Below are positions 1-64,000 of a stretch of 64,000 bases of DNA, piece by piece (positions within the stretch are counted from its first letter, which is position 1; the number at the start of each line of letters is the position of its first letter). The translations under genes were made by a program, and so were the position numbers. Below the pieces are notes generated by a model. It was not told the origin of the DNA and searched no databases. It saw only the letters and a program-made list of their open reading frames with translations. Source of the DNA: an uncultured Prevotella sp. Its GTDB lineage: Bacteria; Bacteroidota; Bacteroidia; Bacteroidales; Bacteroidaceae. The stretch is from contig OMZM01000003.1 of NCBI GenBank assembly GCA_900315545.1, forward strand, positions 62,001-126,000, in the 5' to 3' direction.

Positions 1-600
1 CAGTGGATGGGTGGTTTCCCACAGGATGAGGCAAAAGCGTTTGGTGTAATAGCTTGGGGTGCAGCAGCAGCAGCACTGTCAAAGGCTACAAAGGTTATCG
101 TAAAGACTCCTCACGAGGCTTACGGTGTGCCTACGAAAGAAGCCAACGCTGCAGGCTTGAAAGACACCAAGCAGGTTATCTCCATGCTCCGCGACCAAGA
201 CTTGCGCAACATACCTCTTGTTGTCAAGGAGAGTAGTATCATCGAAGAAGAGGTTAAGTGCATCATGGACAAGATAGAAGAGCTTGGACACGGCGACATT
301 GCCATAGGTACAGTGGCTGGATTTGCCTCCGGAGTGCTCGATATTCCGTTTGCTCCTAACCGCAACAACGCAGGCAAGGTGCTTCCTGCACGCGACAACG
401 ACGGCGCCATACGTATTCTCGAAATGGGCAATCTGCCACTGAGCAACGAGCTAAAGGCATTCCACCGCGAGAAACTCGAGGAGCGTGCTAAGTTTGAGAA
501 CCGCAAGGTGTCGCTGCAAATGGTTATCGACGACGTAAGTGCCATAGAGAAAGGATTCCTCGTTGGCCGTCCGGAAACAGAAAACATGCCACATGTATAA
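1..600 (+). CDS. glmE: Methylaspartate (glutamate) mutase E subunit, C-terminal part
   Basis: This is the last 199 residues of the catalytic epsilon subunit of coenzyme-B12-dependent glutamate mutase; the gene begins before the window. The enzyme rearranges L-glutamate to (2S,3S)-3-methylaspartate, the first step of the methylaspartate route, working with the small B12-binding S subunit. Recognition rests on the segment from 'GGFPQDEAKAFGVI' through 'KTPHEAYGVPTKEAN' and 'FAPNRNNAGKVLPARDNDGA', typical of the end of the family's TIM-barrel and tail. The frame is open from base 1, so the ATG at 7 is internal. The product of this enzyme is the substrate of the next gene, 54 bp downstream, so the two probably share an operon. 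Confidence 0.9.
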   Translation, partial: QWMGGFPQDEAKAFGVIAWGAAAAALSKATKVIVKTPHEAYGVPTKEANAAGLKDTKQVISMLRDQDLRNIPLVVKESSIIEEEVKCIMDKIEELGHGDIAIGTVAGFASGVLDIPFAPNRNNAGKVLPARDNDGAIRILEMGNLPLSNELKAFHREKLEERAKFENRKVSLQMVIDDVSAIEKGFLVGRPETENMPHV

Positions 601-654
601 ACGATAAAGATTACATGTCTCTAAACTAAAAATCTAAATATAAAACTTTAAACA

Positions 655-1902
655 ATGAAAATTAAGAAAGTTGTTTGCTCAGCGGGGAAGACTGGTTTCT
701 TCTTCGATGATCAGAAAGCCATCAAGGCTGGTGCAAAGAATGACGGAAACTTTTATGTAGGTGAGCCAATGACTCCTGGTTTCACTTCTGTACGTCAGAT
801 GGGTGAGTCTATTTCTGTAATGTTTATTCTCGAAGACGGACAAATCGCTTACGGCGACTGTGCTGCTGTACAGTATTCAGGCGCAGGTGGCCGCGACCCA
901 CTGTTCCTCGCTGAGAACTTCATTCCTGTAATAGAGAAAGAGATTGCACCTAAATATGAAGGACTTGAAATAACCAACTTCCGCGACATGGCTGACATTG
1001 TCGACAAGATGGTTTCTCCTTCTACAGGCAAGATTTATCATACAGCCATTCGCTATGGCGTAACACAGGCTTGCCTCGACGCTGTTGCCAAGAGCCAGAA
1101 AAAGCTCATGGCAGAGGTTATCGCAGCTGAATACGGCACACAGGTAAGCGACACTATGATTCCTATCTTCACACAGTCGGGCGACGACCGCTACATGAAT
1201 GCTGACAAGATGATCATGAAGGCTGCTGCCGTGCTGCCGCACGCTCTCTTCAACCATGTTGAGGACAAGACTGGTGTTAACGGAGAGAAGCTTGAAGCAT
1301 ACGTAGAATGGCTCCGCGACCGCATCATCGAGAAGAAGCCTCGCGAAGACTACAACCCTATCTTCCATATCGACGTTTACGGTACACTGGGCATCGTATT
1401 CAACAACGACTTCAAGCGCATTGCTGAATACATCACTGGTCTTGCCAAGAAGGCACAGCCATTCCACCTGCGCATAGAGGGTCCGGTTGACATGGGCGAG
1501 AAGCAGGCACAGATAGAGGCACTTGCAGCCATCCGCCGCTACATGGAAGAGATGGGCACAGATGCTGAAATAGTAGCTGACGAATGGTGCAACACCTTCG
1601 AGGATGTTGTCGACTTCACAAAGGCAAAGGCGGGCCACATGGCACAGATAAAGACTCCAGACCTTGGCGGTATCAACAACTCTATCGAGGCTGTACTCTA
1701 CTGTCGTGAGCATGGCATGGGTGCATACTTGGGCGGTACTTGCAACGAGACAAACCGTTCAGCCGAAGTTGGTGCACATGTAGCTATGGCTACACAGCCG
1801 AAACAATATCTTGCTAAGCCTGGTATGGGCGTTGACGAAGGCTACATGATTGTCTTCAACGAGATGTCTCGCATCCTGGCATTGCACAAAGCAGGTATCT
1901 AA
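655..1902 (+). CDS. mal: Methylaspartate ammonia-lyase
   Basis: It deaminates 3-methylaspartate to mesaconate plus ammonia (EC 4.3.1.2), the second step after glutamate mutase. At 415 residues it has full family length. It belongs to the enolase superfamily: magnesium ligands are visible as D240 (HIDVYG), E275 (RIEGP) and D309 (VADEW), and the catalytic lysine is K333 in QIKTPDLGG. These sit two residues later than the well-studied clostridial enzyme's D238/E273/D307/K331. The C-terminal GGTCNETNRS motif is also present. It follows glmE closely and is followed by a hairpin and then the AtuA-like gene, so it lies in the middle of a degradation operon. Confidence 0.95.
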   Translation: MKIKKVVCSAGKTGFFFDDQKAIKAGAKNDGNFYVGEPMTPGFTSVRQMGESISVMFILEDGQIAYGDCAAVQYSGAGGRDPLFLAENFIPVIEKEIAPKYEGLEITNFRDMADIVDKMVSPSTGKIYHTAIRYGVTQACLDAVAKSQKKLMAEVIAAEYGTQVSDTMIPIFTQSGDDRYMNADKMIMKAAAVLPHALFNHVEDKTGVNGEKLEAYVEWLRDRIIEKKPREDYNPIFHIDVYGTLGIVFNNDFKRIAEYITGLAKKAQPFHLRIEGPVDMGEKQAQIEALAAIRRYMEEMGTDAEIVADEWCNTFEDVVDFTKAKAGHMAQIKTPDLGGINNSIEAVLYCREHGMGAYLGGTCNETNRSAEVGAHVAMATQPKQYLAKPGMGVDEGYMIVFNEMSRILALHKAGI

Positions 1903-1929
1903 ACAAACCGATAACTGACAAACTTGTCG

Positions 1930-1965
1930 TAGGTCTTATGTGGCATGAAAGCCAGATAAGACCTA
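1930..1965 (+). promoter_or_regulatory. Intercistronic hairpin between mal and the AtuA-like gene
   Basis: A 15-bp stem with one mismatch (TAGGTCTTATGTGGC against GCCAGATAAGACCTA) closes a six-base loop, ATGAAA. No T-run follows, so it looks less like a full terminator than an mRNA processing or stability element, or a partial attenuator that would set different levels of the genes on each side. Confidence 0.6.
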
Positions 1966-1993
1966 TACAACTTATAATAAACAACAAATAACT

Positions 1994-3367
1994 ATGAATA
2001 CAGAAAATAAGAACGAAATACGCGTCTTGTCGCCTACCGCTATTCTCGGATACGGTTTTCCTGAGGAGTCTTTCCGCGAAGGTATGCGTCGCAAACCAGA
2101 TGTAATTGCCTGTGATGCCGGTTCTACCGATCCAGGACCATATTATCTCGGTGCAGGTTATTCTTTTACTGACAGAAACGCCGTTAAGCGCGACCTTTCC
2201 ATCATGATTCCCGCTGCTCTCGAAGCAGGCATACCTGTAATGATTGGTACTGCCGGCGGCAGCGGTGCACACCCACACGTTGAGGAAACTGTAGGCATCA
2301 TCAAGGAAATCGTGGCAGAGAAGAAACTGCACTTCAAGATGGCTGTCATCGAGTCAGAGTTTGAGAAGGACTATATCAAGGACAAGATTCGCAAGGGCGA
2401 CATCGAGCCACTCGGTCCTGTGCCTGAGTTGACAGAGAAAGACGTTGACGAGTCTATCCACATCGTGGCACAGATGGGCGAAGAGCCATACATCAAGGCT
2501 CTCGAGGCAGGTGCTCAGGTTATTCTTGCAGGCCGCAGCTACGACCCATGCGAGTTCTCGGCTCTGGCTATCAGTCGCGGTTTCGACAAGGCTCTGGCTA
2601 TCCACATGGGCAAGATTCTCGAGTGCGCAGCCATCACTGCTCTTCCGGGCAGCGGCAGCGACTGCATGATGGGCACACTGAAGAAGGACAGCTTTGTGGT
2701 TGAGCCACTTAATCCTATCCGCAAATGTACAGCCCTTTCAGTAGCGGCTCACTCACTGTATGAGAAGTCTAATCCTTACTTCCTGCCTGGTCCAGGCGGT
2801 GCTCTCGACCTTCACGAGACGAAGTTCAACCAGCTGAGCGACACACAGGTAGAGGTCAGCGGTACGAAGTTTGTTCCGACAGAGCAATATTACGTAAAAC
2901 TGGAAGGTGTACGCCGCGTAGGCTACCGCACGATGTCTCCTGCTGCTACTCACGATCCGGTGATGATCAGCCAGATAGACACTATCGTCGAGAAAGTGCG
3001 CGAGCGCGTTGAGGACAACTTCCGCAACTCTGGCTTGAAGGATTTCTATCTCGACTTCAAAATCTACGGCAAGAAGGGCGTCATGCACATGTTCCCTGAG
3101 ACTCCAGACTCAGCGAGCGACGAGCTGCTCATCATCATCGAGGCTGTTGCTCCTACACAGGAAGAGGCTAACACCATCTGCGGCTTCGCACGCTCTACTA
3201 TGCTCCACTACGGCTACGAGGGACGCATCTCTACCGCAGGAAACCTTGCATTCCCATTCTCACCGAGCGACTGCAAGATGGGCGCTGTATATGAGTTTAA
3301 TGTTTACCACCTCATGCGTATTGACGACACTTGTGCTCCATTCCCAATCACTTACATGGAGTTTTAA
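1994..3367 (+). CDS. AtuA-like (DUF1446) family protein
   Basis: A 457-residue protein of the acyclic-terpene-utilisation AtuA/DUF1446 family, recognised from the N-terminal block around 'IACDAGSTDPGPYYLG', 'MIGTAGGSGAHPHV' and 'ILAGRSYDPCEFSALAI'. The name comes from a Pseudomonas gene cluster; no reaction is firmly established for this family to my knowledge. It has no signal peptide or membrane span, so it is cytosolic. It lies downstream of mal and is followed after 43 bp by a DUF4387 gene, its usual partner. The context suggests a role in processing mesaconate or a later intermediate of methylaspartate degradation; that is inference. No subunits of a classical mesaconase are visible in the window. 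Confidence 0.75.
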   Translation: MNTENKNEIRVLSPTAILGYGFPEESFREGMRRKPDVIACDAGSTDPGPYYLGAGYSFTDRNAVKRDLSIMIPAALEAGIPVMIGTAGGSGAHPHVEETVGIIKEIVAEKKLHFKMAVIESEFEKDYIKDKIRKGDIEPLGPVPELTEKDVDESIHIVAQMGEEPYIKALEAGAQVILAGRSYDPCEFSALAISRGFDKALAIHMGKILECAAITALPGSGSDCMMGTLKKDSFVVEPLNPIRKCTALSVAAHSLYEKSNPYFLPGPGGALDLHETKFNQLSDTQVEVSGTKFVPTEQYYVKLEGVRRVGYRTMSPAATHDPVMISQIDTIVEKVRERVEDNFRNSGLKDFYLDFKIYGKKGVMHMFPETPDSASDELLIIIEAVAPTQEEANTICGFARSTMLHYGYEGRISTAGNLAFPFSPSDCKMGAVYEFNVYHLMRIDDTCAPFPITYMEF

Positions 3368-3410
3368 GCGAAAAGGGTAAGAAACTAAAAAGTAAAAGGA
3401 AACAGTAAAA

Positions 3411-3731
3411 ATGGAAAAACATAAGTTGATAGAACTTGCTTCGGTCATCCGCAGCAAGAACAGCGGTCCTTACGAACTCACATTCGACGTGATTTTCAAG
3501 GATTTTGAGACATACGGAAAGGTGAAGGCAGCACAGTCTATAACAAAGGAAGGCTTTGCCAAGCTCTACGGCATTCCTGTAGAAAACATCTTCCACCTCG
3601 TATATTTCGACCCGGCTAAGGCAGTCAAGATTACCATCCGCCGCCCTATCCCATCCGGCGCACTCGGCGAGACCGACGTTTACGGTGCTCAGCAGCACGC
3701 CCCGCTCATGGGTATGGAAGTGGAATTCTAA
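3411..3731 (+). CDS. DUF4387 family protein
   Basis: A 106-residue protein with the DUF4387 pattern: 'LIELASVIRSKNSGPYELTF' near the N-terminus and 'RPIPSGALGETDVYGAQQHA' near the end. In other genomes it commonly accompanies AtuA-like proteins, as here (43 bp gap), and the two are plausibly subunits of one enzyme. The function is unknown. It is the last gene of the glutamate-degradation operon; a strong terminator follows 65 bp downstream. Confidence 0.75.
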   Translation: MEKHKLIELASVIRSKNSGPYELTFDVIFKDFETYGKVKAAQSITKEGFAKLYGIPVENIFHLVYFDPAKAVKITIRRPIPSGALGETDVYGAQQHAPLMGMEVEF

Positions 3732-3795
3732 AATTTGCGACAGTTGCGCATGACGCTTCTGCCGACGGCAGGCTGTCATGACTACTCATAAACGG

Positions 3796-3831
3796 AAAAG
3801 ATATGGCATTAGGTTGTCATATCTTTTTTGT
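3796..3831 (+). terminator. Rho-independent terminator of the glutamate-degradation operon
   Basis: A 12-bp stem (AAAGATATGGCA against TGTCATATCTTT, one G-T pair) with a six-base loop runs directly into TTTTTTG and a second T-run. Confidence 0.85.
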
Positions 3832-3889
3832 TTTTACGGTGTAAACCATAGCGTCATATCCAAGCATTAAGTTCAAAAACACGCAGCGG

Positions 3890-4300
3890 TTTTGGCATCG
3901 TCTGTGATTTTATTTTGACAGAAAGAAATGCCCAAAAGAGATATTAACAAGTCTTTTACTCAGCAAAAATTTGTAAAATCAGACATCAAACATAAGTGTT
4001 AAAATTGTCAAAGAGCATGTTTGACCCTCCTATTTCGTCTTTTTATGCTGTCAGGCACAGTGCCCGACATCCCCAAACACAGTGTCTGACCACCTCAAAC
4101 AGTGTGTTTGACAATCTCAAACATGCTCTTTGACAATTTTAACAGTCTTATTTTCTGCACATTATGCTGTGTTTTACGATTAAACAGTTGAGTGTCAACA
4201 ACTTAAACATGCACACGAAAAACAGCCATATTTTGCACCATTTTTCTTCGCGACGACTTTCGAGGGCACTCACGCAGCAGTAAAAAATAATCAACACGTC
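3890..4300. repeat. Dispersed intergenic element, copy 1 (palindrome-array core)
   Basis: This is the most diverged of four related non-coding elements in the window. The core runs from about 4009 to 4139: palindromic 22-nt units start at 4009, 4052, 4074, 4096 and 4118, with a 21-nt non-palindromic spacer between the first and second. The outermost arms, GTTAAAATTGTCAAAGAGCA and its complement, form a perfect inverted repeat of about 27 bp. The right flank shares 'CGACTTTCG.GGGCACTCACGC' with the other copies. There is no open frame of interest. Outer limits are approximate. Confidence 0.8.
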
Positions 4301-4389
4301 AGAAAAACACCCTCTACATGCAGCCGGCTGACACATTACGACAGGCATGTAAATTGACGAAAACTACAAATAAATCACATTCCGGCAGG

Positions 4390-4812
4390 CGCCTAAGTTG
4401 CGCTTTGGTAGTAACTCTGGCGAGTTATAAGTGTTCTCCCCAGCGCTGCCGGTGTAACCGTCAGGTCTGATACAGCAGCAGGAACACTCTGGTCTGCCAT
4501 CTCGATAACCGAGATGCTTACAATATAAAGTCTGTTTTTGCAGTAAACAAGACACGATATGTCTTGCCAGCTTGAAATGAAATGAAATGGCGGGGGTAAT
4601 TAACCAGTCGTCTGCATCATAGTCGCGCATACAGCTTGCAGCATTCATAAACGTGCTGTATGTCTATTTAGCACCATCTGAATTGCCATCAATAACAGTA
4701 TATTTGCTAAACTCTGCCTCGCTGTTTATAACACTATTATACACACCTTGACCGTGTACTGCCATGCCTACAAGCATAAGCAGCATACTCAAAATAAGTT
4801 GTTTTCCTATTC
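4390..4812 (-). pseudogene. Decayed secreted protein with choice-of-anchor-like N-terminal domain
   Basis: Reading leftward from about 4810 gives a clear signal peptide (KQLILSMLLMLVGMAVHGQ) followed by 'AEFSKYTVIDGNSDG', the usual opening of Bacteroidetes secreted choice-of-anchor domains, and then a stop codon. The homology resumes in shifted frames: 'DADDWLITPAI', then 'AGKTYRVLFTAKTDFIL', then 'PAAVSDLTVTPAA'. At least two frame changes and several stops intervene, and the start codon region reads ATAGGAAAA where ATGAGGAAA would be expected. It is a dead 5' fragment of a secreted, possibly protease- or adhesin-associated gene. It lies just downstream of the glycine-zipper gene on the same strand. 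Confidence 0.7.
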
Positions 4813-4890
4813 TAATAAGCCTAATTTGTTATTAAAAAAATGTTTTTGTTCTTTATTTATGGTTGATGTTGATTGCTTATTTGCCGCAAA

Positions 4891-5685
4891 TTATTTCTTC
4901 GCAGTCGGTATGTTAAACTCCTGTATCTTAGAAATGGTTTGCGAGCCGGTCTTTACCGACACCTTGAAACATACCGTTCCCGCCTTCAGCTTATCAGCCT
5001 TTACCATTGCCGTATATCTTATTGCACTGCCTGGTGCCAATGACTCGACATGTACCGAAGGCGAAATGAAGATGTGCTTGTTGCCTGTTGTTTCCTCAAC
5101 GATAGGCTGAATATTGTAAAGAGTAACGTGCGATGTGTTGACAACCTCAAATATTACCTTGCTCAATTCATTTGACGTTATGATATTGTCGCGGTTATCA
5201 TCAACGAAACGGGCATTCCTTACCTCCACGAGAGCTGACGTTGCAGCCGGTGCAACGTTGCTGCTTGACGGCTGCGTTGCGCTGTATCCGTCAGTGTAGT
5301 CTGGTCCGCTGAAGTCGTAGAGAATATCGTCACCACTGCCAGAGGCATCAAATCCGCTGTCAGTATCATCATACATATCACTGCCATAGTTGCCCGTAGC
5401 ATTTGCTTCCGCCTTTCTTTCCTGCACCATCTGGTAGTGTTCATGCACATCGCGGGCATCTGCCTTGTCTTTTGCATTGCCGATGGCACCTCCAACGATG
5501 GCACCTCCAGCCATGCCGATTATTGTTCCGACATCACTGCCACGACCGCCATTGCTGATACCGCCTATAGCTGAGCCGAGAATGCCGCCAAACTGAGCAC
5601 CTATATAAGTGCCTGTTCCTGTATAAGTACCGCAACTGCTCAATAGCATTGCTGTGCATACGATAATAAATAAATGCTTTTTCAT
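4891..5685 (-). CDS. Glycine-zipper lipoprotein
   Basis: The start is placed at the ATG followed by KKHLFIIV, nine codons inside the longest open frame, because it begins a normal lipoprotein signal peptide ending in the lipobox LLSSC. Right after the cysteine come two glycine-zipper stretches (GAQFGGILGSAIGG and GTIIGMAGGAIVGGAIG), which typically insert in or oligomerise at the outer membrane. The middle is Asp/Ser/Gly-rich and disordered, and the last 110 residues look like a beta-sandwich domain (VEVRNARFVDDN... to QEFNIPTAKK). The exact role is unknown. It is transcribed alone from a TATCTTTGC box at 5709-5717. Confidence 0.75.
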   Translation of the reverse strand: MKKHLFIIVCTAMLLSSCGTYTGTGTYIGAQFGGILGSAIGGISNGGRGSDVGTIIGMAGGAIVGGAIGNAKDKADARDVHEHYQMVQERKAEANATGNYGSDMYDDTDSGFDASGSGDDILYDFSGPDYTDGYSATQPSSSNVAPAATSALVEVRNARFVDDNRDNIITSNELSKVIFEVVNTSHVTLYNIQPIVEETTGNKHIFISPSVHVESLAPGSAIRYTAMVKADKLKAGTVCFKVSVKTGSQTISKIQEFNIPTAKK

Positions 5686-5708
5686 ATCTTCACTTAAATT
5701 ATTCCGTT

Positions 5709-5717
5709 GCAAAGATA
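5709..5717 (-). promoter_or_regulatory. -7 box of the glycine-zipper lipoprotein gene
   Basis: TATCTTTGC on the minus strand, matching Bacteroidetes TAnnTTTG, 23 bp before the chosen start codon. No clear TTG lies 19-20 nt upstream. Confidence 0.45.
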
Positions 5718-5797
5718 AGTAAAATATACAATATAATAAAAGGGAAAACCCTAAAAAAGGGGTGTGAAATCCCTATATTATTATTAAGAACAAAAAG

Positions 5798-5830
5798 AGA
5801 CGGGTAATCCTCCGAAAAGAATTCCCGTCT
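5798..5830 (-). terminator. Terminator of fba
   Basis: On the minus strand AGACGGG pairs with CCCGTCT across a 19-nt loop and is followed by CTTTTTG. It lies 33 bp past the aldolase stop codon. Confidence 0.7.
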
Positions 5831-5862
5831 GCTTACCAATTCAATTATTATGACTTAATGAA

Positions 5863-6870
5863 TCATTTCTGTATTAATTTTCCGTCGCTTCCAAGCACAT
5901 TTACAATCTTGTGCTTATAGAGTTCCACCATGAGGTCGCGTGCCGGACCGCAATACTTGCGTGGGTCGAATTCTCCCGGCTTCTCTGCGAGCACCTTGCG
6001 CACGGCAGCCGTAAAGGCAAGACGCGAGTCGCTGTCGATGTTTATCTTGCATACGGCGCTCTTGGAAGCCTTGCGCAGCTGGTCTTCCGGTATACCTACT
6101 GCATCAGGCAGCTTGCCTCCGTACTTGTTGATGATGTCTACATATTCCTGTGGCACTGACGATGAGCCGTGCAACACTATTGGGAATCCCGGCAACTTCT
6201 CCATTATGGCGTCGAGAACGTCGAAAGCCAGTGGTGGAGGTACAAGCCTTCCGGTCTTCGGGTCGCGTGTACACTGTTCCGGCTTGAACTTATATGCTCC
6301 GTGACTTGTTCCTATTGATATAGCCAGAGAGTCTACACCTGTCTTTGTAACGAAGTCTATCACCTCCTCAGGCTTTGTGTAGTGGCTTTCTTCTGCTACA
6401 ACCTCGTCTTCCACTCCTGCCAACACGCCGAGCTCGCCTTCAACCGTTACATCGAACTGGTGTGCATATTCAACTACCTTCTTTGTGAGAGCTACGTTTT
6501 CATCGTATGGCAATGCCGAGCCGTCAATCATCACCGACGAGAAGCCATAGTCTACACAGCTCTTGCAAACCTCAAACGTATCACCGTGATCGAGGTGCAG
6601 CACGATTTCCGGATGCTCACATCCAAGCTCCTTAGCATATTCCACAGCACCCTGTGCCATATATCTGAGCAACGTAGCGTTTGCATAATTGCGTGCGCCT
6701 TTTGACACTTGCAGTATAACAGGCGACTTTGTTTCAGATGAAGCCTTTATGATAGCCTGCAACTGTTCCATATTGTTGAAATTGAAGGCCGGTATTGCAT
6801 ATCCGCCGTTGATTGCCTTCTTAAACATCTCGCGCGTATTGACGAGACCAAGTTCTTTATAATCCACCAT
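5863..6870 (-). CDS. fba: Class II fructose-bisphosphate aldolase
   Basis: It cleaves fructose 1,6-bisphosphate to dihydroxyacetone phosphate and glyceraldehyde 3-phosphate in glycolysis, and makes the reverse condensation in gluconeogenesis, using zinc. The 335-residue protein shows the class II metal-site motifs: IVLHLDHGD, the EGELG acidic loop, GTSHGAYK and VLHGSSS. It starts with MVDYKELGLVNTREMF, the usual N-terminus in Bacteroidetes. It is a single-gene unit with its own promoter (6932-6963) and terminator. Confidence 0.95.
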   Translation of the reverse strand: MVDYKELGLVNTREMFKKAINGGYAIPAFNFNNMEQLQAIIKASSETKSPVILQVSKGARNYANATLLRYMAQGAVEYAKELGCEHPEIVLHLDHGDTFEVCKSCVDYGFSSVMIDGSALPYDENVALTKKVVEYAHQFDVTVEGELGVLAGVEDEVVAEESHYTKPEEVIDFVTKTGVDSLAISIGTSHGAYKFKPEQCTRDPKTGRLVPPPLAFDVLDAIMEKLPGFPIVLHGSSSVPQEYVDIINKYGGKLPDAVGIPEDQLRKASKSAVCKINIDSDSRLAFTAAVRKVLAEKPGEFDPRKYCGPARDLMVELYKHKIVNVLGSDGKLIQK

Positions 6871-6931
6871 AATTATATTGTTTTATATTTCTATGTAAGT
6901 TGAATGTTTTGAAATTCCATGTATTATCTTT

Positions 6932-6963
6932 GCAAAAGTAAAATAATAATTTGAATAACACAA
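6932..6963 (-). promoter_or_regulatory. Promoter of fba
   Basis: Minus-strand TTG (6961-6963), 20 nt, then TACTTTTGC (6932-6940), matching the Bacteroidetes housekeeping consensus. It gives a leader of about 55 nt. Confidence 0.6.
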
Positions 6964-7000
6964 AAAGTAGACTTGTTTTTTTATAAAAACCGCAAAAAAA

Positions 7001-7032
7001 TTGTTTTTTTCATTTAATAGTGTTATTTTTGC
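7001..7032 (+). promoter_or_regulatory. Promoter of the C10 protease gene
   Basis: TTG (7001-7003), 20 nt, then TATTTTTGC (7024-7032), giving a leader of about 60 nt. It is divergent from the fba promoter. Confidence 0.6.
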
Positions 7033-7099
7033 ATGCTTTTATGATAAATGTGTGTAAATATCAATCTGCGAAGAAATCATTAACAAGCATAATTTAAAG

Positions 7100-10000
7100 A
7101 TGAAAAAAAGTATTATTTTGTTCGTGTTCTGCCTAATCGCAACAACTATATGGGCAGCACCAAGAAATCAACAGCAAGCTCTTACAGAGGCTAAGGCATT
7201 CCTATCTAAAAGAGGTATAGCCAAAGTTGAAAAACTAAGCATGTCATTCCGTGCGCCAAGCAAGCACAAAACAAGCAATGATGCAAGCTACTATGTTTTC
7301 AACATGGACGATGACAAAGGTTTTATTATAGTGTCGGGAGATGACAGGATGCCCCCTATTCTCGGTTATTCTGACAGCGGAAAGTTTGACACTGATAATT
7401 TGCCAGAGCACATTAAGGCATGGATGGAGTCATACGCTGACCAATTGCAGCTGATAGAAAACGGCAAAGCAATGCCGCGTTCTCAAAAAACAATGAAAGC
7501 AATGAGTGTTTCAAAACATGATATTGCTCCGCTGCTCCCCTGCAACTGGAATCAAGGTACACCTTATAACAATCAGTGTCCATTATATACAGAACAATGC
7601 GTTACAGGCTGTGTAGCAACAGCTATGGCTCAGGTGTTATACTATCACCGCGCTAACAGTATCAATGCAACTTTGAAAGAAATACCCGGCTATACTACCA
7701 AAAAACTCGGATTGGAACTTAATGCTATTCCAGCCAACTCCCCTATTGACTGGGACAACATGATTGACAATTACACAGGCAATGAAACATCAGTACAAGA
7801 CAATGCTGTTGCAAGTCTGATGAAATATTGCGGTTATTCAGTACAGATGGACTATAACATATCAAGCAATGGAGGTTCTGGTGCACGTTCGGAAATGCTT
7901 CCGTTTGCATTGATAAACTATTTCGGCTACAGCAACAACACTACTAATGTCTATCGCATAGACTATGGGGCTGACGAATGGGACGACCTAATATATAATG
8001 AACTTGTTAATAAACGTCCTGTACTATATTGTGGTGATTCCAATGGTGGTGGTCATCAGTTTGTAATAGATGGATACGACATAGATGGTCTGTTCCATGT
8101 GAATTGGGGATGGGGCGGAAGTAACAATGGCTATTTCCTTATTTCTGTACTAAATCCAGGCGACAACAGCGGCATTGGAGCATCTTCCACTTCTGACGGA
8201 TATGCTTTTTCGCAAATGGCAACAATAGGTGCAGAACCGTCTGACGTTCCTGAAGAATACGAATTCATTAATTATATGAAAGGCTCGTTAAACTATATAG
8301 ACGGGAATAACATAAGCTACAACATCTGGAACATTTCATGTCATAAAGGAACATTTACCGTTAAACTTATGGCAATGTGTGAGGAAACTGAGGAAAAGTA
8401 TCTTCTGACAACAAGAACATTAAGTAATGTAGGCATGGGACAGGGTCTAAAAGACTTCGCATTCACACTAACACCTTACATGCTTGCTTATTCAGGCATG
8501 CCAGCAGGTACATATAAACTGCTTCTTGTAACTCAAATGAATGGTGATTCCAAAGAGTACAACCTGGAACTTGATAATCTTGACGAAGCCATGATTGACT
8601 ATAACGGAAGCTCATTTATGCTCTACATCCGCTACTACGGTGAGTCCCTTCGTGCATCCAGCATTGCTGCGGGAGATATAGTTTATACACCTTATTTAGA
8701 TACGCCTTATACCGCACCTGTATATATAACCGTCAACAACGAAGGTACACATGACTATTACGGACAACTCTATCTGTTTTCGAGCACTACACAGAACAAG
8801 GGCGATGCCGCTGCCAAAGGAAATATAGTCATAAAAACTGGCGGTTCAGCTACGACTACTATTGACATGGACGTAACAAGCAACGGAGGGACGTATAATA
8901 TATGGGTGTCTACCGATAGCTATGGCAACAATATTATAGGCACTTCGACTGTAAACGTCCAGCCATACTCTGCTACTGTTCAGCCCACACCGACATATAC
9001 AGGTATTACAGTAAACAACATTGCCACTGGAAAGAATGTCTATGGCAATATCCTTGACGGGTATTTCAATGTGGAAAACACTTCTGATTCTCCATACAGT
9101 ATAGACCTTTCTGTCCAACTTTGGTATGTTGAAGGAAATTATATATATCGAGGAACTGTACAGACGGGCAACTATGATATACCGGCGGGCGAAACGCTTG
9201 CAGTGCCGTTCCATTTCTCAGGACTGGAATATAATAAATTATATTATTTGTTCGTTAGCAGCGGCAGTTCCACGAGCTATATTGCACAAGAAGGCGGTTA
9301 TAAATGCATACCTGCAATAAAAGTATTCAACACCAATGGCGTTGACATGTATGCCCCTACAACCAGCTTTACTGTTCCAGAAAATGCTTTGGCTGTTGAC
9401 ATGAGTGCTACGACGTCTGTCAATCATGTAACACCAAACAACAATCCAAACACACTCTACTACTTGAGCAACACTGGCAGCGTGCCTGCCGGAATCAGTT
9501 CAAACGTAATCATAGGAGACAGGTCTGAAAGTATCACACTCAGCGACAATTACTCACTGTATGTACCAAGCACTTTCACCGCCGAGACCATAAGTTACAG
9601 TCGAAGAATGGAACATTCAACCAACGGAACAGGCGGCTGGGAGACCATCGTTCTGCCTTTCGATGTTGACAAGGTAGTTGTTGCCGAAAGCAACAAGCAG
9701 ATAGACTGGTTCCACAGTAAGACCGACTCAGGCAAAGACTTCTGGGTTAAGTCGTACACACAGCAGGCTGACAACGGAACTGTCTACTTCGACTATGCAA
9801 GCCACATGGAAGCATACATACCATACATTATAGCCGTTCCAGGCAATCGTTGGGGCGAGGAGTGGAACTTGCATGGCAAGACTCTCAACTTCATTGGCGA
9901 AAACGCCGTAGTCAATGCCGATAAAAGAGCAATAACAACAGCCGACATCTTCGGATTTAAAGGTATCTTCCATAGCAACACGCTCAACAACATCTACAAT

Positions 10001-10288
10001 CTTGACGATGCCGGCAGCAACTTCGGACTTGTTTCCGATGCAACTGTTCCTGCTTTCCGTGCTTACTTCTTCAACCGACAAGACGGAAGCAACGGTCCTG
10101 CATACCTACGCATAGCACAACAGGACGACAAACCTACAGACGAAACTACCGCACTGACATTCCAGATGGTTCAGGAAGACAGCTCTAACGTCATCTACGA
10201 CTTGCAAGGCCGCAGAATCGACATGTCGTTCAGCAGCCTGCCTAAAGGCATTTACATCATAAACGGCAAGAAGATTGTCAAGAATTAA
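7100..10288 (+). CDS. Secreted C10 family cysteine protease (streptopain-like) with C-terminal sorting domain
   Basis: A 1062-residue secreted papain-fold protease related to SpeB and Prevotella interpain. Residues 1-19 are a signal peptide (ending TTIWAA); about 20-130 is the Spi-like propeptide that keeps the enzyme inactive ('ARNQQQALTEAKAFLSKRG'-type start, YYVFNMDDDKGFIIVSGDDR). The protease domain covers about 145-380, with catalytic Cys171 in VTGCVATAMAQVLYYH and His319 in GGGHQFVIDGYD, followed by the NWGWGG motif. Several beta-sandwich domains follow, and the end, YDLQGRRID...LPKGIYIINGKKIVKN, is a type IX secretion-like type A tail. It is far longer than SpeB. It is probably matured outside the cell and degrades host or dietary protein. 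Confidence 0.9.
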   Translation: MKKSIILFVFCLIATTIWAAPRNQQQALTEAKAFLSKRGIAKVEKLSMSFRAPSKHKTSNDASYYVFNMDDDKGFIIVSGDDRMPPILGYSDSGKFDTDNLPEHIKAWMESYADQLQLIENGKAMPRSQKTMKAMSVSKHDIAPLLPCNWNQGTPYNNQCPLYTEQCVTGCVATAMAQVLYYHRANSINATLKEIPGYTTKKLGLELNAIPANSPIDWDNMIDNYTGNETSVQDNAVASLMKYCGYSVQMDYNISSNGGSGARSEMLPFALINYFGYSNNTTNVYRIDYGADEWDDLIYNELVNKRPVLYCGDSNGGGHQFVIDGYDIDGLFHVNWGWGGSNNGYFLISVLNPGDNSGIGASSTSDGYAFSQMATIGAEPSDVPEEYEFINYMKGSLNYIDGNNISYNIWNISCHKGTFTVKLMAMCEETEEKYLLTTRTLSNVGMGQGLKDFAFTLTPYMLAYSGMPAGTYKLLLVTQMNGDSKEYNLELDNLDEAMIDYNGSSFMLYIRYYGESLRASSIAAGDIVYTPYLDTPYTAPVYITVNNEGTHDYYGQLYLFSSTTQNKGDAAAKGNIVIKTGGSATTTIDMDVTSNGGTYNIWVSTDSYGNNIIGTSTVNVQPYSATVQPTPTYTGITVNNIATGKNVYGNILDGYFNVENTSDSPYSIDLSVQLWYVEGNYIYRGTVQTGNYDIPAGETLAVPFHFSGLEYNKLYYLFVSSGSSTSYIAQEGGYKCIPAIKVFNTNGVDMYAPTTSFTVPENALAVDMSATTSVNHVTPNNNPNTLYYLSNTGSVPAGISSNVIIGDRSESITLSDNYSLYVPSTFTAETISYSRRMEHSTNGTGGWETIVLPFDVDKVVVAESNKQIDWFHSKTDSGKDFWVKSYTQQADNGTVYFDYASHMEAYIPYIIAVPGNRWGEEWNLHGKTLNFIGENAVVNADKRAITTADIFGFKGIFHSNTLNNIYNLDDAGSNFGLVSDATVPAFRAYFFNRQDGSNGPAYLRIAQQDDKPTDETTALTFQMVQEDSSNVIYDLQGRRIDMSFSSLPKGIYIINGKKIVKN

Positions 10289-10346
10289 CAACATAGTTTC
10301 ATCGACAGACAACAGAATTATAAACATAAAAGATATATACATAAAA

Positions 10347-10517
10347 ATGGAGACATATATAAAACCAACTATAAAAGTATTAAGTACAGAATTAGTTTGT
10401 CTCGGTCCTGGAGCAAGCGATGCAGGCAACCCGACAGTAGGAGCCAATTCCTTTAACATGGAAATAGACGAAGACGACAAGCCGACATCATCAGGCGGAA
10501 CAATTTGGGATGAATAA
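10347..10517 (+). CDS. Small acidic peptide of unknown function downstream of the C10 protease
   Basis: A 56-residue product starting METYIKPTIKVLSTELVCLG; this ATG is preferred over one 72 bp upstream because that earlier segment overlaps the protease gene and reads as random sequence. There is no signal peptide. The N-terminus (K/T-Y-x-x-P-x-x-x-V, then a single Cys at residue 18) recalls the many small orphan peptides of Bacteroidales, while the rest is Gly/Ser/Asp-rich (EIDEDDKPTSSGG). It lies 58 bp after the protease and ends at a strong terminator, so the two are probably cotranscribed. It could be a modified or secreted peptide, or a regulator of the protease; neither is shown. Confidence 0.55.
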   Translation: METYIKPTIKVLSTELVCLGPGASDAGNPTVGANSFNMEIDEDDKPTSSGGTIWDE

Positions 10518-10528
10518 ATAAAATCATT

Positions 10529-10565
10529 AAACGCTCAGCATAATAAATTCTTATGTTGAGCGTTT
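10529..10565 (+). terminator. Terminator after the C10 protease/peptide unit
   Basis: A 15-bp stem (AAACGCTCAGCATAA against TTATGTTGAGCGTTT) with a 7-nt loop; its right arm ends in a short T-run. Confidence 0.8.
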
Positions 10566-10652
10566 ATAATTATATAGCTTTCGTTTTCCATACACGTTAT
10601 GAGGCGAAAGGTAAACAAGGACTGAATAACTAATAAACTCCAAGAACGCAGC

Positions 10653-12092
10653 ATGTCATTTACGTCAGCAGCTTTTCTTATATTCCTGCCGGTGGTGTTC
10701 GCACTGTACTGGCTGACACGCCGCAGCGTCAGACTTCAAAACAGCGTGCTGCTTGCGGCGAGCTACGTTTTCTACGGCTGGTGGGACTGGCGGTTTCTCA
10801 TCTTGATAATGATAACGTCGCTCAGCAGTTTCGCGAGCGGTCTGCTCATCGTCGGAAGTGCAGAGAGCAAGAGGCGGGACAGGCTGACTGTGGCTGCCAA
10901 CATTGTGCTGAACATAGGCATTCTGGCTGTATTCAAATACTATAACTTCTTCGTCGACAATTTTGCCGTCATGCTTTCGTCGATAGGCATGTCTGCCGAT
11001 TTTCCGACGCTGAACATTATCTTGCCTGTGGGCATCAGTTTCTATACGTTCCAGTCGCTGTCGTACACCATCGACGTGTATAGAAAAAAGATTGCCGCCA
11101 CCAGCGACCTTGTGGCATTCTGCACGTTCATTGCGTTCTTTCCGCAGCTTGTTGCCGGTCCGATAGAGCGTGCCACAAACCTTCTGCCGCAGATGCTCGG
11201 CAGGCGCACGTTCAGCTATCCGCGTGCCGTCGACGGTTGCAGGCAGATGCTGTGGGGATTTTTCAAGAAGATGGTTATAGCCGACAACTGCGCGCTGGCT
11301 GTTGATACTATTTGGCAGGACTATTCGTCGATGAACGGAACGACGATGGCTGTCGGCGCCATACTGTTCACTTTCCAGATTTACTGCGACTTCTCGGGCT
11401 ACAGCGACATAGCGATAGGCACGGCAAGGCTGTTCGGCATAAACCTGATGCAGAACTTCCGCATGCCTTATTTCTCGCGAAACATAGCCGAATTCTGGCG
11501 TCGCTGGCACATCTCGCTTATGACTTGGTTTCGCGACTACGTCTACATTCCCCTCGGAGGTAGCCGTCGCGGCAGGTGGATTACGCTTCGCAACACGCTG
11601 ACGGTGTTTGCCCTGAGCGGACTGTGGCATGGCGCCAACTGGACATACGTCTGCTGGGGACTGTATCATGCAGTGCTTTTCGTGCCGATAATACTTGTCA
11701 GCAAGTCGCGGAAGTTTGCCGACGAGCCTCAGCTGTGCATCGCCGACGTGTGCAGGATGCTGCTGACGTTCCTGCTGGTGGTGTTCGGCTGGATAATATT
11801 CCGCGCCCCGTCGATGTCGCAGGCGGTTGACTACATCGTCCACTTGGCTGCAAGCATGGCAGACAGTCCGCTGACTATTATGCACGGAAAGGCGGCACTG
11901 CTCTATTCAGCCGTCATCGTTGCAGCAGAATGGATGCAGCGCCGACACCCCCACGCACTGCATTTTGCAGGCTGGATGGGTGCTGCCGGAGCGAAGACGA
12001 CCGTCGCGCGCTATGCCGTCTACCTTCTCATTGCCACTGCCATCATACTGCTGAGGGGCGAGGCACAAACGTTTATTTATTTCCAATTCTAA
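10653..12092 (+). CDS. MBOAT family membrane O-acyltransferase
   Basis: A 479-residue polytopic membrane protein of the AlgI/DltB type, which moves acyl groups (often acetyl) across the inner membrane onto an exported polysaccharide or teichoic-acid-like acceptor. Evidence: the N-terminal FLPVVFALYWL segment, 'LPVGISFYTFQSLSYTIDVY', 'FPQLVAGPI' and the catalytic-histidine motif GLWHGANW (H326), with a second histidine at 339 (GLYHA). About ten hydrophobic spans are visible. Seven bases downstream is an SGNH-like protein, the usual periplasmic partner of such enzymes. Its acceptor here is unknown. Confidence 0.9.
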   Translation: MSFTSAAFLIFLPVVFALYWLTRRSVRLQNSVLLAASYVFYGWWDWRFLILIMITSLSSFASGLLIVGSAESKRRDRLTVAANIVLNIGILAVFKYYNFFVDNFAVMLSSIGMSADFPTLNIILPVGISFYTFQSLSYTIDVYRKKIAATSDLVAFCTFIAFFPQLVAGPIERATNLLPQMLGRRTFSYPRAVDGCRQMLWGFFKKMVIADNCALAVDTIWQDYSSMNGTTMAVGAILFTFQIYCDFSGYSDIAIGTARLFGINLMQNFRMPYFSRNIAEFWRRWHISLMTWFRDYVYIPLGGSRRGRWITLRNTLTVFALSGLWHGANWTYVCWGLYHAVLFVPIILVSKSRKFADEPQLCIADVCRMLLTFLLVVFGWIIFRAPSMSQAVDYIVHLAASMADSPLTIMHGKAALLYSAVIVAAEWMQRRHPHALHFAGWMGAAGAKTTVARYAVYLLIATAIILLRGEAQTFIYFQF

Positions 12093-12099
12093 GAAAGCC

Positions 12100-13005
12100 A
12101 TGCGTAGATTTATCATAAAGACAGCGATTTTTCTCGTGCTTGCGGCTCTCATCGCCGCCGGCATCGAGGCTTACATACGCTCGTGGGACAATTCTTACAA
12201 GGCTAAAAACCGATGGATGACCGACAATGCTGCCACTGTGGAGACCATAATTCTCGGCAACTCGCACGCGCTTTTCAGTTTCAGACCGCAATACGTCGGC
12301 TGCAACGCATACAACCTTGCCAACGTGTCGCAGACCATCGACTACGACAACCTGCTGCTCAGGCACTATGCACCGATGTGCAAGCGGCTGAAAAACGTCA
12401 TCATTACCGTCGACAACTCCAATCTTTTCGACCCGTCGCTCGACGAGATAGGCGCACACAGGGCTACGTTCTACCGCATATACATGGGCATCAGGCGACA
12501 CAGCCTGCTGTCGGAATATTCTTTGGAACTGCTGCATCCTGCCACCGTACAGGCTAAATGGCAGAAGCACATGAGGCACGAGGACATGGAGATAGACTCT
12601 GCCGGATGGTGCTACACCTACAAGGCCGACCAGCGCGACCCGTCGCAGCTTGACGACGAGAGCGTCAGGCAGAGGGCTGAAGGACATATCTGCGGCGACT
12701 GGCGACTGGCTGACTACAACGCAAGGGAACTGCTCGACATAGCCGAATACTGCAAGAAGAACCGACTGAGGCTAACCATCGTGCAGACACCAACATGCAA
12801 GAAATACAACCGACTGATACCCGTGCGACAGCGACGGTTCATAGATTCTACGCTCGACAAGTGCAGAAGGCTTTACGGCGCCACCGTAGTCGACCTGCAC
12901 GACAGCCGGATGTTCAGCGACAGCGACTTCTTTGACGCCGACCACATCACCGACCGCGCTGCTGCAAGGCTAAGCACGATGGTGGGAAAGATGATGCAAC
13001 GGTGA
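12100..13005 (+). CDS. SGNH-hydrolase-like membrane-anchored protein, partner of the MBOAT acyltransferase
   Basis: A 301-residue protein with one N-terminal membrane anchor (residues 7-25) and a periplasmic domain. GNSH at 53-56 matches the GDS-type nucleophile motif (Ser55), and D279-A-D-H282 near the end matches the DxxH motif of SGNH esterases and of DltD/AlgJ/AlgX-type acyl-transfer partners. The first Gly-Asn in place of Gly-Asp is common in this group. With the MBOAT gene 7 bp upstream it probably completes transfer of an acyl group to an extracytoplasmic glycan. No standard family name could be assigned. Confidence 0.7.
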   Translation: MRRFIIKTAIFLVLAALIAAGIEAYIRSWDNSYKAKNRWMTDNAATVETIILGNSHALFSFRPQYVGCNAYNLANVSQTIDYDNLLLRHYAPMCKRLKNVIITVDNSNLFDPSLDEIGAHRATFYRIYMGIRRHSLLSEYSLELLHPATVQAKWQKHMRHEDMEIDSAGWCYTYKADQRDPSQLDDESVRQRAEGHICGDWRLADYNARELLDIAEYCKKNRLRLTIVQTPTCKKYNRLIPVRQRRFIDSTLDKCRRLYGATVVDLHDSRMFSDSDFFDADHITDRAAARLSTMVGKMMQR

Positions 13006-13070
13006 ATGCCAGCTGGGGAAACCGTCGGCAATGGCTTGCAGACGCAAAAACAAGACAGGCAAAACCGACT

Positions 13071-13530
13071 CCCTACAAAAACCGTGCCAAACTCGTCAGA
13101 AATTCTCTCCGACCCGAAAAATGATGAAAATTTTTGACACAGAAAAACTCTCCAAATAGAAAATTTTTAGCCCCGAAAGTGCAAAAATCTGTTAATTTCA
13201 AGACCATACATAATTGTTAAAATTGTCAAAGAGTATCTTTGAGACATCTATTTCGCATTTTTCGCCATGCAAAATGCTGTGCCCGACATGCCCAAACACT
13301 ATGTCTGACCTCCTCAAACACACTGTTTGACAATGTCAAACATACTCTTTGACAATTTTAACACTTGTGTTTCTTGCACAAAACGCTTATGTTTAGAGTT
13401 AACAAACTGAATGTCAGTCGATTGCAGATATATACGAATTTTGGGCATATTTTGCCCCTGCAATTTCAGAAACGACTTTCGCGGGCACTCACGCGACAGT
13501 AAACGAGCCAAAATTGATTAGCATCTTCTC
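13071..13530. repeat. Dispersed intergenic element, copy 2 (palindrome-array core)
   Basis: The second of four related non-coding elements. It opens with CCCTACAAAAACCGTGCCAA, nearly the same as copy 4, and ends near 'AAACGAGCCAAAATTGATTA'. Core 13227-13358: units start at 13227, 13270, 13293, 13315 and 13337. In the outer stem GAGTAT pairs with ATACTC where copy 1 has GAGCAT with ATGCTC, a compensatory change. No coding frame is supported. Confidence 0.85.
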
Positions 13531-13652
13531 GCCACGAGCCGGCACCTTGAGTTGACTACCCACAACTTTTCCCATTCGTACCACGACACCCCTGCCACAG
13601 AAAAAACAACACGACACTGCCGAAAAATTATTGAAAATATAGGCATTTTCCT

Positions 13653-13683
13653 TTGTTCTTAGCATAGTTATTCGTATCTTTGC
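13653..13683 (+). promoter_or_regulatory. Promoter of the first Na/Pi transporter gene
   Basis: TTG (13653-13655), exactly 19 nt, TATCTTTGC (13675-13683), a full match to the Bacteroidetes consensus. It lies about 120 bp past repeat copy 2 and gives a leader of about 110 nt. Confidence 0.65.
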
Positions 13684-13798
13684 AACTTGAAAACACAGGC
13701 ATGGAAATGCCGGCAAAAGCAAAGCGACCACAGACTTGCAGCCGCCCACAACCGCCTGTCGGACATATTAAGGATGAAACACAGACTTTAACGATATT

Positions 13799-15502
13799 AT
13801 GGACATACTGATAATATTCAAATTTGTTGGTTCGCTGGCTCTGCTGATGTTCGGAATGAAGTCGATGAGCGAGAGTTTACAGAAGATGGCAGGCTCGCAG
13901 CTGCGCCACGTTCTGGGAGCAATGACGACAAACCGCTTTACCGGCATGCTGACCGGCATGTTTGTTACGGCAGCCGTACAGAGTTCTACGGCTACAACGC
14001 TCATGACCGTGTCGTTTGTCAACGCCGGACTGCTCACGCTCGTGCAAGCCATCTCCGTCATAATGGGCGCACACATCGGTACGACCATAACGGCTTGGAT
14101 CATGTCGCTCGGCTTCTCGTTCAACATTACAGACTATGTCTATTCGGCATTCTTCGTCGGCATCATACTCATATACATGAAAAAGCGCCGCATACTGGGC
14201 GACTTCCTCTTCGGCGTAGCATTCCTTTTCTTGGGACTGGGCACGCTGAAAGCAACAGGCTCCGACCTCGTGGCAGGACAGTATGCCGACAACATAAGCG
14301 CATTTTTCAGCCAATTCAACGCCAACACGTTCTGGAACTCGCTGCTGTTCCTGCTCATGGGAACGCTGCTCACGCTCTGCGTACAGTCGTCGGCAGCCAT
14401 CATGGCTATAACGATGACCCTCTGCACCACAGGCGTACTGCACATCGATCAGGGCATAATGCTCGTGCTGGGAGAAAACATAGGCACGACCATAACGTCG
14501 AACATAGTAGCCGCAACGGCAAACATATCGGCACGACGTGCAGCCTTCGCACACCTCAGCATCAACTGCCTGGGCGTAATCTGGGTACTGATACTGCTAA
14601 AACCGTTCTTCAGCATGGTCTGCCACATCGTAGGCTTCGCCCCCGACATGCCGGCAACGGCGCCAAACTTCGCAGTAAAGGCTTCTATGGTGCTCGCAAC
14701 ATTCCACTCCGCCTTCAACATCAGCAACACCCTGCTGCTGATATGGTTTGTGCCGCTCATCGAGCGCTTTGTATGCTTGGTCATCAAACCTAAGAAACAG
14801 GATGAGGAAGAAGACTTCCGCCTGCACTTCATCACAGCCGGCATAATGAAGACACCAGAACTGTCAGTGCTCGAGGCACAAAAGGAAATACGCTCGTTTG
14901 CCGAACGCATACAGCGCATGTTCGGCATGGTGAGGGAACTTCTGCACGAAAAAGACCAGGCAAAGTTTGCAAAGGCATTCTCGAGAATAGAGAAATACGA
15001 AGGCATCAGCGACAACATGGAAATAGAAATTGCCAAATACCTCGACGAAGTGAGCAACTCACACCTGTCTGACGAAACAAAGGCAAAAATCAGAGCCATG
15101 CTGCGCGAAATAAGCGAAATAGAGAGCATCGGCGACTCTTGCTACAACATCGCACGAACACTCAGCAGAAGAATAAAGGACAAGGAGGAGTTTACCGAAA
15201 AGCAATACGAGCACATGACACAACTGATGCAACTCACCGACGACGCACTGACACAGATGAACGTCATGCTTTCGGGACGAAAGGACTTGCTCGATGCCAA
15301 CCGCTCGTTCAACATAGAAAACGAAATAAACAACTATCGCACTCAGCTGAAAACTCAAAACATTACCGACGTGAACGAACATAAGTACACCTACGCCATA
15401 GGAACAATGTACATGGACATCGTACAGGAATGTGAAAAACTCGGCGACTACGTTGTAAATGTAGTAGAAGCACGAATGGGACAACGACAGAAAAACGCAT
15501 AG
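13799..15502 (+). CDS. Na/Pi cotransporter family protein with PhoU-like domain (copy 1)
   Basis: A 567-residue inner-membrane transporter of the NptA/YjbB type, which couples sodium to phosphate movement. The membrane half (about 1-330) has two inverted repeats, each with the QSS signature: VQSSTATT near residue 60 and VQSSAAIM near 200. The cytosolic C-terminal part (about 340-560) is a helical PhoU-like domain (KYEGISDNMEIEIAKYLDEV). It is strongly similar to the gene at 33042-34769, so the window holds two paralogues. It lies 22 bp ahead of rpoN and probably starts the transcript that includes rpoN, the PAP2 protein and purE. Confidence 0.9.
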   Translation: MDILIIFKFVGSLALLMFGMKSMSESLQKMAGSQLRHVLGAMTTNRFTGMLTGMFVTAAVQSSTATTLMTVSFVNAGLLTLVQAISVIMGAHIGTTITAWIMSLGFSFNITDYVYSAFFVGIILIYMKKRRILGDFLFGVAFLFLGLGTLKATGSDLVAGQYADNISAFFSQFNANTFWNSLLFLLMGTLLTLCVQSSAAIMAITMTLCTTGVLHIDQGIMLVLGENIGTTITSNIVAATANISARRAAFAHLSINCLGVIWVLILLKPFFSMVCHIVGFAPDMPATAPNFAVKASMVLATFHSAFNISNTLLLIWFVPLIERFVCLVIKPKKQDEEEDFRLHFITAGIMKTPELSVLEAQKEIRSFAERIQRMFGMVRELLHEKDQAKFAKAFSRIEKYEGISDNMEIEIAKYLDEVSNSHLSDETKAKIRAMLREISEIESIGDSCYNIARTLSRRIKDKEEFTEKQYEHMTQLMQLTDDALTQMNVMLSGRKDLLDANRSFNIENEINNYRTQLKTQNITDVNEHKYTYAIGTMYMDIVQECEKLGDYVVNVVEARMGQRQKNA

Positions 15503-15524
15503 AACAACATAAGGAGGCTACAAG

Positions 15525-17060
15525 ATGCGAACGGGACTTTATCAGCAACAACTGCAAAAGGCAATACAACAGCAACGACTGACTGCAAGCCAGATGATAC
15601 AGGTGAAACTTCTCGAGATGCCACTGGCACAACTCGAGGAGACCGTAAACGCAGAACTTGACGACAACCCAGCACTCGAAACCCTGTCGGACAACGAATA
15701 TGCCGAAAACAACGACAACGCCGAAAATGCAGATGCATTGGAAACGTATGAGCAGCAGACGGAACGCGAAGAAAGAGCCGACGCCATAGACGCTGCACTC
15801 GACAACATAGACAGCGACGACAGGCTGCCAAACTATGAAAAGGAACACATCACCAACTATGCCGCAGACTACGAAGAAATGGTCTATGGCGACACCGTCT
15901 CATTCTACGACTACCTGAAAGAGCAGATGGGAGAAACATCGCTCAACGAACAGGAACAAGACGTGCTGGAATACCTGATAGGCTCGCTCGACAACGACGG
16001 ACTGCTGCGGAAAGACCTTGCCACCATCTCCGACGAACTGGCTATATACCACAACATCTACGTCGACGAGAAAGAAATAGGCAGGATGCTTGCCGTTTTG
16101 CAGACTTTCGACCCTGCCGGCATCGGAGCACGCACGCTGCAAGAGTGTCTGATGATACAGATAGAACGCAAAATGCGACAACTGGCAGCAGAAAAGAAAA
16201 AAAACAGCGATGCATACGCTGCACTGACAAACCTGAAAAGCATAATAAAAAGATACTTCGACCTATTCAAAAGAAAGAGCTGGAAGCTCATTCAAGAGAA
16301 AATGCACCTGAACTACGACAGCCTGAAAGCCGTACAGCAGGAAGTGCGGAGGCTGAACCCGCGACCAGGTGCCGCTCTCGGAGAAACAATAGGACGCAGC
16401 CTGCAACAGATATCGCCTGACTTCATCGTCGACACCGACGACGACGGAAACATCAGCATATATCTGAACAGAGGCAACCTGCCACACCTCACGGTGTCGC
16501 CATCGTTCAACGACATGGTGGGCGAATACCAGAAAGACCGCAAGACACTCACTAAGGGAGAGCGGGAAGCACTGAAATATGCACGCGACAAGGTGGAACG
16601 GGCACAAGACTTCATCGACGCGGTAACCATGAGACGCTCAAACATGCTGACAACAATGAAGGTTATTGTTGAAATTCAGCACAAATTCTTTGTCAGCGGC
16701 GACGAAGCTGACCTGAAACCAATGGCTCTGAAAGACGTATCGGAGCGCTGCGGACTCGACGTGTCGACCATATCGAGAGTGTCTAACCTGAAATACGTAC
16801 AGACACGCTGGGGCATTTATCCGCTGAGAACATTCTACAGCGACACCTATACCACCGAAGAGGGAACGGAATTGTCTATAAAACAGGTAAGAATAGCACT
16901 TCAAGACATCGTAGACAACGAAGACAAGAAACACCCATACGGAGACGAGAAACTGAAAGAACTGCTCGAAGAACGAGGTTTCCCCGTCGCACGACGCACA
17001 ATAGCCAAATATCGGGAGAAATTAGGAATACCGGTTGCAAGACTGAGAAAAGAACAATGA
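15525..17060 (+). CDS. rpoN: RNA polymerase sigma-54 factor
   Basis: The alternative sigma factor that needs AAA+ activators to open promoters with -24/-12 elements. All parts are visible in 511 residues: the glutamine-rich activator-interacting region I (LYQQQLQKAIQQQRLTASQM), an Asp/Glu/Asn-rich linker (about 45-110), the core-binding region, a helix-turn-helix (LDVSTISRV) and the RpoN box ARRTIAKYRE at 489-498. A good ribosome site (AAGGAGG) precedes the ATG. Its stop overlaps the next start (ATGA), so translation of the PAP2 gene is coupled. Confidence 0.97.
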   Translation: MRTGLYQQQLQKAIQQQRLTASQMIQVKLLEMPLAQLEETVNAELDDNPALETLSDNEYAENNDNAENADALETYEQQTEREERADAIDAALDNIDSDDRLPNYEKEHITNYAADYEEMVYGDTVSFYDYLKEQMGETSLNEQEQDVLEYLIGSLDNDGLLRKDLATISDELAIYHNIYVDEKEIGRMLAVLQTFDPAGIGARTLQECLMIQIERKMRQLAAEKKKNSDAYAALTNLKSIIKRYFDLFKRKSWKLIQEKMHLNYDSLKAVQQEVRRLNPRPGAALGETIGRSLQQISPDFIVDTDDDGNISIYLNRGNLPHLTVSPSFNDMVGEYQKDRKTLTKGEREALKYARDKVERAQDFIDAVTMRRSNMLTTMKVIVEIQHKFFVSGDEADLKPMALKDVSERCGLDVSTISRVSNLKYVQTRWGIYPLRTFYSDTYTTEEGTELSIKQVRIALQDIVDNEDKKHPYGDEKLKELLEERGFPVARRTIAKYREKLGIPVARLRKEQ

Positions 17061-17674
17061 ACGAGAAAAACATTATAATCGTCGCTCGAATACTGAGCGT
17101 TATCTTCACTCCGTTCTACCTTCCGCTGGTAGGACTGATAGCTCTTTTCCTGTTCAGCAACCTCAGCTACTACCCTTTTCTGGCAAAGATTTTCGTACTG
17201 ACACTTGTATATCTGTTCACCGTGTTGCTGCCGACACTGCTCATACGAGCCTACCGAAACTATCACGGGTGGACACCGATTGAGTTCGGAGCAAAGGAAA
17301 AACGCATCATACCATACGTTATCTCTATCATCTGCTACTTCTCGTGCTTCTATTTCATGAAGCGCATGCACATCCCGCACTTCATGGGAACAATCCTAAT
17401 AGCAGCACTGTTCATACAGATAGTATGCGCCATAATAAACATCCACTGGAAAATTTCAACACACTCGGCAGCAATAGGAGGCGTGGCAGGAGCAATAATG
17501 GCTTTCTCGCACATCTTCATTTTCAACCCATCATGGTGGCTGTCGGTGGTAGTAATAATGGGCGGAGTAGTAGGCACAAGCCGAATGATACTGCGACAGC
17601 ACACTCTCGCACAGGTAATCGTGGGATTTATCGTTGGAACAATATGCGCCTTCATGGCAATAATATATATGTAA
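17057..17674 (+). CDS. PAP2-superfamily membrane phosphatase-like protein
   Basis: A 205-residue protein with about six membrane spans. Residues around 'WKISTHSAAIGG' and 'SRMILRQHTLAQVIVG' match the second and third motifs of type 2 phosphatidic acid phosphatases (SxHS and SRxxxxxHxxxQ); the first KxxxxxxRP motif is not obvious. It probably acts on a lipid phosphate such as undecaprenyl pyrophosphate or phosphatidylglycerophosphate at the inner membrane. It overlaps rpoN by four bases and lies 19 bp before purE. Confidence 0.75.
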   Translation: MNEKNIIIVARILSVIFTPFYLPLVGLIALFLFSNLSYYPFLAKIFVLTLVYLFTVLLPTLLIRAYRNYHGWTPIEFGAKEKRIIPYVISIICYFSCFYFMKRMHIPHFMGTILIAALFIQIVCAIINIHWKISTHSAAIGGVAGAIMAFSHIFIFNPSWWLSVVVIMGGVVGTSRMILRQHTLAQVIVGFIVGTICAFMAIIYM

Positions 17675-17693
17675 AACCTATTAAACAAGAAAT

Positions 17694-18200
17694 ATGACAC
17701 CATTAGTAAGCATCATCATGGGCAGCACAAGCGACCTGCCTGTCATGGAAAAAGCCATGAAACAGTTAGACGAACTGAACATCCCGTTCGAGGTTAACGC
17801 ACTATCAGCACACCGTACGCCAGACGCCGTTGAAGCATTTGCCAAGAATGCAGAAGCAAGAGGCATAAAAGTTATCATCGCAGGTGCAGGAATGTCTGCC
17901 GCACTGCCTGGTGTCATAGCGGCTCAGACAACCCTGCCTGTCATCGGAGTGCCTATAAAAGGAATGCTCGACGGTATGGATGCACTGCTGTCTATAGTAC
18001 AGATGCCACCGGGAATACCTGTCGCTACAGTTGCCGTCAACGGCGCAATGAACGCCGCACTGCTTGCTGCGCAGATGCTGGCTCTTGCCGACAAGGATAT
18101 AGACAAGCGCATGAAAGAACACAAGGCATCGCTGGGCAAGAAGATAGAAAAGGCTAACGAGGAACTCGCAAGCATAAAATACGATATGAAAACCAACTGA
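17694..18200 (+). CDS. purE: N5-carboxyaminoimidazole ribonucleotide mutase
   Basis: It converts N5-CAIR to CAIR in de novo purine synthesis (EC 5.4.99.18). The 168-residue protein is of usual length for class I PurE and shows GSTSDLPVM (nucleotide phosphate loop), SAHRTPD with the catalytic histidine, [10 protein letters not shown] and [13 protein letters not shown]. It is the last of the close-packed nptA-like/rpoN/PAP2/purE run; hutI starts 44 bp later and may also be on the same transcript. Confidence 0.97.
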
Positions 18201-18244
18201 TACTACATATTATATTAATAGTTTAAAGAGAAAACATTACTATT

Positions 18245-19486
18245 ATGGCAACGACACTGATAAGAAATATCAAGACACTGGCGGGCATATTGCCTGCCGG
18301 AAAGATGCGTCTGGCAGGCAAGGAGATGGCTCACATCGAAACCATAGACAACGCTTGGCTGCTGATAGAAGACGGAATGATAAAGGATTTCGGCTCTGCC
18401 GACAACACAAACATACTGCCCGATGCCGACAACACTATTGACGCCATGCAGGGAACAGTGCTACCCTCGTTCTGCGACAGCCATACGCACATAGTATATG
18501 CTGGCAGTAGAGAAGGCGAATTTGTAGATAAGATACAAGGATTGTCGTATGAAGAGATTGCGCGACGGGGTGGCGGAATACTCAACTCTGCCGACCGACT
18601 GCACGAACTGACTGAAGATGAGCTCTACGAACAGGCTGCCGAGCGCGTGAGAGAGGTCATGGCAAAAGGCACAGGATGCATAGAGATAAAGAGCGGATAT
18701 GGACTTAACACCGACGATGAACTGAAAATGCTGCGCGTGATACGACGTATAAAGAATACTTTTCCACTTGTCGTACGTGCCACATTTCTTGGTGCACACG
18801 CTGTAGGACGTGCCTTCGCTGGCAGACAGGGCGAATATGTAGACCACGTTATCAGCGATATGATACCGAAAGTGGGCGCCGAACAACTCGCAGACTTCGT
18901 CGACGTGTTCTGCGATCGTGGTTTCTTCACTCCCGAAGAGACGGCACGCATAATGGAAGCAGCAGCAAAATACGGTATGCGTCCAAAGATTCACGGTCAG
19001 GAACTGGCTGATTCAGGCGGTGTAGAGGTTGCTGTGGCTCACGATGCACTATCGGTTGACCATCTTGAAAGCATGACCGACCACGACATAGAACTGTTCC
19101 TGACAGCACAGACCATGCCTACAGCCCTGCCCGGAACATCGTTCTTCCTCAATATGCCGTTTGCTCCGGCTCGCAAGATGATAGAGGCCGGACTGCCCGT
19201 AGCCATTGCTTCCGACTACAATCCAGGTTCTACGCCTTCTGGCGACATGAAGTTTGCCATTTCACTGGCATGCATCAAGATGCGCCTTATGCCTGCCGAA
19301 GCCATCAATGCAGCAACTATCAACACTTCTGCGGCTATGGGTTGCAGCGATATTGTAGGCTCAATAACACGCGGAAAGATAGCCAACCTTATTATCACGA
19401 AGCCAATTCCGTCTATAGACTTCATACCTTACGCCTATACGACACCGATTATCAGCAAGGTCATTCTGCGCGGTGAAGTGCAATAA
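18245..19486 (+). CDS. hutI: Imidazolonepropionase
   Basis: It hydrolyses imidazolonepropionate to N-formimino-L-glutamate in histidine breakdown (EC 3.5.2.7). The 413-residue amidohydrolase has the metal motif DSHTHIVYAGSR, the substrate motifs EIKSGYGL and HGQELADSGG, the second-shell histidine in VDHLE, and IASDYNPGS with the metal-binding aspartate. The other hut genes are not in the window. Its final product, glutamate, feeds the glutamate mutase route at the window start. Confidence 0.96.
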   Translation: MATTLIRNIKTLAGILPAGKMRLAGKEMAHIETIDNAWLLIEDGMIKDFGSADNTNILPDADNTIDAMQGTVLPSFCDSHTHIVYAGSREGEFVDKIQGLSYEEIARRGGGILNSADRLHELTEDELYEQAAERVREVMAKGTGCIEIKSGYGLNTDDELKMLRVIRRIKNTFPLVVRATFLGAHAVGRAFAGRQGEYVDHVISDMIPKVGAEQLADFVDVFCDRGFFTPEETARIMEAAAKYGMRPKIHGQELADSGGVEVAVAHDALSVDHLESMTDHDIELFLTAQTMPTALPGTSFFLNMPFAPARKMIEAGLPVAIASDYNPGSTPSGDMKFAISLACIKMRLMPAEAINAATINTSAAMGCSDIVGSITRGKIANLIITKPIPSIDFIPYAYTTPIISKVILRGEVQ

Positions 19487-19593
19487 GCATGCACTTCACA
19501 ATGATAAATAGTAGGAAAGACTACTATAAAGTAATTGTCTTTGACACACAATAAAAGGGAATATATCTTAATACATATAGGACATACACACAT

Positions 19594-19637
19594 AACAACA
19601 AGAGAGACACCTTTCGGAAGGTGTCTCTCTTGTTGTT
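19594..19637. terminator. Bidirectional terminator between hutI and nadB
   Basis: A long perfect stem (AACAAGAGAGACACCTT against AAGGTGTCTCTCTTGTT) with a TCGG tetraloop separates two converging genes. T-rich sequence follows on the plus side. Confidence 0.85.
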
Positions 19638-19688
19638 ATTTCTTATGCCTTGCGCATCGTCGTGATGCTTACGTGTCTTGCGATACTT

Positions 19689-21278
19689 CTATTTCTTGTC
19701 GTATGCATGGTGCGGATAGTCTGTCGTAAAGTGCAGTCCGCGACACTCCTTGCGCTCTATAGCCCATCGAGTGATAAGATATCCCACGTTTATCATGTTG
19801 CGAAGTTCGCATATATCACGGCTTGCCTTGACACGCTTAAACAGTTCTTCTGTTTCCTCATATAGTATGTCGAGTCGATGCCATGCACGTTTCAGTCGCA
19901 AGTCGCTTCGTACTATGCCTACGTAGTTTGACATAATTTCGCCCACTTCCTTAACACTCTGCGTTATAAGCACCTGCTCCTCGTTGGTCATCGTTCCCTC
20001 ATCGTTCCATTCCGGCACCTTCTCGTTGAAGTCATAGTCGTCGAAATGCTCCAGCGAATGCTGTGCAGCCTTGTCAGCATAGACTACAGCCTCGATGAGT
20101 GAGTTGCTCGCCAGTCGGTTGCCTCCATGCAGTCCTGTGCATGAGCATTCGCCTATGGCATACAGACGCTCTATGCTTGAGCATCCGTTGAGGTCTACTT
20201 TTATACCTCCGCACATATAGTGTGCAGCCGGGCGAACAGGTATATAATCAGTCGTGATGTCTATTCCGAGCGTCTTGCACTTCATATATATGTTTGGGAA
20301 GTGCCGTTTCGTTTCCTCAGCATCCTTGTGCGTAACGTCGAGACATACATGGTCGATGCCGTGAATCTTCATTTCCTTGTCTATTGCGCGTGCCACTATG
20401 TCGCGCGGAGCTAGCGAAAGTCTTTCGTCATACTTCTCCATGAACGATTCGCCGTTCGGCAGTCGGAGTATTCCTCCATAGCCTCTCATAGCCTCAGTGA
20501 TGAGGAATGCCGGATGTGTTTCGCCTGGAGAATAGAGCGCAGTAGGGTGAAACTGTACAAACTCCATATCTGCCACTGTTCCCTTTGCACGGTAGACCAT
20601 TGCCTCGCCGTCGCCAGTGGCGATGACAGGGTTGGTGGTTGTCTGGTAGACAGCTCCGCATCCGCCCGTACACATCAGTGTAACCTTCGACAGGTATGTG
20701 TCCACTTTCTGTGTCTTTGGGTTCAGTACATAGGCTCCGTAGCAGTTAATGTTAGGTGTACGCCTTGTAATCCTTGCTCCGAGATGGTGCTGCGTGATTA
20801 TCTCTACGGCAAAGTGGTTTTCCTTTACCTCGATGTCGGGACAAGCCCTGACAGCCTCCATCAGTCCGCGCTGTATCTCTGCGCCTGTATCGTCGGCATG
20901 GTGCAGGATGCGAAACTCCGAGTGTCCTCCTTCACGATGCAGGTCGAAAGATCCATCTTCGCGCTTGTCGAAGTTGACGCCCCACTCTACCAGTTCCTTA
21001 ATTTGCTCCGGCGCACATCTTACCACCTGCTCAACGGCAGCGCGGTCGCTAATGTAGTCGCCGGCAATCATAGTGTCTTCGATGTGTTTTTCAAAGTTGT
21101 CGACAGCAAGGTTTGTAACCGATGCGACACCACCCTGTGCAAACGAGGTGTTCGCCTCATCGAGAGATGTCTTGCAGATGATACAGACCTTGCCTCGTTT
21201 TGCCTTTGCCACCTTCAGAGCATAGCTCATTCCGGCAACTCCGGCACCAATAATTAGAAAGTCATACTTGTAGGTCAT
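19689..21278 (-). CDS. nadB: L-aspartate oxidase
   Basis: A flavoenzyme that oxidises L-aspartate to iminoaspartate, the first step of de novo NAD synthesis. The 529-residue protein has the FAD-binding GAGVAGMSYAL motif near the N-terminus, 'SFAQGGVASV', the active-site segment 'EFVQFHPTALY', 'RPAAHYMCGGIKVDLNG' and 'GLHGGNRLASNSLIEAVV', all typical of NadB rather than the SdhA paralogue. It lies 14 bp downstream of the CotH-like gene on the same strand; the pairing is probably only transcriptional. Confidence 0.96.
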   Translation of the reverse strand: MTYKYDFLIIGAGVAGMSYALKVAKAKRGKVCIICKTSLDEANTSFAQGGVASVTNLAVDNFEKHIEDTMIAGDYISDRAAVEQVVRCAPEQIKELVEWGVNFDKREDGSFDLHREGGHSEFRILHHADDTGAEIQRGLMEAVRACPDIEVKENHFAVEIITQHHLGARITRRTPNINCYGAYVLNPKTQKVDTYLSKVTLMCTGGCGAVYQTTTNPVIATGDGEAMVYRAKGTVADMEFVQFHPTALYSPGETHPAFLITEAMRGYGGILRLPNGESFMEKYDERLSLAPRDIVARAIDKEMKIHGIDHVCLDVTHKDAEETKRHFPNIYMKCKTLGIDITTDYIPVRPAAHYMCGGIKVDLNGCSSIERLYAIGECSCTGLHGGNRLASNSLIEAVVYADKAAQHSLEHFDDYDFNEKVPEWNDEGTMTNEEQVLITQSVKEVGEIMSNYVGIVRSDLRLKRAWHRLDILYEETEELFKRVKASRDICELRNMINVGYLITRWAIERKECRGLHFTTDYPHHAYDKK

Positions 21279-21292
21279 GATGTTTATTATTT

Positions 21293-22762
21293 CTATTTTA
21301 CCGTTATCTTCTTTCCGTTCAGGATGTAGACCCCTGCCTTCAGACCGTTCAGGCTATAGCTGCTGTCCACTCCTGTACGAATCCTGCGTCCCTGCAGGTC
21401 ATAGACATCGTGCTTGCCACTGTCAGTTGTTGCTTCACTGATGCCCGTCGCTGTGTCCCATTGCTGGCACAGACTGTTGTAGTTGGAAGCATACCATGTC
21501 TTGATGTATTGCATTTCATCGGCTATAGAAGGTTGCAGTTCTACAGGATTGTTGTTCCACTTTTCAACCTCACGCTGCCATGCTCCGCTCTCAGTCAGCT
21601 GCTGTGCGTATGCGTCGAAGCGTGCATTTATATTTTCAGGCAGGAACAGTGTCTGATAGTATTTCTGCCATTCTGCCAGGCAAAGGTCGTTGAACGACAT
21701 CAGGTTTCCTGCGCGCAGACGGTTGAACGGTGCCGTATAGTCGAAGCGGTCGAGGCTCGATGTCTCTTCGAGATAGCTTCCGTCCCAGTCGCTGCCAAAC
21801 GATGTGTCCATGTCCCAGACCGTTATGAGGAAGCGGTGTCCTTCAGTTATGTTCGGAATCGACAGGAATGTGTTCTTATATCCGGTGTCTCTCACGTTCA
21901 GAGCGTTTACGAACGTGAAATAATCCACTACGTTGTCCATATAGAAATATGTGTCGAACGATTTTACGAAGGCATCGTCTGTCGTTGCTGCGCCGCAGAA
22001 GTCAATCAGCTGCATGAGCGGATTCCATGTGTCGGCATTGGCATAGTCGTTAGGATATTGCAGTTCCCAGGCGTTCCACTCTGCACTGTTGACGTCGGCA
22101 TTGGCATATTCCGTCAGCATGGCAGCACTGTTCCAGTTGCTGCATTTGTAGAGTATTCCGCGCGTAGTGTAGCCCGCTGTTTCCGCCTTAGCCTTCTTCA
22201 GTCCGAGCAGTTTGCGGTCTACCTTGTCGTTGATGCAGTAGAGTCCGTGATAGTTTCCGTTGATAAACAGTTCCACGTGCAGTCCGTCCGTGCCGTTGCG
22301 CTGATTGTATCTCGTGGTGTATGGTGTCTTGCTCATCTCGTTCCATACGTCGAAGCAGACCCTGTTTCTCATTCTGCTGCGGTCTATCGTCATGGCATCG
22401 AGAATCCAGCTGTTTTCTGCGCGTATGCCGAAGAGGCTGACGTCGAGGTCGGCGCCATTTTCATCCGTCAGTTTCAGGTTAAGCGATTTCTTGTCGTATG
22501 CCAGCGACGATGCTCCGCGATAGCGCAGTGTACAGTCGTAGAAGGCTGTCTGCTGTCCCTCAGTGCGTTTCTGCATGTCGCTTATTTCTATCGTTCCGTT
22601 GATGTAGGTACTGCTGTTGAGTTTGTCTACGTCAACTGTAATATTTACCAGCGGTATTGATTTTTCCGTCATCTGAGCCTTCATGCTCTCGTACTCTGTT
22701 GTCTGCGCAGTGCCGCACAGAGTGCCGAGCACGCACAAAAGTAATACTGTAATTGTTTTCAT
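21293..22762 (-). CDS. Secreted CotH kinase family protein with C-terminal sorting tail
   Basis: A 489-residue exported protein. Residues 1-19 are a signal peptide (LLLCVLGTLCGTAQ). The body matches the CotH family, with 'LRYRGASSLAYDKKSLNLKL', 'HVELFINGNYHGLYCINDKV' and 'TVWDMDTSFGSDWDGSY' in order. CotH of Bacillus phosphorylates spore-coat proteins, but activity of the bacterial secreted relatives is less clear. The end, YDLQGRRIRTG...LKAGVYILNGKKI, is a type IX-like type A tail as in the C10 protease, so it is probably surface-exposed. A TATTTTTGC box at 22804-22812 is a possible promoter element. Confidence 0.8.
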   Translation of the reverse strand: MKTITVLLLCVLGTLCGTAQTTEYESMKAQMTEKSIPLVNITVDVDKLNSSTYINGTIEISDMQKRTEGQQTAFYDCTLRYRGASSLAYDKKSLNLKLTDENGADLDVSLFGIRAENSWILDAMTIDRSRMRNRVCFDVWNEMSKTPYTTRYNQRNGTDGLHVELFINGNYHGLYCINDKVDRKLLGLKKAKAETAGYTTRGILYKCSNWNSAAMLTEYANADVNSAEWNAWELQYPNDYANADTWNPLMQLIDFCGAATTDDAFVKSFDTYFYMDNVVDYFTFVNALNVRDTGYKNTFLSIPNITEGHRFLITVWDMDTSFGSDWDGSYLEETSSLDRFDYTAPFNRLRAGNLMSFNDLCLAEWQKYYQTLFLPENINARFDAYAQQLTESGAWQREVEKWNNNPVELQPSIADEMQYIKTWYASNYNSLCQQWDTATGISEATTDSGKHDVYDLQGRRIRTGVDSSYSLNGLKAGVYILNGKKITVK

Positions 22763-22939
22763 TGTCGTCTTAGTGTTGTTGTGTTAATAATCTTTTTAAT
22801 CATGCAAAAATACATAATTCATTTAATTCTGTAACCTTTTTCACAGAAAAAAGCCCTATCTTTACAAAAAATTAATATCTTCCTGCCGTCTTCAAGGCAT
22901 CAAGATCTAACGAAAGACATTAGTTTACAGACACTTACG

Positions 22940-24208
22940 ATGAAACTTAGAGACTTTATACTGACTTGTTTAGTTCTGCTTTCTCCTGTTGCCATGACTG
23001 CTCAGGAGTTCGACCAGACGCGCGAGGACTCGGTCATGACCGACTCGCTGGTGCTTGTTCACGACATGGACAGCCTGCTTTCGGCTGACAACGACCTGCT
23101 GGAATGGCCTGCAAACATACAGGAACGCATTGGCAACCTGCTGCATCACGACATGTTCCAGACGTCGCAGGTGGGGCTGATGGTCTACGACCTGACTGCC
23201 GACTCCGTCATTTTCTGCCACAACGAGCGGCAACTGATGCGTCCGGCATCTACTATGAAGATGGTTACTGCCGTTGCTGCCATCGACTGTCTCGGCAGTT
23301 CGTACCAGCTGAAGACGCAGCTGAGATATTCGGGCACTGTCAGCGACAAGACGCTTGTGGGCAACATCTACTGCATAGGCGGTCTTGACCCGCGATTTAA
23401 CAACGACGACATGCGTGCGTTTGTTGAGAGTCTGCGCAAAATGGAGATTGACACGATAAGGGGAAAGATTGTTGCCGACGTGTCGATGAAGGACCGCGAC
23501 CTGCTGGGCGAGGGATGGTGCTGGGACGACAAGAACCCCGTGCTCTCGCCACTGCTCGTAAACAGGAAGGACAACTTCATGGAAACGTTTATCAGCATGC
23601 TGACAAACACGGGCATATATCTCGACATTACTACTGACAAGGGCACTACTCCGCACGGCACGTTCGAGCTTTGCACACGCACGCACACCATCGACCAGAT
23701 ACTGCAACGCATGATGAAGAAGAGCGACAACCTGTATGCCGAAGCACTGTTCTATCAGATTGCGGCGCAGCAGGGCAGCCGATATGCTACTGCCAAGCAG
23801 GCGGCTGCGGCTATCAAGAGGCTGATAAACAAAATCGGGCTCAACGCCTCAGACTACCGGATAGCCGACGGCAGCGGACTGTCGCTGTACAACTACCTGA
23901 CGCCGGAGGTGGAGGTGGAACTGCTGAAATATGCCTGGAACAACGAAGACATATATTATTATCTCTACAACTCGATGCCTATAGCCGGTCAGGACGGCAC
24001 GCTGCAGAACAGGATGCGCGGGACACACGCTGCCGGAAACGTCAGGGCGAAGACGGGAACGGTTACCGGCGTCAGCTCGCTGGCAGGCTATTGCACGTCG
24101 GCTAACGGGCATGAACTGTGTTTCGCCATCATAAACAACGGTCTGCTGAGCACGTCGAAGGGACGGATGTTTCAAGACCGCGTCTGCCAGGCTTTGTGCG
24201 CACCTTGA
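22940..24208 (+). CDS. dacB: D-alanyl-D-alanine carboxypeptidase/endopeptidase (PBP4 family, S13)
   Basis: A periplasmic penicillin-binding protein that trims or cuts peptidoglycan cross-links. After a signal peptide (about 1-21) the three active-site motifs are present: S104-T-M-K107, S262-D-N264 and K371-T-G373. At 422 residues it is somewhat shorter than E. coli DacB, mainly in the domain inserted between the first two motifs. It is divergent from the CotH-like gene and seems to be a single-gene unit followed by repeat copy 3. A weak TATCTTTAC lies at 22857-22865. Confidence 0.93.
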   Translation: MKLRDFILTCLVLLSPVAMTAQEFDQTREDSVMTDSLVLVHDMDSLLSADNDLLEWPANIQERIGNLLHHDMFQTSQVGLMVYDLTADSVIFCHNERQLMRPASTMKMVTAVAAIDCLGSSYQLKTQLRYSGTVSDKTLVGNIYCIGGLDPRFNNDDMRAFVESLRKMEIDTIRGKIVADVSMKDRDLLGEGWCWDDKNPVLSPLLVNRKDNFMETFISMLTNTGIYLDITTDKGTTPHGTFELCTRTHTIDQILQRMMKKSDNLYAEALFYQIAAQQGSRYATAKQAAAAIKRLINKIGLNASDYRIADGSGLSLYNYLTPEVEVELLKYAWNNEDIYYYLYNSMPIAGQDGTLQNRMRGTHAAGNVRAKTGTVTGVSSLAGYCTSANGHELCFAIINNGLLSTSKGRMFQDRVCQALCAP

Positions 24209-24255
24209 CGGGCACTGACGGCGGCGGTTTCTGAGGCTGCTTTCCCATGCACAGC

Positions 24256-24710
24256 AAAAAGTGTGCCAAAGTGAACGGAATTTTGTTTCGACCCCGAAAA
24301 TGATGAAAAATTTTGACAGGGGAAAATCGTTCAAATAGAATCGGAACAGCCTCCGAAACTGCAAAAATCTGTTAATTTCAAGACCAGACACAACTGTTAA
24401 AATTGTCAAAGAGTACCTTTGACGCGCCTATTTCGTCAATTTTGCTTGCCAGACACAGCGTCTGACACTCCCAAACACTATGTTTGACACCCTCAAACAG
24501 TGTGTTTGACAATGTCAAACATGCTCTTTGACAATTTTAACGTTCACATTTCCTGCGCAAAAGACATATATTTACGACTAACAGACTGACTGTCAGACCG
24601 TTGCAGATATACGCGAAATACGCGCGTATTTTGCCCCTCTGATTTCAGAAACGACTTTCGCGGGCATTCTCGCGACAGTAAACGAGCCAAAATTGATTAT
24701 ATCTTTTCGC
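24256..24710. repeat. Dispersed intergenic element, copy 3 (palindrome-array core)
   Basis: The third of four related non-coding elements, opening with AAAAAGTGTGCCAAAGTGAA (nearly identical in copy 4) and closing near 'AAACGAGCCAAAATTGATTA'. Core 24407-24537: palindromic units begin at 24407, 24450, 24472, 24494 and 24516, exactly 22 nt apart after one 21-nt spacer. It lies between dacB and the SpmAB gene and carries no supported gene. Confidence 0.85.
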
Positions 24711-24841
24711 GCCGCAGAAACCGCTCGGAGCATCGCTATACATTCCGCCATTTTCCATTCGGCAAGAGCCGACGCTGCCACATCTTTCTACGGCATGCGA
24801 AATTATAGCAGTAATTGCTTTCGCAGGTGAAAAAAACTTAT

Positions 24842-24850
24842 TACTTTTGC
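24842..24850 (+). promoter_or_regulatory. -7 box just ahead of the SpmAB gene
   Basis: TACTTTTGC ends only seven bases before the ATG at 24858, so a transcript from it would start at or within a few bases of the start codon. No TTG lies 19-20 nt upstream (the nearest is 24 nt away). Confidence 0.4.
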
Positions 24851-24857
24851 AAGCGTT

Positions 24858-26090
24858 ATGGTACTGAACTACATTTGGATAGCATTCTTTCTGATAGCCT
24901 TCGTCGTGGCACTCATCAAGCTGGTGTTTCTCGGCGACACAGAAGTGTTTGGGCTGATGATGCAGTCGACATTCGACATGTCGAAAGATGCATTTGAAAT
25001 CTCGCTGGGTCTGACAGGCGTTCTCGCCCTGTGGCTCGGCATAATGAAGATAGGCGAGCGAGGCGGAGTAATCAATGCTTTCGCACGAGTGCTGAGCCCC
25101 GTGTTCACGAAACTGTTTCCCGACATTCCGAAAGGGCACCCCGCAACAGGCTCTATATTCATGAACATCGCGGCAAACATGCTCGGACTCGACAATGCCG
25201 CTACGCCGCTCGGACTGAAAGCAATGGAACAGATGCAGGAACTGAACACAAAGAAGGACACCGCGTCGAACCCGATGATAATGTTTCTCGTGCTGAACAC
25301 GAGCGGACTGACAATCATTCCCGTATCGATAATGGTCTACCGCGCACAGCAGGGAGCAGCACAGCCTACCGACATCTTCGTGCCCATACTGCTCGCCACG
25401 TTCTTCTCGACAATGACGGGCATAATCGTTACGTCGCTCTTCCAGCGCATCAACCTGCTCAACCGCACACTGCTGTTCACGCTGGGCGGACTGTGCACCG
25501 TCGTGGCTGCCATAATATGGGCTTTCGGACAAATGCCGCAGGAGCAGATGAACGTGGTCAGCACGCTCGTAGCAAACATATCGCTCATGGCAATAATCGT
25601 AGGTTTCATCGCAGCAGGAGCCATCAGGAAAGTAAACTGCTACGACGCCTTCGTGGAAGGAGCAAAGGACGGATTCTCGACAGCCGTTCGCATCATACCA
25701 TATCTTGTAGCAATACTCGTAGGCATAGGCGTATTCCGCGCATCGGGAGCAATGGACTATCTCATCGACGGAATAAAGTGGACAGTAGGAATCAGCGGCA
25801 TGCGCACCGACTTCGTCGACGCCCTGCCGACAGCACTCATGAAACCGCTGTCGGGAAGCGGAGCAAGAGGAATGATGGTGGATGCCATGTCGACCTTCGG
25901 AGCCGACTCGTTCATAGGCAGGCTGAGCTGCATTTTTCAAGGTTCCACCGACACTACGTTCTACGTTCTGGCAGTATATTTCGGCTCGGTAGGCGTGCGC
26001 TACACGCGACATGCCGTAGCCTGCGGACTGCTGGCAGACCTCGCCGGAATAATAGCGGCAATAGTCATCTGCTACATGTTCTTCGGATAA
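24858..26090 (+). CDS. Nucleoside-recognition domain membrane protein (SpmA-SpmB fusion)
   Basis: A 410-residue polytopic membrane protein made of two homologous halves that are separate genes (spmA and spmB) in Bacillus. The first half (about 1-200) carries 'LGIMKIGERGGVINAFARVL', 'HPATGSIFMNIAANMLGLDN' and 'LNTSGLTIIP'; the second (about 210-410) carries 'VEGAKDGFSTAVRIIPYLVA' and 'MKPLSGSGARGMM'. The name reflects spore-core dehydration in Bacillus; the substrate in non-sporulating Bacteroidetes is unknown. It heads a run with the flippase and the S46 peptidase. Confidence 0.88.
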   Translation: MVLNYIWIAFFLIAFVVALIKLVFLGDTEVFGLMMQSTFDMSKDAFEISLGLTGVLALWLGIMKIGERGGVINAFARVLSPVFTKLFPDIPKGHPATGSIFMNIAANMLGLDNAATPLGLKAMEQMQELNTKKDTASNPMIMFLVLNTSGLTIIPVSIMVYRAQQGAAQPTDIFVPILLATFFSTMTGIIVTSLFQRINLLNRTLLFTLGGLCTVVAAIIWAFGQMPQEQMNVVSTLVANISLMAIIVGFIAAGAIRKVNCYDAFVEGAKDGFSTAVRIIPYLVAILVGIGVFRASGAMDYLIDGIKWTVGISGMRTDFVDALPTALMKPLSGSGARGMMVDAMSTFGADSFIGRLSCIFQGSTDTTFYVLAVYFGSVGVRYTRHAVACGLLADLAGIIAAIVICYMFFG

Positions 26091-26119
26091 AAACAAAAAG
26101 ACAACAAACGACATAACCA

Positions 26120-27622
26120 ATGGCAAGCATAAGGAGTCTGGCAAAGGACACGGCAATCTACGGACTGAGCAGCATCGTGGCACGCTTCATCAACTATCTG
26201 CTCGTGCCCATACAGACCGCAAAGTTCAGCGCGGCAGGCGGCGAATACGGAATAATAACCAACGTCTACGCCTACGTCGCACTACTCATCATAATACTGA
26301 CCTACGGCATGGAGACAACATTCTTCCGCTTCATGTCGAAAGAAGGCGAAAACCCGCAACGCATATTCTCAACGACACTGCGGATGCTTGCCACAACATC
26401 GCTCATCTTCGCAGCAATGGTCCTGATTTTCAAGGTGCCGATAGCCTCAGCAATGGGCTACGGTGACCATCCCGAATACGTCTGGGTAGTGTTTGTAACG
26501 GTTGCCATCGATGCCTTCATAGCTATTCCGATGGCTTATCTGCGCTTCGTACACAAGCCACTGAAGTTTGCCGGAATACAGATATTCAACATACTGCTCA
26601 CCATTACGCTCAACCTGCTCTACCTGGTAGTGTTCCCCTACTTCCGCTGGAACGTCTTTGGCATCTACGACGACCAGTTCACGCTCGACGTGGCATGGGT
26701 GTTCTACATCAACATTATATGCACTCTGGCAAAGACACTGCTGCTGCACAAGGAGATAAGGGCAGGCATAGGGCACGGATTCGACTGGCAGGCATGCCGC
26801 AGAATGCTGCTCTACGCATTGCCACTGTTCATAATGGGAATAGCCGGACAGCTCAACCAGACGGCATCGCAGATGCTGTTCCCCTACTTCTTCGACGGTA
26901 CGCGCGACGAGGCAGTGCACCAGCTGGGAATATACGGAGCATGCATAAAGATAGCAATGATAATGGTAATGATTACACAGGCATTCAGATACGCCTACGA
27001 GCCGTTTGTGTTCGGAAAGTCGAGAGAACAAGACAACCGCGAGATGTATGCCAAAGCAATGAAATACTACCTGATATTCACGCTGCTGGCGTTCCTCGTC
27101 GTCATGGGATACATAGACATTCTGCGACATCTCGTGGGCAGAAGCTACTGGGAAGGACTGCGCGTCGTGCCGATAGTCATGGCAGCCGAGATAATGTTCG
27201 GCGTGTTCTTCAACCTGTCTTTCTGGTATAAACTGACCGACAGGACTATCTGGGGAGCATACTTCTCAGGCATAGGAGCAGTGATACTGATAGCCATGAT
27301 AGTGCTGCTCATACCACGCTACAGCTACATGGCATGCGCATGGGCAGGATTTGCAGCCTACGGCGTGTCGATGGTACTGTCGTACGTCATCGGGCAACGG
27401 TACTACCCAGTCAACTATCCACTGGGCAACATGGCGTTCTACACCGTCGTTACGCTGGTGCTTTTCGGCATGATAAGCTACTCCAACAAGCATTTCGCAC
27501 CGATATACGCACTGACGGCAAACACCGCAATCATCGGAATATACGTGCTGATAGTAGTGAAGCGCGACTTTCCGCTGAGCAACCTGCCTGTCGTAGGCAA
27601 ATACTTCAAGAAGCAGAAATAA
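26120..27622 (+). CDS. Polysaccharide flippase (Wzx/MOP superfamily)
   Basis: A 500-residue membrane protein with about 14 spans, opening with 'SLAKDTAIYGLSSIVARFINYLLVP', typical of MOP-family lipid-linked oligosaccharide exporters. It probably flips undecaprenyl-linked glycan units across the inner membrane. No glycosyltransferases lie next to it, so its glycan cannot be told from context. It sits 29 bp after SpmAB and 33 bp before the S46 peptidase. Confidence 0.8.
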   Translation: MASIRSLAKDTAIYGLSSIVARFINYLLVPIQTAKFSAAGGEYGIITNVYAYVALLIIILTYGMETTFFRFMSKEGENPQRIFSTTLRMLATTSLIFAAMVLIFKVPIASAMGYGDHPEYVWVVFVTVAIDAFIAIPMAYLRFVHKPLKFAGIQIFNILLTITLNLLYLVVFPYFRWNVFGIYDDQFTLDVAWVFYINIICTLAKTLLLHKEIRAGIGHGFDWQACRRMLLYALPLFIMGIAGQLNQTASQMLFPYFFDGTRDEAVHQLGIYGACIKIAMIMVMITQAFRYAYEPFVFGKSREQDNREMYAKAMKYYLIFTLLAFLVVMGYIDILRHLVGRSYWEGLRVVPIVMAAEIMFGVFFNLSFWYKLTDRTIWGAYFSGIGAVILIAMIVLLIPRYSYMACAWAGFAAYGVSMVLSYVIGQRYYPVNYPLGNMAFYTVVTLVLFGMISYSNKHFAPIYALTANTAIIGIYVLIVVKRDFPLSNLPVVGKYFKKQK

Positions 27623-27655
27623 CAATTTTGAATATACCAAATAAAACAAATTAGT

Positions 27656-29773
27656 ATGAAAAAATCAACATTACTCATTGCCGGAATGATGGCTGTATCG
27701 ACAGTCCATGCCGACGAAGGTATGTGGACACTCTACAACCTGCCGCAAGCCATCTATGAGCAGATGCAGGCTGAGGGTTACTCACTGCCGTACAGCTCAC
27801 TTTACTACAGCAGCGACGCTATCAAGAACGCTGTGGTCAACTTCTCAGGCTACTGCTCGGGAGTGGTCGTTTCGCCAGACGGACTGGTGTTCACCAACCA
27901 CCACTGCGGTTTCGAGGCTATTCGCTCACACTCTACAGTGGAACACGACTACATGCTTAATGGTTTCTATGCCAAGTCGTTTGAAGAGGAACTGCCTAAC
28001 AAAGACATGTTCGTGTCGTTCATGGTAGAACAGCGCGACATTACAGAGGAAATAAAGGCTATGGGCATCGACAAGATGACCGCCGAAGAGCAGGAAATGT
28101 TCCTCGACTCAATAGAAAATGCACGCTCTAAGGAAGTGAAAGCCAAAGATGCGACCCTGCGACTGGAAATAAAACCGTTCTACGAGCGCAATGCGTACTA
28201 TCAGACTACATACCGCGACTTCACCGACCTGCGCCTCGTGTTCACAGTGCCAAAGTCGATGGGTAAGTTCGGAGGCGAAACCGACAACTGGATGTGGCCT
28301 CGCCAGACTTGCGACTTCTCTGTTTTCCGCATCTATGCAGACCCAGAGACCAACGGACCGGCAGCATACAGCGAAAAGAACGTGCCTTACCACCCAGAAC
28401 ACTGGGCACAGGTGTCGATGGAAGGATATAAAGACGGCGACTTCGCAATGACTATGGGATATCCAGGCTCAACCAACCGATACCTGTCTTCATACGGCAT
28501 AAAGGAACGCCGCGACTGCCAGAACGAGCCACGAGCACAGATTAGAGGCGTAAAACAGGGCGTAATGATAAAGCACATGCGTGCCGACGAAGCCGTACGC
28601 ATCAAGTATGACTCTAAATATGCACAGAGTGCCAACTACTGGAAAAACTCTATCGGCATGAACAAGTGCATCGACTCTATCGGAATAATTGAGCATAAGC
28701 AGGACTTTGAAGCACGCATCCGCAAGTATATGGACAAGACCGGCTACCTGAAAGGTAAGCTCGACTTCGACAAGATGGCTCGCCTGTATGCTCAGCGCTA
28801 TGAGCCTATGCGCGCAGTGCTGAACCTGAGAGAGTCTTTCTTTGGTACCAACGAGCTCGGAAACCGTGCCCTGCAAACAGCATACGGATGGAACAAAATT
28901 GAAAATCCTGATGCAAAGGAAGAACAGCAGTACATTATTATAAAAGACAACAGCGAAGAATGGGACGAAGCACTCGACAAGGAAGTGCTCGCAGCTATGC
29001 TGAAGAACTATGAGGAGCATGTAGACGCAAAATATCTGCCTGCTTTCTACAATGACATAAAGAAGAAATTCAAGGGCGACTACACTGCCTTTGCAAACAA
29101 CCTCTACAAGAAATCGAAACTCATGAAGAGCGGAGAGAAGATTTATATCAACCGCAAGGACTTCAAGAAAGATCCAGGCTATATCTTCGGCTTACAACTA
29201 AGAGACATGTATATGTCAATGGTAGAGCAGATGGGCGGCGTAGGCGAGGAAGTTGACGAGCAGGAAAAATATCTTGCAGCAGCACGTCTGCGCATGGAAG
29301 AAGACTTGCCTCACTACTCTGACGCTAACTTCACTATGCGCCTTTCTTACGGACAGGTTGGCGGATTTATGCTCAACGGCAAACCTTCGGGCTACTACAC
29401 AACGGCGGAAAGCCTCGTTGAGAAGTTCGATAAACAGGACAAAGTGATAGACTACTTTGCTGAACCTATAATGCGCGAACTGCTTACGGCTAAGGATTTC
29501 GGCAGATATACCGACAAGACGACAGGCAAAATGCAGCTCTGTTTCCTGACTAACAACGACATTACTGGCGGCAACAGTGGCTCGCCGATGTTCAACGGCA
29601 AGGGCGAACTCATAGGTCTTGCTTTCGACGGAAACTGGGATTCACTTTCTTCTGACATCAATTTCGACAGCAAACTCGCACGCTGCATCGGCGTAGACAT
29701 CAGATTTGTTATCTTCATGATGGACAAGTGGGGACACGCTGACCGTCTGCTGAAAGAAATGAACGTACAGTAA
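27656..29773 (+). CDS. S46 family dipeptidyl-peptidase (DPP7-like)
   Basis: A 705-residue exported serine exopeptidase that releases dipeptides from the N-termini of peptides in the periplasm, important for amino-acid-fermenting Bacteroidetes. It has a signal peptide (about 1-19), the histidine motif TNHHCG (H82/H83), the aspartate motif near 'DNWMWPR', and the nucleophile Ser641 in GGNSGSPMF. The residue 18 after the serine is glycine (FDGNW). In Porphyromonas gingivalis this position is Gly673 in DPP7 and Arg673 in DPP11, so a preference for hydrophobic rather than acidic P1 residues is inferred. Confidence 0.92.
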   Translation: MKKSTLLIAGMMAVSTVHADEGMWTLYNLPQAIYEQMQAEGYSLPYSSLYYSSDAIKNAVVNFSGYCSGVVVSPDGLVFTNHHCGFEAIRSHSTVEHDYMLNGFYAKSFEEELPNKDMFVSFMVEQRDITEEIKAMGIDKMTAEEQEMFLDSIENARSKEVKAKDATLRLEIKPFYERNAYYQTTYRDFTDLRLVFTVPKSMGKFGGETDNWMWPRQTCDFSVFRIYADPETNGPAAYSEKNVPYHPEHWAQVSMEGYKDGDFAMTMGYPGSTNRYLSSYGIKERRDCQNEPRAQIRGVKQGVMIKHMRADEAVRIKYDSKYAQSANYWKNSIGMNKCIDSIGIIEHKQDFEARIRKYMDKTGYLKGKLDFDKMARLYAQRYEPMRAVLNLRESFFGTNELGNRALQTAYGWNKIENPDAKEEQQYIIIKDNSEEWDEALDKEVLAAMLKNYEEHVDAKYLPAFYNDIKKKFKGDYTAFANNLYKKSKLMKSGEKIYINRKDFKKDPGYIFGLQLRDMYMSMVEQMGGVGEEVDEQEKYLAAARLRMEEDLPHYSDANFTMRLSYGQVGGFMLNGKPSGYYTTAESLVEKFDKQDKVIDYFAEPIMRELLTAKDFGRYTDKTTGKMQLCFLTNNDITGGNSGSPMFNGKGELIGLAFDGNWDSLSSDINFDSKLARCIGVDIRFVIFMMDKWGHADRLLKEMNVQ

Positions 29774-29781
29774 ATCATAAT

Positions 29782-29807
29782 GAAAGTGTTGCTTCGGCAA
29801 CACTTTC
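29782..29807 (+). terminator. Terminator of the S46 peptidase
   Basis: A perfect 11-bp stem (GAAAGTGTTGC against GCAACACTTTC) with a TTCG tetraloop, nine bases after the stop codon. Confidence 0.75.
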
Positions 29808-29828
29808 TCTTATATACATATTATTAAT

Positions 29829-29860
29829 AAAGGGTTGGATTTTATATCATCCAACCCTTT
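29829..29860. terminator. Bidirectional terminator between the S46 peptidase and the DUF349 gene
   Basis: A 12-bp stem (AAAGGGTTGGAT against ATCCAACCCTTT) with an 8-nt loop; A/T-rich tails lie on both sides, so it can serve the converging DUF349 gene too. Confidence 0.7.
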
Positions 29861-29884
29861 ATTATATCAATATAAACAGTGTCT

Positions 29885-31717
29885 TTATTGTTCTTCGTTG
29901 TTTTCCTCGTCGATAGCCTTTATCTTTTCACGCACGAGTTTCAAGTCATCGCGCAGCTTTTCTATCTTGCGATTCATCTCATCAACCAGCGAATTACCCT
30001 TCTTAGATGCCACGCTGAGGAAACCGAGATTGTTGTCGTAAGTCTGGATTTCCTGCTTCAGCGACTCATAACGGCGCATCAGACGGGTACGTTCGTTGTC
30101 GAGAGCATTCTCGCCACGCTTTGCTACATCCTTCAGCGAGTTCTTGAAGTTGTCAAGACGACGGCGTGCAGTGCTGATATTCATATCCTTGTAGAGTTTA
30201 TCGAGCACCTCATGATATGCCTTGTAAATCTTGTCCTTATCCTTGTAAGGCACATGTCCGACAGCATTATACTGTTCTACGAGTTCATGTACCTTCTCCT
30301 TTGCGTCATCGGCAGCTTCCTCTGCTATAGCTTTCAGTTGCTCTATGATGCTTGTTTTCTTCTCAAGATTTTCCATTTCCTCATTTCTTGTGCCTGCATT
30401 AGCTGCGTTGCGAGCCTCAAAGAACTTGTTGCATGCAGCGAGAAAATCATTCCACAGCTGGTCTCCAAGTTTCTTCGGCACCATGCCAATGGTCTTCCAT
30501 TCTTTCTGCAATGCAATGAGCTTGTCAGTTGTTGACTTCCATTCCGTTGAGTCTTGCAGTGCCTGTGCCTGTTCTACAAGTGCCTGCTTGCGTGCTGCAT
30601 TGTCGGCAAAGCGTTCCTTCATCTCCTTGAAATACTGGGTCTTGCGTCCGAAGAAATCGTCGCAGGCAGCACGGAAACGCTCGAAAATCTTTACATTCAT
30701 CTTCTGCGGAGCAAAGCCGATGGTCTTCCATTCAGCCTGAACATCAATGATTTCCTTTGTATGTTTTTCCCAATCGGCAGCCCCTTTGTTTTCTTCTTTA
30801 GCTATTGCCTCAACCTTTTCACACAGTTCTGTCTTTCTCTGCAGGTTCTCCTCTTCCTTTGAGCGCAGGTCTTCAAAGTGTTGCTGGTGGCGCTTGTTGA
30901 CTACCGTTGATGCTGCCTTGAATCGTGCCCATACCTCTTCGCGTAAGTCCTTCGCTACCGGTCCTGTCTCACGATACTGCTGATGCAGCTCCTGAAGTTG
31001 ATGGAAGGCGCTGATAACATCTTCCTCCTCTGCCAGTCTTTCGGCTGCTTCACAGAGATGTGTCTTTATCTCCAGATTTTTCTTGAAGTCATATTCGCGT
31101 GCTTCGCTGTTGAGTTTCAGCAGGTCGTAGAACTGCTCTACATTATGCTGATAGCTGCGCCAGAGTTCATTTGCACGCTCTGCCGGAACGGCTTTTATTT
31201 CCTTCCATTCCTGTTGCAGTGCCTTAAACTCCTGATAGCTCTTGTTTGCTTCCTCTGGCGAGGTAGCCATTGCCTTTATTTTCTCTATTATTTCGAGTTT
31301 CTTTTTCAGGTTTTCTTCTTTTTCAGCCTCCTGCTGTTTGAATATCTCGGCGCGTTTTTCGCGTATTATACCCATCTCAGCCTTGAATGCTTCCTCAGTC
31401 TCGTCGGGTGTTATCTGGTATGCCTCAGGGTCTCCTCCGGCATCAAGATATTCCTTAAGTTTTGCATCTCGTTCTGCCACATGCAACTTATAGAAAATAG
31501 TTTTCAGCAGGTCTACTTCCTCCTTGTCGGGTGCTTCGCTGCTGTGTGCTATCTCCTTGACGCGTTCAAGCACTTCTTCCTTTGTTGCATAGTTGCGGCG
31601 TGCAGTTTCTGTTGTTGCTACTTCCTGGCTTGCAGTATTGTTTTCTACTGCTGCCTGTTCAACATTTTGTTCTTCGATTTTTCCCGTTTCGAGATTTTTT
31701 TCTTGAGAGTCCATCAT
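29885..31717 (-). CDS. DUF349 repeat protein
   Basis: A 610-residue, highly charged, mainly helical cytosolic protein built from tandem DUF349 repeats. Each repeat has the pattern 'W..I..aP....n.lw..F...c..Ff', seen around 'LQQEWKEIKAVPAERANELW', 'VQAEWKTIGFAPQKMNVKIF' and 'LQKEWKTIGMVPKKLGDQLW'. The N-terminus (about 1-45) is Glu/Asn/Thr-rich and probably disordered. The family is common in Bacteroidetes; its function is not settled. The start could be either of two adjacent ATGs. Confidence 0.85.
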   Translation of the reverse strand: MMDSQEKNLETGKIEEQNVEQAAVENNTASQEVATTETARRNYATKEEVLERVKEIAHSSEAPDKEEVDLLKTIFYKLHVAERDAKLKEYLDAGGDPEAYQITPDETEEAFKAEMGIIREKRAEIFKQQEAEKEENLKKKLEIIEKIKAMATSPEEANKSYQEFKALQQEWKEIKAVPAERANELWRSYQHNVEQFYDLLKLNSEAREYDFKKNLEIKTHLCEAAERLAEEEDVISAFHQLQELHQQYRETGPVAKDLREEVWARFKAASTVVNKRHQQHFEDLRSKEEENLQRKTELCEKVEAIAKEENKGAADWEKHTKEIIDVQAEWKTIGFAPQKMNVKIFERFRAACDDFFGRKTQYFKEMKERFADNAARKQALVEQAQALQDSTEWKSTTDKLIALQKEWKTIGMVPKKLGDQLWNDFLAACNKFFEARNAANAGTRNEEMENLEKKTSIIEQLKAIAEEAADDAKEKVHELVEQYNAVGHVPYKDKDKIYKAYHEVLDKLYKDMNISTARRRLDNFKNSLKDVAKRGENALDNERTRLMRRYESLKQEIQTYDNNLGFLSVASKKGNSLVDEMNRKIEKLRDDLKLVREKIKAIDEENNEEQ

Positions 31718-31797
31718 TATAACTTTTGTTAATGAATTGATAAATAAGGGCTTTCTGAATGCTATTCCTCTGCCCTACACGTATTTATATAATCGTT

Positions 31798-31829
31798 GCA
31801 AACTTAAAGAAAATATCTGTAACTTGCAA
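31798..31829 (-). promoter_or_regulatory. Promoter of the DUF349 gene
   Basis: Minus-strand TTG (31827-31829), 20 nt, TAAGTTTGC (31798-31806), giving a leader of about 75 nt. It lies in the 143-bp gap after corA. Confidence 0.6.
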
Positions 31830-31860
31830 AATATTTGTTGATTTTTTGTTTGTCAGCGGT

Positions 31861-32787
31861 TTAAATGAGCCTGCGACGTCTGAAAAACCACAGACAAAGG
31901 GCTGAAACGATGATTGAAATGACAAGTGCCACGACAAAGCCGTACCTGCTGTTTTCCATTCCGTTGACAAGGTTCATTCCGAAGAGCGATGCTATGAGCG
32001 TCGGGAACATCATTAGAATGCTGACCGACGTCAGCGTACGCATCACGGTATTCATATTGTTGTTAATGATGGATGAGTATGTATCCATCGTCGACTCGAG
32101 GATGTCGGAGTAAATGCTGGTTGTTTCCCGGGCCTGCGACATCTCGATGTTGACGTCTTCTATTAGGTCGGCGTCGAGTTCGTCCACTTGCAGTTTGAAT
32201 TTCAGTTTGGCAAGCAAGTTCTCGTTGCCTCGTATTGATGTATTGAAATATGTCAGTGAGTCTTGCAGTCGCGACAGTCCTATCAGCGACTCGTTGTTCA
32301 CTTCGTGGTCGAGGTTTCTCTTTGCCTTGTCTATGAGCGTGCTGATTTGCTTCAGTCGTTTCAGGTACCACACCGACGACGAGAGAAACAGTCTGAATGT
32401 CATGTCTACATAGTCTGTAAATCCTTCGGCGCGTTTCTGCTGATAGCTGACGAAGTCTATCATCATGTTTGTCTCATAATAGCATACCGTAATGGTAACG
32501 TCGCGCTTGTGTATGATACCGAGCGGCACTGTCGTGTATGGTGTTCGCGAGCGTATTTCCTTGACATAGGGGATACGCAGGATTATGAGCATCCATCCGT
32601 CGTCGTATTCATAACGGGCGCGCTCGTCGGTATCGCTGATGTCGGAGAGGAAGTAGTCGGGTATTGAGAAGCGTTCTTCCATTTCCCTTTGTTCTTCATC
32701 GGTGGGACACGTCAGTTGTATCCAGCAGTTGGGCTGCCACTCATTGAGTTGCTTCAACCCTTCGTTTGTGTTCCAAAAAGTCTTCAT
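31861..32787 (-). CDS. corA: CorA-family magnesium/divalent cation channel
   Basis: A 308-residue inner-membrane channel protein. It has the large cytosolic N-terminal funnel domain, then the long helix and two C-terminal spans. The signature loop is FGMNLVNGME, a YGMN-type motif with Phe in place of Tyr, just after the first span (MMFPTLIASLFGMN). The C-terminus is basic (FFRRRRL), as usual. It is preceded by a strong promoter and an unusually long leader of about 170 nt with several stable hairpins, suggesting post-transcriptional control. Confidence 0.9.
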   Translation of the reverse strand: MKTFWNTNEGLKQLNEWQPNCWIQLTCPTDEEQREMEERFSIPDYFLSDISDTDERARYEYDDGWMLIILRIPYVKEIRSRTPYTTVPLGIIHKRDVTITVCYYETNMMIDFVSYQQKRAEGFTDYVDMTFRLFLSSSVWYLKRLKQISTLIDKAKRNLDHEVNNESLIGLSRLQDSLTYFNTSIRGNENLLAKLKFKLQVDELDADLIEDVNIEMSQARETTSIYSDILESTMDTYSSIINNNMNTVMRTLTSVSILMMFPTLIASLFGMNLVNGMENSRYGFVVALVISIIVSALCLWFFRRRRLI

Positions 32788-32960
32788 GTTTGCTAATCTC
32801 CATGTGTTAGCGGATACGTGGGGATTAGCCTTTCGGGTCTATCCTCACGCTTACAGAATTGATGTTTCCGCGTGATAATCGTCCATTTTGCTGCTATATT
32901 AGTTAATAATAGAGGTGTTGCCGCTAAGCTGCATGTTGCAGACACCTCACGAAAATAATT
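32788..32960 (-). promoter_or_regulatory. Long structured 5' leader of corA
   Basis: Reading toward corA, GAGGTGT/ACACCTC closes a first hairpin (32912-32948), CACGC/GCGTG a second (32846-32874), and GCTAATC-CCCA/TGG-GATTAGC a third (32792-32829) whose right arm ends six bases before the start codon. A GGATA/TATCC pairing (GGATA near 32842, TATCC near 32813) would interleave with the third stem, so the two cannot form together. No match to the known M-box magnesium riboswitch was recognised. Structures were judged by eye. Confidence 0.5.
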
Positions 32961-32965
32961 CGGCT

Positions 32966-32996
32966 GCAAAGGTAAAATAAAAATTTCAAATCACAA
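32966..32996 (-). promoter_or_regulatory. Promoter of corA
   Basis: Minus-strand TTG (32994-32996), exactly 19 nt, TACCTTTGC (32966-32974), a full consensus match. It sets the transcript start near 32958. Confidence 0.7.
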
Positions 32997-33041
32997 AAAC
33001 CAATGCAGAAAAAGTTGCAAAATTGTGGTTTTGCCGGCTGT

Positions 33042-34769
33042 TTACGCCTGCATGCGTGCCTCTACGACGTTGACGATATAGTCGGCAAGTTTCTCGCACT
33101 CGTTTATCATGTCCATGTACATTGTTCCTACGGCATAGTCGTATTTGTGATCGTTTATGTCGGCAATGTTCTGTTCCCTCAGTTCGTTGCGCAGGTTGTT
33201 TATGTTCTGTTCTGCCGTCATGATTCTTTCCATGTCTATGTCAGCCGACGGCATTGTCATTATTTCTCTCATCTGCGTCAGACTGGCATCCACAAGTTGC
33301 ATCATGGCGTTTATCCTTGTTTCCAGTTCATGCGTGAACTGTGCCGTCGACGTATTGTGTCTGTTCAGTATTCGTGCTATGTTGTAGCATGCGTCGCCTA
33401 TGCTCTCTATCTCGCTCACCTCTCTCATCATTGAGCGCAGCGTTGCTTTCGTTTCGTCAGAGAGGTGTGAGTTGCCAATGCTTTCAAGATATTGTGCTAT
33501 TTCTATTTCCATTCGGTCGGAGATGCCTTCATATTTCTCCACTCGCGAATAGAGTTTCACGAAGTCGTCGCCTTCCTTTTCCATCAGTTCAAGCGACATG
33601 CGGAACATTCGCTGTATTCTCTCGGCGAAGAGACTTATTTCCTTCTGCGCCTGTATGATAGATATTTCAGGTGTGCGTATGACTCCGCTGTCGATGTATT
33701 TCAGCCTAACTGGTCCTTCGTCTGCCTCTGCTCCGTCGATGGTCTTTTTCTTTATTACCTTGCAGACTATGCGTTCTATCTGCGGAATGAAGCCTATCAG
33801 TATTGCCGTGTTCGATATATTGAAACATGTGTGGAAGGCAGCCAGGACGACGCTCAGTTTCGATGCATTTTCGAGGAATGCAGCCTGTCCTGCCACTTCC
33901 TTTGTCATTGTTACGTCGTAGCCTACGAAACCGCACACCATGTCTACAAACGGATGGAAGCAGAACATCATCCAGAACACTCCGAAGATGTTGAAGAACA
34001 TGTGTGCGAATGCTGCCCTTCGTGCCTGTGTAGATGCTGTCATGGCTGCGAGGTTCGACGTTACGGTTGTTCCAATATTCTCTCCCATGACGAGCGCTAT
34101 GCCCTGGTATATCGGCAGTGCGCCCGACGAACAGAGTATCATGGTAATAGCCATGACGGCTGCCGACGACTGCACGCACATGGTGAGCACTCCGCCTATG
34201 AGCAGGAATATGATTGTGGTAGAGAAACTCTGTGGGTCAAACTGCGAAAAGAAGCTGAGCACGGCTTCGTTCTCGCCGAGCTGCATGTCAATGCCTGTCT
34301 GTCGCAGCGTGCCGAGACCGAGAAACATGAAGGCAATGCCGAAAAGGAAGTCACCGAAACTTTCGTGTCGCTTTCTGTAGACGAGAAACATTGCCACGAT
34401 GAAGGCTGGCCAAACGAAGTCGGTGATGTTGAACGAGAATCCTGCCGACATTATCCACGCTGTCAGCGTGGTACCTATGTTTGCGCCCATGATGACTGAA
34501 ATGGCTTGTGCGAGCGTGAGCAGACCGGCATTTACAAACGAGACGGTCATCACCGTCGTGGCTGTCGAGCTCTGCACTGCCGATGTTACTGCCACTCCGG
34601 TAAGCATGCCCGTGAAGCGGTTGGTTGTCATTCGGCGCAAAATGTTTCGCAACTGTGTTCCTGCCATCTTCTGCAAGGCATCACTCATAGTCTTCATTCC
34701 GAATATCAGAAGCGCCAGCGAGCCGAGCAGGCGAAAGGCTATCATAAGATAGTCGTTGGTATTGTCCAT
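33042..34769 (-). CDS. Na/Pi cotransporter family protein with PhoU-like domain (copy 2)
   Basis: A 575-residue paralogue of the gene at 13799-15502: the same N-terminal layout ('SLALLIFGMKTMSDALQKMA', 'VQSSTATT'), a second 'VQSSAAVM' repeat, and a C-terminal PhoU-like helical domain ('RVEKYEGISDRMEIEIAQYL'). It probably imports or exports phosphate with sodium. Unlike copy 1 it stands alone. A TATCTTTGC box lies at 34817-34825, but a matching upstream TTG was not found. Confidence 0.9.
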   Translation of the reverse strand: MDNTNDYLMIAFRLLGSLALLIFGMKTMSDALQKMAGTQLRNILRRMTTNRFTGMLTGVAVTSAVQSSTATTVMTVSFVNAGLLTLAQAISVIMGANIGTTLTAWIMSAGFSFNITDFVWPAFIVAMFLVYRKRHESFGDFLFGIAFMFLGLGTLRQTGIDMQLGENEAVLSFFSQFDPQSFSTTIIFLLIGGVLTMCVQSSAAVMAITMILCSSGALPIYQGIALVMGENIGTTVTSNLAAMTASTQARRAAFAHMFFNIFGVFWMMFCFHPFVDMVCGFVGYDVTMTKEVAGQAAFLENASKLSVVLAAFHTCFNISNTAILIGFIPQIERIVCKVIKKKTIDGAEADEGPVRLKYIDSGVIRTPEISIIQAQKEISLFAERIQRMFRMSLELMEKEGDDFVKLYSRVEKYEGISDRMEIEIAQYLESIGNSHLSDETKATLRSMMREVSEIESIGDACYNIARILNRHNTSTAQFTHELETRINAMMQLVDASLTQMREIMTMPSADIDMERIMTAEQNINNLRNELREQNIADINDHKYDYAVGTMYMDMINECEKLADYIVNVVEARMQA

Positions 34770-35012
34770 CGTATATAGTGTTCTACGTCTAAAATATTCT
34801 GTTCCTTAATTATCGTGCAAAGATAGTAAAAACTTACCGCAATGCACTACTGTAAATGTTACGATTATATTACAATGACCTGCATCGGGCTTTGCCACTG
34901 TCTCTACAATAATGTTTTACGCCGAAAGTGCTTACACCCGAAACTGCCAGTAGGCTGGCTGTTGCAGCATTTTCACTGCGTCTGCCGCTGACATTTTGTA
35001 AGAACGGCAAAA

Positions 35013-35095
35013 TTACAAGCCGTCTGTAATGGCGTGACGGAGTATCTGTCACACCATTACAGCATACTTGTAATACCATTACAGACTGCTTGTAA
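35013..35095. repeat. Nested, mutually exclusive inverted repeats between hppA and the Na/Pi gene
   Basis: The outer arms TTACAAGCCGTCTGTAATGG (35013-35032) and its near-complement (35076-35095) differ at one base. The inner arms CTGTAATGGCGTGAC (35024-35038) and GTCACACCATTACAG (35048-35062) also pair. Both foldings use the same CTGTAATGG, so only one can form at a time. It lies downstream of hppA and could end its transcript, but T-runs are weak. The rest of the 388-bp gap shows only the -7 box of the Na/Pi gene. Confidence 0.7.
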
Positions 35096-35157
35096 AAACC
35101 ATGTAGTTACAAATCATCATTCCTGGGTGTAGCCATGCACATCGGTAAAGCCGGTGC

Positions 35158-37356
35158 TTAGATGAACGCAACGGTCAGTCCTGCCATTACAATACTTACC
35201 ATCGACATGAGCTTTATCAATATGTTGAGCGACGGACCACTCGTATCCTTGAACGGGTCGCCTACGGTGTCGCCCACGATTGTAGCCTTGTGGCATGCCG
35301 AGCCCTTGCCGCCGAAGTTGCCTTCCTCTACCATCTTCTTGGCATTGTCCCATGCACCGCCTGAGTTTGCCATGAATACGGCGAGCGTGAAGCCTGCTGC
35401 CAGACCGCCGACGAGCAGTCCGAGAACGCCAGCCACGCCAAGCACTACGCCTACGACAATAGGTATTATGATGGCAAGCAGCGACGGGAATATCATCTCG
35501 CGCTGTGCCGAACGGGTGGAAATCTCAACGCATCGTCCGTAGTCGGGCGTTGCCTTGCCTTCAAGTATGCCTGCTATCTCGCGGAACTGGCGGCGCACTT
35601 CCTCTACCATCGACTGCGCTGCACGTCCCACTGCGCCCATCGTCAGACCGCAGAAAAGGAATGCTGCCATTGCGCCCAGGAATGTTCCGACAAGAACTTT
35701 CGGATTCATAAGGTTCACCTGGAAGAACTCCATGAAGTCGGTCATCGTGGCTGTAGACGGGTTGAACGTGTTTCCGAGAGCGTCAACGAACTGGTGTCCT
35801 TCGCTCACGGCGCGCTGCATGGCTATCTTTATCTCCTCAACGTAAGAGGCAAGCAGTGCAAGTGCCGTCAGCGCTGCCGAGCCAATGGCAAAGCCCTTGC
35901 CCGTAGCGGCAGTGGTATTGCCTAACGCATCGAGGGCATCGGTGCGGTGGCGCACTTCCGGCTCGAGCTCGCTCATCTCGGCATTGCCGCCCGCATTGTC
36001 GGCAATAGGACCGTATGCGTCGGTGGCAAGCGTGATGCCAAGAGTAGAAAGCATGCCTACGGCAGCGATACCGATACCGTAGAGTCCGTGCGACAGGCTC
36101 TCAGCACTCATGCTGAGGTCGAAACCGTTGGCGCAGAGATAGCTGAGCATGATGGCAAACGATATGGTTACGACAGGTATCATCGTTGAAATCATACCCG
36201 TTCCAATACCTTTTATAATTACAGTGGCAGAGCCTGTCTGCGACGATTCGGCTATTTTCTGCGTCGGGCGATAGCTGTGCGACGTGTAGTACTCCGTGCC
36301 CTGACCGATAATCACGCCTGCTGCAAGACCCGTTATCACCGAGAACGAAATGCCAAGCCAGTTCTCTATGCCCAAGAGATAGAGTATGAGGAACGAAGCA
36401 ACGGCTATCAGCACGGCAGAAACATTTGTTCCGGTGCCCAGAGAGTGCAGCAGTTCCTTCATGCCTGCACCTTCCTTAGTGCGCACGAGGAATATGCCAA
36501 TCAGCGAAAGGAACACTCCCACCGCCGCAATGAGCATCGGCGCAATGACTGCACGCAACTGCATGTCGCCCGAAGCGGCAAAGGCTGTCGCTCCAAGTGC
36601 TGCCGCAGAAAGGATACTTCCGCAGTAGCTCTCGTACAGGTCGGCACCCATGCCGGCTACGTCGCCCACGTTGTCGCCCACGTTGTCGGCTATCGTTGCC
36701 GGATTGCGCGGGTCGTCTTCGGGAATATCAGCCTCCACCTTACCGACAAGGTCGGCACCTACGTCGGCTGCCTTAGTATAAATACCACCGCCGACACGCG
36801 CAAAGAGAGCCTGAGTAGACGCTCCCATACCGAAAGTAAGCATCGTCGTGGTAATCGTAATGAGCGTAATGTCTTCTCCACCGAAAGTTTTGAGGATGAC
36901 AAACCACAGTGCTATGTCCAAGAGTCCCAGTCCTACGACGGTCAGACCCATGACGGCACCGCTGCGGAAAGCCACTCTCAGACCCTTGTCGAGACTTCTG
37001 CGGGCTGCATTAGCCGTGCGTGCAGAAGCGTAGGTGGCTGTCTTCATTCCGAAAAAGCCTGCCAAGCCAGAGAAAAGACCACCCGTGAGGAATGCGAAAG
37101 GCACCCATGGGTTCTGCATCTTCAATACGTATGCCATAAAGGCAAATATTACGGCAAGCACAATAAACACTATCGTTACGACACGATACTGCTGCTTCAA
37201 GTAAGCCATAGCGCCTCGACGAACGTAGAGGGCTATCTCCTTCATACGCGGTGTGCCTTCATCTTCTTTCATCATCTGACGAAAGAAAAACCAAGCCATG
37301 CCCAATGCACACACCGATGCTATGGGCACCAACCAAAATTCTACGGGGATTGTCAT
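35158..37356 (-). CDS. hppA: Membrane-bound ion-translocating pyrophosphatase
   Basis: A 732-residue membrane pump that hydrolyses pyrophosphate and drives out Na+ and/or H+. The start is set at MTIPVEFWLVPIASV rather than at an ATG 13 codons earlier, because the earlier segment (WRIIIINKNN) overlaps the promoter leader and is not membrane-protein-like. Substrate motifs are clear: 'DVGADLVGKVE', 'DNVGDNVGDVAGMGADLYES', 'DAYGPIADNAGG' and 'DNAKK'. The GNTTAATGKG segment has Ala where potassium-independent enzymes have Lys, so it belongs to the K+-dependent class, which includes the Na+ pumps of Bacteroidetes. Confidence 0.95.
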   Translation of the reverse strand: MTIPVEFWLVPIASVCALGMAWFFFRQMMKEDEGTPRMKEIALYVRRGAMAYLKQQYRVVTIVFIVLAVIFAFMAYVLKMQNPWVPFAFLTGGLFSGLAGFFGMKTATYASARTANAARRSLDKGLRVAFRSGAVMGLTVVGLGLLDIALWFVILKTFGGEDITLITITTTMLTFGMGASTQALFARVGGGIYTKAADVGADLVGKVEADIPEDDPRNPATIADNVGDNVGDVAGMGADLYESYCGSILSAAALGATAFAASGDMQLRAVIAPMLIAAVGVFLSLIGIFLVRTKEGAGMKELLHSLGTGTNVSAVLIAVASFLILYLLGIENWLGISFSVITGLAAGVIIGQGTEYYTSHSYRPTQKIAESSQTGSATVIIKGIGTGMISTMIPVVTISFAIMLSYLCANGFDLSMSAESLSHGLYGIGIAAVGMLSTLGITLATDAYGPIADNAGGNAEMSELEPEVRHRTDALDALGNTTAATGKGFAIGSAALTALALLASYVEEIKIAMQRAVSEGHQFVDALGNTFNPSTATMTDFMEFFQVNLMNPKVLVGTFLGAMAAFLFCGLTMGAVGRAAQSMVEEVRRQFREIAGILEGKATPDYGRCVEISTRSAQREMIFPSLLAIIIPIVVGVVLGVAGVLGLLVGGLAAGFTLAVFMANSGGAWDNAKKMVEEGNFGGKGSACHKATIVGDTVGDPFKDTSGPSLNILIKLMSMVSIVMAGLTVAFI

Positions 37357-37392
37357 ATCAATATTATTTTTGTTAATTATAATTATCCGCCA

Positions 37393-37422
37393 CAAAATTA
37401 TACATTTTTATTCATATAACAA
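37393..37422 (-). promoter_or_regulatory. Promoter of hppA
   Basis: Minus-strand TTG (37420-37422), exactly 19 nt, TAATTTTG (37393-37400), giving a short leader of about 30 nt. Confidence 0.6.
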
Positions 37423-37490
37423 ATCGGCACACGTCTTTTTTACTCTTATCGCGAACAATTCGCATCAAAAAAAATAAAATACAATTTTAT

Positions 37491-37523
37491 TTTGTATTGT
37501 TTCCACTTAATTCATACCTTTGC
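37491..37523 (+). promoter_or_regulatory. Promoter of the cobalamin operon, abutting the first start codon
   Basis: TTG (37492-37494), 20 nt, TACCTTTGC (37515-37523). The box ends three bases before the ATG at 37527, so transcription would begin at or inside the start codon, leaving no room for a leader or a B12 riboswitch. Confidence 0.6.
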
Positions 37524-37526
37524 AGC

Positions 37527-38180
37527 ATGAAATCAAAATTCATGATAGCAGCACCGGCAAGCGGCTCCGGCAAGACCACCGTGTCGCGCGGCTTGATGGC
37601 TGTCTATACACGCAAAGGTTACAAGGTGCAGCCGTTCAAATGCGGACCAGACTACATCGACACGAAGTTTCATACTGCCGTGTGCCACCGACCGTCGGTA
37701 AACTTAGACACGTTCATGGCTACCCCTGAGCATGTCTGCGACATCTTCCGACAATATTCTGCCGATGCCGACCTGTGCATAGTAGAGGCTATGATGGGAC
37801 TTTTCGACGGCTACGACCGCGACAAGGGCTCATCGGCTGAGATAGCAAGGGTGTTGGACTTGCCGATAGTTCTCGTTGTCGATGCACGTTCGTCTGCATA
37901 TTCTATGGCAGCACTGCTCTACGGATTTATCAATTTCAACCGAAACATTCGCATAGCAGGCGTCATCTTCAACAAGACTGGCAGCAAGCGACACTGCGAC
38001 ATGCTGCAACAGGTTTGCGACGACCTGAAGATAGAATGCTACGGCTTTATCTCCAAGAACGACAATCTTGCCCAGTCGTCGCGCTATCTGGGACTTGATT
38101 TCTCTGAAACGGCTAACATTGATGCTGTGGCTTCGGAACTTGAAAACAGCATACAGTGGCAAAAACTATTGGAATTATGA
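37527..38180 (+). CDS. cbiA: Cobyrinate a,c-diamide synthase, N-terminal (ATP-binding) half of a split gene
   Basis: The N-terminal domain of CbiA/CobB, which binds ATP to amidate the a and c carboxylates of cobyrinate with glutamine. The P-loop APASGSGKTT is at residues 8-17, followed by 'KCGPDYIDTKFH' and 'EAMMGLFDG', typical of the family. It stops after 217 residues (…IQWQKLLEL). The amidotransferase half continues in the -1 frame from 38156. One extra A in the AAAAA run at 38161-38165 would give one 408-residue protein. The start may instead be the ATG at 37542 (MIAAPAS), since the promoter abuts this one. Confidence 0.85.
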   Translation: MKSKFMIAAPASGSGKTTVSRGLMAVYTRKGYKVQPFKCGPDYIDTKFHTAVCHRPSVNLDTFMATPEHVCDIFRQYSADADLCIVEAMMGLFDGYDRDKGSSAEIARVLDLPIVLVVDARSSAYSMAALLYGFINFNRNIRIAGVIFNKTGSKRHCDMLQQVCDDLKIECYGFISKNDNLAQSSRYLGLDFSETANIDAVASELENSIQWQKLLEL

Positions 38181-38752
38181 CCGACAGAACACTCATAGCA
38201 CGCAACGACGAGTCGTTTTCCTTCCTATATCAGGAGGTAATCGACAGTCTGCACAACGTTACTTTCTTCGACCCGGAACACGACATGCCGGCGCTCGACG
38301 ACGTATCGCTACTGTATCTGCCTGGCGGATACCCTGAGAAACACCTTGAAGCACTCGTTGCAGCAGCAGAGACACGCAGACGCATAAAGGAATATGCCGA
38401 GCGCGGAGGGTGCATAGTTGCCGAATGTGGAGGCATGATGTACCTGTGCAAAGAGATTATTACCGACGATGGGAAATTCGACATGTGCGGTGTGCTGCCC
38501 TATTCCATAACGGCACGCAGGCAAGACCGCAAGCTGGCACTGGGATACAGGCGCTTTGTTCTCGACGGCGAGGAGTATCGCGGACACGAATTCCACTATA
38601 CGCAGTTTCTGGGCGATACTCCCGAATCGTGCGTACAGGTGTATGACGCACGCGGAAACGAAGTGCCGACACCAGTATTTCGATACAAGAACGTACTCGC
38701 AAGTTACACTCATCTATATAAAATACCTGTCATAACCAACAAAAATACTTGA
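38156..38752 (+). CDS. cbiA: Cobyrinate a,c-diamide synthase, C-terminal glutamine amidotransferase half
   Basis: The class I glutaminase-like domain of CbiA, which supplies ammonia from glutamine. Recognisable are KTIGIMTD (first strand), 'LLYLPGGYPEKHLEAL', 'IVAECGGMMYL' with the nucleophilic cysteine, and the terminal histidine in 'HYTQF' and 'SYTHLY'. It overlaps the N-terminal half by 25 bases in the -1 frame. A GTG at 38156 would retain the first strand; the ATG at 38177 overlaps the upstream stop (ATGA) but would lose it. Whether two polypeptides, a frameshift product or a sequencing error is involved is open. Confidence 0.85.
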   Translation: MAKTIGIMTDRTLIARNDESFSFLYQEVIDSLHNVTFFDPEHDMPALDDVSLLYLPGGYPEKHLEALVAAAETRRRIKEYAERGGCIVAECGGMMYLCKEIITDDGKFDMCGVLPYSITARRQDRKLALGYRRFVLDGEEYRGHEFHYTQFLGDTPESCVQVYDARGNEVPTPVFRYKNVLASYTHLYKIPVITNKNT

Positions 38753-38758
38753 TTCAAC

Positions 38759-40267
38759 ATGCACTTACACCCCATAATGTTTGTCGGAACAGGCAGCGAC
38801 GTTGGCAAAAGCATTGTTGCTGCAGCTTTCTGTCGCATATTCCGTCAGGACGGATACAGCCCTGCACCGTTCAAGGCACAGAACATGGCACTCAACAGCT
38901 ATGCCACTCCAGAAGGATTTGAGATAGGAAGGGCACAGGCAGTGCAGGCTGAAGCCGCCGGAATACCGTGTCATACTGACATGAATCCCCTGTTGCTGAA
39001 ACCACAGTCTGACCATACCTCGCAGGTGGTGCTCAACGGTCGACCTGTCGGCAACCGCGATGCTTACGACTATTTCCGTCGGGAGGGGCGCGAGGAACTG
39101 AGAGCTGAGGTAAATGCTGCTTTCGACCGACTTGCCAGACGACACAATCCGGTAGTCATGGAAGGTGCCGGCAGCATTTCTGAACTCAACCTGAAAGACA
39201 GCGATTTGGTAAATATGCCAATGGCAAGACATGCCGATGCCGATGTCATACTCGTCGGCGACATCGACAGGGGCGGACTTTTTGCATCGGTATATGGCAG
39301 CATCGCCCTGCAAGATAGCGAAGACCGCAAACGCATTAAGGGTATTATTGTCAACAAGTTTCGCGGAGACATGCGCCTGTTCGACAGTGGCAGAAAGATT
39401 CTGGAAGACATCTGCACGTTCCAGATGCCAGACGGCAACATGCATAAAGTGTCTGTTCTGGGCGTCATACCTTATTATAATAACATATACATTGAGGAGG
39501 AAGACAGTGTTTCGCTTGCCATGAAGTCGCGGAAGGCAACAGAGGGGAAAGTGAACGTAGCCGTAGTGTTGTTGCAACATATTTCAAACTTCACCGACTT
39601 CGACTCACTTGAGCGCGACAGCCGCATTCATCTTTTCTATACAAACAATGTCGACGACCTTCAGAAGGCTGACATCATAATCGTGCCCGGTACTAAATCT
39701 ACGCTTCACGACTTATATGAACTGCGGCGAAACGGTGTCGCACAAGCCATCATACGTGCACACCGCAATGGTGCATCTGTTCTCGGAATATGCGGAGGCT
39801 ATCAGATTATGGGCGTGGAAGTATGCGACCCAAATCATGTGGAGGGTGATATTGAACGTCTGCCAGGCTTGGGACTGCTGCCGATAACAACAAGCATGAG
39901 CGGCGAGAAGACCACACGACAGGTTACTTTCGGCAAGTCGATGCAGGGATACGAGATACACATGGGCGACACACGACCATTCGGAGACGCAAAACCGTCG
40001 CCACTGTTCCGCCTGAACGACGGAAGGCTCGACGGATACAAGGTTGACGGGAAATGTATGGGAACATATATTCATGGCGTACTCGACAACAAAGAGTTTG
40101 TCGATGAACTGCTGATGCCGTTTGAGGATAAGCTGACGGCTTCGGAAGAGCAGTTCGACTATACGGCATTCAAGGAAGAACAATATGACAAACTGGCTGC
40201 ACACGTCAGGAAACATGTTGACATCAACAGGATATACAATATACTGAAAGGAGAGGAACAACAATGA
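38759..40267 (+). CDS. cobQ: Cobyric acid synthase
   Basis: It adds four amide groups (b, d, e, g) to adenosylcobyrinate a,c-diamide using glutamine and ATP. The 502-residue protein has the N-terminal 'MFVGTGSDVGKSIVAAAFCR' nucleotide-binding motif, 'FKAQNMALNSY', 'NPLLLKPQSD', 'VVMEGAGSISELNL', and a glutaminase-like domain with 'VLGICGGYQIMG' (nucleophilic Cys) and 'GTYIHGVLDN' (His). It begins six bases after cbiA and overlaps cbiB by four bases. Confidence 0.97.
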   Translation: MHLHPIMFVGTGSDVGKSIVAAAFCRIFRQDGYSPAPFKAQNMALNSYATPEGFEIGRAQAVQAEAAGIPCHTDMNPLLLKPQSDHTSQVVLNGRPVGNRDAYDYFRREGREELRAEVNAAFDRLARRHNPVVMEGAGSISELNLKDSDLVNMPMARHADADVILVGDIDRGGLFASVYGSIALQDSEDRKRIKGIIVNKFRGDMRLFDSGRKILEDICTFQMPDGNMHKVSVLGVIPYYNNIYIEEEDSVSLAMKSRKATEGKVNVAVVLLQHISNFTDFDSLERDSRIHLFYTNNVDDLQKADIIIVPGTKSTLHDLYELRRNGVAQAIIRAHRNGASVLGICGGYQIMGVEVCDPNHVEGDIERLPGLGLLPITTSMSGEKTTRQVTFGKSMQGYEIHMGDTRPFGDAKPSPLFRLNDGRLDGYKVDGKCMGTYIHGVLDNKEFVDELLMPFEDKLTASEEQFDYTAFKEEQYDKLAAHVRKHVDINRIYNILKGEEQQ

Positions 40268-41160
40268 CTGGCATAATGAAAGGAGCCTCGCTGCTTGTCG
40301 GATGGTTGCTCGACGTATGCTTTGGCGACCCAGTACGGCTGCCTCATCCTATCGTGTGGTTTGGCAAGATGATAGCTTTCGGAGAGAAAAAACTGAACAA
40401 AGGAAGCCACCGCATGATGAAAGGAGGCGTCATGTCGGTAATGCTGATAGTTGCAGTTGCAGCAGTTGCATATATCCTGCCACGCTGGTTAGACTTCATC
40501 ATCGTGTTTTTCTGTCTTGCAGGCACAACACTTATTCGTGAAGTACGCGATGTTTTTCGTGCCGTAGACCGCTCTCTCGACGAAGGAAGGCATCAGGTTG
40601 CACGCATCGTTGGGCGCGACACGTCGGAACTGTCGGCACAGGAAGTGCGTACGGCTGCTCTGGAAACTCTTGCCGAAAACCTTAGCGATGGCGTTATTGC
40701 ACCGCTGTTTTGGTTTGCACTGACTGGTGTTCCAGGCATGCTGGCATACAAAATGATAAATACTCTCGACTCAATGATAGGCTACCGCACTCCACGCTAT
40801 CGCGAGTTTGGGTGCATTGCCGCTCACATAGACGACATGGCAAACTATATTCCTGCACGTCTGACAGCAGCACTCATGGTTATTGCGTCGGGAAAACCGT
40901 CGCTTTTTGGCTTTGTCAGGCGTTACGGCAGATGTCATGCCAGCCCCAACAGCGGCTATCCAGAGGCTGCTCTTGCAGGAATACTCAACTGTCGGTTTGG
41001 AGGAGCACACTACTATTTCGGACAAAAGTTCGACAAACCATATATCGGCAACAATGACCGAACGCTGGAAACGGCAGACATGAAGACTGCTGTAAGAATA
41101 AACCGCACGGCAGAAATTATCATGGTTGCCGCAACGACAGGCTTGTCGCTCTTGCTGTAG
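40264..41160 (+). CDS. cbiB: Adenosylcobinamide-phosphate synthase
   Basis: An inner-membrane enzyme that joins the aminopropanol phosphate arm to cobyric acid. The 298-residue protein has 'LLDVCFGDPVRLPHPIVWFG' at the N-terminus, 'ETLAENLSDGVIAPLFW', 'MINTLDSMIGYRTPRYREFG' and 'SPNSGYPEAALAGIL', all family hallmarks, with four to five membrane spans. It overlaps the cobQ stop (ATGA), so translation is coupled. Confidence 0.96.
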   Translation: MTGIMKGASLLVGWLLDVCFGDPVRLPHPIVWFGKMIAFGEKKLNKGSHRMMKGGVMSVMLIVAVAAVAYILPRWLDFIIVFFCLAGTTLIREVRDVFRAVDRSLDEGRHQVARIVGRDTSELSAQEVRTAALETLAENLSDGVIAPLFWFALTGVPGMLAYKMINTLDSMIGYRTPRYREFGCIAAHIDDMANYIPARLTAALMVIASGKPSLFGFVRRYGRCHASPNSGYPEAALAGILNCRFGGAHYYFGQKFDKPYIGNNDRTLETADMKTAVRINRTAEIIMVAATTGLSLLL

Positions 41161-41217
41161 ATAGAGTTTGGTATTAACATATACATATATTGAAACAAAA
41201 AGAAACAGACAATATAT

Positions 41218-42618
41218 ATGAAAAAAATAATAATTGCAGGAATCGGTCCCGGCAGCCGCGAAGACATAACGCCTGCCGTTGTCGAAGCTGTGGCTACGGC
41301 TGATGTTGTCGTGGGCTACAAATACTATTTCCAGTTTATCACGCCCTACATAAAGAATGGTTGCGAGTGTATAGACACAGGCATGAAACGCGAACGTGAG
41401 CGTGCCGCTCAGGCATTCGAGATGGCTGTCAGCGGTAAGACCGTTGTTGTCATCTCGTCGGGCGATGCAGGCATCTACGGTATGGCGCCGCTTGTGTTTG
41501 AGATGTGCAAAGAGCGTGGAGAAGATGTAGAGATAGATGTCTTGCCTGGCATATCTGCATTTCAGAAAGCTGCCTCGCTACTTGGTGCACCCATCGGACA
41601 CGACCTCTGCATCATTTCACTGTCAGACCTGATGACTCCATGGAGTATAATTGAACGCAGAATAAATGCCGCAGCCACAGGCGACTTCGTTACGGCGATA
41701 TACAATCCAAAATCGAACGGGCGCTACTGGCAACTCTACCGACTGCGTGAACTGTTCCTGAAAGAACGTTCGGCTGACACTCCGATAGGTATCGTCAGAC
41801 AGGCTGGACGTCCGGAACAGACTGTAACAGTTTCAACTCTCGGCACTTTCGACATTGAGGAAGTTGACATGTTTACAGTTCTTCTGATAGGCAATTCGCA
41901 GTCGTACATATTCAATGGAAAAATGATTACACCTCGCGGTTACTATCGTGAACAGCCCGACGCCGACGACAAGAAAGGGCGTCAGATAATGATAGAATCG
42001 TTCCGCACGATTGAAGGTGAACTGAAAGACCGCAACATCCCGCTCGGCAGGAAGTGGGCTTTGCTGCATGCCATACATACCACTGCCGATTTCGACATGG
42101 AAAACATACTGCTTGTTGACGACAATGCTGTTGAGACGCTATACGAAAAGGTTGCAAACGGCAATCTGAATACTATAGTAAGCGACGTAACGATGGTTAC
42201 AAGCGGCATCAGGAAAGGTGCCTTGTCGCGCTTAAACATAGAAGCTAAGTGCTATCTCAGCGACCCTCATACTGCTGAAATGGCTGACAACTTAGGAATA
42301 ACACGCACACAAGCTGGCATCAGGCTTGCCGTAGAGGAACACCCTGACGCTCTCTTCGCTTTCGGAAACGCACCTACTGCACTTATGGAACTGTGCGACC
42401 TGATACGCAAAGGGAAAGCCAAGCCTGCAGGAATAATAGCATCGCCAGTGGGATTTGTACATGTATGCGAATCTAAACACATGGTTAAACCGTTTACCAA
42501 CATACCGAAAATAATTGTCGAAGGACGCAAGGGAGGAAGCAATCTGGCTGCAACGCTGTGCAATGCAATACTGTGTTTCGACGACGCAGAACAACTGCGA
42601 CCTGGTCGCGACCTGTAA
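41218..42618 (+). CDS. cbiHC: Precorrin-3B C17-methyltransferase / precorrin-8X methylmutase fusion
   Basis: A two-domain corrin-ring enzyme. Residues 1 to about 245 are a CbiH/CobJ-type SAM methyltransferase (GIGPGSREDITPA, 'VVISSGDAGIYGMAPLVFE', 'VLPGISAFQKAASLLGAP', 'AIYNPKSNGRYWQL'), which contracts the ring and methylates C17. Residues about 255-466 are CbiC/CobH, moving the C11 methyl to C12: 'IESFRTIEGEL', 'RAIHTTADFD'-type motif read here as HAIHTTADFDMENIL, with the catalytic histidine, and 'AFGNAPTALMEL'. It follows cbiB by 57 bp in the same operon. As CbiD and CbiG are also present, the oxygen-independent route applies. Confidence 0.93.
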   Translation: MKKIIIAGIGPGSREDITPAVVEAVATADVVVGYKYYFQFITPYIKNGCECIDTGMKRERERAAQAFEMAVSGKTVVVISSGDAGIYGMAPLVFEMCKERGEDVEIDVLPGISAFQKAASLLGAPIGHDLCIISLSDLMTPWSIIERRINAAATGDFVTAIYNPKSNGRYWQLYRLRELFLKERSADTPIGIVRQAGRPEQTVTVSTLGTFDIEEVDMFTVLLIGNSQSYIFNGKMITPRGYYREQPDADDKKGRQIMIESFRTIEGELKDRNIPLGRKWALLHAIHTTADFDMENILLVDDNAVETLYEKVANGNLNTIVSDVTMVTSGIRKGALSRLNIEAKCYLSDPHTAEMADNLGITRTQAGIRLAVEEHPDALFAFGNAPTALMELCDLIRKGKAKPAGIIASPVGFVHVCESKHMVKPFTNIPKIIVEGRKGGSNLAATLCNAILCFDDAEQLRPGRDL

Positions 42619-42689
42619 ATATATTGCATAGAACAACCATTTGAAAAGACTTTTTTATTTTCTTACAAAACAAGAACATATAACTGAAT

Positions 42690-43910
42690 ATGGCAAACAT
42701 ACAGTTTATAGTGATAGGAATAACCGACGAGACTCGTCCAGAGTTGTCATCAGAAGTTGCAAAGACAATATCTGCATCGACGGTTTTTTCTGGCGGCAAA
42801 CGACACCACGAACTTATGGACAGTTATCTGCCTGCATCGGCTCAATGGATAGACATTACCGTTCCTCTGACAAATGTGTTTGAGGTTTACAGAAAGCACT
42901 TCACTGCATCGCCAGACACCCCTATTGTAGTTTTTGCATCAGGCGACCCATTGTTTTTCGGATTTGCCGTAACATTGCAAAGGGAGTTTCCCGATGCACA
43001 AATAAGACTGTTTCCGTCGTTCAACTCTCTGCAAACACTGGCTCACAGACTGGTACTGCCCTACCACGACATGCATATCGTGTCGCTGACAGGGCGCGAC
43101 TGGCATGAATTCGACCGAGCCTTGATAGAACGCACACCGAAGATTGGCGTACTTACCGACCGCACTCACACACCCAACAGCATTGCGCGACGGATGATAG
43201 AATATGGTTTCAATGGATATAGGATGTACGTTGGCGAACATCTTGGCAGCAGTTCAAATGAAAAGATTATGAAACTCTCGCTTCAGGAAGCATCTGCCAT
43301 GACGTTCAGTCATCCTAACTGCATGATTCTGCATGCACCAAACGGTTTACCTGCACGGCGTTTCGGCATTGCAGACAACGAGTTTGAACTGCTTGACGGA
43401 CGCACAAAGATGATAACAAAAAGCAGCATACGCCTGCTCTCACTGCAAGCCTTAGACCTTTATGGCAAAAAAGTGATGTGGGACATAGGCTTCTGTACTG
43501 GTAGTATTTCTATCGAAGCACGGTTACAGTTTCCACATCTGCACATAGAGGCATTTGAGATTAGAGAAGAGGGACAAAGACTTTTCGATGTCAACACGCG
43601 GCGTTTCGGAACACCGGGCATAGGCTGTCATATCGGCGACTTCATCGACGCAGACATTGACGGGCTACTTGTGCCAGACGCAGTGTTTATAGGTGGGCAC
43701 GGCGGAAAGCTGATTGAAATAGTGGGAAAGGTGCTTACTGTGATGCAGGAAGGTGGAACAATCGTTATGAACAGCGTTACGAAAAAGAGCCACGAACTGT
43801 TTTGCGAGGCATGCAGGCTGTACAACTTGCGACAGGATGACACAGTTAGAGTTACAATAAACGACTATCATACTATTGAGATAATGAAAGCAACAGTAGC
43901 AAAGAAGTAA
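42690..43910 (+). CDS. cbiET: Precorrin-6Y C5,15-methyltransferase (CbiE-CbiT / CobL type)
   Basis: A 406-residue bifunctional enzyme. The N-terminal CbiE-like domain (about 1-200) has the tetrapyrrole methylase pattern 'PIVVFASGDPLFFGFAVTL' and 'FPSFNSLQTLAHRLVLPYHD'. The C-terminal CbiT-like domain (about 215-400) is a Rossmann SAM methyltransferase ('MWDIGFCTGSISIEARLQFP', 'VFIGGHGGKLIEI') that methylates C15 and decarboxylates the C12 acetate. It is the usual CobL arrangement and lies 71 bp after cbiHC. Confidence 0.94.
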   Translation: MANIQFIVIGITDETRPELSSEVAKTISASTVFSGGKRHHELMDSYLPASAQWIDITVPLTNVFEVYRKHFTASPDTPIVVFASGDPLFFGFAVTLQREFPDAQIRLFPSFNSLQTLAHRLVLPYHDMHIVSLTGRDWHEFDRALIERTPKIGVLTDRTHTPNSIARRMIEYGFNGYRMYVGEHLGSSSNEKIMKLSLQEASAMTFSHPNCMILHAPNGLPARRFGIADNEFELLDGRTKMITKSSIRLLSLQALDLYGKKVMWDIGFCTGSISIEARLQFPHLHIEAFEIREEGQRLFDVNTRRFGTPGIGCHIGDFIDADIDGLLVPDAVFIGGHGGKLIEIVGKVLTVMQEGGTIVMNSVTKKSHELFCEACRLYNLRQDDTVRVTINDYHTIEIMKATVAKK

Positions 43911-43943
43911 TTATATACATTATTATATTAATATAGAAAAAAC

Positions 43944-45716
43944 ATGACAATATCTATAATCCCCATAACCGATGCCGGACAAGGCGCTGCCGAGTTGTTG
44001 TGCCGCGAACTTGGAGGCGAGATTATCAGCCGACACGACGTTGCCGGCAAATGGAACAGCAGCGATGCATTTGTATTCATAGGTGCCATGGGCATCTGCA
44101 TACGCACCATCGCACCACTGATTACCGACAAACACTGCGACCCAGCTGTGGTTTGCGTTGATTCAACGTCGCATTTCGCAGTTTCAGTATTGTCTGGTCA
44201 TGTGGGCGGAGCCAACGATTTGACTGCAAAAATAGCCTCAGCGCTCGGAGCAATGCCTGTTATAACGACACAAAGCGACAACCAGCAGCTATGGGCGTTA
44301 GACCTTCTGGCACAGCAGAACGGATGGGATGAGGTCAATAAGACACCTATGAACGACTGCATCTTTGCATTCGTAAACAGAGAACCGACAGCACTTTTGC
44401 TTGAAATACGCGACAGAGGAACTGATGAGATGGAGCGTTCGCTGCCAGAGCATGTAACATTGGTTGATTCAATCGACGATGTCAATGCTGAGAAATATAA
44501 ACTTCTCATCGTTGTTTCGCCATTCTGCTACGAACAACCCAAAGGCGTGAAGATGATACAGTATGTTCCACACATTGCTTCTGTAGGCATCGGGCTGGCT
44601 CATCAGGCTGAACCGACCGACGAGATAGAAAGAAACATAAATGAGAAACTTGCAGAAAGCGGACTGTATCCATGTGCAAGGACATTCTGTACCATTGATG
44701 TAAAAGCTGACGAACCTTACATAAAAACGCTTCAGGAACGTGGTGAGAACGTAAAGTTCTTTACTGCCGACGAACTGAAAGACATTGTCGTTCCCAATCC
44801 CAGCAATATCGTAGACAAGCATGTTGGCACCGCGAGCGTATCGGAAGCCTCTGCACTGGCTGACAGCAACAACGGACGGCTTGTCATGGAGAAGCAGAAA
44901 GGAACAAACTTTACCGTAGCCGTAGCCATCGACCGCCGATACTTGCGGCATGAGGGAGGACACATAGAGATTGTAGGAGCCGGACCCGGCGACCCCGATC
45001 TTGTTTCCGTACGGGGAAGAAGACTGCTGGAGCAAGCCGATCTGATACTCTATGCAGGCAGTCTTGTGCCTAGCGAACTGACTACATGTGCAAAGGCGGG
45101 AGCCACAGTAAGGTCTTCGGCAACAATGAATCTTGAGGAACAGTGTGCTCTGATGAAAGAGTTTTACGACAAAGGAGCACTAATCGTGCGTCTGCATACT
45201 GGCGACCCATGCATATTCGGAGCCATACAGGAACAGATGGCTTTCTTCGACGAGCACAACATGAGCTACCACATAACTCCCGGAATATCGTCGTTCCTTG
45301 CCGCTGCAGCAGAACTTCGTTCACAGTTTACCATTCCTGAGCGTTGCCAAACGATAATACTCACTCGCGGAGAGGGACGCACACCAATGCCTGAGAAAGA
45401 GAAACTGCATCTCCTGGCACGCTCGCAGAGCACTATGTGTATATTCCTCAGTGCGGCAATTGTCGATGATGTACAGCGCGAACTACTGACGGAATATCCT
45501 GAAGACACCCCCGTTGCTGCATGCTACCACCTGACGTGGAAAGACCAGCACATTTATCGTGGGAAGCTGAAAGACTTGTCTAAGATTGTACACGACAACA
45601 ACCTTACACTGACAACGATGATTGTCGTTGGAGAAGCCATCGACAACAGGAAAGGATTGTCTGAACTATATTCCAAGAATTTCACGCATTTGTTCAGGAA
45701 AGGCATAAACGACTGA
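43944..45716 (+). CDS. cbiGF: Cobalt-precorrin-5A hydrolase / precorrin-4 C11-methyltransferase fusion
   Basis: A 590-residue fusion. The CbiG part (1 to about 335) opens the delta-lactone ring and loses acetaldehyde in the anaerobic route; it shows 'FIGAMGICIRTIAPLI', 'VLSGHVGGANDLTAKIA' and 'VITTQSDN', and then the C-terminal CobE-like subdomain ('ASVGIGLAH...' to 'SVSEASALADSNNGRLVMEK'). The CbiF/CobM part (about 345-590) has 'IVGAGPGDPDLVSVRGRRLL', 'YAGSLVPSELTTCAKAGA', 'RLHTGDPCIFGAIQEQMAF' and 'TPGISSFLAAAAEL'. It ends five bases before the next gene. Confidence 0.95.
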   Translation: MTISIIPITDAGQGAAELLCRELGGEIISRHDVAGKWNSSDAFVFIGAMGICIRTIAPLITDKHCDPAVVCVDSTSHFAVSVLSGHVGGANDLTAKIASALGAMPVITTQSDNQQLWALDLLAQQNGWDEVNKTPMNDCIFAFVNREPTALLLEIRDRGTDEMERSLPEHVTLVDSIDDVNAEKYKLLIVVSPFCYEQPKGVKMIQYVPHIASVGIGLAHQAEPTDEIERNINEKLAESGLYPCARTFCTIDVKADEPYIKTLQERGENVKFFTADELKDIVVPNPSNIVDKHVGTASVSEASALADSNNGRLVMEKQKGTNFTVAVAIDRRYLRHEGGHIEIVGAGPGDPDLVSVRGRRLLEQADLILYAGSLVPSELTTCAKAGATVRSSATMNLEEQCALMKEFYDKGALIVRLHTGDPCIFGAIQEQMAFFDEHNMSYHITPGISSFLAAAAELRSQFTIPERCQTIILTRGEGRTPMPEKEKLHLLARSQSTMCIFLSAAIVDDVQRELLTEYPEDTPVAACYHLTWKDQHIYRGKLKDLSKIVHDNNLTLTTMIVVGEAIDNRKGLSELYSKNFTHLFRKGIND

Positions 45717-45720
45717 CAAC

Positions 45721-47511
45721 ATGATACTACTGTTTGGAGGAACGACAGAGGGCAGAAAGGCTGCTAAGGAACTGGAAGAAGCCGGCAAACAATACTTCTA
45801 TTCTACAAAAACCGGCGAGCAGGACATAGCACTTCACTATGGCACTTGCATCAGCGGGGCTATGGACGAAACAGCAATGGCTGACTTCTGCAAGAGCAAC
45901 GGCATAAGTCTCATTGTCGATGCAGCACATCCTTTTGCACAAAACCTGCACCAGACAGTGGCTGACGTGGCTGCCAAACTGTCTATTCCTGCCATCAGGT
46001 TTGAGCGCATCTACCCCAAAAGGACAAACGACATCACATGGATAGACGACTACTGCGACATTCCTGACAATGCAGGGACAATGCTTGCTACAACTGGTGT
46101 ACAGACCATCGGCAAACTGATGCCGCTGCAAAGAAAAGGCATGAAGATATACTATCGCATTCTTCGTCGCGAGAGCTCCATCCTTCTTGCCCACAAGCAA
46201 GGAGCTGCCGACAGTCAACTGTGCTTCTACGACAGCGATGACGACGAGCAGGAAGTAATGAAAAGGTTAGGCATTGACACTCTCTTACTGAAGGAGAGCG
46301 GGCTGACGGGTGGTTTTCTGAAGAAGACCGAAGCTGCGCGGCAACTGGGTATAAACATCATTGCACTGAAAAAACCTGCCACACCTGATATTTTCCATTG
46401 CGTCAATGGCGAGCACGGCATGCGACGCATGGTAGAGAAGCTGCTGCCAGAGTTCTATCCACTGCGTAGCGGACTAACCACAGGCACATATTCTACGGCA
46501 GCGGCTGTGGCTGATGCCACGCGCAAACTGTTCGGCAGGCGTCCGGAGAAAGTGCCTGTCGTGCTGCCAAACGGCGAAACGATAGACGTAGTAGTCCATT
46601 ATTCCGACAACTACGCCTACACCATCAAGGAAAGCGGCGACGACCCCGACGTTACCAACGGCATAGAGATACGCGCCGAAGTGCAACTTTCAGATAAGTT
46701 TTCCATCGCTGGCGGCAAAGGCGTAGGCACCGTTACATTGCCTGGGTTCGATGTTCCAGTTGGCGAAGCAGCCATCAACAAAGTGCCGCGACAGATGATT
46801 TACGACAACATACAGTTATTGCTTGACAATGTGCCCGACTATTCGGGACATCTGAGCATTACTATCAGTGTGCCTGAGGGCGAGGACATAGCCAAACGGA
46901 CATTCAATCCGCGACTTGGAATAACTGGCGGCATTAGCATCGTAGGTGTCAGCGGCATCATCAAGCCCTTTTCCGAAGACGCTTTCGTTGACTCCATTCG
47001 TCGCTGTATGATGGTGGCTAAGGCTGGCAGTCCTCAGCATGTAGTGATAAACAGCGGAGCCAAAAGCGAGCGATACCTGAAAGACTGGTTTTCGGAACTG
47101 CCTCAACAGGCATTCGTAGAGTATGGCAACTTCATAGGCAAGACTCTGGAAATAGCAGAAGAACTGAAGTTTGGGCGCATCACGCTTGGCGTTATGCTTG
47201 GCAAAGCAGTCAAACTGGCTGCCGGAAACCTCGACACTCACAGCAAGAAAGTCGTCATGGACAAGGATTTTGTCTTCGGTATGCTGCGCGAGGCTGGCTG
47301 CGACGAAGCTGCCATAGACAGCATGAAAGACATTACGCTTGCACGTGAACTGTGGGACAGAGTGCCGGAGCATCTGCTGCAATCCTTTGCCGACACTGTC
47401 ATCAGCCATTGCCGTGCCGTCTGTCAGCCTGCAGCACCGTCGTGCAGGCTCGACATTCTGCTCATAGACGACAATGGAAATATCTGGCAACAAAGAAAAA
47501 GCGGAGAATAA
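45721..47511 (+). CDS. cbiJD: Precorrin-6A reductase / cobalt-precorrin-5B methyltransferase fusion
   Basis: A 596-residue fusion. The N-terminal part (about 1-245) is CobK/CbiJ, an NADH/NADPH-dependent reductase: 'ILLFGGTTEGRKAAKELEEA', 'DAAHPFAQNLHQ' and 'RFERIYP'. The C-terminal part (about 255-596) is CbiD, which methylates C1: 'LRSGLTTGTYSTAAAVADAT', 'GIEIRAEV', 'AINKVPRQMI', 'FNPRLGITGGISIVGVSGII' and 'VINSGAKSERYLK'. CbiD is specific to the oxygen-independent pathway. It is the last gene of the operon. Confidence 0.95.
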   Translation: MILLFGGTTEGRKAAKELEEAGKQYFYSTKTGEQDIALHYGTCISGAMDETAMADFCKSNGISLIVDAAHPFAQNLHQTVADVAAKLSIPAIRFERIYPKRTNDITWIDDYCDIPDNAGTMLATTGVQTIGKLMPLQRKGMKIYYRILRRESSILLAHKQGAADSQLCFYDSDDDEQEVMKRLGIDTLLLKESGLTGGFLKKTEAARQLGINIIALKKPATPDIFHCVNGEHGMRRMVEKLLPEFYPLRSGLTTGTYSTAAAVADATRKLFGRRPEKVPVVLPNGETIDVVVHYSDNYAYTIKESGDDPDVTNGIEIRAEVQLSDKFSIAGGKGVGTVTLPGFDVPVGEAAINKVPRQMIYDNIQLLLDNVPDYSGHLSITISVPEGEDIAKRTFNPRLGITGGISIVGVSGIIKPFSEDAFVDSIRRCMMVAKAGSPQHVVINSGAKSERYLKDWFSELPQQAFVEYGNFIGKTLEIAEELKFGRITLGVMLGKAVKLAAGNLDTHSKKVVMDKDFVFGMLREAGCDEAAIDSMKDITLARELWDRVPEHLLQSFADTVISHCRAVCQPAAPSCRLDILLIDDNGNIWQQRKSGE

Positions 47512-47536
47512 AAATTCTCCGCCCAAAGTGCTCTTT
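47501..47536 (+). terminator. Hairpin at the end of the cobalamin operon
   Basis: A perfect 9-bp stem GCGGAGAAT/ATTCTCCGC with an AAAA loop overlaps the cbiJD stop codon. A T-run (CTTTT) comes only 12 bases later, so termination strength is uncertain. Confidence 0.5.
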
Positions 47537-47614
47537 TAATGAAAACAATCAGTTGAATTTGTTTTCGCATGCCCCTGCACACTTGTGCCGAGACACGTTT
47601 TTACTAATTATATA

Positions 47615-48571
47615 TTATTTCAGCAGACGTTCAGACAGCTTTTCGAGCATGTCCTTAGTCATTGCCGACAGGTCGTACTGTGGCTTCCAGTCCCACTCGT
47701 TGCGTGCGCAGCTGTCGTCCATGCGGTCTGGCCAGCTCTCTGCGATGCTCTGCTTCAGAGGGTCTACGTCGTAAACCATCTCGAAGTCTGGCTTGTGCTT
47801 CTTTATCTCGTTGTATATTGTTTCAGGGTCGAAGCTCATAGACGCAACGTTGAAACCATTGTGGTGTATGAGTCTTGAGCCGTCAGCCTCCATCAGCGTG
47901 ATGGCAGCGTTGAGCGCGTCAGGCATGTACATCATGTCCATCAGCGTACCTTTCTTTATAGGGCATGTGAACTTCTCGCCGCGAACAGCAGAGTAGTAGA
48001 TGTCTACTGCATAGTCAGTAGTGCCGCCACCCGGAGGTGTTATGTATGATATGATGCCCGGGAAGCGCACCGAGCGAGTGTCTGTGCCATACTTCTTCTG
48101 ATAGTAGTCAGAAAGCAACTCTGTCGTAACCTTCGACACACCGTAGATTGTCTGCGGACGCTGCACAGTGTCCTGTGGTGTCGGGTCGTGCGGAGTGCTG
48201 TGTCCGAACGAGCCGATAGAACTTGGAGTAAACACCTTGCAGTTGTTCTCGCGTGCAACTTCCAGAATGTTCCACAGTCCGTCGATACCTATCTTCCATG
48301 CGAGTCTTGGCTTCGACTCTGCCACTACAGACAGCAGCGCTGCAAGGTTGTAGATAGCGTCAACGTTGTATTTCTTTACAACTTCGGCTATCATTTCGCC
48401 GTTAGTTACGTCAGCCAAAGCCGAAGGACCGCTTTCCAGAAGTTCGCCCTTTGGTTCTGCGCCTGTGATGTAGCCGGCAATAACATGGTCGTTGCCGTAG
48501 CGACGACGAAGTTCCATTGTAAGTTCCGAGCCTATCTGACCCGTTGAGCCAATAACTAAAATGTTTTTCAT
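47615..48571 (-). CDS. L-threonine 3-dehydrogenase, short-chain (SDR) type
   Basis: It oxidises L-threonine to 2-amino-3-ketobutyrate with NAD+. The start is placed at MKNILVIGSTGQIG, 22 codons inside the longest frame, because the Rossmann dinucleotide motif must lie near the N-terminus. The 318-residue product has GSTGQIGSEL, the catalytic Tyr-Lys pair in YGVSKVTTE, 'VRFPGIISY' and 'DMMYMPDALNAAI'. The next gene, divergent, is Kbl, which uses its product; this supports threonine dehydrogenase over a UDP-sugar epimerase. Confidence 0.9.
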   Translation of the reverse strand: MKNILVIGSTGQIGSELTMELRRRYGNDHVIAGYITGAEPKGELLESGPSALADVTNGEMIAEVVKKYNVDAIYNLAALLSVVAESKPRLAWKIGIDGLWNILEVARENNCKVFTPSSIGSFGHSTPHDPTPQDTVQRPQTIYGVSKVTTELLSDYYQKKYGTDTRSVRFPGIISYITPPGGGTTDYAVDIYYSAVRGEKFTCPIKKGTLMDMMYMPDALNAAITLMEADGSRLIHHNGFNVASMSFDPETIYNEIKKHKPDFEMVYDVDPLKQSIAESWPDRMDDSCARNEWDWKPQYDLSAMTKDMLEKLSERLLK

Positions 48572-48816
48572 TACTATTTGTTTTTGATGTTTATTCTTAC
48601 GAACTGCAAAATAACTGTTTTTTTTCCACATAAACAACCTGCCAAGTATAAAAAAATTAAAAATCTATGCGTTTTATGGAAAATATCGGCAAGAAAAAAA
48701 GCATTTCTCGAAAATTATCACTTATTTTGCACTTCGTAATACGTTGAAGTGTAAGAACATAATTGCGAAAAACGAAAACGAAAGACATAACATCATAAAC
48801 TAATAAAAAAACAACT

Positions 48817-50004
48817 ATGTACGGAAAAATGAAAGAGCATCTTGCAAAGACATTGCAAGAAATCAAAGATGCCGGTCTCTACAAGGAGGAGCGTCTTATC
48901 GAAAGTCCACAGAGTGCAGCCATTCAGGTAAAGGGCAAGGAAGTGCTCAACTTCTGCGCCAACAACTATCTCGGCTTGTCTAACCATCCACGCCTCATCG
49001 AGGGTGCAAAGAAGATGATGGACAAGCGCGGCTTCGGCATGTCGTCAGTACGCTTCATCTGCGGTACACAGGACACGCACAAGGAACTCGAAGCAGCCAT
49101 CTCCGACTACTTCAAGACCGAAGACACAATCCTCTATGCTGCATGCTTCGATGCCAACGGCGGCGTGTTCGAGCCACTGTTCACAGAGGAAGATGCCATC
49201 ATCAGCGATGCGCTCAACCACGCATCTATCATCGACGGCGTACGCCTCTGCAAGGCTAAGCGCTACCGCTATGCCAACGCCGACATGGCAGAACTGGAGA
49301 AATGCCTGCAGGAAGCACAGGCACAGCGTTTCCGCATCATCGTAACCGACGGTGTGTTCTCTATGGACGGAAACGTGGCACCTATGGACAAGATATGCGA
49401 CCTCGCTGAGAAATACGACGCCCTCGTAATGGTAGACGAGAGCCACTCTGCCGGTGTCGTTGGTCCTACAGGACACGGTGTAAGCGAATTCTACAACACA
49501 TACGGACGCGTAGACATCTACACAGGCACGCTCGGCAAGTCTTTCGGCGGTGCACTCGGAGGATTTACGACTGGTCGCAAGGAAATCATCGACCTTCTGC
49601 GTCAGCGCAGCCGCCCATACCTGTTCTCTAACTCGCTCGCACCTTCCATCATCGGAGCATCGCTCGAAGTATTCAAGATGCTGAAAGAAAGCAACGAGAT
49701 ACACGACCGCCTCGTAGAAAACGTAAACTATTTCCGCGACAAGATGATGGCAGCAGGCTTCGACATCAAGCCGACACAGAGCGCCATCTGCGCCGTTATG
49801 CTCTACGATGCTAAACTGTCGCAGGTATATGCAGCCAAGATGCAGGAAGAAGGCATCTACGTTACAGGCTTCTACTACCCAGTAGTACCGAAGGAGCAGG
49901 CACGCATCCGAGTACAAATCTCTGCCGGACACAACCGCGAACAGCTCGACCGCTGCATCGCAGCATTCATAAAGGTAGGCAAGGAACTCGGCGTACTGAA
50001 ATAA
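48817..50004 (+). CDS. kbl: Glycine C-acetyltransferase (2-amino-3-ketobutyrate CoA ligase)
   Basis: A PLP enzyme that splits 2-amino-3-ketobutyrate with CoA to glycine and acetyl-CoA. The 395-residue protein shows 'NFCANNYLGLSNHPRLIEGA', 'VRFICGTQDTHKELE', 'MVDESHSAGVVGPTGHG' and the PLP-lysine motif 'TGTLGKSFGGALGG'. It is of usual length for Kbl. With the divergent dehydrogenase it forms the complete two-step threonine-to-glycine route. A strong terminator follows. Confidence 0.96.
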   Translation: MYGKMKEHLAKTLQEIKDAGLYKEERLIESPQSAAIQVKGKEVLNFCANNYLGLSNHPRLIEGAKKMMDKRGFGMSSVRFICGTQDTHKELEAAISDYFKTEDTILYAACFDANGGVFEPLFTEEDAIISDALNHASIIDGVRLCKAKRYRYANADMAELEKCLQEAQAQRFRIIVTDGVFSMDGNVAPMDKICDLAEKYDALVMVDESHSAGVVGPTGHGVSEFYNTYGRVDIYTGTLGKSFGGALGGFTTGRKEIIDLLRQRSRPYLFSNSLAPSIIGASLEVFKMLKESNEIHDRLVENVNYFRDKMMAAGFDIKPTQSAICAVMLYDAKLSQVYAAKMQEEGIYVTGFYYPVVPKEQARIRVQISAGHNREQLDRCIAAFIKVGKELGVLK

Positions 50005-50037
50005 TAAACAACAGTACAGAAACTGAAACCAACATAT

Positions 50038-50074
50038 AAATCCAAATAGAAACGCAATGTTTCTATTTGGATTT
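50038..50074 (+). terminator. Terminator of kbl
   Basis: A perfect 16-bp stem (AAATCCAAATAGAAAC against GTTTCTATTTGGATTT) with a 5-nt loop, followed by TGCTTTG. Confidence 0.8.
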
Positions 50075-50152
50075 TGCTTTGTATTACTGCCTTTGTATCA
50101 AATAAAACCTAAACAATTCAGCGCTTTGCAGTATTTTTTGCCTTAATCTTGT

Positions 50153-50182
50153 TTGACTATAAATTATTTTATGTATCTTTGG
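50153..50182 (+). promoter_or_regulatory. Orphan promoter-like sequence at the left edge of the accessory island
   Basis: TTG (50153-50155), 18 nt, TATCTTTGG (50174-50182). No protein-coding frame of note follows for 300 bp (only an eight-codon frame starting at 50184), so it would make a non-coding RNA or a long leader. The 50075-50490 stretch otherwise holds a minus-strand TACCTTTGC at 50346-50354 and no recognisable gene. Confidence 0.35.
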
Positions 50183-50450
50183 ATGAATTTCTCCAAATTC
50201 TTTGTATAAAGGCAGATTGAGAGATTGAGAAAAAACGGGGTTACGAACTGGCAACCGTTCTCATTTCCTCATTCTGCTGTGATTTGCGTATCAAAGAACT
50301 CCCGACGCAGAGCCACCAGCCTGTTTCAATGGCTCTTTGTCAGGGGCAAAGGTATACAAAAATACTGAGGCTTTGTATCTTCTTGTACCAAAAAGTGCGA
50401 TATTTTTGAGTTTTTTGTCTAATATCATCAATATTTCGTAGAAAAAGAGT

Positions 50451-50459
50451 AATTTTGCA
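50451..50459 (+). promoter_or_regulatory. -7 box ahead of the T5orf172 gene
   Basis: TAATTTTGC, matching TAnnTTTG, 34 bp before the ATG. A matching upstream TTG at 19-20 nt was not seen. Confidence 0.45.
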
Positions 50460-50492
50460 GCAAGAATATTCAAATCAATCTAAAATAATTAT

Positions 50493-51881
50493 ATGGGGTT
50501 CATTTCTAATCTGTTCTCAAAGAAGAACAAGAATTTGCAAACGGTATTGAATGAATCGTCGACAGATTCAAAAGAAGACAAGTCGATTATAGATAAAGAA
50601 GGTTTCAACTATAGCCTGCTATCATACGATAATGCTGGTTGGCTGACATACCCTGATGGCCTGAAATGCAGGAATGTATCTAAGATGTTCAGCGAATTAT
50701 TTGACGATAGACTGTTTAACGTTGTTGCTGATACCAAACAAGAACTTGGCTATAAAGATGGTGAAGCTTTCTATATTCAATTCAACAAAAATGGGAAGCA
50801 GGTTTTTGAATATGTAGACACATTTGTTGTTGGCATTTGGGAACTCTTCACTAACAAACTTCTTTGTTTCATTAGGCTTGATGACCATGTAATGAATCAG
50901 CAAGAAATAGAGCAATATCAACGTTATGCTGCTAAAGAGTGGAATAATGTAATCTGGGGTGACAAATTAGAAAGGGGTATGGGTGCTTTGACTGATATTT
51001 GGCATGGCATACAAGACCATTCCATTAGGCAGGAGTTCGTTGAAAAAGTCTTTGAAAAAAAAGCGGTTAACAATCAATTGTCAGTCGATAAGTATCTGTT
51101 CACTTTTGAAAATGGATTGTTGAGCAGTTGTGATTATGACGATTATAATGTAATGATTTTAGATATATTCGATGGAGAGACAATTGATGAATATATGGAG
51201 AACGCAAATCAGCACTGGAAGAGTGAAAAAGCGATGAAGGCCTTAATTAATCTCCAAGCTATATATTCGACAAGGATTAGTCAAGAGATATTATCTTCTG
51301 ATATAACATGCAAAAAATATGCTTATGACGAATGGGGACTTTGTATTAACTATATTGCAATGGGCACATTCTTCCAACAGTTCGACATGGATCAAGAAAC
51401 GTTCATTGAAAGTACAGATGGTAAATATGAAATTCTATCTAACAATGTTTCTAATGGCATTAAAACCACAAGAATTAGGGCATACAATGAAGTATTTACA
51501 TTCACGAATGGTCATTCTATGCCTGCAGAGGCTATAAAAAAGACAATTGAAGAGAAAGATGATTTTGGAGATAACACAGAAGGCTATGTCTATGTAATGA
51601 CTAATTCTTCTATTGAGGGACAAGTGAAAATAGGAAAGACAACGAGAGACCCGTATGAACGTGCTAAAGAATTGTCTTCTGCAACTGGGGTACCAACGCC
51701 TTTTGTCGTGGTATTCTATAAACCTTTCAAGAATTGTCATTTTGCAGAGAAGACGATTCATCAATATTTGGAAAAAAAAGGGTATCGGGTAAACAATAAT
51801 CGTGAGTTCTTCAATATGTCAATACCAGAAGCTATTGATGTAGTTCAATCAATGTACACTATAGAACAAAAACAAGTCTGA
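50493..51881 (+). CDS. T5orf172 (GIY-YIG superfamily) domain protein
   Basis: A 462-residue cytosolic protein. The first 360 residues match nothing I know: a short 'GFISNLFSKK' start, then a mixed alpha/beta region rich in Trp and Tyr. The C-terminal part, about 363-455, is a T5orf172-type GIY-YIG nuclease domain: G364-Y-V-Y367 as the first motif, V378-K-I-G-K382 as the second, then R385 and R390, the metal-binding Glu419 in FAEKTIH, and N436-R-E-F-F440. All catalytic positions of the fold are present. It starts an AT-rich three-gene operon and is probably a DNA-cutting component. Confidence 0.75.
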   Translation: MGFISNLFSKKNKNLQTVLNESSTDSKEDKSIIDKEGFNYSLLSYDNAGWLTYPDGLKCRNVSKMFSELFDDRLFNVVADTKQELGYKDGEAFYIQFNKNGKQVFEYVDTFVVGIWELFTNKLLCFIRLDDHVMNQQEIEQYQRYAAKEWNNVIWGDKLERGMGALTDIWHGIQDHSIRQEFVEKVFEKKAVNNQLSVDKYLFTFENGLLSSCDYDDYNVMILDIFDGETIDEYMENANQHWKSEKAMKALINLQAIYSTRISQEILSSDITCKKYAYDEWGLCINYIAMGTFFQQFDMDQETFIESTDGKYEILSNNVSNGIKTTRIRAYNEVFTFTNGHSMPAEAIKKTIEEKDDFGDNTEGYVYVMTNSSIEGQVKIGKTTRDPYERAKELSSATGVPTPFVVVFYKPFKNCHFAEKTIHQYLEKKGYRVNNNREFFNMSIPEAIDVVQSMYTIEQKQV

Positions 51882-51934
51882 CAAACAAAGACATGATGTA
51901 ATCCTTCTAAACAATCAAAGCGTATTTATCATAG

Positions 51935-54100
51935 ATGAGTGTAAGATTGAACAAAGTGATGACCACGCTCAATATAGGGCTGGATACTGTTTATGACTTC
52001 CTTCGCGGAAAGCCTGAGCTAGGAACTATCGAGAATCTAACCATCAATTCAAAGATAACAGATGAACAATATGAAGCTCTGAAGAAAAAATATCAGGGGG
52101 ATGCTACAATCAAAAAAAATGCAAGCAGTGTTTTCTCAAAAATTAGTAAGCGGAAGAACAAAAAAGTAAAAGAAGACAATACATCTGGATTGAAGATTCT
52201 GGGAAAAATTGACCTTGACAGCCTTAATCTAAAGACTCGTCCAGTAAAGAAGACAAGAGCAGAACTCAAACAAAAAGTTGATGATAATACAACATATGAG
52301 ACTCCCATAAATGTAACAATGGGTGAATTTGATTTTGCTAAACATCAAATGACATATTGGTCGGAAGGGAAGAAATTCACCCTATTAGACAAGCATATCT
52401 CTGCTAATCTCAATAATTTGAGAGCTGATTTTGAAAACATTAAGGTCGCGATTCAACTTGATTATCAGAATAGCCGTTTTAAGTTCGTAGAATCCAGTTT
52501 TTTGCAATCATTGATTCAGACCTACCAAGATAAAGAAAGAGAACGAAAAAGGAAGGAGAAGAAAGAGAAGGAGGCAAAGAAATTAGACCAGAAGCGTTCG
52601 AATGTCATCAACAGCATTCTTCAGAAAGCAAAAAAGCCAGAAAGGGAAGCTGTTGAAATAAAAGATTCTATCTCTCTTTCAAGTATTCGATTTACTGGTA
52701 GTTTGGCAACCATTACATTTAATGGGAAAACACATCGTTCTTATGTTACCAAAAATGAGAAGAGGCTATTATTATCATTGAACAGAACTCTAAGCATTCC
52801 GATAATTATAAACACTGCCGGGGGAACTTTTAGATTCGGTATTGGCATTAGTGAATTAGTTGAGAAGAAAGATTTGCAAAAACAGCCTGTGCCCCTCAAA
52901 CCTTTCCCACAGCAAAAGGTAAGATTAGGGATAGAGAATGTAGAGTTTCACGAAGGCTATTACCTTATATGGATAATTCGCCAGGGAAAGAAAGATATGT
53001 CAATCGCTCCTTTAAGAATAACTGATACAAATTCATTGCCATGTCTACGACTCATCCAAAAATACTTTGCTGAAAGGTTCCCCAAGGGTATAGATGTCAT
53101 ATATGATAGCCAACATATTGTCGGTCTGTCCCAAGCCTATACCTTGGGAAGTTATATAAAAGTACTCAATAATAATATAGACGAACATGGTGAATGGTGG
53201 GAGGAGGTACAGAATGACCGAAGACCAACATTAGCAGCGTGCAGAAAGACATCTTCGACGTTGGTTCGCAAAGAGATGTCTTTAAGGAACTGCTATCTTG
53301 ACTATCTTGCAGGAATGCCAAATCAGAAAACTGCATTAAAAGTTTATGAAGTAAGGCAGAACCAGCAGGAAGATGTGTTTATCTTTACTGTAATCATTGG
53401 TATCGGTAGCTATGCCGTAATCTTTGAAAATGTATCGTTTACTTCTACGGCGACATGGGTGTTTATCGTAAGAGAAGAAAACTATGAGGAATGTATAAAC
53501 AGAATTTTTGATTACTTTACGAATTATGAACTGCACAACAAACGTCAGTCGCTTATAAAATCCTTAAACCCACCACAAAAGTTCAAGGCAGAAGACTACT
53601 ATAAAATCATGCACGACGAACCAAGAGGCTGGATAAAGAGACTGAATGACATTTTGGATAGAGAGATTCCATTGAACAGAATTCAGTTTAACCAAGGTCT
53701 TCATATTGCCAAGGAAGCAGACTCTCGTATAGGCAGTCCGGAAATAATAAAAGTCCAACATCTTCATAACGAACTGATGCGGAGGCTTTATTGTCAACTC
53801 TGTCAGCAGTTCGGTGAAGAAAACGTTGGCACAGAGAACCATATTGGAACAAAGAAAATTGATGTAGTTGCAAGAACAGGAGGCGGATATAACATTTATG
53901 AAATAAAAACAGATATAGAACCGCGAGGTTGCATAAGAGAAGCAATGGGACAAATTTTGGACTATGCCTTTTTCGAATGTGAAGATATCATCCATAAGAT
54001 GGTTATTGTTGGCGCAACGCCAGAGACAAAAGAAGTCAAAACTTACCTCACAAAATTCAGAGAAAAGAATGCGTTGGAAATCTACTATATTGCTGTATAG
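51935..54100 (+). CDS. Predicted PD-(D/E)XK nuclease with an IF-2-like N-terminal domain
   Basis: A 721-residue protein I do not recognise as a whole. Residues 1-110 resemble the N-terminal extension of Bacteroidetes translation initiation factor IF-2: MSVRLNKV..LNIGLDTVYDFL, then KITDEQYEALKKKY, and a second shared block GKIDLDSLNLKTRPVKK. A Lys/Glu-rich coiled segment spans about 190-225 (KERERKRKEKKEKEAKK). The middle is unknown. The last 100 residues fit a PD-(D/E)XK fold: E628, D643 (KKIDVVAR), E656-I-K658 (IYEIKTD) and Q673 (GQILDYAFF). It lies 53 bp after the T5orf172 gene and 11 bp before the next gene. Confidence 0.65.
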   Translation: MSVRLNKVMTTLNIGLDTVYDFLRGKPELGTIENLTINSKITDEQYEALKKKYQGDATIKKNASSVFSKISKRKNKKVKEDNTSGLKILGKIDLDSLNLKTRPVKKTRAELKQKVDDNTTYETPINVTMGEFDFAKHQMTYWSEGKKFTLLDKHISANLNNLRADFENIKVAIQLDYQNSRFKFVESSFLQSLIQTYQDKERERKRKEKKEKEAKKLDQKRSNVINSILQKAKKPEREAVEIKDSISLSSIRFTGSLATITFNGKTHRSYVTKNEKRLLLSLNRTLSIPIIINTAGGTFRFGIGISELVEKKDLQKQPVPLKPFPQQKVRLGIENVEFHEGYYLIWIIRQGKKDMSIAPLRITDTNSLPCLRLIQKYFAERFPKGIDVIYDSQHIVGLSQAYTLGSYIKVLNNNIDEHGEWWEEVQNDRRPTLAACRKTSSTLVRKEMSLRNCYLDYLAGMPNQKTALKVYEVRQNQQEDVFIFTVIIGIGSYAVIFENVSFTSTATWVFIVREENYEECINRIFDYFTNYELHNKRQSLIKSLNPPQKFKAEDYYKIMHDEPRGWIKRLNDILDREIPLNRIQFNQGLHIAKEADSRIGSPEIIKVQHLHNELMRRLYCQLCQQFGEENVGTENHIGTKKIDVVARTGGGYNIYEIKTDIEPRGCIREAMGQILDYAFFECEDIIHKMVIVGATPETKEVKTYLTKFREKNALEIYYIAV

Positions 54101-54111
54101 AAACTTTTAAG

Positions 54112-54843
54112 ATGGAAATAAAAGACCTTTCTCCGAGACAACACAAGGAACTAGTCAGCATTAGTCCTCTGCTATGCCAGTGTGGATATATTGAAAGTGC
54201 TGACATGTGTTCTGATAAACCCGACATTTGCCTTCCATCCAAAACCAACAGACAGATTGGAATTGAAGTAACCGAATACACATATCCAAAGGATGAAGAG
54301 AGTATATCTGTTGTTCACCGCATGTTACAAGATTACATATCAGGTATATCAGAAAGGAAACTGAATAATGTTTTGCAAAAGTATTCCAAAGATAAACATT
54401 ATTGTCTGACCGTTTGGTTTCATGGTGGCTCTTTTCCAAGAATAAACAAAATCAATCGGCATAAGAAACAAATATTTGAAGAGCTAGATAGATTCGCTTT
54501 CCCATGTTGCGAAAGTTTTGTCAATGACTACATAGCTTCTTTGGAATTAGAAGAAATCACAAATTCAGAAATCACGGAATCTATTGTTCGTATTCCTTAT
54601 GTTGAAGCATACAGCCAGATTGACGAAACTATGCTACTAAACTGCATTAGAGGCAAAGAAGAGAAATTAAGAGAATACAAGAACATCGAAGACAACAAAA
54701 GCATTAGCGAATATTGGCTTGCCATTATTATATCAGACCCAATACAGATTGATATCAAGAACTATCAACTTCATGACACACTTATATCTGGCTATAATAG
54801 AATATTCCTTATAAAGGGCATACATTGTGTTCAAATAAAATAG
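54112..54843 (+). CDS. Uncharacterised nuclease-like protein of the accessory island
   Basis: A 243-residue cytosolic protein with no family I recognise. Near the N-terminus, KPD38ICLPS followed by IGIE52VT54EY resembles the D...ExK core of PD-(D/E)XK nucleases, with Thr where Lys is usual, so activity is uncertain. The rest is charged alpha/beta sequence ending in a strand-rich 'NRIFLIKGIHCVQIK'. Two Cys pairs (C22/C24 and C149/C150 region) could bind metal. It is the third gene of the operon, 11 bp after the large nuclease candidate. Its TAG stop lies inside the target duplication of the IS element. Confidence 0.55.
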   Translation: MEIKDLSPRQHKELVSISPLLCQCGYIESADMCSDKPDICLPSKTNRQIGIEVTEYTYPKDEESISVVHRMLQDYISGISERKLNNVLQKYSKDKHYCLTVWFHGGSFPRINKINRHKKQIFEELDRFAFPCCESFVNDYIASLELEEITNSEITESIVRIPYVEAYSQIDETMLLNCIRGKEEKLREYKNIEDNKSISEYWLAIIISDPIQIDIKNYQLHDTLISGYNRIFLIKGIHCVQIK

Positions 54844-54846
54844 TGG

Positions 54847-56225
54847 TAGTGTAAGTTGAACTGTGTCAAGGCCATTTTCTTTATTATATTAACCTCAGAT
54901 GGGAGACACGATTTGTAATCGTGTTTTCCAGGTGAGGAGCCTTTCTGGCTGCAAAGTTACATAATTTCATACCTATCACCAAATTTTATTGCTAATTGTT
55001 GTGAGATGAGTGCCCAGTTCGCAAGGGGCATGGTCCACTTCTCGCTGATATTACGGTAAGCCAGATAGACCAGTTTCTCCAATGCCGTATCAGAAGGGAA
55101 CACGCCCTTGTTTTTCGTCACCTTGCGTATCTGCCTATGGTAGCCCTCAACAGTGTTCGTTGTGTAGATGAGACGGCGGATTTCCTTTGTGTACTGGAAG
55201 AACTCAGTTAATCGCTGCCAGTTGTCACGCCACGACTTGATGACGATGGGATACTGTTCGCCCCATTTGGCTTCAAGATTGTCAAGCTCAGCCTCTGCAG
55301 CATCCTTGCTGACAGCGCCATAGACACGCTTTAGATCCTTTAGGAACTCCTTCTGATGCTTGCTGCCTACATACTTGATGGAATTGCGTATCTGATGCAC
55401 GATGCAGAGCTGTACGGCCGTATTGGGGAACACGCTCTGAATGGCATCAGGAAACCCCTTAAGACCGTCCACACAGCATATCATGATATCCTCCACACCG
55501 CGGTTCTGAAGGTCTGTAAGTACCTCCAGCCAAAAGTTCGCTCCTTCGCTCTTGGCAACATACATGCCAAGCAGTTCTTTGTGGCCCTCCTTATTGATTC
55601 CCAGTACATTATAAATGGCACGGGTGACGGCACGGCCTGTATCGTCCTTTACCTTGTAATGGATAGCATCGAGCCAGCAAATGGCATAGACAGAATCCAG
55701 CGTGCGTGATTTCCATTCCTTAATCTCCGGCAGCACACGGTCGGTTATTGCGCTGATTGTCTCGGCAGACAGCCTGGTATTAAACTCACGCTCGAAGTAA
55801 CGACTGATTTCCCTGGTGCTCGTACCAAAGGCATACATACCTATAATCTGATCAGCCATACCCTCTGCAAGGATTGTCTCTCGCTTGCGGACGGTCTGAG
55901 GATCAAAGCTGCCATCACGGTCACGAGGGGTTTCAACATTAACCTCGCCATACTGCGTCTGAACTGTCTTTGACATCTTGCCGTTACGGCGATTGCCGCT
56001 CTCACGGGATTCTTCACTCAGGTGAGCATCCATCTCACCCTCAAGAGCCGCATTCAATATGCGCTCTAACATCGGTGCCAAGGCACCATCCTTACCAAAC
56101 AATGGCTTGCCGGTACGCAACTGCTCGGCCGCCAACTTGTAATCGATCTCTTCGTTTGCCATCATAAAATAAACGTGTTATACTACTTTTCTATTGTAGC
56201 CTGACACAGTTTACTTTACATTCTC
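54847..56225. mobile_element. IS256-family insertion sequence, intact
   Basis: About 1.38 kb with one transposase gene. Imperfect terminal inverted repeats: the left end (54847 on) reads TAGTGTAAGTTGAACTGTGT, and the right end (to 56225), read inward, GAGAATGTAAAGTAAACTGT, with AACTGTGTCA shared. The sequence AAAATAGTGG occurs on both sides (54837-54846 and 56226-56235), consistent with the 8-9 bp target duplication of this family plus a chance base. End positions could be off by two or three bases. Confidence 0.8.
54957..56165 (-). CDS. IS256 family transposase
   Basis: A full-length 402-residue DDE (mutator-type) transposase with no frame damage. The catalytic triad is D166 (CWLDAIHYK), D233 (CCVDGLKGF) and E340 (YTTNTVEGYHRQIRK), with the family's 'C/D...H' insertion 'QLCIVHQIRNS' between D233 and E340. 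The N-terminal part includes 'NRRNGKMSKTVQTQYGEV', the usual DNA-binding region. Translation may start at the first or second of two adjacent ATGs. The element looks active. Confidence 0.95.
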   Translation of the reverse strand: MMANEEIDYKLAAEQLRTGKPLFGKDGALAPMLERILNAALEGEMDAHLSEESRESGNRRNGKMSKTVQTQYGEVNVETPRDRDGSFDPQTVRKRETILAEGMADQIIGMYAFGTSTREISRYFEREFNTRLSAETISAITDRVLPEIKEWKSRTLDSVYAICWLDAIHYKVKDDTGRAVTRAIYNVLGINKEGHKELLGMYVAKSEGANFWLEVLTDLQNRGVEDIMICCVDGLKGFPDAIQSVFPNTAVQLCIVHQIRNSIKYVGSKHQKEFLKDLKRVYGAVSKDAAEAELDNLEAKWGEQYPIVIKSWRDNWQRLTEFFQYTKEIRRLIYTTNTVEGYHRQIRKVTKNKGVFPSDTALEKLVYLAYRNISEKWTMPLANWALISQQLAIKFGDRYEIM

Positions 56226-56275
56226 AAAATAGTGGGCACAATGTGATTGACTTGGTATAAAGAGTAATATGGTTG

Positions 56276-56518
56276 TCACCTTACCAATCGCAGCATACTC
56301 ATCACCAGAGACTGGTCTTTTTTCTTTACACTGAAATCTTTGTTTCCACCTTCATAGTTGATGCGAGCAGCAACAATGCTATGAGTACTCAACTTCTCAA
56401 TCTCCTCTAAATCAAGTGACTTTGTAATGTTAAACAGGCATGTTCCTGGTCCCATTACTTTGACAGGCTCAAAAACACCAGACTGGCCAACTTTGTTAGC
56501 CTTTCCACAAGAATGCCT
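56276..56518 (-). pseudogene. C-terminal remnant of an unknown gene
   Basis: On the minus strand a frame reads about 80 residues (CGKANKVGQSGVFEPV ... SLVMSMLRLVR, then stop at 56276-56278) with normal codon use but no start. It is cut at its 5' side near 56518, the same point where the plus-strand HNH remnant begins. I cannot name the family. Confidence 0.45.
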
Positions 56519-56883
56519 ACAATCCTAAAATGTTGCAGGAAGAAGTCAAGAAACTTATGCACGACGACTTTGTTAGCAACAGGCGAGGCATTTTCGAGTA
56601 TGTGCTCGGCGGATGTCAAGACACAAAACTGCTGAACGTGCGCCTGTTTGACAAACCTACCATGCGCAAGGTATATCAGAAACAGACCGATAAGGCAAAG
56701 GCTGAAGGTATTAGCAACTGTCCTTATTGCGCTATCGGGCACGATGCTAACCGCCAGCGCATCTGGAAACTGGAGGAAATGGATGCCGACCACGTTGCTG
56801 CATGGAGCAAGGGCGGAGCAACGAGCATGGACAACTGCCAAATGCTTTGCAAGACACATAACAGGGCAAAAGGAAATAGATAA
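56518..56883 (+). pseudogene. C-terminal HNH domain of a DUF262-type restriction protein, 5'-truncated
   Basis: About 120 residues carrying a complete HNH nuclease module: CPYCAIG, then 'LEEMDADHVAAWSKGG' with the catalytic His in DADHV, and 'NCQMLCKTHNRAKGN'. This matches the C-terminal part of long DUF262-HNH proteins related to the type IV restriction enzyme GmrSD. The in-frame upstream codons run only to a TAG at 56497-56499, so the DUF262 half is missing. An ATG at 56530 could still give a 117-residue HNH protein, but there is no clear promoter or ribosome site. Confidence 0.7.
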
Positions 56884-56946
56884 CTATCACTGCGGAAACG
56901 GTATGCTGTTGCATGCCGTTTTTGCTTGATAGCTTTGTCGCCCTAC

Positions 56947-57400
56947 AAAAAGTGTGCCAAAGTGAACGGATTTTTGTCTGAGGGCGAAAAAGTATGAAAA
57001 ATTTTGACAGAGGAAAATCGTTCAAATAGATGCGGAACAGGCGATGAAAGTGCAAAATTGTGTTAATTCTAAGGTTGGCGACAAGTGTTAAAATTGTCAA
57101 AGAGTATGTTTGAGGCGCTTATTTGCGTATTTTGGCTTGCGAAACATTGTGTCTGAGAGCCCCAAACACTATGTTTGGCAGCCTCAAACAGTGTGTTTGA
57201 CAATGTCAAACATGCTCTTTGACATTTTTAACATATAGATTTCTTGCACAAAAGGCTTACATTTCGCAATAACAAACTGACTGTCAGGCGATTGCAGATG
57301 CACGCGAAATACGGGCGTATTTTGCCCCTTTGATTTCGGAAACGACTTTCGCGGGCATTCTCGCGAGGGTAAACGGGCGAAAATTGATTAGTGTTTTTCT
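56947..57400. repeat. Dispersed intergenic element, copy 4 (palindrome-array core)
   Basis: The fourth copy, opening CCCTACAAAAAGTGTGCC like copy 2. Core 57098-57228, with units beginning at 57098, 57141, 57163, 57185 and 57207, again 22 nt apart. Outer stem: left GAGTAT faces right ATGCTC, a U-G wobble version of the pair seen in copies 1 and 2. The 57400-57560 remainder holds only the SemiSWEET terminator. Confidence 0.85.
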
Positions 57401-57424
57401 TGTTGCGTCGTGCATTTCTGGCAC

Positions 57425-57465
57425 AAAAAAATTGCCACTGCTGCATTGGTTTGCAACAATGGCAA
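57425..57465 (-). terminator. Terminator of the SemiSWEET/ArgR-side operon
   Basis: On the minus strand TTGCCATTGTTGC pairs fully (with wobble) with GCAGCAGTGGCAA over an 8-nt loop and runs into TTTTTTT. It lies about 100 bases past the SemiSWEET stop. Confidence 0.8.
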
Positions 57466-57561
57466 CTGCCGGCGATGCTTGCTGCTGTCGTCGGCGTTTG
57501 TCTCTGCCTTGCCGTTCTGGCTGTCGGCAGAGTGCCGGCGCTCGGCTGTAGGCTCACGGCG

Positions 57562-57846
57562 TCATTTCTTTATGTAGTCGTTGTAGACCTTTATTCCGAA
57601 GACTATGCAACTGCACGTTGTCGTGATGAGGTTTGTTACGAACAGCGACCAGAGTATGTCCGGCTTGTGTAGTATGCCTTGCAGCATGAAGCAGAATGCT
57701 CCTATGCCCATCATGAGGAATGTGGGCAGTGCTATTCCTTCTGTGTTTCGCGTGCGTATTGTCTTTACGGCTTGCGGCAGGTAGCCGAGCACCATGCCGA
57801 TGCTGGCTATCCATCCGCAGATTTCATAGATGAGTGTCTGTTGCAT
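57562..57846 (-). CDS. SemiSWEET sugar transporter
   Basis: A 94-residue protein with three membrane helices, the half-size bacterial form of SWEET sugar uniporters that works as a dimer. The PQ motif is in 'GMVLGYLPQAVKTIRTRNT' near residue 25, followed by the conserved segment 'EGIALPTFLMMGIGAFCFM'. It lies five bases downstream of argR and ends the operon. The sugar carried is not predictable. Confidence 0.88.
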   Translation of the reverse strand: MQQTLIYEICGWIASIGMVLGYLPQAVKTIRTRNTEGIALPTFLMMGIGAFCFMLQGILHKPDILWSLFVTNLITTTCSCIVFGIKVYNDYIKK

Positions 57847-57851
57847 GTGTC

Positions 57852-58337
57852 TTATTTTGTTACTGTTAGTTCCGGCAGTATTTGTGCCAGCTGCTGCCGC
57901 ACGTTGTCGGGCGTTTCGCCTTCGGCTACGGCTATGAATATCGTGTCGTCGCCGGCTATGGTGCCGAGAATGGCGGGACAGTCGTGGTTGTCGATGTTGT
58001 AGGCTATCATGCTGGCGTATCCGGGCTTAGTCCTGATGACTCCCATGTTGCCCGTAAACTTCAGCGACAGCATCCCTGAGGTCTGCATCATGTCGGCGGC
58101 AGTCTTTTGGCTGCTCGTGCGCCGGTACATGGTGTCGTTAGGCAGTACGTATATATACCTTCCGTCGGGTGCGGCAGCCTTTGCTATCTTCAGCTGCTTG
58201 AAGTCGCGGCTGAGCGTAGCCTGCGTGATGTGATGCCCCTCCTTTATGAGTGCGTTGAGCACTTCTTCCTGCGAGCGCAGCTGACGGCTTGAGATGAGCA
58301 TCTTAAGCGTTTCTATACGGCTGTTTTTCTGTTTCAT
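57852..58337 (-). CDS. argR: Arginine repressor
   Basis: A 161-residue arginine-responsive transcription regulator. The N-terminal winged-helix region contains 'LISSRQLRSQEEVLNALIKE' and 'ITQATLSRDFKQLKIAK'; the C-terminal oligomerisation and arginine-binding domain carries 'GTIAGDDTIFIAVAEG', with the paired Asp residues (GDD) that bind arginine. No arginine-synthesis genes are near. Confidence 0.95.
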   Translation of the reverse strand: MKQKNSRIETLKMLISSRQLRSQEEVLNALIKEGHHITQATLSRDFKQLKIAKAAAPDGRYIYVLPNDTMYRRTSSQKTAADMMQTSGMLSLKFTGNMGVIRTKPGYASMIAYNIDNHDCPAILGTIAGDDTIFIAVAEGETPDNVRQQLAQILPELTVTK

Positions 58338-58360
58338 TTTGTTCAGCTGTAGTTACACTT

Positions 58361-59074
58361 TTACTCTCTGTTTCCGAATATGCGCAGCAGATAGATGAAG
58401 AGGTTTACGAAGTCGAGATACAGCGACAGCGAGCCGAGCAGCGCTATCTTGTGCGCTTCTTCATCGGGCGCCTCACACTCGGCGAGCATGATTTTTATCT
58501 TCTGCGCGTCCCACGCTGTCAGTCCGACAAACAGCAGCACGCCGATATAGCTGAGTATGAGCTCGAAGCCTGTGCTCTTCAGGAAGATGTTTACTACCGA
58601 TGCTATTATCAGTCCGACAAGCGCCATGATGAGTATTTTTCCCATCGACGACAGGTTTCGGCGCGTAGTGTATCCGATGAATGCCGTTACGGCAAACGTA
58701 GCCGCCGTTATGAAGAACACACGCGTGATGGATGTCTGCGTGTATGCCATGAATATCGGCGCAAGTGTCAGTCCGTTGAGCACGGAATAGGCTCCAAACA
58801 GCAGCGTCGCCGTGTTGAGCGACAGGCGGTTGATGCGTGCGCTGATGGTAAACACGAGTGCCAACTCGGCAACCACGAGCGCTATCATCATCCATGAGTG
58901 CTCAGCCATGAAGCTCCAAAAGGCAAAGCTGTTGGCTACGAGATAGGCTGTGAAACCCGTGATAGCCAGTGCCAGAGTCATCCACAGGTAAACTTTTCTC
59001 ATCAGAGCGGGGAACGCCATTTCTACTACGGCTTCGCGCTCGTCAATCATTCGGTTAAGATCTCTTTCGTTCAT
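58361..59074 (-). CDS. Bax inhibitor-1 / YccA family membrane protein
   Basis: A 237-residue protein with seven membrane spans. Family features include 'LMRKVYLWMTLALAITGFTA' at the start, 'GLTLAPIFMAYTQTSITRVF', 'NIFLKSTGFELILSYIGVLL', and 'DAQKIKIML' near the end. Bacterial members form pH-sensitive calcium leak channels or protease modulators; the role here is unknown. It lies 89 bp after the permease gene in the same direction. Confidence 0.9.
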   Translation of the reverse strand: MNERDLNRMIDEREAVVEMAFPALMRKVYLWMTLALAITGFTAYLVANSFAFWSFMAEHSWMMIALVVAELALVFTISARINRLSLNTATLLFGAYSVLNGLTLAPIFMAYTQTSITRVFFITAATFAVTAFIGYTTRRNLSSMGKILIMALVGLIIASVVNIFLKSTGFELILSYIGVLLFVGLTAWDAQKIKIMLAECEAPDEEAHKIALLGSLSLYLDFVNLFIYLLRIFGNRE

Positions 59075-59163
59075 AATTGTATTAATATTAATTGGTTATA
59101 TAGTTTCTCCTGCAAAAAGCATGCCATTCCCGCCGGTGCTGACATTAAGGCAGACCGCCATGT

Positions 59164-60204
59164 CTACTCGTGGGTGTCGTCCTTCCGCCTGCGGAACAGT
59201 ACCGACGCTATGACAGGCGCTCCCACCAGTGCTGTAACGGAATTGACAGGCAGTGCTCCCTCGAAGCCCGGCATGCGGGCAATGATGTTGCACAGCAGTG
59301 CCAACGCGCCTCCGAGCAGCAGCGTGGCAGGCATGAGTATGCGGTGGTCGCTCGTACGGAACAGGGCTCTGGCAAGATGGGGAACAGCAAGCCCGATAAA
59401 CATTATCGGTCCGCAATAGGCTGTAACGATAGCCACGAGCAGTCCGGAACTGCTTATCACGAGCAGACGCGCACGACGGATATTGAGTCCCAAGTTGCGT
59501 GCATAGCCGTCGCCGAGCAACAGCAGGTTCATAGTCTTTACGAGCAGCATGCTGAGCATGAGCAGAATGAGCGTCATAACACAGAACAGCAGCATCTGGT
59601 CGCCCGACACACGAGAGAATGTTCCGAGCCCCCAGACGACGTAAGCCTTGATGTCTTCTTCTGCCGAAAAGAATTTCAGCACGCCTATGACGGCGTTGGC
59701 TACATAGCCTATCATAACGCCTATGATGAGCAGTGTTACGTTTCCTTTCACCCGCTGCGAGACAAAGACTATCAGCGCCATGACTGCAAGCGAGCCGATG
59801 ACGGCTGCTATCGAGATGGCAGCATCGCCGATGTATCCCAGACGGCTGAGGGTTACGCCGCCGAGTGTTCCCGACAGCAGTACGACAAACGCCACTCCGA
59901 GCGCTGCACCGTTGGAAATGCCGAGCACGGAAGGTCCTGCCAGCGGATTGCGGAAGACGGTCTGCATCTGCAAGCCACTGACGGCGAGCGCCGCTCCTGC
60001 CATCAGCGCCGTCAGACACTGTGGCACGCGCGAACTCCATATAATGTTATACCATATCTCGCTCTCGCTGCCGTCGTTCATGAGAATATGGAACACACTT
60101 GCGAAAGGTATCCTTACCGTGCCGAGCAGCAGGTTGAGCATGAACAGCAGCGCTATGGCTGCCGTGAGAATAAGCATGTATGGAACGGTAGCAACTTTCC
60201 TCAT
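59164..60204 (-). CDS. FecCD/BtuC-type ABC importer permease
   Basis: A 346-residue permease with about ten membrane spans. Typical segments are 'RVPQCLTALMAGAALAVSGL', 'QTVFRNPLAGPSVLGISNGA', 'WGLGTFSRVSGDQM' and 'GPIMFIGLAVPHLARALF'. The family imports iron-siderophores, haem or vitamin B12. Its binding protein is encoded six bases upstream, but no ATPase gene follows; the next gene is the unrelated BI-1 protein. A link to B12 use here is possible, not shown. Confidence 0.9.
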   Translation of the reverse strand: MRKVATVPYMLILTAAIALLFMLNLLLGTVRIPFASVFHILMNDGSESEIWYNIIWSSRVPQCLTALMAGAALAVSGLQMQTVFRNPLAGPSVLGISNGAALGVAFVVLLSGTLGGVTLSRLGYIGDAAISIAAVIGSLAVMALIVFVSQRVKGNVTLLIIGVMIGYVANAVIGVLKFFSAEEDIKAYVVWGLGTFSRVSGDQMLLFCVMTLILLMLSMLLVKTMNLLLLGDGYARNLGLNIRRARLLVISSSGLLVAIVTAYCGPIMFIGLAVPHLARALFRTSDHRILMPATLLLGGALALLCNIIARMPGFEGALPVNSVTALVGAPVIASVLFRRRKDDTHE

Positions 60205-60209
60205 TGTTC

Positions 60210-61373
60210 TTATTTCAGCAGTTTATAGAACTGTGGCTTATAGTCTTTCGGCATCAGTTCGGGATGGAAAATCGCTATGAGGTCAGCCAGTACGACGTCA
60301 GGATGAACGGGCGACAGCTCGTAGTAGGGTGTTTCCTTCATGTTGCAATATATAACATGGCGCTCCTTGAAAGCCTTAAACAAAGCGTTACGGGGCTCCG
60401 ACGCCTTCAGCGCCTCGTATGAGAAACTGCCTGGATAGCTGTTGAGTATGCGCCAGTAGTCAGCCTTTGCAGCAGTGGCATACATCTTCTCGTATTCTAT
60501 GGGCACGCCGCCGGTGTTGTTGTCTTTCAGCACATACTCCGCACCGGCATCGCGGAATATCTGGGCAAGATAGTTCTTGCCTCCTACGGCAAACCAGTTT
60601 CCGCCGTGCATCTCACCGCTGAACACCGTCGGACGGGTCTTCGCCTGCGCTGCCTTTTCCTTCAGCGACAGATAGCGCTGCTCTATTTCACTGAACAGTT
60701 TGTTGGCTTCGGCTTCCTTGCCTACGAACATTGCTATGTATTTAATCCACTCAGCCTGTCCCAGAGGGTCGAGTTCCTTGTATCCGAGATGCGGTATTAG
60801 CGTTATTCCGGTTTCCTTTATGGCATCGTAGCCGCCGCGCTTGAACGGCGAAATGAATATCACGTCGGGCTGGGCAGCCATTATCAGCTCGGTGTCGAAG
60901 TTGCCTTCCTTGCCAATCTTCACTATGTCGCCCTTCTCTACGCGTGCCTTTATGTCTTTGTCGAACAGGTTTTTCGTGCCCGTGATGCCTTTTATCACGT
61001 CGCAAGCATCAATAGCCGTGAAGTTTGACAGCTGCAACATGGTCATTACGATGGTACGCTCTATCGGAACTTCTATCTTCAGATAGCCATCCGGAATGAC
61101 AGCAGGCTTGTCTTTATCCACCAGCGCAAAGTGGTATGTTGCCGGCATCTTGTCCTTGTCTTTCTGCGGGTCGGCAACGTCGACAAGCCGCACGCCATCG
61201 CTGGTATAGCGCACTTTGAATCCTTTGGCATACTTAGGCTTGATAGCCGAAGCACTGTCCACAGCCACGTTTTCTCCCGACTCCGCGAGTATGTCGCTGC
61301 GTTTCTTGCCACCGCACGAAACAAAGGCTACGGTCATGGTCAGCATCAATACGAAAAGAATTGTCTTTTTCAT
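60210..61373 (-). CDS. ABC importer substrate-binding lipoprotein (BtuF/FepB type)
   Basis: A 387-residue periplasmic binding lipoprotein with signal peptide and lipobox (AFVSC at about 15-19). The body has two lobes joined by a long helix, as in siderophore, haem and cobalamin binders: 'RTIVMTMLQLSNFTAIDACD', 'ELIMAAQPDVIFISPFKRGG', 'GNWFAVGGKNYLAQIFRDAG' and 'VHPDVVLADLIAIFHPE'. It starts the operon with the permease; promoter at 61410-61441. The ligand cannot be told from the sequence. Confidence 0.88.
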   Translation of the reverse strand: MKKTILFVLMLTMTVAFVSCGGKKRSDILAESGENVAVDSASAIKPKYAKGFKVRYTSDGVRLVDVADPQKDKDKMPATYHFALVDKDKPAVIPDGYLKIEVPIERTIVMTMLQLSNFTAIDACDVIKGITGTKNLFDKDIKARVEKGDIVKIGKEGNFDTELIMAAQPDVIFISPFKRGGYDAIKETGITLIPHLGYKELDPLGQAEWIKYIAMFVGKEAEANKLFSEIEQRYLSLKEKAAQAKTRPTVFSGEMHGGNWFAVGGKNYLAQIFRDAGAEYVLKDNNTGGVPIEYEKMYATAAKADYWRILNSYPGSFSYEALKASEPRNALFKAFKERHVIYCNMKETPYYELSPVHPDVVLADLIAIFHPELMPKDYKPQFYKLLK

Positions 61374-61409
61374 TATGTCAGTAATTATTATTGAATTGGT
61401 TTACAGTCT

Positions 61410-61441
61410 GCAAAGTTAGTCAAAAAACAATAGTCCGGCAA
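61410..61441 (-). promoter_or_regulatory. Promoter of the importer operon
   Basis: Minus-strand TTG (61439-61441), 20 nt, TAACTTTGC (61410-61418), giving a leader of about 30 nt, too short for a cobalamin riboswitch. Between it and 61567 nothing else was seen. Confidence 0.55.
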
Positions 61442-61566
61442 AAAGATTATTTCTTTTTTACTGCTAAACTGCTCCTTTTTTCATTATTTGTAATAATGCT
61501 GTGTGGTTTTATTGGGTATCTGCTGGCATAAAAACGGCTAAGAACAGACTTGCAAGCAGCAGCAAC

Positions 61567-61602
61567 GAAAAAAGTCCACCGGTGCATCTCGCATCGGCAG
61601 AC
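61567..61602 (-). terminator. Terminator of the GntR/ABC operon
   Basis: On the minus strand GTCTGCCGATGC pairs with GCACCGGTGGAC (one mismatch, some wobble) over a 5-nt loop, followed by TTTTTTCG. It lies about 130 bases past the GntR stop. Confidence 0.65.
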
Positions 61603-61735
61603 TTGACAAAGAAATTGAATGATATAGAGGTTTAATATAAGTTTTTATTACTTCATGCCGTCATCTTCGCATGTATCGTACACATTAGACACAGTCTGGC
61701 AGGAAAAAGCTACATGGAATTGGGATTTCCTTGCA

Positions 61736-62104
61736 TTATTCCTGATTATGCTGATGATACATGGCGATGAAGTCGTCGATACCGACATCAAGCAGTTTCA
61801 TCTGTCGGATGAACTCAGGCATTGCCGAGCTGACAAATTCCTGACGGCGTGATTCAAGTATCTGTCGGCGTGCTCCTTCGGTTACGAAGTAGCCTAGTCC
61901 ACGCTTGTTGTATATGATACCGCTGCGCGCCAGCTGCTCGTAAGCCTTCACTGCCGTGTTGCTGTTAACCTGCAACATCACGGCATATTCGCGTATGCTC
62001 GGTATGCGCTCGTCGTCTTTATAGCGCCCGGCAAGTATTTCGTCGCACAGTCGGTCGCACATTTGCAGGTAAATGGCTTTATCATTGTTGAATGTCATAG
62101 GCAT
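61736..62104 (-). CDS. GntR-family regulator (YtrA-like)
   Basis: A 122-residue regulator made of a winged-helix DNA-binding domain ('LCDEILAGRYKDDERIPSIR', 'VNSNTAVKAYEQLARSGIIY', 'KRGLGYFV') and a short C-terminal helical tail, the layout of YtrA proteins that control ABC-transporter operons. It is the last gene of the operon, two bases after the GIN-domain gene, so it probably represses its own operon. Confidence 0.88.
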   Translation of the reverse strand: MPMTFNNDKAIYLQMCDRLCDEILAGRYKDDERIPSIREYAVMLQVNSNTAVKAYEQLARSGIIYNKRGLGYFVTEGARRQILESRRQEFVSSAMPEFIRQMKLLDVGIDDFIAMYHQHNQE

Positions 62105-62106
62105 AA

Positions 62107-62823
62107 TTATTTTATTTTTACTTCTCCAACGCCCGAAATGGTCTTCTTGACATCTTTCATTTCACCCTTGATAAGTACGTCGCCAGCACCAGAGATGTTG
62201 ACAATGGCAAGGTTGCAGTTGGTGCAGTACATCGCCACATCTCCGCTTCCGCTTATGTTGGCACGTGTCTCGTTGACATTATTCATCTTCATCTTAATGT
62301 CGCCGGCACCCATTATACTTACATTCAGCATGTCTGCATCAAGATTATCGACGTCTATGTCGCCACTTCCAATAACGCTGAGGGTCAGATTGTCGGTCTT
62401 TAAATAGTCTTTGCATTCGAAATCGCCGGCGCCATAGATAGCAACGGCATCCAGAGATGGTGCCGTTATATATACTGTAGCTGCCCCAGTATTATCAAAT
62501 AAGGAAACAACTTTCTTCTTGTTTTTATTGTTTGCAGTGTTTATTGCTTTATCGTCGTCCTTATTTTTAATTGTAAGCGTTTCGCCGTCAGACTCAACTA
62601 CGATGTTGTCCATTCGCTTTTCTGTAGCCTCAACACGAATGCTGACGCTGTCGCCCTGTGTGAACTTCACGTCGCAACTGCCTAAAAGATTGATACGATG
62701 GAAGTCTGTCGTCTCTACGTTGCGGGTCAACGGCTTAATGTTGTTGTCTTGTTTTTCGATATGGCAGGACGTCATGGTTGTCATAACTACTGCTGCCAAT
62801 GCCATTATAATTACCTTTTTCAT
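62107..62823 (-). CDS. DUF2807 (head GIN domain) lipoprotein
   Basis: A 238-residue lipoprotein with a signal peptide ending MTTMTSC. The rest is a right-handed beta-helix of the DUF2807 type: repeated 'SGSGDI / GAGDI / SGSGDV / SGAGDV' turns spaced about 20 residues. The family is widespread in Bacteroidetes and its function unknown. Its place between an ABC permease and a GntR regulator suggests an envelope-stress or export-linked role. Confidence 0.85.
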   Translation of the reverse strand: MKKVIIMALAAVVMTTMTSCHIEKQDNNIKPLTRNVETTDFHRINLLGSCDVKFTQGDSVSIRVEATEKRMDNIVVESDGETLTIKNKDDDKAINTANNKNKKKVVSLFDNTGAATVYITAPSLDAVAIYGAGDFECKDYLKTDNLTLSVIGSGDIDVDNLDADMLNVSIMGAGDIKMKMNNVNETRANISGSGDVAMYCTNCNLAIVNISGAGDVLIKGEMKDVKKTISGVGEVKIK

Positions 62824-62829
62824 TGTTGT

Positions 62830-63630
62830 TTATATGTTTATCCATTTATTGTTTATAACTTGCAGACGGCTGTAAAGCCTATAAGAGAGCCACACGTTCA
62901 GGCATGCAACAGCGAACATTATAGCTGTTATCATATTCATGATATCTATCGGCGACATTAATTGCTCTTCATTGATGTATGATTTGCCAACTGCAAACAT
63001 AATAAATATAAAAATAAAGAATAACACCATTGACGTGAAAAGCCATGAATAGCGGCGGAAGAACACGCCTCCGAGCAGGTATATCGACATGCTGCACAAC
63101 AGAAAAGACACAGAAAACAGTATTGCCGAAACTGTACTGACGTAAGTTCCAGACACCTGGAATACACTGCCGTTCCTGAAAAACTCCGCCATTACCAGTT
63201 GGGGATTGTCGACACCAGATACAGTTAGTATCAGCCACTGCATGATATCAGCCAGGAGTACTCCTATGAAATAGCATGCAAAGTTTACTACTATGCTTAC
63301 GCATACCAGCGCAATGAACTTTTCCAGTCGCGAAGCAGGCAGTATGAAATGTGTTATTCTCTGCTCCTTGCGGTCGTATCCCCACATTATAAGACTCGGT
63401 GCAACCGAGAGCATCATAACGAAGAAGAACGATATAAAACCGTACCACGTCATGTAAATGTACGTAGTATCACTAATGTTTCCGGCATTCCATACGCTTA
63501 TTGGCGGGATAGAAAAGAAACACATGATGAAAACAAATGATATGAGAATAGTACGTATATGTCGTTTCCTTTCCGAAACGACAAGTGTCTTTAGCGTCAG
63601 CCAAAACCTGTTGAAATTGAATGTATCCAT
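62830..63630 (-). CDS. ABC transporter membrane protein (ABC-2-like)
   Basis: A 266-residue protein with about six membrane spans and a cytosolic start ('FNRFWLTLKTLVVSERKRHI'). The segment 'MWGYDRKEQRITHFILPASR' between spans is typical of permeases paired with YtrB-type ATPases. The ATPase gene lies 40 bp upstream on the same strand. The cargo is unknown. Confidence 0.7.
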   Translation of the reverse strand: MDTFNFNRFWLTLKTLVVSERKRHIRTILISFVFIMCFFSIPPISVWNAGNISDTTYIYMTWYGFISFFFVMMLSVAPSLIMWGYDRKEQRITHFILPASRLEKFIALVCVSIVVNFACYFIGVLLADIMQWLILTVSGVDNPQLVMAEFFRNGSVFQVSGTYVSTVSAILFSVSFLLCSMSIYLLGGVFFRRYSWLFTSMVLFFIFIFIMFAVGKSYINEEQLMSPIDIMNMITAIMFAVACLNVWLSYRLYSRLQVINNKWINI

Positions 63631-63670
63631 AACTATCTTGGTATTATTGTACGTTAAACATATTGGTTGT

Positions 63671-64000
63671 CTATTGCAGTTTGCCAGTTACTGCTGCGTT
63701 GAAAAACAGTTCGAGATTGAACTTCGTTTCCTCGTCGCCTTTATTGCGTCGGCTTATCGTTGCGTTGCCCTGAAGGGTAGGCTCGGCATACAGAACATCG
63801 TCGGTCATCTCCTGCGGCGAACGGAAATCGAAGCAATATTTGTCGGTGATGTCTGCTACGGAAGCATTGACCAGCAGGCTGGAATGGTCTAATATCAATA
63901 TGTGTTCGAGCAGTTGCTCGATGTCGTGCACTTGATGTGTCGATACTATCAGCGTGCGCTCGTCGGTCATATTGTTAGCCACGACACGTCGGAACTGTGC
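63671..64000 (-). CDS. ABC transporter ATP-binding protein, C-terminal part
   Basis: The last 109 residues of an ATPase subunit; the gene runs off the window end and the frame is open to base 64000. The D-loop/H-loop region is visible as 'LIVSTHQVHDIEQLLEHILI' (switch histidine in STHQV). The Walker motifs lie outside the window. It forms an exporter with the next gene and is followed by the GIN-domain and GntR genes. Confidence 0.8.
   Translation of the reverse strand, partial: AQFRRVVANNMTDERTLIVSTHQVHDIEQLLEHILILDHSSLLVNASVADITDKYCFDFRSPQEMTDDVLYAEPTLQGNATISRRNKGDEETKFNLELFFNAAVTGKLQ

What the first reader, a model, noticed from the sequence alone, without database searches (positions are those of the whole stretch)
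50493..54843. Three-gene nuclease operon: candidate undescribed defence system
An AT-rich operon encodes a T5orf172 (GIY-YIG) protein, a large PD-(D/E)XK candidate and a third PD-(D/E)XK-like protein, tightly spaced (53 and 11 bp). It adjoins an IS element and a remnant of a GmrSD-like restriction gene, a typical defence-hotspot setting. I do not recognise this three-gene set as a named system.
Basis: partly seen in the sequence, partly recalled or inferred. Interest (0 to 1): 0.78.

Follow-up and report, generated by a model that had tools for sequence, protein, structure and literature searches.

The report
Defence nuclease carrying IF-2's N-terminus
A probable anti-phage nuclease in a Bacteroidales bacterium begins with a copied piece of the cell's own translation factor IF-2, and several unrelated defence proteins in related bacteria carry the same piece, which suggests it serves as bait for viruses or as an address label inside the cell.

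Summary
The three ORFs are real and placed as stated: gene 1 ends in a T5orf172 GIY-YIG domain, gene 2 in a PD-(D/E)XK nuclease (D643, E656, K658), and gene 3 is a PD-(D/E)XK-like protein. No library tried files the set as a known system. The main feature was missed: residues 1-112 of gene 2 are a compact copy of the Bacteroidales IF-2 N-terminus, i.e. its ~60-residue domain plus the LGKIDLDSLN..TRP.KK motif found downstream in IF-2. The same piece, whole or in part, sits outside IF-2 in 14 of 469 genomes surveyed (gene 2 included; sample partly hand-picked): on Septu PtuA (5), and on an McrB-like protein, an MkoA-like helicase and a TIR protein (one each); two more lie beside restriction genes, three have no clear link. 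One further PtuA starts with the motif alone. Some carriers are closer to IF-2 than to each other, so capture probably recurred. I read gene 2 as a nuclease with an integrated IF-2 mimic that senses phage proteins binding IF-2, or that docks where IF-2 works. The module is shown by sequence; its function and the operon's defence role are inferred. The full three-gene set was found in one genome; a second holds genes 2-3 on a cut contig.

The parts
50038..50074 (+). terminator-like hairpin (17-pair stem, T-rich tail) after the upstream aminotransferase-family (kbl-like) gene; left border of the operon
   Evidence: consensus match only
50493..51881 (+). gene 1, 462 aa: unknown N-terminal 360 aa + C-terminal T5orf172 (GIY-YIG) nuclease domain
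51582..51851 (+). T5orf172 domain, aa 364-453; Y365/Y367, K379-G381, R385, E419, N436 region
   Evidence: PF10544 2.8e-18; positions
51935..54100 (+). gene 2, 721 aa: IF-2-derived N-terminus + about 460 aa of unknown fold + PD-(D/E)XK nuclease
51935..52114 (+). IF-2 N-domain-like module, aa 1-60
   Evidence: E down to 5e-22 to relatives' IF-2; identity to 11 other rows 33-52%
52196..52270 (+). IF-2-type motif ILGKIDLDSLNLKTRPVKKTRAELK, aa 88-112
   Evidence: LGKIDL lies in real genes of the own genome only here and in IF-2
53717..54097 (+). PD-(D/E)XK nuclease domain, aa 595-721; D643, E656, K658, Q673
   Evidence: alignment A3
54112..54843 (+). gene 3, 243 aa, PD-(D/E)XK-like family (PD, GxE, KExKLxxY invariant); complete to its stop codon
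54845..56225 (-). IS (Mutator/IS256-type), transposase 54957-56165; flanking repeat 54837-54844 and 56226-56233
56530..56883 (+). HNH-domain remnant of a restriction-type enzyme
   Evidence: PF01844 6.2e-9; PADLOC REase_II 3e-17

Best explanation
Gene 2 is a defence nuclease with an integrated mimic of host IF-2. Shown by sequence: its first 112 residues are a condensed copy of the N-terminal region of Bacteroidales IF-2 (folded domain plus LGKIDLD..TRP motif), joined to a large unknown region and a PD-(D/E)XK nuclease domain with its catalytic residues, in one operon with a GIY-YIG protein and a second PD-(D/E)XK-like protein. Shown by comparison: the same module, or its motif alone, sits on several unrelated defence proteins. 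Inferred: because effectors of different chemistry (DNA nuclease, Septu ATPase/HNH, RNA helicase, TIR, McrB-like) carry it, the module does not set the chemistry but the trigger or place. Most likely it is bait: a phage protein that binds or hijacks IF-2's N-terminus also engages the mimic, which switches on the attached nuclease; genes 1 and 3 act as partner nucleases. The close alternative is that the module docks the effector at IF-2's normal binding site.
For: IF-2 homology of aa 1-112. Motif specificity: in the own genome LGKIDL gives 3 hits, of which the two in real genes are IF-2 and gene 2 and the third is antisense (reversed-pattern control: 1 hit). GKIDLxxLN-type pattern in 80 genus genomes: 92 hits, 88 at the IF-2 locus, 1 in frame at the start of a Septu PtuA, 3 that encode no GKIDL ORF, reversed-pattern control 0. 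Recurrence on known defence families: PtuA (profile matches in L036, L072, L075, L076; PtuB profile tested for L036 only), AAA_5+EVE protein next to McrC, MkoA-like helicase 5.9e-93, TIR 6.9e-24. Repeated capture: best IF-2 identity 77% (TIR copy a), 69% (MkoA-like), 57% (McrB-like), each above its best identity to another carrier. Purifying selection on PtuA's N-domain: dN 0.17-0.33 in 6 of 6 pairs of four sequences, dS 0.78-3.24 in the 5 pairs where it could be computed. Phage precedent: IF2 binds Mu ends in vivo on induction of Mu replication (PMC3334882, passages).
Against: No phage protein that binds IF-2's N-terminus is known to me here, and no experiment was possible. For Mu in vitro only N-terminally truncated IF2 forms were found active (PMC3334882, passages), so the Mu precedent does not point to the N-terminus. 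For gene 2 capture from IF-2 is less clear-cut than for the TIR or McrB-like cases: 55% to the best IF-2 against 56% to TIR copy a, and only 39-41% to the host's own IF-2. PtuA's N-domain changes faster than its ATPase part in 5 of 6 pairs (ATPase dN 0.16-0.23). The motif in its [LIVM]G[KR]I[DN]L form is missing in 1 of 5 PtuA carriers, the MkoA-like, solo, L052 and G630 carriers, and in the McrB-like and L053 carriers by reading. Three carriers have no defence link I could see. The full three-gene set is in one genome only. Structure models were useless (mean pLDDT 33.7 and 36.2).
Confidence: 0.42

Rival explanations
1. Docking module: the IF-2 piece binds IF-2's normal partner (30S subunit, initiation complex or coupled transcription machinery) and so places the effector where phage mRNA, tRNA or DNA is handled; the trigger lies elsewhere in the protein.
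For: Septu EcB88 of E. coli cleaves tRNA-Tyr (PMC13096335, passages), and the MkoA-like carrier also has S1 RNA-binding domains (PF00575 2.2e-17), so two carrier families point to RNA or translation. The short motif is kept even without the domain on one PtuA.
Against: TIR and McrB-like carriers have no obvious need for a ribosome address; what IF-2's N-terminus binds in Bacteroidota is not established by anything read here.
Confidence: 0.33
2. Generic nucleic-acid-binding (HTH-like) domain of the IF2_N fold re-used for DNA or RNA binding, with no link to IF-2 function.
For: The N-domain of the G630 carrier matches Pfam IF2_N at 0.0018 and the solo G227 protein matches HTH_Tnp_IS630 at 5e-4, both below the curated cut-offs, so the fold may be HTH-like. 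Small proteins with the domain exist next to other genes (L052, L053).
Against: It does not explain the separate IF-2-type GKIDL motif in gene 2, in 4 of 5 PtuA carriers and in the TIR carrier, nor the near-IF-2 identity of the TIR and MkoA-like copies.
Confidence: 0.15
3. Expression leader: a fusion to the start of infB was kept because it gives efficient translation, without a protein-level role.
For: The piece is at or near the N-terminus of the carriers; infB is a highly expressed gene (general knowledge).
Against: dN well below dS in PtuA's N-domain, tandem duplication of the domain in the TIR protein, and retention of a motif that in IF-2 lies about 95 or more residues from the start.
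Confidence: 0.04
4. The operon is not defence but a selfish nuclease or regulatory cassette of a mobile element.
For: An allele of gene 3's end lies on an IMG/VR contig with a HepT/NTP_transf_2 pair and a phage-type integrase (L114); T5orf172-type domains also occur in phage protein families.
Against: Of five other gene 3 loci one is beside an R-M locus and two beside DUF723 proteins, one of them with a weak GIY-YIG match; 8 of the module's 13 other carriers belong to known defence families.
Confidence: 0.18

Closest known systems
Septu (PtuA/PtuB) with an IF-2-like N-terminus, in the same genus (L036, L072, L075, L076; L071 plus L113 on two contigs)
   Same: carries the same IF-2 N-domain; 4 of 5 also carry the GKIDL/GRIDL motif at residue 83
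   Different: effector is an ABC-type ATPase plus an HNH partner; gene 2 has no ATPase match and a PD-(D/E)XK end. The N-terminal extension lies outside the PADLOC PtuA profile (match begins at aa 127-157)
T5orf172 / GIY-YIG nucleases (PADLOC PDC-S57, PD-Lambda-1)
   Same: gene 1's C-terminal domain
   Different: only the domain matches (aa 361-460); the 360-residue N-terminus has no relative in 199 other genus genomes or in the plasmid set
Bacteroidales IF-2 (infB)
   Same: N-domain and LGKIDLD..TRP motif of gene 2
   Different: gene 2 lacks the GTPase, EF-G_D2 and IF-2 domains found in the own-genome IF-2
Relatives of gene 2's nuclease domain on Vibrio, Pseudoalteromonas and Phocaeicola plasmid records (H2, H4, H5)
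   Same: C-terminal domain, 32-37% identity
   Different: different or short N-terminal parts
Plant NLR integrated decoys (recalled; only a search listing was seen)
   Same: host-target piece fused to varied immune effectors
   Different: no evidence here of a pathogen ligand

Membership tests
T5orf172 (GIY-YIG) nuclease, gene 1 | T5orf172 domain above Pfam's curated cut-off with catalytic-type residues | tested here: met
   66.7 bits against a cut-off of 20; residues
PD-(D/E)XK nuclease, gene 2 C-terminus | D...E-x-K motif conserved across relatives | tested here: met
   D643, E656, K658 invariant in 6 of 6 aligned; best PDB profile match only E 0.011, a Cas4
PD-(D/E)XK nuclease, gene 3 | D...E-x-K motif | tested here: inconclusive
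   PD and GxE invariant in 6 of 6 aligned; the Lys position holds T, V or S; PDB profile search gave one irrelevant match at 0.42
IF-2 (infB) paralogue, gene 2 | GTP_EFTU and IF-2 domains | tested here: not met
   absent in gene 2, present in own-genome IF-2
IF-2-derived N-terminal module, gene 2 | N-domain plus LGKIDL motif alignable with IF-2 | tested here: met
Septu | PtuA ATPase and PtuB HNH | tested here: not met
   no such match in genes 1-3
A named system in PADLOC 2.0 | model matches over the genes | tested here: not met
   gene 2: 0 families; gene 3: QatB 0.011, weak; gene 1: only around the T5orf172 domain
Anti-phage defence system | phage protection in an assay | not testable with these tools
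   none
Integrated decoy | phage ligand that binds both host IF-2 and the mimic | not testable with these tools
   none
GmrSD remnant (56530-56883) | DUF262/DUF1524-type GmrSD domains (recalled) | tested here: not met
   117-aa remnant: HNH-type matches only; REase_II C-terminus

The most novel reading that the evidence does not exclude
Bacteroidota have repeatedly captured the N-terminal region of their own translation factor IF-2 (domain, motif or both) as an integrated decoy on unrelated antiphage effectors, a bacterial counterpart of plant NLR integrated decoys; gene 2 is one of these, which implies that phages of this group attack or hijack IF-2 through its N-terminus.
Probability: 0.38. 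Interest if true: 0.9.

Novelty: new variant of a known kind. Interest (0 to 1): 0.74.

Why it matters
In E. coli an IF2 lacking a third of its residues from the N-terminal end still works in vitro and supports viability when in excess (PMC3334882, passages), so what the N-terminal part is for is not obvious. Its repeated appearance on defence proteins says that something in phage infection meets that region, or that it is a useful address in the cell. Either answer would be new to me. The module also gives a handle for finding uncharacterised defence proteins in Bacteroidota: search for the IF-2 N-domain or GKIDL motif outside infB. And it makes the question testable: find the phage or host protein that binds the module.

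Tried and rejected
Single-sequence AlphaFold models of genes 1 and 2: mean pLDDT 33.7 and 36.2, not used, no fold search run. Internal repeats in gene 2's middle: all 6 segment pairs at shuffle level, z -0.9 to 0.8. PDB profile searches with A1, A2, A3: nothing convincing. Viral contigs: N-domain A1 none, gene 1 N-terminus none, gene 2 body none, gene 3 family one (L114). Phages and plasmids with the PtuA N-domain: none. Plasmids with gene 1 N-terminus and gene 3: none. Hotspot test at the upstream gene: of two near relatives fetched, one contig ended too soon (L108) and the other (L109) showed no nuclease operon there; too few to claim anything.

N-domain matches set aside as IF-2 itself: 21 matches with frames under 850 aa in the five fully listed surveys (counted), in genomes where they are the only N-domain match or one piece of a split one. 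Of these I read 8 (L044, L054, L055, L056, L104, L105, L106, L107), all IF-2 cut by contig ends or frameshifts; the other 13 were not read. One search's list of matches was cut, so it is not used as a module survey.

Literature: nothing on this module was found with the searches (open-licence PMC only; two gave no paper, the papers listed by the others were judged by title and start of abstract, not read). This is not proof that it is undescribed.

Full report
What is there. The window lies in a draft genome (G000:C29:62001-126000) of a Bacteroidales bacterium; gene 2's last 488 residues are 100% identical in the MAG RUG12352 (L001; the same stretch as G111:C298). Three same-strand ORFs of 462, 721 and 243 aa lie at 50493-51881, 51935-54100 and 54112-54843 with 53 and 11 bp between them, in an AT-rich stretch, after a strong terminator-like hairpin at 50038-50074.

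Gene 1 ends in a T5orf172 GIY-YIG domain (2.8e-18). Its N-terminal 360 aa were found in 1 of 200 genus genomes, the own one, and not on plasmids or viral contigs. Gene 3 belongs to a family with invariant PD, GxE and KExKLxxY (6 of 6 aligned sequences), found in 7 of 300 genus genomes including the own one and G111. Of the five other loci, two place it next to DUF723 zinc-ribbon proteins, one of which has a weak GIY-YIG match (0.013, below the curated cut-off), one beside an Eco57I-type methylase and helicase, one beside a TnpB-like gene (by eye), one with no clear partner.

Gene 2's C-terminal domain (aa 595-721) is a PD-(D/E)XK nuclease by conservation of D643, E656 and K658 in 6 of 6 aligned sequences. 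Relatives of this domain occur on other proteins in Phocaeicola, Vibrio and Pseudoalteromonas records and in G044, and as a 107-aa piece in G210. The body of gene 2 was found in 2 of 399 genus genomes, G000 and G111.

The missed feature. Searching 100 relatives with gene 2 returned matches in 74, nearly all to residues 1-126 and mostly to reading frames of 900-1100 aa. These are IF-2: the own-genome frame carries the GTP_EFTU, EF-G_D2, IF2_N and IF-2 domains. The match covers the N-domain and the motif LGKIDLDSLN..TRP.KK (gene 2 aa 89-106). In 14 IF-2 genes read for this, a GKI[DN]L motif occurs at residue 95-103 in 13, and a second copy, followed by TRPKKK, at 181-293 in 12. Gene 2 therefore holds the N-domain and the motif with the long spacer gone. 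In the own genome LGKIDL gives three hits: IF-2, gene 2, and one antisense to a sugar-nucleotide gene; the reversed control pattern gives one.

The module is on other defence proteins. Five surveys with fully listed matches cover 469 distinct genomes, 209 of them from the own genus (counted; one search used the protein, the others the profile A1). The 160 genomes were picked by me: mostly the more complete ones, plus less complete ones that had two or more matches and some already known carriers. So the frequencies are not unbiased. Outside IF-2 the module or part of it lies in 14 loci, 11 in the own genus: gene 2; PtuA in G055, G120, G192, G207 and G390; an AAA_5+EVE (McrB-like) protein next to McrC in G042 (interrupted by an in-frame stop, described only); an MkoA-like helicase with S1 domains in G121; a TIR protein with two tandem N-domains in G305; a 350-aa protein beside McrB-like/McrC genes in G203 (weak, profile positions 38-113, E 5e-4, mainly the motif region); a solo 100-aa protein in G227; small proteins in G457 and G490 (the latter beside an Eco57I/ResIII protein); and a 552-aa protein in G630, same class but not the same order (families). 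Of the 13 other than gene 2, 8 belong to known defence families, 2 lie beside restriction genes and 3 (G227, G457, G630) have no defence link that I could see. L071 (G120) was not scanned itself; a PtuA C-terminal part and an HNH (PtuB-like) gene lie on another contig of that genome.

Controls. PtuA searched on its own in 300 genus genomes gave 7 genomes. Strong PtuA matches: G055, G120, G192 and G207 with the N-domain; a second G207 PtuA that begins MGTKLNVIGKIDLEALNQSSYRP, the motif without the domain; and G267, where only the C-terminal part (278-aa frame) was matched and no N-terminus was seen. Two distant PtuA proteins (G160, G227) have no module. A DNA pattern for GKIDLxxLN in 80 genus genomes (those) gave 92 hits: 88 at the IF-2 locus, 1 in frame in that PtuA, 3 that encode no GKIDL ORF (G157's hit contains an in-frame stop; G193 and G202 were read), and 0 for the reversed pattern.

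Repeated capture and selection. Over up to 72 residues the TIR copies, the MkoA-like and the McrB-like modules are 77/68, 69 and 57% identical to their best IF-2; except for TIR copy b (68% to IF-2, 69% to copy a) each is closer to an IF-2 than to another carrier. Gene 2 is a tie (55% to IF-2, 56% to TIR copy a), and PtuA modules are closest to each other. Branch support of that tree was not examined. Gene 2's module is closer to IF-2 of other lineages of the genus (52-55%) than to its host's own (39-41%), as expected if the operon moved between lineages. PtuA N-domains show dN 0.17-0.33 in 6 of 6 pairs and dS 0.78-3.24 in 5 (saturated in 1), i.e. purifying selection, but dN is higher than in the ATPase part (0.16-0.23) in 5 of 6 pairs.

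Mobility. The IS spans 54845-56225 with an 8-10 bp flanking repeat. A metagenomic contig, L114, holds the operon's right end without the IS: 71 of 77 residues of gene 3 are identical, the window's flank continues at 56226, and a secreted-type gene (by eye), a HepT/NTP_transf_2 pair and a phage-type integrase follow. In RUG12352 the IS end joins about 55 bp further left and cuts off gene 3's last residues.

Mechanism. Shown: module, nuclease domain, operon, recurrence on defence proteins. Inferred: defence role and module function. A shared module on effectors of different chemistry is best read as trigger or address. I prefer the bait reading because the effectors differ, some copies stay close to IF-2 and capture recurs; docking is close behind, favoured by Septu's tRNA-Tyr cleavage (PMC13096335, passages) and the S1 domains beside the module in the helicase. 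That a phage can use IF2 at all is shown for Mu in E. coli, though in vitro with N-terminally truncated IF2 forms (PMC3334882, passages).

Limits.

Noticed in passing
L070 (G305:C3:38000-50000), 4221-11835: Cluster of several TIR-domain genes (three confirmed by Pfam, others by eye), one of which carries two tandem IF-2 N-domains plus RILGKIDLSS.
   Followed up: partly
L069 (G121:C39:26000-40000), 3441-12474: Large gene cluster: IF-2 N-domain + S1 + MkoA-like helicase, a 244-aa protein and a DpdF/PsyrT-like helicase (best PADLOC match 'poss. alt. Cas3', 9e-165); looks like an unlisted composite system.
   Followed up: partly
L052 5877-6317 and L053 5968-6330: Small proteins with an IF-2-like N-domain and a shared C-terminal tail (Y-x-RI-x-SVPFGGM-x-K); L052 also has a 251-aa neighbour ending IMYIPSGGQNKKY. 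Unknown family.
   Followed up: no
L073 (G203:C1:802000-814000), 6027-7079: 350-aa protein with RELGKIDLDVL followed by a cold-shock-like stretch (by eye; no Pfam match), beside McrB-like/McrC genes and overlapped at its end by an IS-like ORF.
   Followed up: partly
L032 (MT835665.1) and L115 (OY726001.1): A record labelled bacteriophage and one labelled plasmid both hold a chromosomal-looking IF-2 neighbourhood (nusA-like gene then infB, by eye); probably mislabelled bacterial contigs.
   Followed up: partly
window 45721-47511: Single ORF with both CbiJ and CbiD domains (cobalamin pathway fusion).
   Followed up: no
L033 (Vibrio tubiashii plasmid pFP31), 4194-6534: A free-standing relative of gene 2's nuclease domain lies two genes after a GIY-YIG nuclease gene and next to an AbiH gene, in an array of single same-strand genes.
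   Followed up: no
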